Shown: positions 1 through 64,000 of the stretch, one piece after another
Layout: each line of letters opens with the position of its first letter
How positions within the stretch are numbered: position 1 is the first letter of the stretch
Source: Zanthoxylum bungeanum
Lineage: Eukaryota > Streptophyta > Magnoliopsida > Sapindales > Rutaceae
Direction of reading: 5' to 3'
NCBI GenBank assembly: GCA_019454045.1
Contig: SKCR01038129.1
Coordinates: 1-64,000 of the forward strand
DNA: 64,000 nt
The notes under the pieces: model-generated
What the model was told of the DNA's origin: nothing
What the model saw: only the letters and a program-made list of their open reading frames with translations
The model's database searches: none
Made by a program: the position numbers and the translations under genes

Positions 1-2231
1 CTGTTAGCCCTATTCATGGTGAAGTTAGTGGGCCCATATCTAGCTAGGCTAGATGTGAACATGAATATTTCGTGACCTTAACGAATGTGGCATCACGTTA
101 TGGTTATGTGTTTCTTTTGAAGAACACAGATCGGAAACCTTTTGAAGTTTCGACACGAAGTATATAAACAGATCGGCTATAGTATTATTCCGCCACGGTT
201 AGACCGTAATGGAAATTACTTAAGCAGTAAGTTTCATACGTACATGAAAGAGTATAGTATTCTTTCATATGAGGACTCCTCCCGAGACACGTCAGTTAGA
301 CGGTGTGTCCGAACTAAAAACCAAATTTTGTTGGACATGATAAGGTTTGTCACGAGTCGCTCTGAGCTACTATTTCCTTCTACAGGACATGTATTAACAG
401 TGCAAAACTTATTTAGAATAAGGTTCCATATAAATCTGTTTGACAGATATCATATAGGATATGAACAGGAAAGAAACGGGGTTTCTCATTCCTGATAATT
501 TGGGTGTGCCAGGCATAACGTTTGGTTTATACCAAACTAAGACCCAAATTGGATAAGTGCCAATATAGGTTATCCTAAGGGAAACCTTAAGTATAGTACT
601 TGTAAATCCCACATGAGAACAATGTAATTGTTGCTCACCATGCGGTTTTCCTGAGAGGAATACCGATATGCAGTGGTCAGTGGGAGGATAGTGATACTCG
701 ATGAAAATCGGAGTAACACTGTTCAAGGCACGAAGTCCTTAATGGAACACAAATAGTTCATCTATGATGAATCTATACCATTAATCTTCAAATACACAAG
801 AACTTAGTAGATCGGATAGAGTCAGAAAACAACCTAGGGTATGGGTTTCTGATCTCGCCCCATGAAGATGTCAATCTTATGGAGGTGTACCATCCGACTA
901 CGTTTAGAGGAAGTGATACGAGATATCGACTCCCTGTTATGGCAAAGTGCCATTGATCCGAAATGGATTTCATGTATAACAACTATTTTGGATACTAGTT
1001 GTTGTACCACAAGGCATTGTGCCTATTGGTACATTAAACGTCTTCAAGGAAGACATACATGGAAGGCAACATACCAACGTACAAAGCTGGGCTTTTGACG
1101 GAAATGTATCGTTATCAACATTGTGTTAATAACGGTTCAACCTTTTACCTGTTGCCATGGTAAATCCATTTTGAAGATGCTTGATGATAACTGTATATTT
1201 CATTTATGAAATGTGTCAGTTACAGATCAAAATCGCTTTCATGAAAAGGAAACCTTTTGGAGAATGTTTATAACATTCTGACGATTTTGTATAACCGACA
1301 AACAAGGTTTGCGGGTTATTCGATCCATGTTTGGATCATTGCAAGCATAAGGTTCTTGAAACTGACGTTTTGAAATAATCATAATGGTTTATGATTTGAC
1401 TCAAAACGAAATAATTCTTGTGTATATAAGGAGGTTAGTGGGAGAGCGCACTAACAGTGAAATTCCCATAATACAATGGAAAGCTTGGCTTTCATAGATA
1501 TTCTTTCAATAGAAATTCTCTCGTAGAATTCTGGGGAGTAACAACCTTTATTCAAGGAATAAAGATCTACTGGGATAGATTTGGAGTTGTTAACACTCTC
1601 TGGGAAATCGTACATTTAAAATGTACTTGTATTGGTGTCTCATACGCTTCAAGCATATGGAGTCACAATCGGGTTAATCCAAGTGATAGTCACTGGATTA
1701 AAGATTAAGAACATCTGTTAGTATCTTGAGAACTAAAGATGCTGTCTTAAACTATGGAGAAGAAAACTTGAAGTGACTGGGATCACCGCTACAAGTTTCC
1801 AAATGATTAAATACTACGGTACTATAAAGTTTGAATAACGGGACAGTGAGCTGGAAATATTCCAAGCAAGATAACTGTTGCCGAATAAACAACAAATACG
1901 GATACGGATTATTGCTGCAGCTGAGGCAGCAAAAGAAGCCATTTGGATCGAACATAAATCTAATTAGATTAGATATAGTTCTGTTAGCAGCTGAACTAGG
2001 TGTCAGCACAGGCTAAGGAATTAAAGGTCTCATCGACGATCCAGATATATACTTCTATATCATCTGATTCGTTCGGATCATACATCGTGGCGATGTGATG
2101 ATCGTGTAAATCACGTCAGACGATAATCGGAACAAATCCGCTGACGAAAACCTTTCCTCAGCATTTGAGCGAACCTACATAGTTCAAGTGTTGGAACACT
2201 TGAGTGACTCGCTACGTGCCAAGTGGGAGAT
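1..2231 (+). pseudogene. Decayed Copia pol region (integrase to RNase H), subfamily S1
   Basis: This is the 3' half of a Copia internal region; the element starts left of the window. It aligns by eye, in the same order, with the better preserved pol at 43069-46150: integrase core near 1-400, the linker and first RT part near 780-1120, and the RNase H end near 1830-2020, where the peptide NNGTVSWKYSKQ is still readable. No frame stays open for more than about 115 codons and stops are dense. The catalytic RT box is missing: the sequence jumps near 1440-1470. It shares a specific RNase H deletion (about 1990-2015) with three other copies in the window. The match to Copia is clear; no product can be made. 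Confidence 0.85.
2221..2230 (+). other. Polypurine tract of Copia element
   Basis: AAGTGGGAGA followed by TT and the LTR start TGTTGG. The same tract precedes every Copia 3' LTR in the window. In the family it primes plus-strand DNA synthesis. Confidence 0.85.
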
Positions 2232-3290
2232 TGTTGGATAATATGACCCATAGCGTCACTATTTGCACAGATCATTGTGTTGCTGTAGTAAATTAACTAT
2301 GTAACAAGGAAATTGCACTCTCATCATTTGTGATTAGATCACCATAGATATATAAATGAAGAGAGGTCCCTATGATTAGTTCCTAGATTGAGATGATATG
2401 AGACAGTATCAGTCCACGAAGGATTAATCATTAAATATCCCTAGCCGTAGTATTATCGAGACTGGACATCGATAATGCGGAATAGGCTAGTATTGCACTT
2501 GTGCGCGTTGTGAGGGCACAACGGCATAGTTCTCATATATATAAGTGTTGGAGACTTATGCAAGTGCGATAGGAGGTCGTGTTTCACACGATGGTACGGG
2601 AAACAGCTTCGCTCTGGATAGACCCCTCGGAATCCCATTGGTATTATGACTATGTGTCTATGGGAGGCCGAAGTCAAGGTAGGTGTGTATAGTCTTAACC
2701 TGAGACTTGCATCGCTAATACTTACGATATCGATAAACTTTGGTTTTGGTGGTTGGGGACCCTGACCAGGTTCTGTGTCTACCACTTCTGGGTTTATCAG
2801 AGAGTCGTAGAGTATTGGGTGTGATGTCGAGACGGAAGTATCACTCCAGTCATATTGGAGATGATGTCACGCAGGATACGGTATTAGTGCTCTTAAGTGA
2901 TGTGCATCCAATCGTGATATTATGACCAGGTCATGAATATCCGATTATAGAGACTAGTTACCAGACATCCGATATGTGTTTCGGACGGGGCAGACACTTA
3001 TCCAGCCCCAGCCCTAACACGTGACTATCCGATACTGGGCCGATGCGCACAATACGATTGTATACTACGCTTGATATAGATCTAAATATTCTTAAAAGGA
3101 TATGTCCGGAAAATTGGGTAGACTTGGTACTTTGCTAGGAGTAGACCTTGTCTCGTAAATCGGTAGAACGTAGTACTTGGTACGTACGTGATTCGGTTAC
3201 ACCGACGACCGTATTTACTGCCAAATTATCTGGAGATCTCATGGGTCGCTTCCCGATAATGCACCGATGACGCATAACTCGCACTCATTA

Positions 3291-3565
3291 ATAATCTGGG
3301 ATTATACAGAAGAAAGAGAAAATTAATCTGGGATTAATTACGGAGATATTTTATCTCGGATAAAATATCGTCTAAAGAGAGAGAATGTTTAATTTAGAAT
3401 TAATCGATTAAATTAATATATTCGATATATTAAACAAAATTAGATTTTAATTCGGGCGAACGAATTAATTTAGAATTAATTCGTTAGCGATGTGAATAGT
3501 GAATTCGCTAGGCGTGATCACTTAATTGCGACGCGACGGAAAAATCGTTAATTTAGAATTAACGA
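3291..3565 (+). other. Chain of eight triloop palindromes in LTR U3
   Basis: Eight inverted repeats, each with a 3-base centre. H1 3291-3305 (ATAATC/GATTAT), H2 3321-3339 (AATTAATC/GATTAATT), H3 3345-3369 (11-bp arms GATATTTTATC), H4 3389-3403, H5 3413-3433 (TTAATATAT), H6 3436-3448, H7 3461-3483 (10-bp arms CGAATTAATT), H8 3545-3565 (9-bp arms TCGTTAATT). Spacers are tgg, tgg, tcg, tag, tcg, tag, tag, tag. Equivalent chains lie at 6129-6426, 23124-23424, 31126-31426, 41773-42017, 49834-50102, 61000-61186 and 61947-62263. Confidence 0.85.
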
Positions 3566-3881
3566 ACCCGAGCCCGAGTGTGATTGCGAGCGCATTCGTA
3601 TTTAGAATTCGAGTGCGGCGACGCAAGTCACATCAAGCGTCAAATCAATCGTCACATCAAGCGTCAAATCAAGCGTCACTTTGAGTGATGTGACATTTGA
3701 TTGATTGATGTGAGTGATTGATTGATTGAAAAGACTTGACACATGACATAAAGTGGATTTGACTTGAATGACATGTGAATAGTGATGTAAGTAGGTGAAA
3801 TAGTAAATTGTGAAGACTTTTACCATTTAATTTATTAGATAAATGTTTTGGTAATTGTTTTTAATATATTTTCTAGGAAAA

Positions 3882-3890
3882 TATATAAAG
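3882..3890 (+). promoter_or_regulatory. LTR TATA box
   Basis: TATATAAAG about 440 bases before the LTR end. The same box occurs at the matching place in the LTRs at 22070 (23722-23732) and 30082 (about 31726-31736). It is followed by CT-rich sequence as expected at a plant transcription start. The role as the element promoter is inferred from position and conservation. Confidence 0.55.
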
Positions 3891-4324
3891 CATTTTGGTA
3901 AATGGTTTACCAAGTCTTCTCACAATTTTTCATCTCCTTCTCTCTCACTTATCTCACGCCCAAGGGGCCATATTTCTTCTTCTGTAACAGCTCAAAACCG
4001 TGAGCTTAGGGGAAGCAATGAGTGACTTTCATTTGATGAAATCAAGTGCTAGCACACTTGCGAACATTGCGAAGGTGTTAGGGAGGTTCACCCATGAGGC
4101 GGGACTCATCCGACGAAGTTTGGAGCTCCGTTTTGAGATCCGAAACTGCCAAGACAGTGAGCATGGACTGCAGTGAATGGCGCCACTTGACAGTGAGTTT
4201 TTGGCTTCGATTCGCCTCCAAATCGACTCAACCGATCGATGTGAGTATTCCGCTACCTCCGTTGATGTGTTCACACATGATTTCATGCATTGATTTGATC
4301 TTGGGACCTAATAGAAACTCAACA

Positions 4325-5099
4325 CTTATGGTCATCTATGCCTATGAGGTAGGCTCTATCAAGGCAACTCCCTTATCTGGTGTCATTTGAGAATTTGAAG
4401 ACTAAATAGTTTAAGGTTTTATCTCTATCGGATTGTTAGAGGTAATGTAAGTAACCGTTCCTGTTTTTGTACTTGAGGGTTGGGTCGGGGTTTGGGTATC
4501 TGGAGTGCTTTAAATCTTTTTTGACATCTAGGTCCATTAGAGCCCTCAATACTATTCTTGGGGGGAAACTTATTATCTCTAAGAAGATTTCAAAGACTAT
4601 TGGGTACATACGAAGAGATTTCCTGATGAGGGAAGAAATCTTATATTTACCAAACAATTCTAATACTTGCTGGGGCTTTACTATTCTCTTGGCTAACATA
4701 GATTCATGTACTGGTCTGATTCTATATCATTTATTTCTTACTTATCATAAATAGGCATTCCTATACCCTTTTTCCTTACTTCTCTCCTAGCTTTACCTCT
4801 CTTTTTCTGCTCTCTCGGATAACTTTCTTTGGAACTCACTATCTGGTTTTCTAACTTATACTGAACTTTGGAAAGTAATCTCAGAGTATTATGAAATGAT
4901 CTTTAACTAGAGTGAGGAAAAAATGATTCAAATAGCTTGGGAATACTTACTAACCTTACTGTAAAGTTTTACTCGAGGATCGAATACTGGAGAGGTAGTG
5001 CCTCATATACGGGTATCTCAGACATACTGTGTATATAAGACCTCATCACTCTACCCACTGTAGTCACTGACTTCCTAGACCATGATCTGATACCATCTT
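4325..5099 (-). mobile_element. Remnant of minus-strand LTR element, leader with primer site
   Basis: On the minus strand an LTR end (...GATGTTACA, plus-strand 5100) is followed by a primer site complementary to initiator tRNA-Met. The plus-strand text CCATGATCTGATACCA (5080-5095) differs by one base from the expected complement. The rest (4325-5079) should be the leader of that element. It has short open frames on both strands (about 87-95 codons, 4436-4754) that I do not recognise. The left end abuts the Copia LTR end at 4324. Confidence 0.5.
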
Positions 5100-5400
5100 T
5101 GTAACATCCCCGATCTGGGAGATGTTACCGGCAGAGGATAGCAGTGCTAACCCCATTAGCCTCTAACTTCTCGACTGTATTCTAAGCTACTCAAATGTAA
5201 AGTTCATGCATGAAGACCACAACCCGACTTATTAATATAAAATATTTTGTCTCTCATGACTTTATACTTAAATACTTTTCTTTTACAACATTTACAGGTA
5301 CTCAAAATGACTTATAATACAATGTATACATGCAACTCTTACTTTGACTCTGACTGGACTTTCATGCTATCTGACTCTGAACTGGTGGACTCCATCCATA
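5100..5400 (-). repeat. Truncated LTR of Tekay/Del-like type
   Basis: The plus strand begins TGTAACATCCCCGATCTGGG, which reads as the 3' end of a minus-strand LTR next to the primer site at 5080-5095. TGTAAC-type termini are usual for Tekay/Del chromovirus LTRs. Only 301 bases remain before the Copia LTR that starts at 5401. The family assignment rests on the ends only. Confidence 0.4.
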
Positions 5401-7481
5401 TGTTGGTTTAAATCTAGGTCCCAAGATCATAACAAGCATGAAAAACAAGTGTGAATACATCAAAGGAGATAGCAGAATACTCACATCGATCGGTTGAGAC
5501 GAATTGATGAAGAACAAAAATGATTTTGGTCCTTCAAAGTCACGCCCACTGCATGCAGTCCACCGCTCAAAAATTTCAATTTTGAGTCTTCAAGAATCCA
5601 AGAAACCAAGCTCCAAGCTTCGTCATTTGATTCCCGGCTCATGGGTGGGTTCCCTAACACCTTCGTATGCTTCTTAAGTGTGCTAGCAGCTTGAGTTTTT
5701 CCACAAAACCCAATAATTTCTTCCCATTGCTCACTGTTTTTGAGCAAACCAGAAACTGAAAAATGCCCTAAGGGCGTGAGGAAGAAAGAGAATAGGAGAG
5801 AGAGAGAGTTGTGTTAAATTGATACAAATGTGTAAATCATTTACTATATATATATTTTCTAAATAAATAAAATGATTTACCATTTAATTTAACTTCCAAA
5901 AAGTCAAATTAATCAACTTTAAACACTTTGAGTGTTCCACACTCAAGCATCAAAATCCATCAAGTCATATCAACTTTAAAAAAGTGACATGTTGTCAAGT
6001 CACATCACTCAAAGTGACAAGTGATTTGATGCTTGATGCGACTAATGATTTGACGCTTGATGTGATTTGCGTGTCGCATTCAAATTTGAAATGCGAATGC
6101 GCTCGCAATCACTCTCGGGCTCGAGTTCGCTAATTCCTAATTAGCAAATTTTCCGTTGCGTCGTAATTAAATGATTACGCCTAGTGAATTCACTATTCAT
6201 GTCGCTAACGAATTAATTCTAAATTAATTCGTTCCCCCGAATTAAAATCTAATTTTAATTCCGCGTCGAAATCCACTTTCGTTTAATATATCAAATATAT
6301 TAATTTACCGATTAATTCCAAATTAATCGTTTTCTCTCTTCAGATGATATTTTATCCCAGATAAAATATCTCCGTAATTAATCCCAGATTAACTTTCTCT
6401 CTCTACTAATTAATCCCAGATTAATTTAGAGTGCGAGTCATACGTCATTGGTGAATCATTGGGAAGCGACCCATGAGATCCCCAGATATGTTGGCACTAA
6501 ATACGGTCGTCGGACTATCCGAACACGTACGTACCAAGTACTACGTTTTACCGATTCACAAGACAAGGTTAGCTTCTAGCAAAGCGCCATGCCTACCCAA
6601 TTCTCCGGAAATATCCGTACAGGAATATGTGATCTATATCAGGCGTAGTATACATCGTATAGTGTATATCGGTCCAGTATCGGATGGTCACGTGCTGGGC
6701 CTGGGGCTTGAGTTGTGTCTGCCCTGTACGAAGCACATGTCGGATGTCTGGTAACTAGTCTCTATAATCAGATATACATGACCTAGTCATAATATCCCGA
6801 TGGCCGCGCAGCACTTAAGAGCACTAATACCGTATCCTGCGTGACATCATCTCCAATATGACTAGAATGATACTTCCGTCTTGACATCACACCCAATACT
6901 CTACGATTCTCAATATACCTAGTATCGGCGTACACATAACCGGTTAAAGCCCTGGATGACCTCAACCAAAGTATATTGATTGTCGTAAGTATTAGCGGTG
7001 CAAGTCTCAGGTTAAAACCAAATACACCTACCCTGATGTCGGACTCCCATAGACACATAGTCAAACTACCAATGGGATTCCGAGGGGGTCTATCCAGAGC
7101 GAATCTGTTTCCCGTACCATCGGTGAAACACAACCTCCTACTACACTTGCATGAGTATCATATACCCAAATATATGAGAACTATGCCGTTGTGCCCTCAC
7201 AACGCGCACAAGTGCAATACTAGTCTTTTACTTATTTATCAATGTCCAATCTCGATAATACTCTGACTAGGGATTTTTAATGATTTATCCTTCGTTGATT
7301 GATACTGTCTCATATCATTCTCAATCAAGGAACAAATCATAAGGACCTCCTATCATTTATATATCTAAGGTGATCTAATCACAAATGATAAGAGAGAAAT
7401 CTCCTTTGTCACATAGTTAATTTGTACAACAACACCATGATCTGTACAAATAGTGACACTATGGGTCATAACTGTCTAACA
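5401..7481 (-). repeat. Copia 3' LTR, subfamily S1 (2081 bp, minus strand)
   Basis: The plus-strand text runs from TGTTGGTTTAAATCTAGGTC to GTCATAACTGTCTAACA, the reverse complement of the LTR at 2232-4324. A polypurine tract on the minus strand borders it at 7482-7492. The palindrome chain is at 6129-6426 and includes 11-bp arms at 6345-6369 and 10-bp arms with a 3-base centre. The left flank CCATA would be the target duplication, but the other end of the element is missing. Confidence 0.9.
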
Positions 7482-10400
7482 ATCTCCCACTTGGCCTATA
7501 GCCAGTCACTCGAGTGCCTAAAACTCGAACTATGTACGGTTGGATCAAATTGCTGAGAAAAGCTTTCGTCAGCGGACTTACATGATTATCGTCTGACGCG
7601 GTTTATATGATCATCACATCACCACGATGTATGATCCGAACGAATCAGATGAATATCGAAGTATTTATCTGGATCGTTGATGAGACCATTAATTCTTTAG
7701 CCTGCGCTGACGCCTAGCTCAGCTGCTAACAGAACTATATCTAATCTAATTAGATTTATTATCGACCCAAATGGCTTCTATTGCTGCATCAGCTGCAGTA
7801 ATAATCCGCATTTATTGTTTATTCGATAACAGTATCTTGCTTGGAAGCTTTCCAGCTCACTATACCGTTATTCAAATTGTATAGTACCGTTTGTGACTTT
7901 TAGTCGTTTTATCGGTTTGGAAACTTGCAGTAGTGATCCCAGTCACTTCAAGTTCTCATTCTCCACAGATTAAGACAGCATCCTTAGATCTCTAAGGTTC
8001 TAACGGATGTTCTTAACATCAATCCAGTGACTATCACTTGGATTGGCCTGATCGTGAATCCATATGCTCAAAGCGTATGAGACATCAGGTCACGTACATT
8101 TTTCAATGTACGAATTCTCGCAAAGTTTTAACAACTTAATCTATCCCAGTAGATCTTTATTCCTAGAATAAAGGTTGTTACTCCCAAGAATTCTACGGAG
8201 AATTTTCTCGAAAGCCAGGCTTTCGCCGATTGTTATTTATGGAATTTCATTTCCAAGAAATGATATATGTTATCATTATTTATATGACAGTCACTGTAAG
8301 TGAGCTCCCACTAACCTCATTATACATATACACAAGAATCATATTCGTTTTGAACTAAATCATACACTATTATGATTACATCAAAACGTTGTTTACTGGT
8401 TTTAGTACGACAAAATCGTCAGGATGTTATAAACATCCTCCAAAAGGTTTCCGTTTAAGGAAAACGATTTTGATCTTTAACTGACACATTTCATAATGAA
8501 ACGTGCAGCTACAACAAGCATTATCCAAATGGATTTGCCATGGCAACAGGTAAAAGGTTGAACCGTAATCAACACAATGTTGATAACGATACCTTTCCGA
8601 TACAAGCCTAGCTTTGTACGTTGGTATGTTTCCTTCCATGTATGTCTTCCTTGAAGACTTATATAGTACCAATAGGCACAATGCCTTACTATACTTCAAC
8701 TAGTATCCAATCATAGTTGTTATACATGGAATCCATTTCGGACTCATGGCACTTTTCCATAAAAGGGAGTCGATACCTTGTATCACTTCCTAAAACGTAG
8801 TCGGTTTGTCTTCCTTAATAAGATTGACATCTTTATGAGGTGACATCAGAAACCCATACCCCAGGTTGTTTTCTGATTCACTCCGATCTACGCGGTTCTT
8901 GTGTATTCGAAGATTACTGGTATAGTTTCATCCTTGATGAACTATTTGTGTTCCATTAAGGACTTCGTGCCTTGAAAAGTATCACTCCAATTTTCATCGA
9001 GTTTTACTGTCCTCCCACTTACCACTGCATATCGGTATTCCTCTAAGGAAGACCGCATGGTGAGCAACAATTACAATTGTTCTCTTGTGAGTTGTATAAG
9101 TACTATACTTATGGTTTTCCCTAGGATAAACTACATTTGGCACTTATCCGATTTAGGTTTTAGTTTGGTATCATCCAAACATATGCCCAGCATACCCAAA
9201 TCTACAGGAATGTGAAACCTAGTTTCTTTCCCGTTCATATCCAATATGAATTCTGTCATATAGATTTTTATGGACCCTTATTCTAAATAAGTTTTGCACC
9301 GTTAATGCATATCCGTTGAAGGAAACGATAGCTCAGAGCGACTCATGATAAACCTTATCATGTCCAACAAAATTCGGTTTCTCCGTACGGACACACCGTC
9401 AAACTGACGTGTCTCGGGAGGAGTGCTCATTTGGAAGAATACTATACTCTTTCAAGTATATGTGAAACTTATTGCTTAAGTATTTTCCTTTACGGTCTTA
9501 CCGTGACGGTTTAATACTTTAGCCGATCTGTTTGTCTATTTCGTGTCGAAAATCTAAAAGTTTCGGATTTGTGTTCTTTAAAAGAAACACATAACCATAA
9601 CGCGATGTCACATCCGTATAGGTCACGAAATATTCATATCCACATCTAGCCTAGCTAGACATGGGCCCACTTGCTTCACTATGAACTAGGGCTAACAGAT
9701 CTGCGGCATTTACACTTTTACCAAGTAAATAGTATCTTAGGCACTTTGCCCAATAAACTAGATTCGTAGACTTAATTTGATTGGAATCAAATCAGTCCTA
9801 ATACCCACTCTTCAAAAGTGCGGATATACGATTCTTGTTTGATTGTGTCCCAGACAACAACGTCACAATTAGTTTCATCTGATAAAATTTGTTTGAGCTA
9901 TTTGTTTGTCTATTTCATATGTTTGAGATATTATTTATATTCAAAATATAAATACTGTTATTCACATCTAATGTGTTTATCTTAATATCATTTTTATGTA
10001 ATAAAACACTTTAGTGTCCTAGAACATAAAGGTTCACCCGCAACGGGTTAAACACTGATATAGAGATAATGTATCTAGTCAAACTAGTTACATTATAACA
10101 GTTTCCTAATTTAAGTACATACCCAAATGTAGTTCATAAACTTAGGTATCTACGGTTAAAACAGCGACTTACGTCCCGTTTCCCATTTGCAGATTAATCT
10201 CAGCTTGAAGTTAGTATCCTGCTCACAGCAGATTCTGAACATCAATCCATATATTTTATGTACCACACTAAGTATTTTAAAATCCAATTTTAATACTAGT
10301 AATGGACATAATTTTGATAAACATTCTTAAAGTTAGAGCCTTTCCCTTTCTTTAATTCCTTCGTGTCTGCCATATCCAAACGTCAGTCACTTTAGGATAT

Positions 10401-11287
10401 GTCATTTATCTTTCCAAAAGATTATAATGATTTTGCCTTTGCCCCTTTTTAACATTTTAGAAGATTTTGGCCTAGCCTCGGCCTTCTAGAATGTCGAAGT
10501 AAGGTGCGCCTTGCATAATTGTAAAGTTTGACTTTGTCTCTTTGAGATTTGTCATTAATTCCCCAAGAATTATTAATTGCAATTTTAATACTTCTTAAAT
10601 CTAAACATAGATTATGACAAGTATATAGGATTAAACACTAAAGTCATCATCACATAAATCTTCCAAAGATTATGCTCTACTATTTGCTTAATTCTGGGCT
10701 AAGGCATAATGGGTTATTTTATCAAATAAATTAACTTATTATTTATTTCTAGGACCATCCTGAAATTTAATTCCAAATTTGATAATTAAACTATTTAAAT
10801 ATTTTAATCCAAGATTATATTTAAATGTCCAATCTTTCAATTACATCTTGATTTTAATAGTCCAACTATTTAATCAATTATTTCAGGTACTATTTATTAT
10901 AATGATTACAATAATCCAATTATTTAATCAACTATAATATTAATTCAATTATATTGATTACTATAATCCAATTATAAAATCAACTATTTATTGAATTTGT
11001 TTGAATATAGTCCGACTAAATTAAAACAACATTAAATATTAGTCTAACTAATACTTTTAATTATTTGACGAGTGATATTTGTTTGAGCGTGTATGGCAAG
11101 TAATTGAACAAATATTACAAATTCAATTCTTGGTTCCCACTATTTTTCGGCGAGCCTCTAACCCTCTGTCGAGTACTCGGGAAACCGTGTTTCCTAGTGG
11201 GCTAGGATCCCGTTAAATATCACACAATCTTGACTTTGGCCAACAAATTGTATGATAATTAACTAGTTAGATCTCTAAGATCAATTG
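7482..11287 (-). pseudogene. Decayed Copia internal region, subfamily S1, cut off in leader
   Basis: Minus-strand order from right to left: leader remnant (about 11050-11287), gag remnant (about 10400-10560), protease/integrase (about 9300-10200), RT (about 8200-8900), RNase H (about 7680-7980). No coding frame survives. It carries the S1 lesions: the RNase H deletion at 7690-7735, the broken RT box near 8255-8290, and a gag scrap with GACAAAGTCAAACTTTGC. An AT-rich degenerate tandem stretch lies at about 10790-11060. Homology to the leader of 22070-32211 stops at 11287, where segment A begins, so the 5' LTR is lost. Confidence 0.8.
11136..11201 (-). other. Conserved leader stem-loop upstream of gag
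   Basis: Closing arms CCCACTA (11136-11142) and TAGTGGG (11195-11201) enclose a perfect 10-base palindrome CGAGTACTCG (11170-11179) and a small hairpin GGAAAC-cgt-GTTTCC (11180-11194). The same arrangement occurs at 26409-26474 and 47199-47264. Its place just before gag suggests an RNA packaging or dimerisation structure; that role is inference. Confidence 0.6.
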
Positions 11288-12557
11288 TTTCGGTCAGTGG
11301 GATTGGGTCGGTGTGTCTTGTGATCTGTGTGAGTGTGTGTGAAGTCTAGGGTCGTGCAAGGTGTAAGTGTCATATGAAAAAGGGCGATAGGGTTCTTTGA
11401 TTTGCTTCTACCGTGAGTGTCTAGGTTAAAAGTGTGATGGTGCCGTGAGAGATTGAGAGTGTGTGCATGACATGTGTCTTTGTGCGGTATGTTTTGGTCA
11501 GTCTGTAATCGGCTTGAGAGAAGAATCAAGATGGAAGAGAGAGGTGATGGTTAAGGTTTATTTTTGTTTTGGTTCCCTGATGGTGCCGAGTGTCTAGGGT
11601 TTTTATTTGTTTTTGTTTGGTGATGGAAGGGTTACGGTTTTCGTGTTGGTGTGGGATTCAGTGGTATTTATTGCTTTGTTATTTCTTGGTGAGGGGTTCT
11701 AGGGTTTGTGTGTTTATGTTTCATGTGGCTACTAGGGTTATTTGGTGATGTTTGATTCGGCTGGGGGTTGGATTTTTTTGCTTTGTTTGTGTCGGTTATG
11801 AACAGTGAATATCTTTTATTGTAGTGAGTGTGTTTGATCAACAAAGTGAGAGAGAGAGAGCTTGATATTTCGGGAGAAGGGAGCGTGAAGAAGGAATAAA
11901 TTAGAGTTTCTCCTTGTATTGTTGTTTTTGGTGAAAGGCCGATTTGTGGCTCTGTGGGTGGAGTTTGTTTACGTGAAGGGTGAAAAGTCTAGGTTTATGT
12001 GTATGTTGTTTACATGATTTATGAGAGATGGGTCTCCGTCTTTTATTGATGAGAGATGAGAGAGCTGAGCATTTGTTTTGTGTTTTTTTCTTTTTTGTAG
12101 AGAGAGGAGTGAGGGGCAAGAGGTATAAAAAAAATGGCGAGAGAGAGAGATGAGAGACCCGAGAACTGAGATTAGGGTTTTTTGTTATATCGTGAGTTCT
12201 GTTGGAGAAGAGGAAAGGGGAGGCCGTGTGAAAAATGGAGAGAAAGAGCCTTCTTTAGGGTTTAGAAGTGTTATATTTTTTATAGTTGCAAGCTAGGGTT
12301 AGGGTTTCTATTATTTTGGAGAGGGCTTAGGTGTGTGGGCCTTGTGAGTTACATGAGCTTTGGATGGGTTGCGGGGGTTTTGGGCCGAGGTTAATGTTTA
12401 AAACATGAATTAACTAAGCGAACCTGAGGCTAACAAGTGAGTTTAAATTTGATGATGTATTAATTTTTTGGAATTTTCCCTTCCGACATTCGTATCCCGC
12501 GACTTTCTTGAATTATCGGCTAGTGCCTCCATACGAGGCTCGCATTGGGCTTTTTGT
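11288..12557 (+). repeat. Segment A, copy 1 of macro-tandem repeat
   Basis: GT-rich non-coding DNA starting TTTCGGTCAGTGGGATTGGG and ending at ...CAGTGTCTACA. Close copies lie at 19345-20633 and 36385-37661. It contains GA microsatellites (near 11853 and 12139) and at least six telo-box-like TAGGGTTT words. An 82-codon minus-strand frame (11281-11529) is also open in copy 2 but not in copy 3, so I do not call it a gene. Copy 3 stops within a few bases of the CTACA end, which hints that A may be the 3' end of a long LTR. Confidence 0.7.
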
Positions 12558-13254
12558 AAAAATACAGTGTCTACAGTTGCCCCTACTTTGATGGGGCTTC
12601 TGCAGTGTGTGACAGTGACAACCCTATCAAAGTTATGGATGCATTTTTTTTACTTAAGTGGCTTGTCGGCTGTCGTACTTACCTGCTGCTTTGCAAGATG
12701 CTTGGAACTGAGTTGATCTGGTGGTGAGGTGCTTGACCCCTGGTTCATTCCCAAACTGTTACTTGAGAGGTGGTCCATTCTTCTAGAGGAGTTGCTTGTC
12801 CCCATTCCCGAGATTATGCTTCATTCCCAGAGCGCCATTCCCGGCTTGCTCATCCTCATTCTCGAGGAGTTGCTTGTCCTAATTCCCGAGGTTAAGCTCC
12901 ATTCCTGGAGCACCATTCCCAGCTTGCTCATCTTCATTCCCGAGGAGTTACTTTGTAAGAGGTGGTCCATTCCTGAACCATTACTTTGTGAAAGGTGGTC
13001 CATTCCCGAACCGTTACTGTATTAGAGGTGGTCCATTCCTTAATCGTTACTTTATGACAAGTGGTCCATTCCCGAACCGTTACTTTGTGAAAAATGGTCC
13101 ATTCCCAGACTGTTACTGTATGAGAGGTGATCTATTCCCGAACCATTACTTTATAAGAGATGATCCATTCCCGAACCGTTACTTTATGAGAGATGGTCCA
13201 TTCCCGAACCGTTACTTTATGAGAGGTGGTCCATTCCCGAATCATTAATGATGT
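12558..13254 (+). repeat. Segment D, copy 1: CATTCCCG repeats and 33-bp minisatellite
   Basis: After about 180 bases of unique sequence the core CATTCCCGA recurs. At 12790-12960 it sits in longer, irregular units. From 12964 to 13254 a strict 33-bp unit (GGTCCATTCCCGAACCGTTA plus 13 bases) is repeated nine times; GGTCC-type starts fall at 12964, 12997, 13030, 13063, 13096, 13129, 13162, 13195 and 13228. Because 33 is a multiple of three, the array is open in several frames with an 11-residue repeat. I see no start context or homology that would make it a gene. Confidence 0.85.
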
Positions 13255-13322
13255 AAATGGTTCATTCCCGAACCGTTACTGATGTGAGATGCTTCGATCT
13301 CCGAGATTCATTCCCAAACTAA

Positions 13323-13612
13323 GTTGATAATGTGGGCCTCGACCCTGGGATTCATTACCCACATTGTTGATAATGTGGGCCTCGACCCTGGAATTCATTC
13401 CCGAAACTGCTGATGATGTGGGCCTCGACCCTAGGATTCATTCCTGAAATTACTGATAATATGGGCCTCGACCTTGGGATTCATTCCCGAAACTGCTGAT
13501 GATTTGGGCCTCGACCATGGGATTCATTCCCAAAACTACTTATAGTGTGGGCCTTGACCCTGGGATTCATTCCCAAAACTGCTTATAGTGTGGGCCTCGA
13601 CCATGGGATTCA
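13323..13612 (+). repeat. 43-bp minisatellite, copy 1 (seven units)
   Basis: Units carrying TGTGGGCCTCGACCCTGGGA followed by TTCATTCCC. The GGGCCT starts fall at 13334, 13377, 13420, 13463, 13506, 13549 and 13592, exactly 43 bases apart each time. It follows the 33-bp array. The CATTCCC core is common to both arrays, so they probably arose from one ancestral word. Confidence 0.9.
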
Positions 13613-14740
13613 AAGTGTGTGTGTGTGTGTAAGAGTTCATTCACAACTTGATTTCCTGGTAAGCCAACTCAATGATTTCATTTCAAAAATTGGGATCGAT
13701 GGGTCAAACCAACCTAGATGTCTTAATTATGCTCTGCAATTGCTTTTCTGTGCTCAATATGTTATGATTTTCTTTTTCTTTTTCTTTTGTCTCTTCCTTT
13801 CTTTTTTTTTTGGGCACACCTACCGTTTAAGGTAGCATTTCTCCTCATAGTGGTCCTAATACTCGCCCATGGGTAGCTTCACGCTTATCAGTTATATGTG
13901 GTTTATTTTTTTTAGAGACTTTTCTTTTATCTGCAACCATACCACACATCATAACACAAGCAAATCAGGATAGACATCTAAGTAAATGGTCATTCATCGA
14001 CTTGAAATTTCTTCAAGTAGTCACCTTGTCGACTACTCAGGTTTTCACTACTAAGAACCCATAATAAAGTGCTTACGAGTCTAACATAGATCAATCACTC
14101 AAAGTACCACATATCATAACACAAGCAAATCAGGATAGATATCTAAGCAAATGGTCATTCATCGACCTGTAATTTCTTCAACTAGTCACCTTGTCGACTA
14201 ATTAGGTTTTCATTACTAAGAACCCATAATGAAGTGCTTACGAGTCTAACATATATCAATCACTCAAAGTATAGGATAAAAGTTTATTAAAGAGCTTATC
14301 ATTTCTAAGATTTCACCCTAAAGCAAACAATATCATCATTGGACTTATGACTAACTATAATAGACTAAAAACAAATAATTTTTTTCTTTTTTTTTATTTT
14401 TGCTGAAAATCCCCCAATGGTCTTTCTATTCTTACCGTAAAATTTTCTGTTTCTCGGCTTCCTCTTCCCCGATATCCATGTTTACTAAACTCTTTTTGAC
14501 AAGTCTTTTTTCTCTCTAACCCAACATATATCTATGATGGCTTTTAAAACACGGGGTTAACATGATTCGTGTATGCATGTGATTATCAAAACAGCATATC
14601 CGACCTTATTCCTCCCGCACTCATGGTAAGTCCATTTTTACTTTTGCGGTAAGGTGGCTAAACAACCTCAAATGATAGGAGGCCCAAACAAAAAATGTCC
14701 CTTTACTATTTTGAAAACTTTTGGCGCAATCATCATAAGT
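13605..14740 (+). repeat. Segment B, copy 1
   Basis: Non-coding. It starts at AAAGTGTGTGTG, has a short GT run (13617-13630) and CT-rich tracts, and matches 32620-33490 and 33917-34020. Two differences from copy 2: a 165-bp tandem duplication here (13941-14105 repeated from 14106), and loss of about 430 bases between GTAAGTCCATTT and ACTTTTGCGG near 14640. No gene recognised. Confidence 0.7.
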
Positions 14741-14749
14741 TATAAACTC
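14741..14749. repeat. Left target duplication of insertion 14750-17016
   Basis: TATAAACTC here and TATAATCTC at 17017-17025 match at 8 of 9 bases. The uninterrupted copy of the host repeat (34014-34025) has a single CATAAACGC at this place, confirming the duplication. Confidence 0.6.
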
Positions 14750-17016
14750 TGTTGGGATGTATGCCCTATAGCTACATGTGATGTAAACAGTTTTATGTGT
14801 TTTGAAATAAAACGATGCATTATTCATTTATCAAAATGAGTGTCATACATAAGAGGATTTAAGTTTGAAGTTAGTAATCTTAAATAGTCCATAGAGAGCA
14901 AACAAGGCGGGTACTTTGTTTATAGTTTATCTATAGTCGCGGTCTATTCTATATTTGTATGGCGACCTTGATCCGGGATCGTCCATGTAGAGACATGAGA
15001 ATGGAGGCACCTTGTATGATGTGATCATATAGGACTTGACCCAGATGGAAATGACATTCTTATAATATCCGTTAAACTAAGAAAGTTATTTCGATCTACT
15101 AGATGGTTATATATGGATTGATCTTAATCCTGAGTGTACTACGAACTCTTGCATGGTAGGGCATGTCCTTTGATTTACAAAGGTGAGGTTGATGTAGCAG
15201 TCCCGGCCAATAGCTACGTATTTTGGGGGCATGGTCTGTTATGTAGCTGGGAACGTTTTACATAGACATGAAGTTCACTCCTTCTTGCGAGAAGTAGATG
15301 AGTATCTTTCTTAAGAGTTGATTCGGTGTTTGAACGATTTGAGCGCTCAAGTCTTTCTGTTACGAATAGAAAGATTAAAATTAATAATGGTTATGAATAA
15401 ATCGTTCATTAAAGAATCAATGGTACTTAAGGTAAAAATGATTAGAGGGGTATAATGGACATTATGACCCGACTCTAATTACGAGATACTCGTGAAGGGT
15501 CAATTCGTATGTAATGACTATATCGATGGATACCGACTTGGTTCGGCTTAATATATCATCTGCAGTAACGAGAGTGCAACTTCAGGTTTTTAGTGAAATA
15601 ACCCGGAGTTAATAATTCGGAATATTTAATTAAGAGCTTAATTAATATTTCAAGATTATTGGAGCTCGGAACCGTAGGTCCATTTGGTCCCCGTGCTAGC
15701 TCAATTTACTCTAACGGATTTAGTATAATTGGATAGTCCAATTATATACTCACAACGGTATAAATATTATTAATATGATTAATAATATTAATTATGTCAC
15801 ACTTGGAACTATATATTAAAAGTTAATATATGATTAATATAATAAATAATTATATGATAATTATTTATTGTTAATAATTAAATTATATATGATATAATTT
15901 AAATGAAGCCTAAACTTGGAAATCCCAAAGTTTGGGTTTTGGACTTGACATTATTTTGGAAGTTACACTATTTAATTGGATGTCAAATATTCAATTTTGT
16001 AACATATATTTTCTTTATGGAAAGTTAATATAATTGTTACAAAATTAATGGAAAAATAATGCTATGGCCGATTCTTGTATATGGTTGGAAGGGAAAAGTT
16101 TTGTTTTATTTTGGAAAATAAAACCCTTAACTTAATTTTGGTGGTTACACTTTTTGAATGGTAATCACAACTTTAATTTTGTAACATTTTTTCCTTTATG
16201 ATAATTGAATTTAGTGTTACAAAATTAAATCAAATTCCCTTGCTTGGTCGATTATTACACATGAAGAATATGAAGGGATTTGTTTTTTTTTTTTGGAAAC
16301 AAATAACCCTAGGTATAAAAAGAAAATTTTATTTTACTTTTGCCTACTATATCATTCTTGAAAAACCCTAGCCTCCATCTTATTCTTTATTCTCTCTCAA
16401 TTGTTGAGAAAAGAAAAAAACAAAAACAAGAACAAAAATAAGAAAATATTATTGTGACAAGCTTCTCTAAAGTGTTTATAGATTTAATATGTGTGAGTCA
16501 AGCCCACACTTGTTTCCGTTGGTTGTGAGATATAGCACGAAAGATCTTATGGTTTCGAATGAAAAAAATTCATCTCCTCGATTCGTCTTTGATTCATAGC
16601 AGTGACGGTAATTTTCCTCACTGCCGCATCTTGCTATAAAGGGATTTCGGGGTTGAATTTGTTTTAATCCGAACTTTTGGGAAACACTTGGTGACTTTTT
16701 GGGGCTGAGTTGGGACTATTTTTTGAGTGAAAAATCAAACCTAAAACATCACAGCAGGTCATGCAAATCAGGGGCTGTTTTCGGTACAATTCGGTTGCGT
16801 AACGGGTCCAAAACAATCAGTTATTTCACTGTAGTTCGGGGGACTATTCGGGGACTTTTTCCGGGGAATTACATGGCTGAAATCTTGTCCGAAATAGAAG
16901 CAAATTTTCAGTATACCTGCTGGCCAGATTCGGTAACTTAAAGGGAAGGGCAGAAAAAATTTTCAAGTCCGATCCATGAGCCTAAACCACTTCCTCTGTG
17001 CGAGGAAAGTGTTTCA
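14750..17016 (+). mobile_element. Probable solo LTR (Angela-like start) inserted in segment B/C
   Basis: Starts TGTTGGGATGTATGCCCTAT and ends GTGTTTCA, so the termini are TG and CA. Length 2267 bp. The start resembles plant Angela LTRs. It contains a TATA-like GGTATAAAAAG (16311-16321) and no coding region over 80 codons. Its edges are fixed by comparison with the empty site in the other repeat copy. The duplicated flank looks like 9 bp, not the 5 bp usual for Copia and Gypsy elements, so a non-TIR Mutator-like element is an alternative. Confidence 0.55.
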
Positions 17017-19344
17017 TATAATCTCATCCCATTTTAAATAGCCCAACAAGTTCGTATCTTATTACGAGAAGTCCAAATGGATCTAAATGATGATGGTCCC
17101 AAACACAAGCATAAAAGGGATAGCTTCTATAGGATACACGACTATGGTTCATATGTAGGCTTACAAGGGCTTGGATAAAAGCTCCCATTGGTGAAGGGTT
17201 GCCTACAACTAGGTCTCCCCACTCAAAGGTTCGAGTGACCAAGTGAGCTCGCCTTTTTTATACCCTAAGGTAATTGCAAACAAGTGATGATCATCACATA
17301 ACAATCCACCGCTTTGAGTGAAAATGACTTCCCGATACATGACGCCATCGGGGTAAAAATATATGAGACTTGGGTGACTAAAGCAAGAACCACAAATATT
17401 ACAAGGCATTATTTCAAGGCCGATTCTCTATACATAATAGAGTCACCAGACTGTGGACACGGCACAGAGAAAGGTGATGCTATCCGGGCTCGTGGCCCGT
17501 TGGGAGAACGGAGTAGCCCGCAAGTGGACTAAACTGGAGAATAAAGGAGTCACCACCGAATGTGAACAGAGAAATGATTTAAGGTTGCACTCACCCCTCG
17601 CAAGGGAAGACCTCACACCCTTGGGTTCAGAATGGTCCCTTACTTATGCCAATTGTAATGAACGGGTTTATGCAATGTTGTAACCAACTCTTATGCAACA
17701 CATGCAAGATAATTCAAATAACACACAAGTTTTCACACCCATAACATAAATAAAAATGAAAGCAAATGCATAATTCCACAAGTATATTAAATAAAGAAGT
17801 GCGATAATGTAATATAATAATAGCAGTAAAAGTATTAATATTTGAGAGCGATAAGTAAACACATAATGCAAAAAGAAATAACCAAAGAGCCAAACATGTA
17901 TAAAATATGATGAAAGAGTCTGTATAGTGTGTGTGCGTTCATGTAACGTTCGAGAATGCGTTCGAACAGTGTGAGGCAGAATGCATGCGTTCATGTAGCG
18001 TTCGGAAAAGCGTTCAAACAGGATCCTAAAAATGACATCTACAATGACATAAACACATGTAGGAATGTTTCTCAAGCAGTACATGGAGTTTTATCCCAAG
18101 TACAGACCGCACTGGCGTCTATTTGGATTCAGCTACGGAATTTATGTATGGGTTTCCAATCGATATACCACAAGAGGCAACACTCAAGCATTAACACAAT
18201 GTAATCATGGAAAAAACGTGAAGTGATGCGGCTTAATAAATAAAGATAACTAAAGGAATGAATATGAAGCGATAACTAAAAAAGCAATAGAAAAGAGTAT
18301 AACTAAATAAATAACAAAAGGAAATGTGTGATGACGAATAAGATAAAAAAATAAATTACAAAAAGGAAAAATAATGGTAGAACAAAAGAAAGGAGAAGAG
18401 ATGAGACCAAGAGACTTGGCCAACATCTATATAGGATCTTCTATGTCTGGTTGGACATATTTCACATCCAACCAAGCATACCTAATCCGGCGCAGTAAAA
18501 TATCATGGTAAAGGCTGCCCTCAGGCATTTCCCGCAAATAGGGTGACCTTTAATCCGATGTAAGTAGTCCATGCGCACTAAATGGTAACGATGAATAAAT
18601 AACTAAAAGAACAACAATAAATGAATAACGGAATAAAAGAAAAGAGATGCGACCAAGAGACTTGGCCAACATCTATGGGATCTCGTATGCCCGGTTGGAC
18701 ATATCTCATTTCTAACCAAGCATACCTTGTCCGGCGCAGTAAAATATCATGGTAAAGGCTGCCTTCAGGCATTTCCCACAAATGAGGTGACCTTTAATCC
18801 AATGTAATAGCCGTGCGCACTAACAAATAACGATGAATAAATAACTAATGGAATAACGAATGAAAATTAAATAGCGGAATAATAAACACAGACAGTAAAT
18901 AAACATAAAAAACTAAATAACAAAAATATTAAAGAAATCAAATGTGACCAGTGTAGGATCTCGCATGCTCGGTTGGACATATTCCACGTCCAACCAAGCA
19001 TGCCGTATTCGGGATAACAAAACGAATATTAAAGAGAGGGCCCTCAGGTCTTACCTTTTAAGTCACTTCTCGGGAGTGCGTTGAGACGTCGCCAGAAGGG
19101 TTAATGCTCCGTTGTTATTCTGGTTCGCTGGTTTACTGTTTTTGTCCACTATTTTCTCTGTTTTCTTACTATTTTGGACTGTTTTTATGGACTAATTTTG
19201 GTGCTATTTTTTGTGATTTTAAGGACTGTTTTTGGGTGATTATTTTGGGTTGTTTCATGTTGATTAGGGCTGCTATTTGTTTGTTGTCTCGATCAGTGAA
19301 GGACTGTGTTTGCTTTTATTTTATTCGTTTGGCTGGCTAGTTTT
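17017..19344 (+). repeat. Segment C, first copy
   Basis: Matches 34021-36384 throughout. No gene recognised; frames of 66-138 codons (for example 17668-18084 minus) are not kept in the second copy. It holds a hairpin CCCGAT...ATCGGG (17333-17353), GAGTCACCACC-like text near 17550, a stretch of AT-rich simple sequence (17700-18400), and a 3-fold degenerate sub-repeat (18390-19030). GGAGTCGCCACC in the other copy recalls Tat/Ogre LTR sequence, but that is a weak hint. Confidence 0.65.
18390..19030 (+). repeat. Three degenerate sub-repeats of about 245-295 bp
   Basis: Each unit has CCAAGAGACTTGG (itself palindromic, about 18408 and 18653; decayed in the third near 18947). This is followed by a hairpin GGTTGGA...TCCAACC (for example 18449-18474), then CCGGCGCAGTAAAATATCAT and GGTGACCTTTAATCC. 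The same three-unit array is at about 35400-36060. The units are separated by AT-rich filler such as GAATAAATAACTAA. Confidence 0.75.
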
Positions 19345-20633
19345 GTTTCGGTGAGTGGGATTGGGTCGGTGTGTCTTATGATCTGTGTGAGTGTGTGTGA
19401 AGTCTAGGGTCGTGCAAGGTGTAAGTGTCATGTGAAAAAGGGAGCTAGGGTTCTTTGAGTTGCTTCTACCGTGAGTGTCTAGGTTAAAAGTGTGATGGTA
19501 CTGTGAGAGATTGAGAGTGTGTGCGTGACATGTGTCTTTGTGTGGTATGTTTCGGTCAGTCTGTAATTGGATTGAGAGAAGAATCAAGATGGAAGGAGAT
19601 GCGAGGGTTAAGGTTTATTTTTGTTTTAATTCCCTGATGGTGCCGAGTGTCTAGGGTTTTTATTTGTGTTTGTTTAGTGATGGAAGGGTTACAGTTTTCG
19701 TGTTGGTGTGGGATTCAATGGTATTTGTTGCTTTGTTATTTCTTGGTGAGGGGTTCTAGGGTTTGTGTGTTTATGTTTCATGTGGCTACTAGGGTTGTTT
19801 GGTGTCGTTTGTTTCGACTGTTGGTTGGATTTTATTGCTTTATTTGTGTCGGTTATTTGGCTTAAGGGTTGGTGAGCAGTGAGTATCTTTTATAGTAGTG
19901 AGTATGTTTGATCAACAAAGTGAGAGAGAGAGAGAAATTGGTGTTTTAAGGAGAAAAAAGCATGAAGAATGAATGGATTAGGGTCTCTCCTTGTTTTATT
20001 AGGGTTTCTCCTTGTTTTATTGTTTTTGGTGAAGGTCCGGTTGGTGGTTGATGTGGGTGGAGTTTGTTTACTTGAAGGGTGAAAAGTCTAGGTTTATGTG
20101 TGTGTTATTTACGTGATTATGATAGAGTGGTTTCTGTCTTTTGTTGATGAGAGTTGAGAGAGCTGCGCGTTTGTTTTGTGTTTTTTTCTTTTTGTGTAGA
20201 GAGAGGATTGAGGGGCGAGAGGTAGAAAAAGAGTGGCGAGAGAGAGATAAGAGAGCCCAAATCTGAGATTAGGATTTTTGGTTATGTCATGAGTTCTGTT
20301 GGAGAAATGAAAGGGGAGGCAGTGTGAAAAATGAGAGATTTTATAGTTGCAAGCTAGAGTTAGGGTTTCCATTATTTTGGAGAGGGCTTAGGTGTGTGGG
20401 CCTTGTGAGTTGCATGGGCTTTGGATGGGTTGCGAGGTTTTGGGCTGAGGTTAACGTTTAAAACAGGAATTGACTAAGCGAACCCGAGGCTAAAAAGTGA
20501 GTTTAAATTTGACGAGGTATTAATTTTTGGAATTTTCCCTTTAGATATTTGTTTCCAACGACTCCGTGAATTATCGAGTAGTGCCTCCATACGAGGCTCA
20601 TATTAGGCTTTATGCGAAAATGCAGTGTCTACA
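19345..20633 (+). repeat. Segment A, copy 2 of macro-tandem repeat
   Basis: Starts TTTCGGTGAGTGGGATTGGG and ends ...CAGTGTCTACA, collinear with 11288-12557. A small internal duplication of GGGTTTCTCCTTGTTTTATT occurs near 19990-20020. It carries the same telo-box-like words. Non-coding. Confidence 0.75.
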
Positions 20634-21311
20634 GTCACCCCCACTTTGATTGGGCTTGTGCAGTGTGTGACAGTGACAACCCTATCAAAGTTATGCATGC
20701 ATATTTTTAACTTACCTGGCTTCTTTGTGAGAGGCTTCGAACTGAGTTGATCTGGTGGTGAGGTGCTTGATCCATGGTTCATTCCAGAACCGTTACTGAG
20801 TTGAGGTGGTTCATTCCCGAACCATTACTTGAGAGGTGGTCCATTCCCGAACCGTTCTCCATTTCCGTAGTGTCATTCCTGGCTTGCTCATCCTCATTCC
20901 CGAGGAGTTGCTCATCCCTATTCTCGAGGTTATGCTCCATTCCCGGAGCGTCATTCCTGGCTTTCTCATCATCATTCTTGAGCAGTTGTTTATCCTCATT
21001 CCCGACATTATGCTCAATTCTTGGAGCGCCATTCCCCGGCTTGCTCATCCTCATTCCCGATGAGTTACTTTGTGAGAGGTGGTCCATTCCTGAACTGTTA
21101 CTTTGTGAAAGGTGGTCCATTCCCGAACCGTTACTGTATAAGAGGTAGTCTATTCTCGAACTGTTACATTGTGAAAGGTGGTCCATTTTCAAAATGTTAC
21201 TGTATGAGAGTTGGTCTATTCTCGAACCGTTACTTTATGAGAGGCGAGCTATTCCAGAATCGTTACTTTATGAGAGGTGGTCCATTCTCGAATCGTTACT
21301 GATGTGAGATG
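20634..21311 (+). repeat. Segment D, copy 2: CATTCCCG repeats and 33-bp minisatellite
   Basis: Same layout as 12558-13254. The strict 33-bp phase is visible from 21081 (21081, 21114, 21147, 21180, 21213, 21246, 21279), seven units; the first part (20770-21060) holds longer irregular units. Unit sequence has diverged (GGTCCATTC, AGTCTATTC, GAGCTATTC) but spacing has not. Confidence 0.85.
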
Positions 21312-21342
21312 CTTCGATCTCCGGGATTCATTCCCAAACTGA

Positions 21343-21740
21343 GTTGATAATGTGGGCCTCAACCCTGGGATTCATTCCCCACATTGTTGATAATGTGGGC
21401 CTCAACCCTGGGATTCATTCCCGAAACTATTGATGATGTGGCCCTTGATCATAGGATTCATTCCCGAAACTGCTGATAATGTGGGCATCGACCTTGGGAT
21501 TCATTCCCAAAACTGCTGATGATTTGGGCCTCGACCATGGGATTCATTCCCAAAACTGCTTATAGTGTGGGCCTCGACCCTGGGATTCATTCCCAAAACT
21601 GCTGATAATGTGGGCCTCGACCCTGAGGTTCATTGCCAAAACTGCTGATTGTGTGGGCCTCGACCCTGGGATTCATTCCTAAAACTATTGATTGTATGAG
21701 CCTCGACCCTGTAATTCATTCCGAAAACTGCTGATAGTGT
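21343..21740 (+). repeat. 43-bp minisatellite, copy 2 (nine units)
   Basis: GGGCCT-type starts at 21354, 21397, 21440, 21483, 21526, 21569, 21612, 21655 and 21698, exactly 43 bases apart. There are two units more than in copy 1, so unit number has changed while the period has stayed fixed. Confidence 0.9.
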
Positions 21741-22064
21741 GAGTGGTGAGGCACTTCGCCCCTACTTGTCCTCATTCCCGAGGTTGCTCTCCATTCCATG
21801 AGTTCATCATCACCTTTTCTTTTTCATCAAAGCCTGCGAACACAAAACAAAAATTGTATGTATATGACGTGTATACATGGATGCATTCCCTATTCCGATT
21901 GGTTAGGCCTTCCTTGTGCTCTTTGGTGCCCTTTGCCTATAAATGTCTTTGGTCGCCCCATGAGTCTGCTTACAATTTTCTTCTACCGGTTCTCTTTTGG
22001 TGATTGCTTAGTTCTCCTTGGTCCCATGGCTCAAGATCTCATTATGTCCTTGATTCGCGAGGTG
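21741..22064 (+). other. Segment E, left part (present only in second macro-unit)
   Basis: Sequence between the 43-bp array and the inserted Copia element; it continues at 32217-32619 beyond that element. It is missing from the first macro-unit. A TATA-like CCTATAAATG is at 21937-21946. An ATG at 22027 opens a frame of 17 codons that would run across the insertion site and stop. I recognise no gene. Confidence 0.45.
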
Positions 22065-22069
22065 GTAGA
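22065..22069. repeat. Target site duplication GTAGA (left)
   Basis: GTAGA directly before the TG of the 5' LTR. The same five bases follow the 3' LTR at 32212-32216. A 5-bp duplication is normal for Copia integrase. Confidence 0.95.
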
Positions 22070-23123
22070 TGTTGGACAATTATGACCCATAGCGTCACTA
22101 TTTGTACAGATCACGGTGTTGTTGTACAAATTAACTATGTAATAAAGGAGATTGCACTCTTATCATTTGTGATTAGATCACCTAGATGTATAAATAATGA
22201 GAGGTCCCTATGATTTGTTCCTGGATGGAGAATGATATGAGACAGTATCAGTCCCCGAAGGATAAATCATTAAATATCCCTAGTCAGAGTATTATCGAGA
22301 TTAGACATCGATAAATACGTAAAAGACTAGTATTACACTTGTGCGCGTTTGTGAGGGCACAACGGCATAGTTCTCATATATTTGGGTATATGATACTCAC
22401 GCAAGTGTAATAGGAGGTTGTGTTTTGCCGATGGTACGGGAAACAGCTTCGCTCTAGATTGACCCCGCGGAATCCCATTAGTAGTATGACTATGTGTCTA
22501 TGGGAGTCTGCAATCAGGGTAGGTGTATTTGGTCTTAACCTGAGACTTGCATCGCTAATACTTACTATAATCGATATACTTTAGTTGAGGTTGTCCAGGG
22601 CTTTAACCGGTTCTGTGTACGCTAATTCTGGGTATATTGAGAATCGTAGTGTGTTGGGTGTGATATCAAGACAGAAGTATCACTCCAGTCATAGTGGAGA
22701 TGACGGTCACGTAGGATACGAAACTCGTTCTCTTAAATGCTCGAGCTATCGGGATATTATGACTAGGTCATGTATATCCGATTATAGAGACTAGTTACCA
22801 GACATCTGATATGTGCTTCGTACGGGGCATACACATTTCCAGCCCCAGGCCTAGCACGTGATCATCCGATACTGGACAGAAATACACAATACTTCGGTAT
22901 ACTACGCTTGATATAGATCATATATTCCTGTAAGGATATTTTCGGAGAATTGGGTAGACATGGTGCTTTGCTAGAAGCCAACCTTGTCTTGTAAATCGGT
23001 ATAAATGTGGTACAAGGTACTTACGTGTTCGGATAGTCCGACGACCGTATTTACTGCCAACATATTCAGGGATCTCATGGGTCGCTTCCCAAAGATTCAC
23101 CGATGATGTATGACTCGCACTGA

Positions 23124-23424
23124 AATTAATCTGGGATTAATTCGATGAGAGAGAAAATTAATCTGGGATTAATTACGGAGATATTTTATCTAGGATAAAA
23201 TATTAATAAAAGAGAGAGAACGATTAATTTGGAATTAATCGATAAAATAATATATTCGATATATTATACGAAATTGGATTTCGACGCGGAATTAAAATTA
23301 GATTTTAATACGGGCGAACGAATTAATTTAGAATTAATTCGTAAGCGACGTGAACAGTGATTTCGCTAGGCGTAATCATTTAATTGCGACGCGACGAAAA
23401 ATTCGTTAATTTGGAATTAGCGAA
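23124..23424 (+). other. Triloop palindrome chain, LTR copy at 22070
   Basis: Arms and centres include AATTAATC-tgg (23124), ATATTTTATC-tag (about 23181), CGATTAATT-tgg (23221-23241), TAATATAT-tcg (23248-23266), GAATTAAAAT-tag (23289-23311), CGAATTAATT-tag (23319-23341) and TTCGTTAATT-tgg (23402-23424). The last one has one T opposite G, a wobble pair in sense RNA. Confidence 0.85.
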
Positions 23425-23721
23425 CCCGAGCCCGAGAGTGATTGCGAGCGCATTCGCATTTCGAATTTGAGCGCGGCACGCAAGTCACATCAAGCGTCAA
23501 ATCGCTAGTCGCATCAATTGTCAAATCACTTGTCACTGTGAGTGATGTGATGTGACATGACATGTTGTCACTTTATAAAGTGACTTGATGTGAATAGAAA
23601 AAGGTGATGGGAATAAAGGTGAAAGGACTTGTACTTTTGCTTTTTGCTTTTTCCATTTGACTTTTGATTTAAGTTTAATATATGTTTTATTTATTTACTT
23701 GGTAAATGTTTTAAAATAAAA

Positions 23722-23732
23722 TATATATAAAG
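23722..23732 (+). promoter_or_regulatory. LTR TATA box
   Basis: TATATATAAAG followed by a CT-rich stretch (TTATTCTCTATCTCCTCC). It is in the same place as in the other S1 LTRs. The RNA start is expected about 25-35 bases downstream. Confidence 0.6.
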
Positions 23733-24208
23733 CTTTTATTCTCTATCTCCTCCAAGGATTGCTCACGTTTTTGACAAACTTTTGGAGCAAAATTGCTCTA
23801 TCTCTCTCGGCCTTGGAGGCCTTTTCTTCATTATTTTTCTGGTTCAGAAACCGTGAAAGTGAGGAAGAAATGAATGATTTTGTTGCAAGATCTAAGTGCT
23901 AGCACACTCTAGGAGACATACAAGGTGATAGGGAAGTGAGTTTGTGAGCATGGAAAAGCTTGAAGCTTGGAGCTTCAATGGTGATGACCATGGCCGAATC
24001 TTGGAGGTGCTTCAACACTCAAAACCGACCACTCTACTGCCTTGGAAGAGCCTTGGCCGAACCTCCAACAAAGAAGAAAAGGAAGATCTTCTTTGGTGCA
24101 TCCAAACCAATCATTGTGAGTATATGTTTCCGCCATTATTCCTTGATGTATTCATACGAATTTTATACTTGATTTCATGATCTTGGGACCTATATTAGAA
24201 ACCAACAA

Positions 24209-24222
24209 TTGTATCTATGAGC
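24209..24222 (+). other. Degenerate tRNA-Met primer binding site
   Basis: TTGTATCTATGAGC directly after the 5' LTR. The matching site of the S2 element reads TGGTATCATGGAGC (minus strand, 49217-49230), close to the usual TGGTATCAGAGC. Several changes suggest weakened priming or decay after insertion. Confidence 0.6.
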
Positions 24223-26050
24223 TTAGTTCAAGCATGAAAAAGTTAGGGTTAAAATTGGGTAAACTCAATTTGAGCATCAAATGGTTAAATTGTTTGATAT
24301 AGTATGCTTGAATGAGGTTGAATTGATGTTGTGCATGATCAATTTCAAGAAATTTGGTTGGATCCATTTTTTTCCCAAATTTGGGCATGACAAATTGGGT
24401 AAAATCAATTGAAGCATGATTGGTTTGATTGATTATTGATTAGTATGCTTATATGTTGATGAATTGAAGTTGTGTATGTTCAATTTCATGAAATTGGATT
24501 GGATCCATTTTTCCCCAAATTTTGTGTTGGCCAAAATTGACAAATTGGGTAAACTTGATTTTGAGCATGTTTGATGAAATTGGATGATTTAGAATGCTTA
24601 AAGTATGTTAATTGAGGATTGATTGGATCAATTTGATGAAAATTAGTTGGGAACAATTTTCCCCAAATTGCTTATGTTGGCCGAATACATATAGCCCATA
24701 TTGTCTTGGAATTTTTTGATTTTTGAACATTGGATGTGTTGGAAATCATTAGGGAATATGATTTAATGTCGATTGTGAAATTAATTGGATTGAATTCGAA
24801 TCGGACGTAAAATCCCCAAATTGCCTAGAGACTTTAAAGCATGTAAAATGGGTTTGATTTTAATAAATTGTGTTGGACACTATTTGTTGTTAAAGTGCAT
24901 GATTAATTATGCTAATTGATGTTTTAGAAATGTTAATTGGGTAATTAATTATGTATTACACTTAGGTTAATTAATCATGGAATTTGGAATTTTATAAGTT
25001 AATTAATTGGGCTTGTTTTTGGAAATTGGGCCTCATAGGTTGTAATTGGGCTTTTGGGCTTTGTTGTACAAAGTTGGGTTTAGGCAAAATTGGTTGGATC
25101 CAATTAGGCCCAAAACCGCATCCATAAAGTCCAATTATGACTTAATGGACCTTAATTATTTAATTGGGCCTAATAGGCCAAAATTAATTTAAAGGCTTAT
25201 GGGGTAACTCCCGGATTGGATTTTGGTTATCGGTTTGACCCGAGTTGACCAAAAGTCCACGCCTTAAGAAATTAATTAAAAGCCCATTGGACTTTAATTA
25301 AATAAACGTTGGACGTTAATTGGGCTTTGAGTCCCATAACGATTGAATTTGGAATTTAAATCGTAGAAGGTTCGTTAATAAAAATGTAATATTTAATTTG
25401 GAATTAAATAGTGAATTAGAATTAAATGCATATTAAATTGGATTTAATTATGTAGTTTAATTTAATTCGAGAATTCATACTTTGAGTACTTATTCGCAAA
25501 ACGAGTTTGACTCGAGCAAAAATCAAATCGTTGTCTGAACATTGGATGATCACTAATTATCAGATTAATTAATTGGATTAGATTGATTGATAACATGCTT
25601 GTATGAATACATGGTTGCGATGCATGAATAATGTATATCGGATGGATATTAGTCGGGTGGGATAATTTTGGAAATTGTAATAAATTTGATTTATTAATTG
25701 GACCTGCGTGTCCAGCCTTATCACCTCTACACTCTTGTATTCTCTTCTCACCTATTCCCCTCAATGTAAATGAGGTTTCTTTAGAAGTGTAGTGTAACGG
25801 GTAGAAATAAATACATGTGCTAGCTTTGGAGAGAGAAAATTAGAGATTTGATCTAGAATCAATGTAAAGTATCCATCCGCATATCATTATTATTTTATTT
25901 CATATGCGCTTTATTATGTGTTTAGAATGCATGTTTAATGGTGTATGATGATGAGACCTTAACAAAGATAATAAATTGGTTGTCAATTTGCACGCGAAAA
26001 ACCCCTCAAATAATATTAAGCATCTTTCCTTCCATTGAGTGATTCTTACT
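24223..26050 (+). other. Long leader of S1 element with threefold tandem unit
   Basis: AT-rich, no gene on the plus strand. CAAATTGGGTAAA-type starts recur near 24253, 24391 and 24540, a degenerate tandem of about 140-150 bp. The S2 element has only one such unit (about 49060-49200). At 25000-25340 about eight TGGGCC/TGGGCT words (either strand) are clustered, as in the S2 leader at 48410-48730. Confidence 0.6.
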
Positions 26051-26053
26051 CAA

Positions 26054-26300
26054 GATCTAAGATGGCATTGGTTTGTTGGCCAAGTCAAGGCCTTTGTCTG
26101 TCGAAGATGTGTTTGAATCACGAAAGCTTTGTTCCATATCAGTGTCTTGTCCAAGTTGTGGTTTGTTGGCCAAAGTCAAGACCACTTCTTGTCCATCGAC
26201 ATTGATTACGAAGCTTTCCATGGTCAATGGGTCGCGCTTGACTGGGATCACTAAGTTTGTTGTGCCAAAGCCAAGGCTTAGTTGATTCAGATGAAAAAGG
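26054..26300 (-). other. Antisense open frame in S1 leader
   Basis: On the strand opposite to the element, a frame of at least 64 codons (26057-26251, extending upstream in frame) reads like the frame at 47379-47696 of the S2 element. Shared stretches include KRDPLT, ESFVI, VDGQEV, LTLANK and TDMEQSF. I recognise no protein family. By eye there are about 13 replacement and 8 silent differences between the two, close to what drift gives, so protein-level selection is not shown. Confidence 0.45.
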
Positions 26301-26408
26301 TTAGGTAATACATTAGATGTACCAATTGATCTTAGAGATCTACCTAGTTAATTATCATACAATTTGTTGGCCAAAGTCAAGATTGTGTGATATTTAACAG
26401 GATCCTAG

Positions 26409-26474
26409 CCCACTACGAAACACGGTTTCCCGAGTACTCGACAGAGGGTTAGAGGCTCGCCGAAAAATAGTGGG
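26409..26474 (+). other. Conserved leader stem-loop upstream of gag
   Basis: CCCACTA (26409-26415) and TAGTGGG (26468-26474) enclose the palindrome CGAGTACTCG (26431-26440). It is the sense-strand counterpart of 11136-11201. The inner hairpin reads CGAAAC-acg-GTTTCC, with one pair lost. Confidence 0.6.
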
Positions 26475-26479
26475 AGGCA

Positions 26480-27470
26480 AGAATTGAATTTGCAATACTC
26501 GTTCAATTACTCGCCATACGCGCTCATTCAAATTATTTCGTCGTTAGATTAAATGTTAGTTGGACTAATATTTAAATTGTTGTTTTAATAAAAACAGTTG
26601 GACTGTATTATAGTTGATTATATATAATTGGATTATATTAATCAATATATTTGAATTAATTAATTTCAGTTTACAGTTGATTTTATAATTGGATTATAGT
26701 AATCAATGTAATTGAGGTTAATTAATTTAAATTATATTTGATTATATAGTTGGACTATTATGATCATTATAATCAATAGTACCACAAATCGTTGATTAAA
26801 TAGTTGGACTATTAGAATCAAGATAGAAATGAAAGATTAGTGTTTAAAACATAATCCTGGGTGAAAATGTATTTAAACGACTTTAATTTTCAAATTAGGA
26901 ATAATTTCAAGATGGTCTTGGAAATTAATAAGTTATTTTATTTGATAAAATAATGAATTATGCCTAAAGCCTGGAGTTAAGCAAATAAGTGGAATATGAA
27001 ATTTGGAATATTCATATAATGATAACTTTAGCACTTAATCCATTAAGCTTGTCGAAGTAGACTCCTTAATTTCTGAATCAGAATTAAGGATTAGATCCTT
27101 AAAGTATGATAATGAAATTGAAGGATTTTCATGGATCTATTTTAGATCTTTGAAATACTAAATTGCAATAAATAATTCTTGGAGAATTAATGTCTATTCT
27201 CAAGGAGACAAAGTCAAACTTTGCAAGTAGGCAAGTAGCGCAAGGCGCACCTTACTTCGATATTCTAGAAACCCGAGGCTTGGCCAAAGGCTACTGGAAT
27301 GTTAAAATTGGCAAAGGCAAAATCATTATAATCTTTTGGGAAGATAAAAGGATATATCCTAAGAAGGAATTGAAGACGAGCAAGGCTCTTACTTCAAATA
27401 TATTTGTCATAATTATGTTCACAACTAGTATTGAAATTGGATTTTAAATACTTAGTGTGATACATAAATA
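26480..27470 (+). pseudogene. Gag remnant of S1 element
   Basis: It begins with an AT-rich degenerate tandem (about 26545-26830; words like AATAGTCCAACTATTTAATC in either orientation). A stretch that aligns with the S2 gag near 46440-46500 follows: ATGTCTATTCTCAAGGAGAC, then CAAGGCGCACCTTACTTCGA. An 85-codon frame (27190-27447) begins MSILKET but departs from Gag quickly. No zinc knuckle is left. Confidence 0.6.
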
Positions 27471-30070
27471 TGTACTGTTGTGCAGAATCTGCTTTAAGCA
27501 TAATACTGACTTCAGACGAGATTACTCTGCGAATTGAAAACGGGACTCGCTGTTTTAACCGTAGATACCTAAGTTTAGGAACTGCCCTTCGGGTGTGTAC
27601 TTAAATTAGGAAACTGTTAAAATGTAACTAGTTTGACTAGAAACATTATCTCTATATCGCGTATAACCCGTTGCGGGTGTACCTTTATATTCTAGAACAC
27701 TAAAGTGTTTTATTATATAAATATGATATTGAGATAAACACATTAGATGTGAATAACAACATTTATATTTTGAATATAAACAATATCAATATCTCAAATA
27801 TATAACATGACAAATAAATAGCTCAAACTGATTTGATCAGAAGAAACTAATTGTGGAATTGTTGTCTGTGACACAATCAAACAAGACTCGTATATCCACA
27901 CTTTCGAAGAGTGGGTACTAGGACTAATTTGATTCCATTCAAATAAAGTCTACGAATCTAGTTTATTGGGCAAAGTGCCTATAGCACTATTTACTTGGTA
28001 AAAGTGTAAATGCCACTGATCTGTTAGCCCTAGTTCATAGTGAAGCAAGTGGACCCATGTCTAGCTAGGCTAGAGGTGGATATGAATATTTCGTGACCTG
28101 TACGGATGTGGCATCGCGTTATGGTTATGTGTTTCTTTTAAAACACAAATCAGAAACTTTCACAGTTTTGACACGAAATAGACAAACAGATCAACTAAAG
28201 TATTAAACCGTCACGGTAAAACCGTAATGAAAATACTTAAGCAGTAAGTTTCTCGTATACTTGAAAGAGTATAGTATTCTTTCAATGAGGACTCCTCCCG
28301 GAACACGTCAGTTTGACGGTGTGTCCGAACAAAATTAACCGATTTTTGTTAGACATAATAAGGTTAATCACGAGTCGCTCTGAGCTACCATTTCCTTCAA
28401 CAGATAAGCTTTAAACAGTGCAAGAACTTATTTTGAATAAGGTTCCATAATAATCTGTTTGACAGATATCATATTAGATATGAACGGGAAAGAAACCAGG
28501 TTTCTCATTCCTGACCATTTGGGCATGCTTGACATATGTTTGGATGATACCAAACTAAAACCCAAATAGGATAAGTGCCAATTGTAGGTCATCCTAGGGA
28601 TACCATAAGTATTGTACTTATACATCTCACATGAGAACAATTAGATTGTTGCTCACCATGTGGTTTTCCTGAAAAGGAATACCGATATGCAGTGATAAGT
28701 TGGAGAATAGTATAACTCGATGGAAATCGGAGTAATAATGTTCAAGGCACCGAATCTTAATGGAACATGAATAGTTCATCAAGAATGCAACTATGACCAT
28801 TAATCTTCGAATACACAAGAACCGCGTAAGTCGGATAGAGTCAGAAAACAACCTGGGGTATGGGTTTCTGATCTCACCTCATAAAGATGGCTATCTTATT
28901 GAGGAATACCAACTGACTACGTATAAGGAAGTGATACAAGGTATCAACTCCCTAATTATGGCAAAGTGCCATATAATCCAAAATGGATTCCGTGTATATC
29001 AACCAGTTTGGATACTAGTTGAAGTACCACAAGGCATTGTGCCTATTGGTACTATAAGTCTTCAAGGAAGACGTACATGGATGGCAATATACCAACGTGT
29101 AAAGCTAGGCCTTTAACGGAAAGGTATCGTTATCAACATTATGTTGATTATGATTCAACATTTTACCTGTTGCCACGGTAAATCCATTTGGATAATGCTT
29201 GTTATTCGATCAATGATTGGATTGAAGCAAGCATTAGGTTCTTGGAATTATCATTTTAATGTAATCATAATGATTTATGATTTAATTCAAAAACGAAAAC
29301 GATTCTTGTGTAAATAAGAGGGTTAGTGGGAGCGCACTGACAGTGGCTGTCCTATAAAATAATGATAATATGTCATTTCTTGGAAATGATATTCCCATAA
29401 AATAAATATCGGCGAAAGCTTAGCTTTCGAAATACTCTCCGTGGAACCGTACATTGAAAAATGTACAAGACCTGGTGTATCATACGCTTTGAGCATATGG
29501 ATTCACAAACAGGCTAATCCGAGTGATAGTCATTGGATTGGTGTGAGGAACATCGTTAGTATCTTAGAGAACTAAGGATGCTGTCTTAGTCTATGGAGAA
29601 GGAGAAATTGAAGTGACTGGGGTCACTGTAGCAAGTTTCCTATAACCGATAAAGACAACTAAAAGTCGCAAATGGTATTATACAGTTTGAATAACGGTGC
29701 AGTGAGCTGGAAATCTTCCAAGCAAGATACTGTTACCGAATAAACAACTAATGCGGGTTAATTGCAGCAGCTGAGGCAGCAATAGAAGTCATTTGGGTCG
29801 ATACATATCTAATTAGATTAGATATAGTTCTGTTAGCAGCTGAGCTAGGCATCAGCACAGGCTAAAGAATTAATGGTCTCATCAATGATCCATATACATA
29901 CTTACGTATTCATCTGATTCGTTCGAATCATACATCGTGGCGATGTGATGATCGAATAAATCGCATCAAGATGATAATCATGCAAATCCGCTGACGAAAG
30001 CTTTTCTCAGCAATTTGAGCCAACCGTACATAGTTCGGGTGTCAAAGACTCGAGTGACTGGCTATAGGCC
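27471..30070 (+). pseudogene. Pol remnant of S1 element
   Basis: Collinear with the S2 pol (43069-46150). Protease/integrase remnants lie at 27471-28400, the linker and RT at 28780-29460, RNase H at 29560-29900. The RT active-site region reads as several stops in a row (about 29350-29375). The RNase H end lacks the block that in S2 encodes the YYDNNGA stretch (near 29850). Longest frame 107 codons (28793-29116). Both lesions are shared with 5401-11287. Confidence 0.8.
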
Positions 30071-30080
30071 AAGTGGGAGA
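30071..30080 (+). other. Polypurine tract
   Basis: AAGTGGGAGA, then T and the 3' LTR. Confidence 0.85.
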
Positions 30081-30081
30081 T

Positions 30082-32211
30082 TATTGGACAATTATGACCC
30101 ATAGCGTCACTATTTGTATAGATCACAGTGTTGTTGTACAAATTAATTATGTAATAAAGGAGATTGCACTCTTATCATTTGTGATTAGATCACCAAGATG
30201 TATAATTGATGAGAGGTCTCTATGATTTGTTCCTGGACGGAGAATGATATGAGACAGTATCATTCCACGAAGGATAAATCATTAAATATCCCTAGTCAGA
30301 GTATTATCGAGATTGGACATCGATAAATATGTAAAAGACTAGTATTACACTTGTGCGCGCTTGTGAGGGCACAACGACATAGTTCTCATATATTTGGGTA
30401 TAGGATACTCATGCAAGTGTAATAGGAGGTTGTGTTTTACCGATGGTACGGGAAACAGCTTCGCCCCCGCGGAATCCCATTGGTAGTATGACTATGTGTC
30501 TATGGGAGTCTGCAATCAGGGTAGGTGTATTTGGTCTTAACCTGAGACTTGCACCGCTAATACTTACGACAATCGATATACTTTAGTTGAGGTCGTCCAG
30601 GGCTTTAACCGGTTCTGTGTACGCTAATTCTGGGTATATTGAGAATCGTAGTGTGTTGGGTGTGATATCAAGACGGAAGTATCACTCCAGTCATAGTGGA
30701 GATGACGGTCACGTAGGATACGGAACTCGTTCTCTTAAATGCTCGAGCTATCGGGATATTATGACTAGGTCATGTATATCCGATTATAGAGACTAGTTAC
30801 CAGACATCCGATATGTGCTTCGTACGGGGCAGACACATTTCCAGCCCCAGGCCTAGCACGTGATCATCCGATACTGGACAGAAATACGCAATACTTCGGT
30901 ATACTACGCTTGATATAGATCATATATTCCTGTAAGGATATTTCCGGAGAATTGGGTAGACATGGTACTTTGCTAGAAGCCAACCTTGTCTTGTAAATCG
31001 GTATAAACGTGGTACAAGGTACTTACGTGTTCGGATAGTCCGACGACCGTATTTACTGCCAACATATCCGGGGATCTCATGGGTTGCTTCCCAAAGATTC
31101 ACCGATGATGTATGACTCGCACTAAAATTAATCTGGGATTAATTCGATGAGAGAGAAAGTTAATCTAGGATTAATTACGGAGATATTTTATCTAGGATAA
31201 AATATTAATAAAAGAGAGAGAATGATTAATTTGGAATTAATCGATAAAATAATATATTCGATATATTATACGAAATTGGATTTCGACACGGAATTAAAAT
31301 TGGATTTTAATTCGGGCGAACGAATTAATTTAGAATTAATTCGGAAGCGACGTGAATAGTGATTTTGCTAGGCCTAATCATTTAATTACGATGCGACGGA
31401 AAATTAGTTAATTTGGAATTAGCGAACCCGAGCCCGAGAGTGATTGCGAGCGCATTCGCATTTCGAATTCGATCGCGGTACGCAAGTCACATCAAGCGTC
31501 AAATCTCTAGTCGCATCAATTGTTAAATCACTTGTCACTTTGAGTGATGTGATGTGACATGACATGTTGTCACTTTATTAAAGTGACTTGATGTGAATAG
31601 TAAAAGGTGATGGGAAAAAAAGTGAAAAGACTTGTACTTGTACTTTTTGCTTTTTCCATTTGACTTTTGATTTAAGTTTAATATATGTTTTATTTATTTA
31701 CTTGGTAAATGTTTTAAAATAAAATATATATATAAAGCTTTTATTCTCTCTCTTCCAAGGATTGCTCACGTTTTTGACAAACTTTTGGAGCCAAAATTGC
31801 TCTTATCTCTCTCGGCCTTGGAGGCCTTTTCTTCATTATTTTTCTGGTTCAGAAACCGTGAAAGTGAGGAAGAAAGGAATGATTTTGTTGCACGATCTAA
31901 GTGCTAGCACACTCTAAGAGACATACAAGGTGATAGGGAAGTGAGTTTGTGAGCATGGAAAAGCTTGAAGCTTGGAGCTTCAATGGTGATGACCATGGCC
32001 GAACCTTGGAGGTGCTTCAACACTCAAAACCGACCATTCTACTGCCTTGGAAGAGACTTGGCCGAACCTCCAACAAAGAGAAAAGGAAGATCTTCTTTGG
32101 TGCATCCAAACCAATCATTGTGAGTATATGTTTCCGCCATTATTCCTTGATGTATTCATACGAATTTTATGCTTGATTTCATGATCTTGGGACCTATATT
32201 AGAAACCAACA
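30082..32211 (+). repeat. 3' LTR of S1 element (2130 bp)
   Basis: Reads TATTGGACAATTATGACCC where the 5' LTR has TGTTGGACAA, so the terminal TG is now TA. It ends AGAAACCAACA, followed by GTAGA. Otherwise close to the 5' LTR, including the palindrome chain (31126-31426) and a TATA box near 31726. A small deletion near 30464 removes about eight bases (TCTAGATTGA region of the 5' LTR). Confidence 0.93.
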
Positions 32212-32216
32212 GTAGA
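32212..32216. repeat. Target site duplication GTAGA (right)
   Basis: Identical to 22065-22069. Confidence 0.95.
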
Positions 32217-32619
32217 CTGGTCTCCCCCAGACTTGGTTTAGCTTTATGCTCCCGCTGCCTGCACTGGGTCACGGTGAATTATGCCTTTTTTGAAAGCGAC
32301 CTCATCCTTTTGAGGTACTGAAAGTCATGTCTTCTGATTCCCAGATTTTCGAAAAATGCTTTCTCTCGAAAGAGTTTTCTGCTATTTTTGTCTTCTATTT
32401 TTCTCCTACTACCCTTCCAGTGATGTTATGTTTCCAATGTCTATACCTTCGGGAGGCCTTCGAAGTTTTCCTTGTTTTAAAGGTTGGTACTATTTTTTGA
32501 TTAAGCTGTCTCCCAATAGTCACACATATTATTGCCCTCAAAGGATGCCCAGTAATGAAACAGAGAACCTTCAAAGCACTCAATGAAACTAGAATTCGAG
32601 TTTTTGAATAAATGATCTA
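32217..32619 (+). other. Segment E, right part
   Basis: Continuation of 21741-22064 after removing the Copia insertion. Open frames of 62 and 76 codons (32395-32583 minus, 32356-32586 plus) have no recognisable content. Nothing else seen. Confidence 0.4.
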
Positions 32620-34020
32620 AGCCAAACTCAAAGTGTGTGTGCATAAGGGTTCATTCACAACTTGATTCCCAGGTAAGCCAACTCAATGATTTCATTTCAA
32701 AAATTAGGATCGATCGGTCAAACCAACCTAGATGTCTCAATTATGCTCTGTAATTGCTTTTCTGTGCTTAATATGTTATTATTTTCTTTTTCTTTTCATT
32801 TGTCTCTTCTTTTTTTTTGGCACACCTACCCTTTAAGGTAGTATTTCTCTTTATGGTGGTCCTAATACTCGCTCATTGGTAGCTTCACGCTTATCGGTTA
32901 TATGTGGTTTATTTTTTTAGAGACTTTTCTTTTATCTGTAACCATACCACACATCATAACACAAGCAAGTCAGGATAGACATCCAAGTAAACGGTAATTC
33001 ATCGATCTATAATTTCTTCAACTAGTCACTTGTCGATTACTTAGGTTTTCACTGCTAAGAACCCATAATGAAATGCTTACGAGTCTAACATAGATCAATT
33101 ACTCAAAGTATAGGATAAAAGTTCATTAAATAGCTTATCGTTTCTAAGATTTCAACCTAAAGTAAATAATATCAACATTGGACTTATGCCTAACTATTAA
33201 GGACTAAAAACAAATATTTTTTTTATTTTTTTTTTATTTTTGCTGAAGGCCCCCCAATGGTTTTTCTATTCTTACCATAAAATTTTCTATTTCTCGGCTC
33301 GATATCCATGTTTGCTAAACTCTTTTTGACAAGTCTTTCTTCTCTCTAACCCAACAGATATCTATGATGGCTTTTAGAACACATGGTTAACATGATGCGT
33401 GTATGCATGAGATGCATGTGATTATCAAAACAACATATATCCTTCCGATCTTAATCCTCCCGCTTTCGTGGTAAGTCCATTTATGCCCTAGGTATTGCTC
33501 ATTTTATGCACCAATGCGGGGTTCACAAAATCGTTCTCTCCTACGCTACAGGGGTGAACCTTGGCTACCTCAGTCCCTTTCCATCGGTAAAAGACAAAGA
33601 CTGCCTATTTATAACATGGACTAAGCCTATTATGGGGATCGTGCCATTATCTAAAAATGATGAATTTGGCTTTCCGCAACCGTGGTCATGGGGCGAGGTG
33701 TCCAAAGTAAACAAATATGTCGTAACAAGACGTATCCTTCCTAGATGAAAGGCAGTGCGGATATCGAACTCATGCTTCTGTTATATTTGGATCATGTTTG
33801 GATTTTCTAAGCCCATCAAGGTTTTCATACAAGTTGGCCCATTATCATTTTGAAGTAGTTAATCATATTATCGTGAGGTGCAAACTTGTCCCAGTTGAAA
33901 AAAAGGCCCAACATGTTTACACTTTTGCGGTAAGGTGGCTAAACAACCTCAATTGATAGGAGGCCCAAACACAAAGTGGCCCTTTACCATTTTGAAAAAT
34001 TTTGGCCCAATCATCATAAG
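32620..34020 (+). repeat. Segment B, copy 2 (longer form)
   Basis: 32620-33490 aligns with 13605-14645. 33484-33916 is present only here and contains an 80-codon frame (33506-33748) that I do not recognise. 33917-34020 aligns again with 14640-14749. It shows the empty site for the 14750-17016 insertion (near 34014-34025). Confidence 0.7.
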
Positions 34021-36384
34021 ACATAAACGCGTCCCAGTTTAAATAGCCCAACAAGTTCGTATCTCATGACGAAAAGTCCAAATGGATCTAAATGATGATA
34101 GTCCCAAACACAAGCATAAAAGGAGTAGCTTCTATAGGATACACGACTATAGTTCATATGTGGGCTTACATGGGCAAGGATAAAGGCTCCCGTCGGTAAA
34201 GGGTTGCCCACAACTAGGTCTCCCCACTCAAACGTTCGTGCAACCAAGTGAGCGCACCTTTTTATATCCTAAGGTACGTGCCAACGAGTGATGATCATCA
34301 TATAACAATCCCCCGCTTTGAGTGAAAGTGACTTCCCGATATATGACGCCATCGGGGTAAAAAGGGTGTGCAAAATATATAAGACTTAGGTGACTAAAGC
34401 AAGAACCACAAACATTACAAGGCATTATTTCGGGGCCGATTCTCTATCCCCAATGGAGTCACCAGACTGTAGACACAACACAGAGATGGGCGACGCTGTC
34501 TAGGCTCGCGACCCGTTGGAGTACGGAGTAGCCCGCGGGGGGACTAAACCGGAGAATAAAGGAGTCGCCACCCACTGTGAACTAGGAAATGATTTAAGGC
34601 CGCACTCACCCCTCGCAAGGGAAGACCTCAAACCGTTGGGTTCGGAATGGTCCCTTACTTATGCCAATTGTAATGAACGGGTTTACGTAATGATGTAACC
34701 AAGTCTTATGCAACACATGCAAGCTAATTCAAATAACACACAAGTTTGCACACCCATAAACGTAAATAAAAATGAAAGAAAATGCACAATTCCACAAGTA
34801 TATTAAACAAAGAAGAACGATAATGTAAATTAATAATAACAGTAAAAATGTTAATATTATAGAGAGATAAGTAAACACATGATGTAAAAATAAATAACCA
34901 AAGAGGCAAACATGTATAAAATATGATGAAATAGACTGTCTAGTGTGTGTGCATTCATATAGCGTTCGAGAACGCGTTCAAACAGAGTGAGGCAGAATGT
35001 ATACGTTCATGTAGCATTCGGAAACGCGTTCGTACGGGATCATAAAAATGATATCTACAATGACATAAACACATGGAAGAATGTTTCTCAAACAGTATGT
35101 GGATTTGTATCCCAAGTACAGACTGCACTACCGTCCATTCGGATTCACCTACGAAATTTATGTATGGGTTTCTATCCGATATACCACAAGAGGCAACACT
35201 TAAGCATTAACACAATGCAATCATGGAAATAAACGTTAAGTGATGCGGCATAATAAATAAAGATAACTAATGGAATGAATATGAAGTGATAGCTAAAAAA
35301 GGAATAGAAAGGCATATAACTAAATAAATAACAAAAGGAAATATGCGATGATGAATACGATAAATAAATAAATAACAAAAAGGAAAAATAATGGCAGAAC
35401 AAAAGAAAGGAGAAGAGATGCGACCAAGACACTTGGCCGACATCTATATAGGATCTCGTATGCCTGGTTGGACGTATTTCACATCCAACCAAGCATACCT
35501 TATCCGGCGCAGTAAAATATCATGGTAAAGGCTGCCTTCAGTCATTTCTCGCAAATAAGGTGACCTTTAATCCGATGTAAGTAGTCCATGTGCACTAAAT
35601 GGTAACGATGAATAAATAACTAACGGAACACAATAAATGAATAACGGAAAAAAAAAAAAAGAGATGCGACCAGAGACTTGGCTGACATCTATATGGGATC
35701 TATTATGCCCGGTTGGACATATCTCATGTCTAACCAAGCATACCTCGTCCGGCGCAGTAAAATGTCAAGGTAAAGGCTGCCTTCAGGCATTTCCCATAAA
35801 TGGGGTGACCTTTAATCAAATGTAAATAGCCGTGCGCACTAACAAATAACGATGAATAAATAACTAATGGAATAATGAACGAAAGTAGATAGCGGAATAA
35901 TAAACATAGACAGTAAATGAACATAAAAAAAATAAATAACAAAAATATTAAAGAAAGCAAATGTGACCAAGGGACTTGGCCGTTAGTGTGGGATCTCGCA
36001 TGCCTGGTTGGACGTATTCTATGTCCAACCAAGCATGCTGTGTCCGGGATAACAAAACGAATATTAAAGAGAGGGCCCTCATGTCTTACCTTTTAAGTCA
36101 CTTCTCGGGAGTGCGTTGAGACGTCGCCAGAAAGGTTAATGCTCCACTATTTTTCTGGCTCACTGATTTACTATTTCTGCCCGCTGTTTTCTCTTTTCTC
36201 TTTATTTTTTTGGACTGTTTTTAGGGATTATTTTTTTGTGCTATTTTTTGGTGATTTTAGGGACTGCTTTTGGGTGATTATTTTTTGTTGTTCATGTTGA
36301 TTAGGGCTGCTATTTATTTGTGTGTCTCGGTCGGTGAAGGACTGTGTTTTCTTTTATTTTATTCGGTTGGCTGGCTGGTTTTGT
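34021..36384 (+). repeat. Segment C, second copy
   Basis: Matches 17017-19344, including the hairpin CCCGAT...ATCGGGG (34336-34357), GGAGTCGCCACC (34561-34572) and the threefold sub-repeat with GGTTGGA/TCCAACC hairpins (about 35400-36060). Non-coding. Confidence 0.7.
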
Positions 36385-37661
36385 TTCGGTCAGTGAGATT
36401 GGGTCAGTGTGTCTTGTGATCTATGTGAGTGTGTGTAAAGTCTAGGGTGTGAAAAAGGGAGCTAGGGTTCTTTGAGTTGCTTCTTCCGTGAGTGTCTAGG
36501 TTAAAAGTGTGATGGTATCATAAGAGATTGAGAGTGTGTGCGTGACTGGTGTCTTTGTGTGGTGTGTTTCGGTAGGTCTGTAACTGGCTTGAGAGAATAA
36601 TAAAGATGGAAGAGAGAGGCGAGGGTTAAGGTTTTTTTTTGTTCCCTGATGGTGCCGAGTGTCTAGGGCTTTTTTTTGTGTTTGTTTGGTGATGGAAGGG
36701 TTACAGTTTTTATGTTGGTGCGGGAGTGAGTGGTATTTGTTACTTTGTTATTTTTTGTGAGGGGTTCTAGGGTTTGTGTGTTTATGTTTCACGTGGCTAC
36801 TAGGGTTGTTTGGTGCTGTTTCTTTCGGCTGGGGGTTGAATTTTGTTGCTTTCTTTGTGTCAGTTGTTTTGCTTAAGGGTCGGTGAGCAGCGAGTATCGT
36901 TTACTGCAGTGAATGTGCTTGATCAAAAAGTGAGAGAGAGTGAGCTTGGTGTTTTAGGGAGAAGAGAGCGTGAAGAAGGAATGGATTAGGGTTTCTCCTT
37001 GTTTTTTTGTTTTTGGTGAAGGGCCGGTTGGTGCCTGTTATTGGTGGAGTTTGTAACGTGAAGGGTGAAAAGTCTAGGTTTATGTGTGTGTTGTTTACGT
37101 GATTTGTGAGAGGGGGTTTCTGTCTTTTGTTGATGAGAGATATGAGAGCTGAGCGTTTGTTTTGTTTGTTTTTCTTTTTTTTTTTCTAGAGAGAGGAGTA
37201 AGGGGCGAGAGGTAGAAAAAGTGTGGCGAGAGAGAGATGAGAGAGCCGCGAGCCAAAATTAGGGTTTTTGGTTATGTCGTGAGTTCTGTTGGAGAAGAAG
37301 AGAGGGGAGGCCGTGTGAAAAATAAGAGAGAAAGCCTTCTTTAAGGTTTGAAAGTGTTGTGTTTTTTATAGTTGCAAGCTAAGGTTAGTGTTTCTATTAT
37401 TTGGAGAGGGCTTAGGTGTGTGGGCCTTATGAGTTGCATGGGCTTTGGATAGGTTGCGGGGGTTTTGGACCGAGGTTAATGTTTAAAACAGGAATTGACT
37501 AAGCGAACCTGAGGCTAACAAGTGGGTTTAAATTTGACGAGGTATTAATTTTTGGAATTTTCCCTTTCGCCATTCATTTCTCGCGATTTCTGTGACTAAT
37601 CGGGTAGTGCCTCCATACGAGGCTCGTTATTGGGCTTTATGCAAAAATACAATATCTTCAA
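36385..37661 (+). repeat. Segment A, copy 3 (end of macro-tandem)
   Basis: Starts TTTCGGTCAGTGAGATTGGG. Homology to the other A copies ends at about ACAATATCTTCAACA, where they read ACAGTGTCTACA. The break lies at the proposed LTR-like CTACA end, and segment D does not follow. Confidence 0.7.
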
Positions 37662-39681
37662 CAGGAAACTGAAAATCTCAAAACAAATCATGAAGTCTTT
37701 AAAACTAAAGTTTTTAGAAAAATCTCTTCATATGAAATCTCTTTATAAAACTGAACATTCTGAAAAATAACTTTGAATCTCTAGTTTCTGAAAACTATTT
37801 CTGAAATTTAGTTTCTGATAACTATTTACTAAAATCTGATTTCTGAAAACTATGTATTGAAATCTAAAAACTGAAAACTACTCTACATCTAGGAAAATGA
37901 CTCAACTAGATGTGTCCGGGAACAACTCAATCGGGTCTTTGAAACTGATGATGCCCAAGAAAACGGCTCAACTGAGCATCTCTGAAACTACTGGTGCCTT
38001 ACGCCCAGGAAAACTACTCAACTGAACGTAGAGCTCTATGTCCAGGAAAATGACTCAACTGAACATAGCCACTATTAGAGTCCAGGTACACGAACCTATG
38101 TTGTCATCCTAGATCTACATGTGCACATGTTCTATATATCCGTCAATTCTAGCTGTATCTCAAGTTATATAATAGGGTGAGGTTTTACCTCATGCCCCGA
38201 AAACATAAAAACTCATGCTTAAAAACTTTCTGTCTAAAACACATTTAGAAATGGCATAAAACATAAATTTCATGCAGTAACATCAATATAGAAATCTAGT
38301 GCCCTAAGGCATAAAAATAAGTCTGATATCAAAACTAAAACTTTAATAAATAAAACTAGTTATAGAAAAGAGGTCCATTCACAGTGATTGAGTCTGGCTG
38401 GCACTGGATCCTTGGTCGAAAGAGAATGTGATTCCTACAAATAACCTGTGGTCGAGAACTTGATTAGTATAGAAGGTGAAATAAATCTAACGATATGTCA
38501 CTAGATTTTACGTACAAGGTTTGCCACATTTATATTTTGATGTAAGATGTGTATATGAACTAATACAAGACCCTAAGGTTGGTCTCTAACGCTTTAGTAT
38601 GGTACTTAGGGTTTAAAACTGATTTGGTGAGGTTTTGGTCTCGCGTCATGTTTCCAAAAATGATTCTTTTCTGGTTCCTGTTAGTCGCTTCGTGACGCAC
38701 CGATAAATTTCTGGGCAAATTCTGCATCTTCTTCCTTCATGCGATTCCTATCCAATTACATCCCCAATGAATGTGTAACCAACTAAATACACCATCCACC
38801 AATTTTCATCAATTGTATATACTTAAACTACCAATTTATCATTATAAACTACTCATTCAATCATAAATCCATCATTTTTAAACCCACTTTAAACTTTTCA
38901 AATTCAAATATTTGACTCCATAATCCATTTCTTTATTTGTAATCTAACCATATATATCTCCTAACATGCTATTAACTCTAGTCTACCTTTATACTTTTAA
39001 AATTAAACAAATCAAGAATTGGGTTAAATGTTTTACCACTTTTCTGGGATTTCTTTATGCTCCAAGTTCTCCATGGATTGCTAAACTCATCCTTATTTCT
39101 TTTCTTCTTTTTCTTCTTATTTTCTTCTCTTTTCCTTCTTCTTCTTCTTTCTCTTCTCTCTCATTTTTCCCTCTTTTTCTTCTCTAGTTTTCTTCTTTTC
39201 TTTCGTTCCTTTTTTCCTACAAAATTGTTATTTGTGAATAGTGTGTTGTATCTATAGTAGGGGGTGTATGATATTTGGAAACTTAAGGGAAAAGTGTAGA
39301 AAAGTCAAGAAAAATTGAGATTTCTCTATTTTAGCCCCGAAATTACTATTCATCCAAGTTTTGGCATACATTTTTGACCTGGTTCTGGTCTGAATTTGAG
39401 GAAATATTTAACGTGGAAGTTGTAGGTCTCGGTATCAGCTTTCCGACGATATAAAATTTATAAAGATCAGAGATAGCATGAAAAAGTTATACCCCAAATA
39501 CTATGGGTGATCCAAATGAAACTTAGTACCATCTTGTCCCGAGACTTCAAGAAATTTACCGATCATCTTCAATATCGTACTAAGAGCATATTTGAGTCCC
39601 ATCCTTATTTATTTTACATGCCTTCATTCATTAATACTACAGTACTACAACATAATAGAGACTAAACTTCCGGTCGTTACA
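37662..39681 (-). repeat. Minus-strand LTR of Tekay/Del-like type, left end unclear
   Basis: The plus-strand right edge ...CCGGTCGTTACA reads TGTAACGACCGGAAGTTTAG on the minus strand, a usual Tekay/Del LTR start. About 2 kb long. Inside are four degenerate units with CCAGGAAAAYGACTCAACTG (37905-38070), a TATA-like CTATAGATAC on the minus strand (about 39246-39256) and a CT-rich stretch (39090-39210). Open frames there are low-complexity. No gag or pol. It is either a solo or a truncated LTR. Confidence 0.5.
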
Positions 39682-40259
39682 CTTTGGCCTGTTTATTGAA
39701 TCTTAATCTTAATGCTTCTTGTTGCCTGATCACCAATAAGATTGATGTGGTAAACTTAAAATAAACTTGGAAAAGAGATTTTAGGTTTCAGCCTTAGATT
39801 CAATAGCTCACGATCTCACATCTTAGAGATTTCCTTCCAGGATAGGAATATACCTGTCGGGTGTGGGTAGCCATAATTGGAACATGACCTTAATGAATTC
39901 AGGTAACTTAGTTAACATATGAATATAGTTAATTGGGTTATTTTGGGTGTTTGTATTCGACCATCGGAAGAGGCTTATGCATATCTTCATGTTCCAGGTT
40001 AACAACTAATTTATTACACATATCTTTTGTTTATTTTCCTTAGTAATTTCTTTTGTGTTTTTATTTATTTATTTAGCAGATCCACGTTTAACCAACCAAT
40101 CAAGCAATCATTTCCTCCTCCCTTTATTAGATACCTATAAATAAATAGAATCAATAATTAATAACAACAATAGAAATTGAGTCCTCATGGGATTGATATT
40201 TTTATACTACTTGAGCGACATGTGCGCTTGCGTTACGTGTGTTTATACACTGATTAAGT
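39682..40259 (+). repeat. 3' part of 5' LTR of Athila-like element
   Basis: Ends with GAGTCCTCATGGGATTGATA, a motif common near the 3' end of plant Athila/Tat LTRs, then ...GTGTGTTTATACACTG just before the primer site. The LTR start is missing: the Tekay-like LTR replaces it at 39681. The exact 3' edge is uncertain by about ten bases. Confidence 0.5.
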
Positions 40260-40262
40260 GTT

Positions 40263-40280
40263 TGGTGCCATTGTTAGGGA
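40263..40280 (+). other. Primer binding site, tRNA-Asp type, decayed
   Basis: TGGTGCCATTGTTAGGGA. The complement of plant tRNA-Asp used by Athila elements is TGGCGCCGTTGCCGGGGA; the five differences are all C to T or G to A. It lies just downstream of the LTR end. Confidence 0.6.
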
Positions 40281-40391
40281 CTTGTTTTTTCTTGAGTTAT
40301 TATTTTGAAGCTATCTAATTTACTTGTATCTAATTTTCTTTATTTTTTTGTAATTTTTATTTCTTTCTTTTATTTTTCAGGTGGTTGAAAA

Positions 40392-41204
40392 ATGGATCAC
40401 TATTGGGCGATGGAAGAATTACGAGCTTTACGAGGTGAAGATACACCACATATCTGGGAGCAGCAGTCTGATTTTCTCAAGCCTGTTATCTAGCATAATT
40501 ATCACTAGATGTTAGAACCAATCAATACAACATTTGCGAAACCATTTCAGAACACAATGGGGATATATGAGAGATGTGATGGTAACCAGCCGAGAGATCC
40601 ATGCATATACCAGTATAATTCAGGGTGGCAGAATTATCAGAATCCTTCATGGTACGAAGAACCAGCACATTTCACTGAACCTTATTCTCCATCTTATCCA
40701 CCATCCACCTACGATCTTCATCAAGAACCAGAACCATTAAAGGAAGATCGAGTGATCGACATGCTCAAAGATTGGATTAAAAAATGAAAAGTGGGATGTA
40801 ATTGATGAAATGTTTCATAGTAACACGACATCCATAAAAAGAATGATATATCAAACGAGACAATTAATAGAAAACCTGAGCTACATACCTCAAGGAGCAT
40901 TTTCAGAAGAAACTGATGAAGCCTTCGAGTACCAAGCATTTCATGATGACACCTTGACAGTGGAAGAGGCAGAGCAGTATCAACAATCAGAGGTATCAGT
41001 TTAGGAGCCCGAACCCGCGGAATCTCAATTTGATTTTTATTATTCATTCGGACTGTGATGAGGAACAAGAACCAGAGTTGTTTGTACCAACTACACCAAC
41101 AAGTGAGGATGAAACTCTGTATCCTCAAAATAAAGATCTTAAAGCATGCATTGCACTGATGTTTGAAGAAGAGCTACCCGAGCCGTTCATACCAACCCGA
41201 GTAC
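40392..41204 (+). pseudogene. Gag-position remnant of Athila-like element (left part)
   Basis: Acidic, proline- and tyrosine-rich frames follow the primer site: ATG at 40392, then 40509-40787 (92 codons, MLEPINTTFAKPFQ...), 40810-41004 and 41030-41204, with stops or frame changes between them. I do not recognise a conserved Gag domain, so the label rests on position alone. The sequence is interrupted by the Copia element at 41205 and resumes at 51051. Confidence 0.45.
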
Positions 41205-43056
41205 TGTTGGGTTTCTTGGTTAATCCCAAGATCAATATAAGCAATGAAATAGAATGAATACTCATAAGAAGTATGGCGGAATCATACTTACAAAGATCGG
41301 CTTTGGATGTGAAGAATCAACAAAAAATTTCCCCTTTGTAGAAGCTCTCGGCCAAGGTCTCTATTTGTGGTTGAAGATGATCAAGCTCCAAGCTTAAATG
41401 GATCCCAAGCTCTTGGTTCGGTGTCCCTATCACCTTGAAAATAATTTTCTTTCTCTTAGAGAAGGTCACGGCAATGACCCAAATTGAGAGAGAGAGTTTT
41501 TTGCTTTTTGTGTTTTTATTTTCTCAAAACAATAATGAAAATCCTTTACCAAAATATTTGGTATATCTCTCAAAAAGTCAACCAAAATTTTGGCTCCAAA
41601 AATCCATTAAATGCCCACACCAACTCTATTATGAATAGTGACTGCATGTCACTCACCAAAAAGGTGACTTGACATATATCACCAAAGTGACAAGTGATGT
41701 GACTCGCGATGTCACTTGTGGGCCCCACTTGATTCGAAATCCGAGTGGGCCCGCAAACACTCCCGGGCTAGGGTTCGCTAATTCCGAATTAACGAACTTT
41801 CGTCGCGACATAATTAAATAATTATGCCTAGTAAAATTACTATTCACACCGCTAACGAATTAATTCTAAATCAATTCGTTAGCCCGAATTAAAATCTAAT
41901 TTCGTTTAATATATCGAATATATTATTTTTATCGATTAATTCTAAATTAATTGTTTTCTCTCTTCAAATAGTACTTTATCCCAGATAAAGTCTCTCCCCT
42001 ATTAATCCCAGATTAATAGTTCGAATCATACTTCATCGGTGAATCTTCGAGAAGCAACCCAAGAGATCCCTGGATATGTTGGTAGTAAATTCGGTTTTCG
42101 GACTATCCGAACACGTACGTACCTCGTACTACATTTTTTCTGATTACGAGACATGGTTGGCTTCTAACAAAGGCCATGCCTACCCAATCCTCCAAAAATA
42201 TTCTTAATGGAATATACGATCTTTGTCAGGCGTAGTATACGTAGTATTGCGTATAGCGATCTAGTATCGGATGTCACATGTAAGGCTTGGGGCTGGAATA
42301 GTGTCTGCCCCGTACGAAGCATATATCGGATATCAAGCAACAAGTCTTTTTAATCGGATAATCATGACTTAGTCATATTATCCCGAAGGTTGCAACACAA
42401 TAGAGAACCAGTTCTGTATCCCTGCATGATCGTCATCTCCATATGACTGAAGTGATACTTCCGTCTTGACATCACATCCAATACACTACGATTCTCAATA
42501 TACCCAGAAGAGGCTTACACAGAACATGTTAAAGTCTTGGATGACCAAAACCAAAGCGTATCGATTGTCGCAAGTACTAGCGATGCAAGTCTCAGGTTAA
42601 GACCAAATACACCTACCCTGATCGGATTCCCATAGACACATAGTCACACTACCAATGGAATTCCACGAGGTCTATCCAGAGCGAAGCTGTTTTTTTACCA
42701 TCGGTAAACACAACCTCCTACCGCACTTGCATAAGTATCCTATACTTAAATATATGAGAACTATGTTGTTACGCTTCCATAACATGCACAAGTGCAATAC
42801 TAGTCTATTCTGCATTATCGATGTCCAATCTCGATAATACTGTGACTAGGAATGTTTTAATAATTAAACCATTTTGAATTGATACTGTCTCATATCTTAT
42901 CAATTCAGAACTAATCATAAAGACTTTTACGATTTATATATCCAAGTAAATAAATTACAAAATGAAAAAGGCAATTTCCATTGCTACATAGTTAATTTAT
43001 ACAAAAACCACAATGTCTTTTCAAATAGTGACGCTATGGGTCATAACTGTCCAACA
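41205..43056 (-). repeat. 3' LTR of S2 element (1852 bp)
   Basis: Plus-strand TGTTGGGTTTCTTGGTTAAT to ...GTCATAACTGTCCAACA. Palindrome chain at 41773-42017. Compared with the 5' LTR it lacks 37 bases (equivalent of 49465-49501) but keeps 95 bases (42606-42700) that the 5' LTR has lost. Confidence 0.92.
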
Positions 43057-43067
43057 ATCTCCCACTT
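43057..43067 (-). other. Polypurine tract
   Basis: Plus-strand ATCTCCCACTT, i.e. AAGTGGGAGAT on the element strand, directly before its 3' LTR. Confidence 0.85.
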
Positions 43068-43068
43068 G

Positions 43069-44870
43069 GCCTATAGCCAGTCACTCAAGCATCTAACACC
43101 TGAGCTATATACATGTCGCTCAAACTTTTACTGAGGAATAGCTTTCGTCAACGGATCTACAAGGTTGTCATCTGATGCGACCTTCTCGATCTTCACATCG
43201 CCACGATGTATGATCTCATGAATCAGATGGAAGTGTCAAAGAACATGATTGGATCGTTGATGAGATCGCGGTTCCTTAGCCTGCGTTATAGCCCCATTAT
43301 TGTCATAATACAATGGAACGGGCTCAGCTGCTAACGGAACTACTCCTAATCTAATTAGGAATTTTCAGATCCAAACTGCCTCTTTTGCTGCTGCAGCTGT
43401 AGCAATATACTCCGCTTCTATTGTTGAATCGGCAACAGTCTCTTGCTTGGAAGATTTCCAGCTTACTGCTCCGTTATTCAAATAAAATATGTACCCGGAT
43501 TGTGACTTACAATCGTCTTTGTTGGTTTTGAAACTTGCATCGGTATACCCGGTTACCTCAAGTTCTCCATCTCCATAGATTAAGAAAGCGTCCTTATTTC
43601 GTCTAAGATACTTAAGGATATTCTTAACCGCCATCCAGTGACCTTCACCTGGATCGGTCTGATAGCGACTACACATGCTCAAAGTATAAGAGACATCAGG
43701 TCGCGTACATATCATGGCATATATGATCGATTCGACTGCCGAGGTGAACGGTATCCAACTCATGTTGTCTCTCTCATATTGAATTTTAGGACACATGTCC
43801 TTAGATAGAGTGACGCCATGTGACACTGGCAACAGTCCCCTATTGGACTGATCCATGTTGAATCTCTTCAACACTTTGTCAACATATGTACTCTGGGAGA
43901 GTCCAAACAGCTTTCTAGATCTATCCCGATAGATCTTTATTCCTAGAATAAAGGCTGCTTCTCCCAGATCTTTCATGGAGAATTTAATGAAAGCCAAGCT
44001 TTCACCACGCGTTAACATGAGAATGTCATTGCCAATAAGCAATACATCATCAACTTAAAAGACTATGAATATCAATGCGCTCCCACTAACATTCTTATAT
44101 ACACAAAGATCATCATCATTTTGAATGAAATCATATTCTTTTATGATCTCATCAAAACGTTGGTTCCAAGACCGCGATGCTTGCTTCAATCCATAAATGG
44201 ATCGATTTAACTTACAAACCTTGTTTGAAAGTCTTGGTATGTCAAAATCATCAGGCTGTTGCATGTAAATAACCTCCAAAAGGTTTCCGTTAAGGAAAGC
44301 AGTTTTGACGTCCATTTGCCATATCTCGTAATCTAAATATGCAGTAATAGCAAGCATTATCCGAATGGATTTAATCGTGGCAACGGGTGAGAAAGTTTTG
44401 TCGTAATCGACACCATGTCATTGGTGATACCCCTTCGCTATAAGCCTAGCTTTATACGTTTGTACGTTGCCATCCATGTCAGTCTTCTTCTTGAATACCC
44501 ATTTGCAACCAATAGGCTTTACGCCTTCTGGTGCATCAACCAGTGTCCAAACTTGGTTGGTGTACATGGAATCCATCTTGGACTTCATGGCATTTTGCCA
44601 TAAAGTGGAATCGATATCTTGTATCGCTTCCTCATACGTAGCTGGTTCGTTATCCTCAATGAGATTAATATCTACATGAGGTGAGATCAGAAACTCATAC
44701 CTCTCAGGTTGTTTCCTGACTCTCTCCGACCTACGCGGTCCTTGTGTAATCGTAGATTGTGGTACAGTCTCATCCCTGATGGACAGTTCGTGTTCTGTTA
44801 AGAATTCTGTGCCAGGAACAATATTACTTCGATTTTCATCGAGTTCTACTTTCCTCCCACTTATCACTAC
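43069..44870 (-). pseudogene. Copia reverse transcriptase / RNase H, interrupted
   Basis: Pieces in order on the minus strand. 44418-44867: linker and RT start, with WTLVDAPEGVKPIGCKWVFK. 44055-44357: RT palm, with QMDVKTAFLNG and SIYGLKQASRSWN. 43365-44042: RT end and RNase H, with TGYTDASF and ETVADSTIEAEYIA. The pieces are separated by an in-frame TGA near 44418, by a TAA at 44055-44057 that falls exactly on the tyrosine codon of the YVDD box, and by a TGA at 43362. Downstream (43275-43345) the RNase H block with YYDNNGA is still readable in another frame. Dead as it stands. Confidence 0.88.
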
Positions 44871-45035
44871 ATTTAGGAATTCCTTCTCTAGGAAAACCGC
44901 ATGTACAGCAACAAATACTTTGTTCTCTTATGGGTGATAGAAGTAATATCCTTTGGTTTCCCTATGATATCATATGAATAGGCATTTATCTGATTTGGGT
45001 TGAAGTCTGGTACCTTCCAAACGTTTGACATATGC

Positions 45036-46150
45036 CTAGTAATCCCAAATCTTCAGTAATGAGAAACTCGGTTTCTTTCCTGTCCATATCTCATACGGTG
45101 TCTGTTGAACAGACTTTGACGGAACCTTATTCAAAATAAGTATTGCACTTTTCAATGCATATCCCCATAAGGAAATAGGTAGCTCTGTGCGACTCATCAT
45201 AGACCTTACCCTGTCCAACAAAGTTCGGTTTCTCCGTTCGGATACACCGTTTAATTGTGGTGTTCCAGGAGGAGTCCACTGTGAAAGAATACCATATTCT
45301 TTCAAGTAATCAAGAAACTCATTGCTCAAGTAATCGCCACCACGGTCCGACTATAATGTCTTAATACTTTTACCGGTCTGTTTTTCTAGTTCGTGTCGAA
45401 ACTCTTTGAATTTCTCAAAGGTCTCCGACTTGTGTCTCATAAGATACACATAACCATAACGCTATGCATCATCTGTAAAAGTTATGAAGTATTCGTATAC
45501 ACCTCTAGCCTGGCTAGATATAGGCCACATACGTCACTATGAACGAGGGCTAACAGTTCGGTGGCACGTACACCTTTACCGTTAAAAAGTGATTTAGACA
45601 TTTTACCTAATAAATAAGATTCACAGACGTCATATGAATTTTGATCAAATCCGTCCAAGTACCCACTATTCGAAAGTGTGGATGTACGTGTCTTGTTTTT
45701 ATATGTCCCAGATGACAAGGCCACATATAATTTTCATCTTTGTTACTTACTTTAAGCCTTTTGTTTGTTACATTATATGCTTGAGATTGATTTATATTCA
45801 AAATATAAAGGCCATTATTTGCATCAGCTTTGCAAATTTCTATATCATTTTTATACATAAAACACCCGGTGTTTCTAAATATAAATGTATACTCGCATTG
45901 GGTTAACGTAGATATAGAAATTATATTCATAGTCAAACTAGGTACAAAATAACAGTTTGTAAGTTCAAGTACATGCCCCGAGGGCAGTTCCAAAACATAA
46001 GTGCCCACGGCCAAAAAGGCAACTCTTGTCCCATTCCCGACGCGTAGATCAATCTCCCATGAGGCCAATCTCCTGCTAATCCGTAGATCCTGCACATCAG
46101 TACATATGTGAGTACCACAACCAGAATCAAAAATCTAATTTTTAAAACTA
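45036..46150 (-). pseudogene. Copia protease and integrase, interrupted
   Basis: The protease active-site motif DSGCGTHIC is at 46102-46128, with an in-frame TAG a few codons upstream. Integrase pieces: 45607-46095 (end of protease into the zinc-binding region, with CHLGHI), 45482-45724 (KSLFNGKGVRATELLALVHS) and 45036-45329 (SQWTPPGTPQLNGVSERRN, the end of the catalytic core). They lie in different frames. These motifs are typical of Copia integrase, which inserts the cDNA. Confidence 0.85.
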
Positions 46151-46159
46151 GAAGTAGAC

Positions 46160-47031
46160 ATGTTTATTTCTATAACAAACATACCTGAAGCCGGTGCCTT
46201 GCCCGCTTTAATCTCCTTCATGTGTGCCTTGTACTCTTGGCAGTCACGCTTCCAGTGACCCCGTTTGCCGCACTGTAGACATACATCTTGAGATTTGTCC
46301 TTGGGTTCCCAGAACCCTTTGATGATTTGGCCTTGCCCTTGTTCTTATGCTTCTTCTTCTTAACACCTCCAGTCGTCTTGGGCCAAGCCCTCAAAGTCTG
46401 AGATGTCGAAGCAAAGTGCGCCTCACGCTTCTTGCCTTTTAGAAGCTCATTTTCTGCCTCTTTCAGAATGGACATTAACTCTCCAAGAGTATCATCTTGG
46501 TTCAGCATATTATAGTTCATGATGAACCCACTCCAAGTGTCAGGGAGAGACTGCAAGATCAAATCTATGGAGGTCTCTGCCTCGAAGACAACGCCCATCT
46601 GAGACAGTTGCTCGATGTCAGCAATTATCTGTGACACTGGTGCTCAACAACGTACCCTCTGACATACGTGCACGGAAGACCTTCTTCTGCAACTCATATC
46701 TTTGCGATCTAAGATTAGATCGATGAAGATCGTGCAACTTCACTAACATGTTATAGGGATCCAATCCCTTATTCTATCGACGGAATTGCTGAGTCATGGA
46801 AGCAAGCTTAATAGACTGAGCGGTGCAGTTTTCATCACTGTGAGTCTTCCAAAACTCACGCTCAACTATTTCCTCAGGTCCGGGCTTAGGCCCAAGAGGT
46901 CTATCTATCGTATAGAGTAAGTTCTCGGATCCTAGAATAATTCTGAGATTCATCTCCTAATCCGAAAAATTCGTGCCATTGAAGACATTGTCATCAATGA
47001 TAATGTCCCTAACACTGTTCTTTCCAGTCAT
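46160..47031 (-). pseudogene. Copia gag with zinc knuckle, interrupted
   Basis: ATG at 47031 (minus). The first part (47031-46650) has stop codons after about 24 and 82 codons. 46218-46637 is open for 139 codons with the Gag segment SLPDTWSGFIMNYN and a lysine-rich stretch. The zinc knuckle C-x2-C-x4-H-x4-C (CLQCGKRGHWKRDC) is at 46240-46281 in a shifted frame. Gag packages the element RNA into particles. At least two stops and one frameshift make it non-functional. Confidence 0.85.
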
Positions 47032-47198
47032 TTTAATTACGATAATCCAATTATTCAATTAACAATGTTTTGGGTACAGTCTAACTGTTAAAAGAAAAAT
47101 AAAATTATATTAGTCCAACTAATAGTATAATTGACGAAATAATTTGAAAGCGCGTAAAGCTAAGTATTTGAACGAAATTGCAAATTCAATACTAGCCT

Positions 47199-47264
47199 CC
47201 CACTATTTTTCGGCGAGCCTCTAACCCTCTGTTGAGTACTTGGGAAACCTAGTTTCCTAGTGGG
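47199..47264 (-). other. Conserved leader stem-loop upstream of gag
   Basis: CCCACTA (47199-47205) and TAGTGGG (47258-47264) enclose a hairpin GGAAAC-cta-GTTTCC. Loop bases differ from the S1 copy at 11136-11201 (cgt) while the stem is unchanged. The 10-base palindrome has decayed here to TGAGTACTTG. Confidence 0.6.
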
Positions 47265-49216
47265 CTAGGATCCCGTTAAATAACGCACAACCTTGACTTT
47301 GGCCAACAAGCTGTATGATATTTAACTAGGTAGATCTCTAATATCAATTGGATCTCATCCAATTCCTAGATCCGGTAGGTGGACCTCCAAGTCCGAAACA
47401 TATACATAGTGTATATGCCAATATATCCAATATATTTGCCTAACCTATTTCCTCTGAATCAACTAAGCCTTGGCTTTGGCACAACAAGATTAATGATTCC
47501 AATTAAGCGGGACCCATTGACTTTGGAAAGCTTCGTAATCGATGTCGATGGACAAGAAGTGATCTTGACTTTGGCCAATAAATCACAACTTAGACAAAAC
47601 ACCGATATGGAACAAAGCTTTCACGATTCAAACACATCCGCAATTGACAAAGGTCTTGACTTTGGCCAACAAACCAATGCCAATCTTGGATCTTGAGTAA
47701 GAATCACTCAATGGAAGGAAAAATGCTTAATATATTTTGAGGGTTTTTGCGTAATTGGCAACCAATTTATTATCTTTGTTAGGTCTCATCATACACCCTT
47801 AAGCATGCATTCTAAAATCATAATAAGGCGCGGAAATAAAATTAATAACGATATACGGATGGATATTTAACAAATAATTCATAGAACAAATCACTTCATT
47901 TCCTCTCCTCGGCTAGCACTATTCTTACTTCTACCCAATTACATAATACAATAATAGAAACCTCATTTACATTGAGGGGAATTAGGTGAGAAGAGAATAT
48001 AAAGAATCAATAAAAAGAGAAGGCTGGCACGCAGTCCAATTTATAAATTCTAAATTTACAACAATTTCTAAAATTGTCCTTTCCCTTCTATTATCCATTC
48101 GATATACGCTATTCATTCATCACATCCATGTATTCATTCAAACATGTTATTCAATCAATCTAATCAAATTATTAATCTTTGAATATTAGTGATCATCCAA
48201 TGTTCAAACAATGATTTGATTTGCGCGAGTCCAACTCGATTTAGAATAAGTACTCGAAGTACAAATTCTTGAATTATATCGAACTTCTTAATTAAATCCA
48301 ATTTAATATGTATTCAATACTAATTCAATATTTAATTCTAAATTAAATAACTACACTTTTAATGCGCTTTAACGACTTAGATTCCAAATCTAATCTTAAT
48401 GGGTCTCAAAGCCTAATTAACATCCAATATCGTTTAATTAAAGTCCAATGGGCTTTCAATTGATTTCATAAGGCATGGACTTTGATCAATATGGGTCAAA
48501 CCCAAATGTCAAAGCCCAATTAAGGAATCACCCTTATTTTCCAAGAAACCAATTTCGGCCCATTAGGCCCAATTAAACATTTAAAGCCTATTAGTTATAT
48601 TTGGACTTAATGGAGTGGTTTAGGCCCAATTTGGATCCAATTCATTTGGCCCAAACCTACTTGGCCCTACCAAGTCTATAAGGCCCAAATACAACATATA
48701 AAGCCCAATTCTAAATCAAGCCCAATTAATTAAATCTTAATTTTCCAAATTTCAAAATTCAATTAATTAAAGTGTCTAAACATGATTAATCCACTAAATT
48801 AACATTTCCTAGATACTAATTTAATCCATTAATCATGCTAATCATCATCAACACATGTCCAACATCATTGAATCAAAAAATCATCTCATTACATGCTTAT
48901 CAACTCACGACATTCTGGGGTTTTATTTGTCCGATTTCGGTTTCAATCCGATTGAATCTCAAATCAACATTACCCAAGTCTTTCATGTCATCCAATGATC
49001 AAAAGAACAAAAAATACCATGACTTTAGGGCATCCAATTTATTCGGCCAGGCCAAAGTTTTGGGGAAAAATTGATTCAATCCATTTTTCACAAAATTGAT
49101 CATAGACAACTCCAAGTCATCCATATACAAGCGTGCTTAAACAATTAATTTAGTCAAAACATGCTCAAATCCAATTTACCCAAATTTTACCCTAATCATT
49201 TTCATGCTTAAACCTT
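47265..49216 (-). other. Leader of S2 element
   Basis: About 1.95 kb between primer site and stem-loop, AT-rich, with no sense-strand gene. CTTGACTTTGGCCAACAA-type words recur near 47292, 47566 and 47649, with a diverged one near 47463. About ten TGGGCC/TGGGCT words (mostly as GGCCCA/AGCCCA on the plus strand) are packed into 48410-48730. An antisense frame lies at 47379-47696. Confidence 0.6.
47379..47696 (+). other. Antisense open frame in S2 leader (105 codons)
   Basis: Runs opposite to the element. From residue 39 (ATG at 47493) it aligns with the antisense frame at 26054-26300 of the S1 element: KRDPLT, ESFVI, VDGQEV, LTLANK, TDMEQSF, DSNTS, DKGLD. No family recognised. It could be a captured host fragment or chance open sequence kept by common descent. 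Confidence 0.45.
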
Positions 49217-49230
49217 GCTCCATGATACCA
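49217..49230 (-). other. tRNA-Met primer binding site
   Basis: Element strand TGGTATCATGGAGC (plus-strand GCTCCATGATACCA), one base from the 5' LTR end. Close to the initiator-Met primer site TGGTATCAGAGC used by most plant Copia elements. Confidence 0.75.
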
Positions 49231-49231
49231 T

Positions 49232-51050
49232 TGTTGGGTTTCTTGGTTAATCCCAAGATCAATATAAGCAATGAAATAGAATGAATACTCATAAGAAGTA
49301 TGACGGAATCATACTTACAAAGATCGGCTTTGGATGTGAAGAATCAATAAAAATTTTCCCCTTTGTAGAAGCTCTCGGCCAAGGTCTCTATTTGTGGTTG
49401 AAGATGATCAAGCTCCAAGCTTAAATAGATCCCAAGCTCTTCGTTCGGTTTCCCTATCACCTTGTAGTGATCCTTTAATGTGTTAGCAAGATGGAAGAAA
49501 GAAAACAATTTTCTTTCTCTTAGAGAAGGTCACGGCAATGACCAAATTGAGAGAGATAGTTTTTTTCTTTTTGTGTTTTTGTTTTCTCAAAACAATAATG
49601 AAATCCTTTACCAAAATATTTGGTATATCTTTCAAAAAGTCAACCAAAATTTTGGCTACAAAATCCATTAAATGACCACACCAACTTCTATCATGAATAG
49701 TGACTCCATGTCACTCACCAAAAAAGTGACTTGACATCTATCACCAAAGTGACAAGTGATGTGACTCGCGATGTGACTTGTGGACCCCACTTGATTCGAA
49801 ATCTGAGTGGGCCCACAAACACTCCCGGCTCAGGTTCGCTAATTCCGAATTAACAAACTTTCATCGCGACGTAATTAAATAATTATGCCTAGCAAAATTA
49901 CTATTCACGTCGCTAACGAATTAATTCTAAATCAATTCGTTAGCCCGAATTAAAATCTAATTTTAATTCCGCGTCGAAATCTAATTTCGTTTAATATATC
50001 GAATATATTATTTTCTCGATTAATTCTAAATTAATCGTTCTCTTTCTTCAAATAGTACTTTATCCCAAATAAAGTCTCTCCACTATTAATCCCAGATTAA
50101 TAAAGTTCGAATCATACGTTATCGGTGAATCTTCGAAAAGTGACCCAAGAGATCCCTGGATATACTGGTAGTAAATCATGTTGTCGGACTATCCGAACAC
50201 ATACGTACCTCGTACTATGATTTTACCGATTTACGAGACATAGTTGGCTTCTAGCAAAGCGCCATGCCTACCCAATCCTCCAGAAATACTCTTAATGGAA
50301 TATACGTCTTTATCAGGCGTAGTATACATAGTATTGCGTATAGCGATCCAGTATCGGATGTCACATGCAAGGCTTGGGGCTGGAATAGTGTCTGCTCCGT
50401 ACGAAGCATATATCAGATATCAGGCAACTAGTCTCTTTAATCAGATAATCATGACTTAGTCATATTATCACGATGGTTGCAACACAATAGAGAACCAGTT
50501 CTGTATCCGTGCGTGATCATCATCTCCATATGACTGAAGTGATACTTCCGTCTTGACATCACATCCAATACACTACGATTCTCAATATACCCAAAAGAAG
50601 CATACACAGAACCTGTTAAAGTCCTTGACGACCAAAACCAAAGCGTATCGATTGTCGCAAGTACTAGCGATGCAAGTCTCAAGTTAAGACCATCGGTAAA
50701 CACAACCTTCTACCACACTTGCATAAGTATCTTATACTTAAATATATGAGAACTATGCTGTTACACTTCCATAACACACACAAGTGCAATACTAGTCTAT
50801 TCTGCATTATCGATGTCCAATCTCGATAATACTACGACTAGGGATGTTTTAATGATTAAACCATTTTGAATTGATACTGTCTCATATCTTATCAATTCGG
50901 AACTAATCATAAGGACTTTTACCATTTATATAGCCAAGTAAATAAATTACAAAATGATAAAAGGCAATTTCCATTGCTACATAGTTAATTTGTACAAAAA
51001 CCACAATGTCTTTTACAAATAATGACGCTATAGGTCATAACTGTCCAACA
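49232..51050 (-). repeat. 5' LTR of S2 element (1819 bp)
   Basis: Plus-strand TGTTGGGTTTCTTGGTTAAT to ...CATAACTGTCCAACA. Palindrome chain at 49834-50102. A 95-base deletion at about 50692 is flanked by the 4-base repeat ACCA seen at both ends of the intact copy (42602-42605 and 42697-42700). Confidence 0.92.
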
Positions 51051-51476
51051 TTTACATCCTCATATTAGCACTTATGGAGCATGCATTTGACAGATGACAG
51101 ATGAAAAGCTTAACAATGAAATTATAAAATTCATTTGTGAAGAAAATATGGAGCAAGATGAAGAACAAAAGGAAGAGAAAATGTCTGACCACGTTGAAGA
51201 TCTCATGCATTCAAGAGAAACATCACTGTATTAGGGAGTACAAATCAAAGACACCCCCCAGAAACTTAACAAAATAGAACTCTCATTCAAAGTCAAGCAC
51301 CATACGAGACCTCCTGATTTTCTTTCTTTTCTTTTAGGAACCACTGGAGCGACAAAAAATAAAAAGGTGGCACGAGCACTGGATGAGATAAAATTATTTT
51401 GCCACTTTACCGTTGGAAGAGACCCTTCAAAAGAAATGCTCATAAGATTATATCTAATCAGACATCCAAAACCATG
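51051..51476 (+). pseudogene. Athila-like internal remnant (middle part)
   Basis: Continuation of 40392-41204. An acidic frame (51110-51235, with EENMEQDEEQKEEK) and some further readable but broken coding-like sequence run to the hAT insertion. No domain recognised. Confidence 0.4.
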
Positions 51477-51484
51477 CTGAAACC
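51477..51484. repeat. Target site duplication CTGAAACC (left)
   Basis: Eight bases next to the terminal inverted repeat, identical to 55576-55583. An 8-bp duplication is the mark of hAT transposase. Confidence 0.95.
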
Positions 51485-51489
51485 TAGGG

Positions 51490-51680
51490 GTGAGCACCGG
51501 TTCCGGGTCTACCCGGAACCGGTTGGAACCGGATCGAAAATTCGGGTTTGGAACCGGAACCGATTGTAACCGGTCCGGTTCCGGTTCCAAATGCATGGAA
51601 CCGATTTTTAACCGATCCGGTTCCGGTTCTAGAACAACCGGAACCGGAACCGGACCATAGAACCGGAACCGGAACCGAAT
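51490..51680. repeat. hAT subterminal repeats, left
   Basis: About a dozen GGAACCGG, CCGGTTCC and AACCGG words in both orientations within 190 bases. In hAT elements such clusters are where transposase binds. The right cluster is at 55425-55560. Confidence 0.8.
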
Positions 51681-51689
51681 TTAGAACCA

Positions 51690-52621
51690 AATTTGATACC
51701 CATATTGATACCCGATTGTTGACCTGAATTTGATACTTGATTATATAAAAACGACGTCGTTTTTTTTTTTCAAATGATATTAACTAAAAAACTCACGCTG
51801 CAACCGTAAAAGGATAAAAGACCCATTTGCTTGCAATTGCATCACCGCAGCCACTGGCCATCACAATATCACACATATTAGGTTGAATTTGTCCTCAGTC
51901 CTCAGTTCTCATTTGAGTCATTTCTTCGAATTTGAATCTCAATAGTCAATACTGCTTGTCGCTCAGAGTCTCAGACGCTCCTTGCTTCGCGCACGGCCAC
52001 ACTAAGACTAAGGTATACTTTTGGTATTTTGACTTTGAGTGTAATTTATATGAAAAAATCTGAACTTGGATGGGTTTGATGAGTAAAATTCCCTCTTTGA
52101 AATTCTGAAATCAAAGTCTGCCTACCATTTCTTGTTTAATTTTGTTGACTCTTTTAACTAGTGATTTGACTTTCTTTCGTTAATTTAAAATGGTTGTTTG
52201 TTTTTGAGTTTGGGAGTTGTTTTGCTAAAGGTTGGTTACTGGTTAGGTGGAAGAATGCTTTTGAATTGAATTATGTGATTTTTGCAGCAAATAGCAGTTT
52301 TAAGTGCTTTTGTGATTTAAGAGTTATTTTCTTAATTTAAATTGATGATTATCTTTTTAACTCCATGGAATAAAAGACTTTAGTTGGGTGTAAACTCACA
52401 TAACCTGCCTTGGATGTTAATGCTTTCCCTTATTAATAATTCAAATAAATTAATCTTCTGTAATAAACCGTGTATTTCGTTGTCTATTGTATGCAACACA
52501 ACAACATGATCTTCTGTAATAAACCGTGTATTTCATTATCTTCATATCGCCGATTACTCACTGCATTGTAGGGAGCAGCTATAAAAAATGATATTCCTGC
52601 TTTTTTTCGCAGCTATAAAAA
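51690..52621 (+). other. 5' non-coding part of hAT element
   Basis: It likely holds promoter, leader and a possible intron (GTATAC near 52012 to TTTTTCGCAG near 52610). Two short direct duplications: ATCTTCTGTAATAAACCGTG at 52452 and 52509 (57 bases apart), and GCAGCTATAAAAAATG at about 52576 and 52610. The second copy supplies the start ATG region. No gene seen. Confidence 0.5.
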
Positions 52622-54793
52622 ATGGATATTAATGATGGCAGTCACGCTACTTCAAAGTTATCTCGAGTTCGCAGAAATGCGTCCAATATGTGGGATCATT
52701 TTGAGCATTTGCCTAATCCAGAAACTGGGACATGTGAAAAGACAAAATGCAATTATTACGGAAAAATTTTATCATACAAAGTCACATCAGGTACCTCTTC
52801 AATGAAAAAACATCTTAAAAAATGCACTAGTTATCCTCACAATATGGTTAAGAAGCAAAAACAACTTTCAAGCAAGACGTGTGGTAACAATGAACCTAAT
52901 ACTCTTACAGCATGGAAATTTGATCAGGAGTACTGTAGGATTATGCTTGCTAGGTGCATTATAAAAGATGAGTTGCCTTTTATTATAGTAGAGCGTGATG
53001 GTTTTAGAGAGTTTGTGCATGCTTTACACCCTCGGTTTAAATTTGTTTCTCGCGCTTTACTATTGCTAGAGATTGCATGAAAGTGTATATTAGTGAGAAG
53101 ACTAGCTTGCGAGAATGCTTAAAATCCTTAAATACAAGAATAGCTTTGACGACAGATATTTGGACTTCTGTACAAACTCTAAGTTATTTGTGTCTCACAT
53201 CTCATTTTATTGATAATGATTGGAAGTTGCACAAAAGAATTTTGAGTTTTTTGAAATACCTAGTCATAAAGGGAAAGATATAGGGAAAATGGTAGAAGCA
53301 TGTATTCAAGAATGGGGTATTAATGACAAAATCTCTACGGTTACAGTAGACAATGCTAGTTCTAATGATGTCGCAATTACGTATTTGAAGGGTAGACTTC
53401 CAAACTTAGTTATGGGTGGAGACTTTCTCCATATGAGATGTGCTGCCTATATTTAAACTTGATTGTTAAGGATGGCCTTGTTGAAATTAAACAATCCATT
53501 AGTCGAATTTGTAGTGAAGTTAGATATGTGCGGAGTTCTCCGGCTAGAGCCCATCAATTTAAAGTGTGTGTTGAGAGAGAAAGAATATCTAGTAGTTGTA
53601 AAGTTTGTCTTGATGTTTCAACTAGGTGGAACTCCACTTACTTAATGCTAGAGGCGGCTCTTGTATTTCAAAAAGCATTTGATAGGATGGATGATGAAGA
53701 TGTTGCCTATAGGACGGAACTTGAGAGTGATGATGGTGTTCCTACTTGGGAAGATTGGCAAAATGCCAAGGTTTTGGCAAGATTTTTAAAAAAATTCTAT
53801 GTTGTCAGTAAAAAAATTTCAGGATCTTTGTATGTCACATCTAATGCTTATGTTCATGATATTGTTGCTATCCTTACCTGCATGAATGAATGGGCAAATG
53901 AATCGGATCCTTATGTTAAAAATATGTGTCGTAAAATGAAAGAAAAGTTTGATAAGTACTATGGAAATGTTGATAAGACAAACTTTATGGTTTTAATAGC
54001 TGCTGTGTTGGATCCTAGATATAAGATGTATGTGGCTAAGTTTTTTTATAAGAGAGTTTTTGGTAATGATAATACAAAAGTTGCGAAAAATGTGAAAACT
54101 TGAAGAGTGCTTTGCAACATTTGTTTGAGTTTTATAATAAAGGTAGTAACAACAGAAGTTATGAAGCAAGTACAAGTCGTTTATCTCAAACCTCAAGTAT
54201 GATGGAAGAGTCTGGTTGTGATGATGGTAATAACGATGACATATATATTCAAGATGAATTGATGAGGTTTATAAGAGATGAAAAAGATGTGGAGCCTAAA
54301 TCTGAGTTAGAAAAATACTTTGAAGAAGCTTGTGAAGATGGTGGGAAAGATCTTGATATCTTAGGTTGGTGGAAGAGTAATAGATTCAAGTACAAGATTC
54401 TTTCTCAAATAGCAAGAGATGTGTTGGCGATTCCCGTTTCCACTGTGGCTTCGGAGTCAGCTTTCAGTACATCTAGTCGTGTTCTTGATCCATTTCGAAG
54501 TTGTTTTAACTCCAAAAGTTGTTCAATCATTGATATGTACTCAAGATTGGTTAAGGAGTGCGCCAACACCAATAAATATTGAGGAACTAATGGAAGATGC
54601 AGAAAAATATGATGCAGGTAAGACATTATGTTTTATGTTTATGTACTTTTAAATTTTAATTATATCCATACACTAACTAAGCTAGTATTTAATATTTATA
54701 ACAGAAGCGAGTGGGCTGACGATTGTAGATGATAATGATATTGTTGATAGTGAATTGAATGCTATTGCTGATACAGATGATGAAATTTTATGA
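52622..54793 (+). pseudogene. hAT transposase (BED finger, RNase H-like core, dimerisation domain), frameshifted
   Basis: Fragments in order. 52622-53080: BED finger with MWDHFEHLPN and GTSSMKKHLKKC. 53077-53283: IALTTDIWTSVQTLSYLCLT, the first catalytic block. 53220-53456: VTVDNASSNDVAI. 53438-54103: CLDVSTRWNSTYLMLEAA. 54100-54582: hAT C-terminal domain with ILSQIARDVLAIPVSTVASE. A last exon (54705-54793) follows an 87-base intron (54618-54704, GT...AG). Frames change near 53060, 53250, 53445, 54095 and 54490. The finger has CNYY where a second cysteine (C-x2-C) is expected. It could not encode an active transposase. Confidence 0.9.
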
Positions 54794-55424
54794 GTGAGTC
54801 ATTTCTTTATTGTTGTAATTTCTCATTTCTGTATTTTTGTTTCTGTTGTTTGCCATTTTTTCTGATTTATTTTAATATTTTATTGTTTCTACTGTCTGCA
54901 GTTTCATCTCATGGATGGAAGATGTTTTTGGCTTTTTGCTGCTGTTTTCTGTTGCTGTTCGGCTGGCCTACTATTCTGTGTTCTGCTGTTCACATGGCAG
55001 ATGGGGTGCCTTCATTGCTTGTTTAAGTTTCTGTTTACTTCTTTCAAGTTTCAACAACCTATTGTATTTGTGTTGTGTTGGCCTACTATTCTATGTTTCT
55101 GTTTAAGTTTCTGTTTAGGCCCTTGTAGTGGGAGTAATTTGAATGTATGACACAGCCTCATGCTTTTTTTGTGCTAAAACTTCTTGATATGGTAAACTTT
55201 TTTTTTCCAGTGTATCACTATTTTAAGAAACAAAAGCTGCTTGAAATAATGAAATTTATTCAAGTTTTTCAGTGTTGGTTTGTAACTTTGTCAAATCAGT
55301 TTTAGCCTTCTTGATACTTTTGAAATGTTGAACAGTTGAAATACTATCTACAGGCTTCCCTATAATTAATTAATTATTCAATTTATTCTCATATAACAGT
55401 GAAGGGGAAAAAAATAGGGTAATT
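54794..55424 (+). other. 3' non-coding part of hAT element
   Basis: T-rich sequence after the transposase stop. Overlapping frames of 63-79 codons (54790-55150) are phenylalanine/cysteine-rich and look like by-products of the T-rich strand. No gene. Confidence 0.5.
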
Positions 55425-55560
55425 CAGAACTGGACCGGAACCGGATTGGAACCGAATAACAGGGTACCCTATTTAATTGGGTAGGTTCCAGTTCCACTTA
55501 GTTAGGAACCAATTTTTTCCGGGTAGGTTCCGGTTCCATGCGGACCGGAACCGAAACCTG
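55425..55560. repeat. hAT subterminal repeats, right
   Basis: GGACCGGAACCGG, GGAACCG and GGTTCCGGTTCC words mirror the left cluster at 51490-51680 and lie just inside the right terminal inverted repeat. Confidence 0.8.
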
Positions 55561-55575
55561 TTTTGCTCACCTCTA

Positions 55576-55583
55576 CTGAAACC
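55576..55583. repeat. Target site duplication CTGAAACC (right)
   Basis: Identical to 51477-51484. Confidence 0.95.
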
Positions 55584-56680
55584 TTCTTGATGGATGGACT
55601 TCAGTCACCTATGGCTGAAGATGATAAATTTAGCGCTAGTAGGGAGGCAACCCATTCAAAATTCTTACTTCATTTAAATTTTTATTATTGTATTTTGTGT
55701 TCACATGTTGTAGATTTTTTTTTTTTTTAATTTTGTGTATTTTTGCAGGTAAAAACACATATGGAGCACTTAAAGTAGAGCAAGCCAGTAAAATTTTATG
55801 ATATCACGGAATAAAATTCGATAAAATCGAGAGGATAAAAATTCAATTTAGTAGAGACGGCTGAATAAGGAGTCAGCTCTTGATACACGTCCAAATGGAT
55901 TTATTCGTCTAATGACTAGATTTTATCGAAAAATTTACATGCGTCGCGACGTAACCTAGCCACGTTGCGACGCAACCTAGCTACGTCACGACGCAAATGA
56001 GGTAGTGAGTGATACTTTGTTAAGCCTTTGGCGTCGCGACTCACAAACCTATCGCGTCGCGACACTCTAGCCAAACACTTGAATATTCAGAATTTAGGGA
56101 TACGCATCGCCACATAAAATCTTTCTGCATTGCAATGCACGTACGATTTCTAGCCTCAAAACCAGCAGCCACGCCATTTTCTTTCATATTTTCTTCTCTT
56201 CTTTCTATTTTTCCTCTCCAAATCCTCTCATTACCTCTCGGTTTTTCTTCTTCTTCCTCACTCATTCTCTCCAAAACTAACCTAAATCTCTCACAAAAAC
56301 ACACAAACACAAAACCAACCCACAAAATCACTCCCCTCTGCACAAAACCCAACACTCAATTTCATGGATTTAGGACGAACAACTTTCCATTTGTGTGTAA
56401 GGCTCGGTTTTGGGTATTCAACTTCCCGAATTGGGTAACTTTGTTCATTTTCACTTGTTTATCTTCATTGTTTATTTTTGTAATTTTTTTTGATTTGTAA
56501 ATTTTTAGGTTCTAGTTAAAATTTGTGGTTGTTAGTTGTTGGATTGGTGGCTTTAATTGTTGATATCGTAGTATTGGGGGCAACGGCTGTGTGTGTGATT
56601 TGAGAATTTGTGAAGTGTTAGCTTAGGATGATTTTGGTATATCCTAAATTAGGGGAAACTCTGCCTAATTTTTTTGAAAT
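55584..56680 (+). other. Athila-like internal region with GGGAGGCAACCC motif
   Basis: GCGCTAGTAGGGAGGCAACC (55633-55652) is a near match to a sequence widely found in Athila/Tat elements. It is followed by T-rich sequence, a 21-base GC-rich unit repeated three times (55940-56003) with two further GCGTCGCGAC words (56031, 56054), and CT-rich sequence. A 121-codon plus frame (56135-56500) and a 104-codon minus frame (56041-56355) show no recognisable domain. Confidence 0.55.
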
Positions 56681-56687
56681 CTCAATA

Positions 56688-57491
56688 GCACCCAAACGAG
56701 CTCGTAGCAAAGCGACTATTGAACCATCTTATAACAATGAAAAATTCATGCATGCGGCCGTAGATAAACGGTATGAAAAGAGTGTGGGATAAAAAGTTCC
56801 TATCATCGGGATGGGTTTTGAAATTAATCTGGGGTAATTCCCCCAAATTGACTCAATGATCTCCCAAAGGCACTGACATAAGCTTTGCCAGTAGCCTACC
56901 CATGCCTGCATTCCCATGGTTAGAGAATTTTATGCTAATGCTTATGAGCACATAGCGTATCATGTATTAATTAGAGGCCAGATGGTGGCATTTGATCGGT
57001 CCACGATCAACAGATTTTATAGGTTACCAGATATAGAGGATGATGAATATACTGAAACCATCGAGCACAACGACTTTGATATCATCACTAGAACATTATA
57101 CATCCCCAATGCTATATGGGATATCAATGATAACGGGGAATATATAAAAATGAGTTCTAGGTATCTAAGACCTGATGCCCGAGTCTAGTTCCACTTTTTA
57201 AATCGCACCCTCTTACCTAGTACCCACATAACAAATGTCACCAAAAAACGGATCATTTTACTTTACTCTTCAGTTGAGGAACATTCAATTGATATAAGTG
57301 GGCAAATTTTGAGCAATATTGTTCGGGCAGCACACTCTGCACAGATTGGACTAATATATTGTAGTCTTATCACTAATATCTATGTAGTAGCTGGGGTGCC
57401 CATAGACCCTAGAGAGGAATCAGTACAACCCACCACTGCACTTACAGCACGAATTATCCATCAACTGAGAGTGGAGAGAATCCCAGCATAG
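56688..57491 (+). pseudogene. Athila-type ORF with putative plant transposon protein domain
   Basis: One frame runs from APKRARSK (56688) through MVREFYANAYEHIAYHVLIRG (from 56916, first residues) to RIIHQLRVERIPA (57491) without a frameshift but with about five in-frame stops (four before 56916, one TAG at 57186-57188). VREFYAN, VLIRG, the IN-x-FYRLP segment and the closing part fit the plant domain catalogued as Putative plant transposon protein (PF20167), common in Athila elements. Function unknown; some call it envelope-like by position. Confidence 0.7.
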
Positions 57492-59029
57492 GCTGGCTCT
57501 TCCTCTGCACCTGATGTTCCTCAATCGCAACATTAAACTGCTCGGCGGTTATTGCGATTCTGTTCTCTGACACATTGAACGAATGGAATCTTGTATTGAC
57601 TTCATCGTTCAAAATAGCTTGGCCATGAGGCAGTTGCTTCAATAAATAGATCGCCATCTCAACATGAACGATGAGCAGATTCTAGTATTTCCTGATCTGT
57701 CAGAGGACGGTACCGACGACGATGAGGCTGAGGAATGATTTAACCAAGGTACCATTATTCCATTATCTTTATTTTATTTTGTAACGAATTGGGGACAATG
57801 CTCACTTTAGGTTTGGAGGTATGATTATTCATTTTTATTTTCTCCATTGTTATTTTTTTCTACCCTGCATGTCGTTTGTTTTAAATGTTTTTCATATTTG
57901 CATTTTTTAATTTTTACATGCTTTTCTTTAAAAAATGTAAAAAAAAAAAAAGTCTAATGAGATTGTTTGTCTAAAAAGTTTTAGGAAAAGATAAATGTTA
58001 CTTTCACTTTATCCTATACTTTGAGTCTAATATCTAGGTCAGACTTATATTCACTTAAGAAAATAGTTATGTAACAGTTAGATAATAAGGAATTGACAAC
58101 GTGACTAGTTGAAATAATTGGTGGTTGATGAATGACCGTTTGCCTGAATATTTATTTCTGTCTGCAACTATTTTTGATGTGAGGAATGATGATAAAAAAA
58201 ATAAATGAATAAAAACTAACCAAGCTAGTACTTAGAAACCGGGCGTCTTGCCTTAGTCAGCAGTGATTGTTCACGTCAAATGGGAAAGCTTAAGTTAGTT
58301 AATTAATAAAGTTATTATTTAGTAACCGAGCATTTTGCATTAGTAAGCAGTGACCGTTTACGTCAAATGGTAGAACTTTTATCATATGAGATCCGAGTAA
58401 TTAAGTCTGTAAGGGTGTTTTACCACCTAGTGCCCTAAAGCTAACTGGTCTGGGAGTCACTGGTCCAAAGCTCGCTATATGGATTAAAGATGTTACAAAA
58501 AAATCATCATACCTCACTTTGCACATATTGTAGTAGACAGAATAATTTTAGATACTCAGGTTGGTTTGACGCATTAGCTACTGAGAATTGAGATGAAATC
58601 ACCTAGTTGATAACTTAGAGTCAAAGCTGTTTTCAAAATTATTCACACACATATTTAGAGTCTGATTTAGATACTTTGTTCAAAGGAAAGGATTTTAGTT
58701 GTAGTATGTATTTTGAAGGTTCCTTTAACTTTGATGCTAGACATTCTCTGTGGACAATGTATATATATTTTTATTTTCGTTTATTTTATTTATTTCTTTA
58801 TTTTATCTTTATGTGTGATTGCATGTGCATGATTGACATTTTTGGGTATCGTAGCTGTAAACCCTCATGAGACTACAACTCGTCCACTAGGGACACCTAA
58901 GGGTTTAAAAGCTTGTTGCATATGCTAAATGCAACCGTGATCCCTATGAAACTGGCTTAGATTAATTTAGTTTCAGTTGTTTTTTTTCTTTTTATTTTAT
59001 TTGTTTTGCTCGAGGACAAGCAAATTACA
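57492..59029 (+). other. Non-coding 3' region of Athila-like element
   Basis: 57492-57740 holds further decayed coding-like sequence. 57790-57835 has GGGGACAATGCTCACTTTAG followed by GTTTGGAGG, of a type common after the last Athila gene. Two 52-base direct copies lie at 58232-58283 and 58319-58370 (87 bases apart, with TTAGTAACCGAGCATTTTGC in the second). No gene seen. Confidence 0.5.
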
Positions 59030-59043
59030 GTTTGGGGGTTTAA
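59030..59043 (+). other. Polypurine tract region of Athila-like element
   Basis: CTCGAGGACAAGCAAATTAC (59008-59027) and TTTGGGGGTTTAA precede the LTR start TGTGTGG. GAGGACAAGCAA followed by a G run is usual just before Athila/Tat 3' LTRs. Confidence 0.55.
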
Positions 59044-59954
59044 TGTGTGGAAAATATATCAATATTTAACCGCCCCTTTTACTTAATATTTTGTATAGTT
59101 TATCAGGTTTTATGAACGTTTTGATGTGTTTTTATTTATTTTACAGATAAAATAAAACCAGGACTTAATGGAATTAATCAGGAATAAATGTGGAACAAAG
59201 AAGAGCAAAAACTAGACTTGATATTTCGAATTTGGAGGTTAGAAACTTGAAATGGCGTTCTAACGAAGTACAATTTTGGAAATTTCAACTTTATATAATA
59301 TTCATATTTCGGCCATAACTTTTTATTCCGAAATTAGATTGAGGTGATTCAATTCCAAATTAAAGAATACTCAAATATCTACAACTTTAAAGTTCATAAG
59401 ATTTTCGAATTCTGAAGTTTTCATGACCGAAATGGATGAAAAATCCAAAATTATGTTATGAATAATTACTAAAGTCATTATAAAAAATTACAAAAATAAT
59501 AGAAAATGACAATTTACAATTGCCAAACTTCCACCAAACATGCTTGCATGTTTGGTGGAGGATTTGGTGTCATATTTTATGCCATGTTTGGTGGAGAAAG
59601 TGGTGGAGAAATTTGTGGAGGCAAAAAATTTTCTTATAAATATCAAATCATTTCATTTGTAAATTTCATACTTTCCTTGATTTCTTGATAAAGACTTAAA
59701 GATTATATCTCGTATGTTTTATTTAGTAGTTTTGTAATGTATTTTCATTTTAATTTTTAGTAGTAATAATAGTTTGTGTGTTTTTACTTTGCTTCGTAAT
59801 TAATTTCCGTTGGGGGAAGGTTGAAACCTTTAATATGATAGGGTAGATCAATCTCACTTACTTTATAATATGAAAATTATAATTTAATAATATGGATTAA
59901 TGTTGTACCGCCTACATGACTGATGTTATTTATTTGACATAATATGACACCACC
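59044..59954 (+). repeat. 3' LTR of Athila-like element, 5' part
   Basis: Starts TGTGTGGAAAATATATCAAT. 911 bases remain before a Copia LTR interrupts it at 59955. It contains a perfect 13-bp inverted repeat (59531-59558). The 5' LTR piece kept at 39682-40259 is the other end of the LTR, so the two cannot be compared with each other here. Confidence 0.55.
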
Positions 59955-61197
59955 TGTTGGACAGTTATGACTTATAGAGTCACTATTTGTAAAAGACATT
60001 ATGGTTTTTGTATAAATTAACTACGTAGCAATGTAAATTACCTTTTATCATTTTGTAATTTATTTACTTGGATATATAAATGGTAAAGGTCCTTATCATT
60101 AGATCCGAATTGATAAGATATGAGACAATATCAATTCAAAATGGTTTAATCATTAAAACATCCCTAGTCGTAGTATTATCGAGATTGGACATCGATAATG
60201 CAGAATAGACTAGTATTGCAATTGTGCGTGTTATGGAAGTGTAATAGCATAGTTCTCATATATTTAAGTATATGATACTTATGCAAGTGCGATAAGAGGT
60301 TGTGTTTACCGATGGTACGGAAACAGCTTCGCTCTGGATAGACCCCGCAGAATTCAATTGGTAGTGTGACTATGTGTCTATGGGAATCCACATTAGGGTA
60401 AGTGTATTTGGTCTTAACATGAGACTTGCATTGCTAGTACTTGTAAAAATCGATACGGTTTGGTTTTGGTCATCCAGGACTTTAACAGGTTCTGTGTACG
60501 CCTCTTTTGGGTTTATTGAGAATCGTAGTGTATTGGATGTGATGTCAAGAAGGAAGTATCACTTCAATCATATGGAGATGATGATCACGCAGCGATACAG
60601 AACTGGTTCTCTATAGTGTTGCAACCATCGGGATAATATGACCTAGTCATGATTATCCGATTAAAGAGATTAGTTGCTAGATATCTGACATATGCTTCGT
60701 ACGGGGCAGATACTATTCCAGCCCTAGGCCTTGCATGTGACATCAGATACTGGATCGCTATACACGATACTACGTATACTACGCCTGACAAAGATCGTAT
60801 ATTCCATTAATAATATTTCTAGAGAATTGGGTAGGCACGGTGCTTCGCTAGAAGCCAACCATGTCTCGTAAATTAGTAAAAATATAGTACGAGGTACCTA
60901 AGTGTTCGGATAGTCTGACGATCAGATTTACTGCCAACATATCCAGGGATCTCTTAGGTCGCTTCCCGAAGATTCGCCGATGACATATGATTCGAACTTA
61001 ATTAATCTGGGATTAATTGCGGAGAGACTTTATCTGGGATAAAGTACTATTTGAAAAGAGAGAACGATTAATTTGGAATTAATCTATAAAATTATATATT
61101 CGATATATTAAATCGAAATTAGATTTCGACGCGGAATTAAAATTATATTTTAATTCGGGCAAACGAGTCAATTTAGAATTAATTCGTTAGCGACGTG
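59955..61197 (+). repeat. Copia LTR, subfamily S2, interrupted
   Basis: Starts TGTTGGACAGTTATGACTTA with no polypurine tract before it, so it is a 5' or solo LTR inserted in the Athila 3' LTR. Its text follows the S2 LTRs (AAAAGACATTATGGTTTTTG). Palindromes at 61000-61186 include ACTTTATC-tgg-GATAAAGT, the S2 form of H3. It stops at GCGACGTG, where an opposite-strand S1 LTR begins. Confidence 0.85.
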
Positions 61198-63319
61198 TGT
61201 TGGAGTTCTACGGTCCCAAGGATCGAATACAATGCAAGAAATAAGTGCGTGAATATAACGAGGAAGTTACGGAATACTTACATCGAGCGGTTGACCGATG
61301 CGGCAATAAACAAAAATCAAATTCTGTCCTCCTCCAAGTCACGGCAGTGAGCAGTCCACTGCTCCTTCATTTTCAGTTTTGGATCATCTTCCAAGCTCCA
61401 AGCTCGCGTGATATGGTTCTAAGCTCGCGGGTGGGTTTCCCTATCACCTTCATATGTCTCTCGGAGTGCTAGCTCTATTGGTTTTGCCACAAAATCAAAC
61501 ACTTTTGCTTCCCTTAGCTCACGGCAGTGAGCAAACCAGAGGAGAGTAAATGACAGCCCCTTGGGCGTGAAGGAGAGGGAGAGAAAAAGAAAATGTGTGT
61601 TATGTGATGGTTGGCCAAAAGTGTGTATCTAATACCACTTTTTATTTTCCAAAAAATCAATTAATTGATTTCTAAAATCAAAAAACAAATACCAAATATT
61701 TAAAAATATTAAATGTCTATCATGCCATCACACTTGAGTGTATTACACTCCACCATCAACTTCCATCAAGTCACATCTTTCAATCAAGTTGTCAAGTCAC
61801 ATCACTCAAAGTGACAAGTGATTTGACGCTTGAAGTGACTAGCGATTTGACGCTTGATGTGACTAATGATTTCACGCTTGATTTGACTTGCGTGCCGCAA
61901 TCGAATTCAAAATGCGAATGCGCTTGCAAACAATCTCGGGCTCGGGTTCGTTAATTCCAAATTAACGAATTTTCCCGTTGCGATGTAATTAAATCTAATT
62001 TAATTAAATAATCATGCCTAGCATAATTACTATTCACGTCGCTAACGAATTAATTCTAAATTAACTCGTTCGCCCGAATTAAAATCTAATTTTAATTCCG
62101 CGTCGAAATCCAATTTCGTATAATATATCGAATATATTATTTTAACCGATTAATTCCAATTAATTGTTCTCTCTCTTTAAAAGATATTTTATCATAGATA
62201 AAATATCTTCGCAAGTAATCTTGGATTAATTTTCTCTCTCTTCTAATTAATCACAGATTAATTAAAGTGCGAGTCATACGTCATCGGTGAATCTTCGGGA
62301 AACGACCCATGAGATCCCCGGATATGTTGGCAGTAAATCCGGTTGTCGGACTATCCGATCACGTACGTACCAAGTACGACGTTTTATCGATTTACAAGAC
62401 ATGGTTGGCTTCTAGCAAAGCACCATGCCTACCCAATTCTCCAGAAATATCCTTACCGGAATATAGGATCTGTATCAGGCGTAGTATACGTAGTATTACG
62501 TACATCGATCCAATATCGGATGATCACATGCAAGGCCTGAGACTGGTTCAGTGTCTGTCCCGTACGACGCATATATTGGATGACAAGCAACTAGTCTCTT
62601 TATTATCGGATAATCATGACCAAGTCATATTATCCCGACGGTTGCAACCTTTTTAGAGAACCAGTTCTGTATCCTTGCGCGATCATCATCTCCACTATGA
62701 CTGGAGTGATACTTCCGTCTTGACATCACACCCAATACGCTACGATTCTCAATATACCCAGCAGAGGCGTACACAGAACCTGTTAAAGCCCTGGACGACC
62801 AAAACCAAAGTATATTGATTGTCGCAAGTATTAGCGGTGCAAGTCTCGGGTTAAGACCAAATACACCTACCCTGATTTCGGACTTCCATAGACACATAGT
62901 CATACTACCAATGGAATTCCGAGGGGGTCTATCTAGAGCGAAGCTGTTTTCCGTACCATCGGTAAAACACAACCTCCTATTACACTTGCATGAGTATCCT
63001 ATACCCAAATATATGAGAACTATGCCGTTATGCCCTCATAACGCGCACAAGTGTAATACTAGTCTTTTACGCATTTGTCGATGTCCAATCTCGATAATAC
63101 TCTGACTAGGGATATTTAATGATTTATCCTTCATGGACTGATACTGTCTCATATCATTCTCAATCAAGGAACAAATCATAAGGACCTCATATCATTTATA
63201 CATCTTGGTGATCTAATCACAAACGATAAGAGAGCAATCTCCTTTGCCACATAGTTAATTTGTACAACAACACCATGATCTATACAAATAGTGATGCTAT
63301 GGGTCATAACTATCCAACA
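61198..63319 (-). repeat. Copia 3' LTR, subfamily S1 (2122 bp, minus strand)
   Basis: Plus-strand TGTTGGAGTTCTACGGTCCC to ...CATAACTATCCAACA. Inserted in the S2 LTR just after palindrome H7. Palindrome chain at 61947-62263, including 10-bp arms TTCGTTAATT-cca (61947-61969). A 127-codon minus-strand frame (62625-63008) lies in U3. Confidence 0.9.
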
Positions 63320-64000
63320 ATCTCCCACTTGGCCTATAGGCAGTCACTCGAGTGTCTTACACCCGAACTATTTATAATTGGCTCAAACTGCTGAGGAAAG
63401 ACTTTCGTCAGCGGATTTGCATGATTGTCATCTGATGTGATTTATACGATCATCACATCGCCATGATGTATGATCCGAACGAATCAGATGAATAGTCGAA
63501 GTATATATCTGGATCGTTGATGAGACCATTAATTCTTTAGCTTGTGCTGAAGCCTAGATCAGTTGCTAACAGAATTATATCTAATCTAAGTAGATTTATT
63601 ATTGACCCAAATGGCTTATATTGCTTCCTCAGCTGCAGCAATAACCCACATTTGTTGTTAATTCGGAAATAGTATCTTGCTTGGAAGATTTCCAGCTCAC
63701 TGTACCGTTTATTCAAACTGTATAGTACTGTTGTTTGACTTATAGTCGTTGTCATCGGTTTGGGAACTTGCAGTAGTGATCCCAGTCACTTCAAGTTCTC
63801 CTTCTCCATAGTTTAAGACAGCATCCTTAGTTCGTCTAAGATACTAACAGATGTTCTTAACATCAATCCAGTGACTATCACCTGGATTTTCCTATTTGTG
63901 AATCCATATGCTCAAAGCGTATGAGATACCAGGTCACGTATATTTTTCAATGTACGAGTTCTCGGAGAGTGTTAACAACTTTAAATCTATCCCAGTAGAT
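63320..64000 (-). pseudogene. Decayed Copia pol (RNase H end), subfamily S1, runs out of window
   Basis: Polypurine tract at 63320-63330 (plus-strand ATCTCCCACTT). RNase H remnants at 63535-63800 carry the same deletion as the other S1 copies (plus-strand CTTGTGCTGAAGCCTAGATC). The sequence continues beyond 64000 towards RT. Confidence 0.85.

Follow-up and report, generated by a model that had tools for sequence, protein, structure and literature searches.

The chain of triloop palindromes in the long terminal repeat (LTR) of a Copia retrotransposon of Zanthoxylum bungeanum appears to be the densest cluster of stem-loops dispersed along the sense RNA of the element. It is very probable that these hairpins have been selected as RNA stem-loops of the sense strand. 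The reading tentatively preferred here, judging from the sequence, is that they serve as recognition sites with a G at the 3' end of the loop, most likely for Gag.

The window, i.e., the whole stretch of 64,000 nucleotides analyzed, belongs to a genome of 3.96 Gb in 51,709 contigs. Similarity to Copia pol (12–2214, plus strand) is situated just 5' of the 3' LTR harboring the chain (Table 1). The chain lies ~260–590 bases 5' of the TATA-like sequence ATATATAAAG, presumably a part of the promoter, which overlaps an extra T-N-G hairpin at 3864–3886. The CpG observed/expected ratio amounts to 3.06 in the AT-rich array (3291–3620) vs. 1.02 and 0.78 elsewhere in the LTR. Between the array and the TATA-like box (3640–3735), CGTCA/ATCAA repeat units followed by inverted copies (TGATGTGA...) are seen by eye, possibly representing TGACG-type promoter motifs. 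The Pfam domains in the family A pieces of another stretch of the genome (L045, minus strand) come in the order Retrotran_gag_2, gag_pre-integrs with rve, then RVT_2, i.e., a Copia-type gag and an integrase ahead of the RVT_2 reverse transcriptase, as in Ty1/copia elements. In the window, Pol_BBD passed the curated cut-off and RVT_2 fell short of it; a search of the window against Rfam at the gathering score returned no matches.

Table 1. Position and strand of the hairpins, array copies, and element parts in the window (arms in bases; WC, Watson–Crick).
Feature	Position	Strand	Description
3' LTR of a Copia family A copy	2232–4324	+	Contains the chain; start, end, and polypurine tract located
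Polypurine tract AGTGGGAG	2222–2229	+	Ahead of the LTR 2232–4324
TATA-like ATATATAAAG	3881–3890	+	~260 bases 3' of H8
H1	3291–3305	+	Arms 6, loop TGG; WC in 98% of 249 cells (46-copy alignment)
H2	3321–3339	+	Arms 8, loop TGG
H3	3345–3369	+	Arms 11, loop TCG; other copies TGG or TAG
H4	3389–3403	+	Arms 6, loop TAG; other copies TGG or CGG
H5	3413–3433	+	Arms 9, loop TCG; tree-inferred double changes: five
H5b	3436–3448	+	Arms 5 here, 8–10 in several other copies; loop TAG
H6	3456–3488	+	Perfect arms of 12 (15 if one mismatch is allowed), loop TAG; tree-inferred double changes: none
H7	3545–3565	+	Arms 9, loop TAG; tree-inferred double changes: four
H8	3592–3616	+	Just beyond the end (3565) of the range in the earlier note; imperfect arms of 11; loop TAG
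Array copy	6126–6426	-	8 hairpins
Array copy, 5' LTR of element 22070–32211	23124–23424	+	9 hairpins
Array copy, 3' LTR of element 22070–32211	31126–31343	+	7 hairpins
Array copy	41851–42019	-	5 hairpins
Array copy	49878–50102	-	7 hairpins
Array copy	61000–61188	+	5 hairpins
Array copy	61947–62140	-	6 hairpins; two more palindromes to 62264 with centre T-N-T
Array of a different LTR	15724–15902	+	6 hairpins, loops TAG ATG AAG ATG TTG ATG
Internal region, family A element	24208–30064	+	T-N-G hairpins (score at least 6): 33 sense, 2 antisense
Internal region, another family A element	43074–49048	-	T-N-G hairpins (score at least 6): 20 sense, 2 antisense

The segment 3291–3640 harbors nine perfect inverted repeats with a three-base centre and arms of 5–12 bases; eight of the centres read T-N-G and one, overlapping, reads TTT. 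For arms of at least 5, dinucleotide-shuffled sequence gave a mean of 0.51 such repeats and none of 1000 shuffles reached nine; for arms of at least 7, five were found vs. 0.05 in the shuffles. Spacers 0–2 and 4–10 in this segment were near chance. The arms are AT-rich and differ from hairpin to hairpin, the loop being the part in common. In H8, the loop reads TCG in 34 of 46 aligned copies, and only 79% of the cells are Watson–Crick. The chain claimed in the earlier note is thus real, and the test proposed there for refuting it, that shuffled LTR sequence would give as many palindromes, left it standing. It was also recovered in every LTR copy named in that note, each time on the strand of its element, including the weakest one (41773–42017), which retains four perfect palindromes with arms of at least 6.

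A preference for the three-base centre extends to the whole window: for arms of at least 7, spacer 3 accounts for 102 inverted repeats vs. 5–19 for each of the other spacers from 0 to 10, the shuffled means being 4–7 per spacer. A good part of these 102 palindromes is internal to the elements, so the placement of the chain inside the LTRs is correct for the dense array and too narrow for the hairpins in general. Twenty other stretches of the genome (L031–L050, 200 kb) were drawn non-randomly, 13 of them from contigs with a match to family A and seven picked by number. In these stretches, 230 palindromes had spacer 3, compared with 31–82 for other spacers and 12–22 after shuffling; 130 of the 230 were located in sequence resembling the window; the remainder still comprised 100 with spacer 3 vs. 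22–73. Chance in AT-rich sequence is ruled out by the shuffles of the segment 3291–3640, of the window, and of L031–L050.

As for the composition of the centre, T-N-G was flanked by paired arms at 121 per 10,000 sites when both strands of the 264 kb were pooled, vs. 5–24 for the other unpaired classes (a 5- to 24-fold difference). The closing pair is preferentially pyrimidine–purine (T-A 634, C-G 491, A-T 172, and G-C 151 per 10,000). Sense orientation was assigned by similarity to an element, and 108 of the 264 kb could be turned in this way. Among the spacer-3 palindromes of the turned part (arms of at least 7), T-N-G occurred 201 times and C-N-A once, with the proviso that the orientation references of family B had been picked by their T-N-G strand; for family A and L041, the reference strand matches that of pol. 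The same set includes 54 other centres, e.g., A-N-G (23) and T-N-T (14). The earlier description of the centre as mostly T-N-G needs the correction that T-N-G is the centre read on the sense strand of the element. In the unturned part, 38 of 76 spacer-3 palindromes were T-N-G or C-N-A, suggesting that not every bearer has been identified.

The strand bias was further documented by a scan tolerating G-U pairs (Watson–Crick pair +1, G-U 0). With few exceptions, the 2-kb bins of the window turned out to be nearly pure in strand, tracking the direction of each Copia copy; many family A bins held 4–10 hairpins per 2 kb vs. 0.06 in one shuffle set, and the scan found none at 16–22 kb or 32–40 kb of the window, the sites of other repeats. 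In seven internal pieces of family A, sense T-N-G hairpins reached 2.3–6.2 per kb, with 0–2 antisense in each. The array is the densest part, with 26 T-N-G hairpins per kb, and the LTR stretch before it has no T-N-G hairpin in 1.05 kb.

When loops T-N-G, G-N-G, and A-N-G with a score of at least 7 were tallied, the sense/antisense counts were 219/2 in 59 kb for family A and 57/1 in 22 kb for family B, the copies within each being related and hence not independent; L034 and L040 gave 10/1 and 8/0, respectively. The controls comprised the Gypsy part of L047, the window outside Copia family A, and L033, L035, L046, and L049. They yielded 16/6 in 75 kb (“sense” being here the plus strand), of which 9/0 came from 11.3–22 kb of the window, where the array at 15.7 kb is located; L046 ends in a Copia-type gag. 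No T-N-G hairpin was found in the Gypsy stretches of the same host (6.7 kb and 1.0 kb). Over nine little-overlapping regions, two of them of family B, 250 sense stems were counted vs. 28 antisense ones. Hairpins were also seen in stretches with no element assigned (eight on one strand at 6–8 kb of L042 and four at 0–4 kb of L034). A host-wide mutational habit was rejected, as the Gypsy stretch tested and most other controls are near background, and the dispersal of the hairpins together with the strand rule led to the rejection of binding sites symmetric in double-stranded DNA as the whole story. Folding energy failed as a test of strand (z of -3.5 for sense and -4.7 for antisense) and showed no preference for the sense strand.

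Comparison of the copies revealed which loop positions are held. In the array, copies differ in 37% of comparisons at the second loop base, 8.7% at the first, and 11% at the third, the stems and flanks differing in 5% and 15.5%, respectively. Outside the array, the corresponding values are 33% (second), 20% (first), and 6.5% (third), with 8–12% for stems and 16% for flanks. Thus, the last base is held everywhere, the first is held in the array, and the middle one is free. The favored first base depends on the lineage: T in families A and B, and G in L051 and L054 (see below).

The array alignment included 46 copies out of 47 pieces (8 from the window, 29 genome loci, and 10 from L031–L050). 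The search for family A in the genome returned 30 loci, one of which is the window copy already included, and the one piece removed (L043, at 9196) had no perfect palindromes. In this alignment, 3127 of the 3417 cells of the 80 pairs in nine hairpins are Watson–Crick. Tree parsimony inferred 14 changes from one Watson–Crick pair to another vs. 0–2 when the partners were slid by 1–3 columns, so the arms do not drift independently, which was the other outcome that the earlier note had named as damaging to its claim. Watson–Crick pairs turned into G-U 40 times and into A-C 18 times, with the opposite trend in H8 (A-C 9 vs. G-U 3). The slid controls also lean toward G-U, 2:1 when summed; this lean is inherited through shared substituted columns, making the G-U test weak inside the array alone.

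The pairwise counts, in which HSPs above 93% identity or below 200 columns and gapped stems were excluded, point in the same direction, although they overstate independence because the copies are related. In T-N-G stems, 10.7% of cells changed, 24.5% of the changes were double and Watson–Crick, and the GU:AC ratio was 394:122. For random complementary pairs outside palindromes, the same quantities were 31.8%, 5.3%, and 3188:2685; for palindromes with spacers 4–10, 17.0%, 11.6%, and 295:112; for other three-base centres, 17.0%, 17.7%, and 122:42. The excess of G-U and the double changes are therefore not unique to T-N-G stems: other hairpins of the element RNA may be kept too, or the G-U lean may be partly general. 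Outside the array, T-N-G stems showed 61 double changes out of 241 and a GU:AC ratio of 70:32. In the nine regions, G-U outnumbered A-C 61 to 18 (binomial p ~4e-5 against 0.543 from random pairs), the ratio for other centres being 44:28.

The two LTRs of the family A element 22070–32211 are 96.0% identical, and the array differs by 4.7% vs. 3.4–3.7% for the remaining LTR. In this pair the array is not better kept than its surroundings, which suggests a constraint exerted prior to insertion. Four putative LTR pairs showed six stem changes, none of them double, which is the direction expected for decay after insertion, though the changes are few.

A scan of contigs of prokaryote genomes with a reverse transcriptase (RT) alignment gave five Copia stretches (L051–L055), labeled as Streptomyces (two), Solirubrobacter (two), and uncultured Trichormus; scans of viral contigs for Copia found none. 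The G+C content of 36–40% makes plant contamination the simplest reading, and these stretches are probably of that origin. L051, with an RT 77% identical to that of L034, gave a sense/antisense count of 18/1 (sense loops: 11 G-N-G and 7 T-N-G) and carries a cluster of stems of 9–15 pairs at 6257–6619, 3' of its RT. L054 gave 35/2 over G-N-G, T-N-G, and A-N-G, its long repeats being counted twice. For arms of at least 7, 16 of its 18 spacer-4 palindromes have loops ending in G (AGAG seven, TGAG, TGTG, and TTTG two each, and others), spacer 3 giving 19. L052, L053, and L055 are nearly free of hairpins (0/1, 2/0, and 0/0, respectively). In an RT tree restricted to the loci of this analysis and rooted with L055 as the outgroup, the topology alone places L052 and L053 among the hairpin bearers; this suggests an ancient trait of the clade with at least one loss, or a patchy spread.

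A second type of LTR with an array of its own occurs in the window (15600–15905, plus strand); the stretch adjoining it looks, by eye, like the L051 LTR.

On the preferred reading, a clade of plant Copia would carry stem-loops along its sense RNA, with ~6–15 pairs and a minimal loop ending in G: mostly U-N-G in this genome, and G-N-G, U-N-G, A-N-G, and four-base loops ending in G in the relatives. A protein would read the exposed 3' loop G on its stem. The element's own Gag is the likeliest, if uncertain, candidate reader, by analogy with retroviral nucleocapsid: its CCHC zinc knuckle might grip the loop G as the nucleocapsid knuckles do. With many weak sites per genomic RNA, co-assembly could become selective in the manner of dispersed packaging signals, the LTR array, presumably near the RNA 3' end, being the strongest cluster. 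Such a scheme would require a folding single-stranded sense nucleic acid, a reader needing G at the loop end, and an advantage in the element's own cycle. As dispersed signals should, many stem-loops with a common loop motif do line the genomic RNA and extend into its coding parts. A CCHC pattern was detected in the Gag of family A copies (at 46281 of the window and in L043) and of L051, L053, and L055, with a Pfam zf-CCHC match in L051; the strict pattern was not found in the bearers L054, L034, L041, and L045, all of them incomplete or decayed copies. L053 and L055 possess the knuckle and no hairpins; having a knuckle does not by itself require hairpins. A protein-binding array and a structured 3' end of the RNA had been among the proposals of the earlier note; the RNA side of such a structured, protein-binding array agrees with the sense-strand loop rule, the compensated pairs, and the G-U excess, and the binding is putative.

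A reader other than Gag, of host or Pol origin, would serve RNA stability, nuclear export, localization, translation, or escape from small-RNA silencing. This alternative is not the likely one, but the evidence for selected sense-strand stem-loops is neutral as to the reader. In addition, hairpin density peaks in the LTR array, a position close to the 3' end of the RNA provided that the TATA-like box acts as the promoter. A host reader is at odds with the lack of T-N-G hairpins in the Gypsy stretches examined from this genome, and the dependence of the first loop base on the element lineage fits an element-encoded reader somewhat better. Pairing of two genomic RNAs through self-complementary arms, in which facing U-N-G loops would form two G-U pairs around one mismatch, is the least probable of the explanations weighed here. 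The dominance of T-N-G in this genome speaks for it, as does the yeast Ty1 RNA, which dimerizes via kissing loops (PMC5454406), but this mode of pairing would not be open to the G-N-G and A-N-G loops of L051, L054, and the array at 15724–15902, or to most of the four-base loops in L054.

At the DNA level, the array might be a set of cis-regulatory palindromes bound by dimeric transcription factors 5' of the TATA box, as for the Sirevirus repeats. Its location and high CpG ratio, and the same position of the Sirevirus repeats in the LTR (PMC2829016), are in line with this; nevertheless, internal regions are also full of hairpins, the arms are unlike between hairpins, the loop rule is strand-specific, and compensated changes occur within the arms, so we consider this explanation improbable. 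A comparably low probability is assigned to hairpin-templated mutation, also raised in the earlier note, in which nascent cDNA folds back via a minimal loop and copies its own arm. The smallest hairpin loop is of three bases, the process would yield both perfect arms and double changes, and the bearers found are reverse-transcribed elements. Still, it should erase G-U pairs by converting them to Watson–Crick ones, whereas G-U exceeds A-C (61:18), and it does not explain why loop bases 1 and 3 are held and base 2 is free. Furthermore, the Gypsy stretches and the Copia elements L052 and L053 lack the hairpins though they use reverse transcriptase as well.

The hairpins have known counterparts, each of them partial. 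The claim of the earlier note that no LTR module of this kind had been described must be withdrawn, since arrays of palindromic repeats 5' of the TATA box have been published for Sireviruses. According to the available part of that report, these RM boxes comprise at least eight copies of one palindrome per element, situated 5' of the TATA box and forming CpG islands, with a CGG-CCG core in all but one element; they occupy the LTR and also, where an element has env, the linker, for the most part ahead of env; classic Copia is reported there to lack them (PMC2829016). The maize RM motif, CACCGGACNNNGTCCGGTG, is given with a three-base centre (PMC10760457), and the Sirevirus LTR palindromes are hotspots of small-RNA mapping in maize (PMC5311732). 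The array described here resembles them in its CpG richness, in grouping short palindromes within a long Copia LTR, and in its place 5' of a TATA-like box; unlike the RM boxes, its arms differ and are AT-rich, the loop is the common part, and the hairpins run through the gag-pol of a classic-type Copia.

Sirevirus membership itself was rejected on three tests. The Sirevirus polypurine octamer AGGGGGAG, expected in several copies before the 3' LTR, was absent from both strands of the element 22070–32211, which has AGTGGGAG at its 3' LTR (30072) and two further copies at 26469 and 29325. There is nearly no linker between pol and the 3' LTR (long in Sireviruses, 1.5 kb on average), for similarity to the open piece of L045 after RVT_2 ends at 30064, the polypurine tract lies at 30072, and the LTR starts at 30082. 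A single RM motif with a CGG-CCG core was not found either, the arms of the array being AT-rich and unlike. When a minimal three-base loop was imposed on the RM consensuses (PMC2829016, Table 3, re-read), 5 of 13 read C-N-G (Osr10, HOPIE, OPIE-2, PREM-2, and Osr8), two of the five being identical; the odd-length consensuses of Sorghum, Inga, and Barbara are not C-N-G. This re-reading is only a lead.

Dispersed RNA packaging signals have been proposed for several RNA viruses (PMC6281560) and for hepatitis B virus (PMC7612645). As presented in the available text of these sources, they share with the Copia hairpins the pattern of many degenerate stem-loops with a short loop motif in common, and the RGAG motif of hepatitis B virus also ends in G; they differ in that recognition by the coat protein is reported there and conjectured here, and the loops here are mostly minimal, of three bases. 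Retroviral CCHC knuckles are described as burying a G of the HIV-1 SL3 GGAG and SL2 GGUG loops and of the MoMuLV UCUG linker (PMC7599994), which parallels the candidate grip of a knuckle on the last G of a short loop. Unlike the hairpins described here, those sites are located in the 5' leader and not by tens along the RNA, and HIV-1 has two knuckles. According to the same source, replacement of the HIV-1 SL3 loop had no significant effect on packaging, which counts against the Gag reading. In the open-licence literature searched, no description was found of sense-strand, element-wide hairpins in LTR retrotransposons, nor any paper naming both Copia and triloops. LTR palindrome arrays and dispersed stem-loops with a loop motif are known kinds; new are sense-strand loop-G hairpins, unlike in their arms, that continue through coding sequence.

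More speculatively, and with considerable doubt, a clade of plant Copia elements could mark its genomic RNA with tens of Gag-read hairpins ending in a loop G as packaging signals; the code would then drift from lineage to lineage, and the LTR palindromes of Sireviruses would be its C-N-G branch. To our knowledge, it is little understood how plant LTR retrotransposons select their own RNA among the transcripts of the cell. A simple hairpin rule, recognizable in sequence and specific for strand and lineage, would make this selection directly testable, since it predicts the part of the protein that binds, the critical base of the loop, and the elements that cross-package. The hairpins also offer an RNA-level reading of the Sirevirus LTR palindromes and a sequence signature for the transcribed strand of decayed Copia fragments.

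Also observed in the window are fragments of a hAT transposase (zf-BED, RNase-H fold, and dimerization region) at 52622–54582 on the plus strand and minisatellite arrays with 33- and 43-base spacing, located in two related repeats, at 12852–13643 and 20969–21792.
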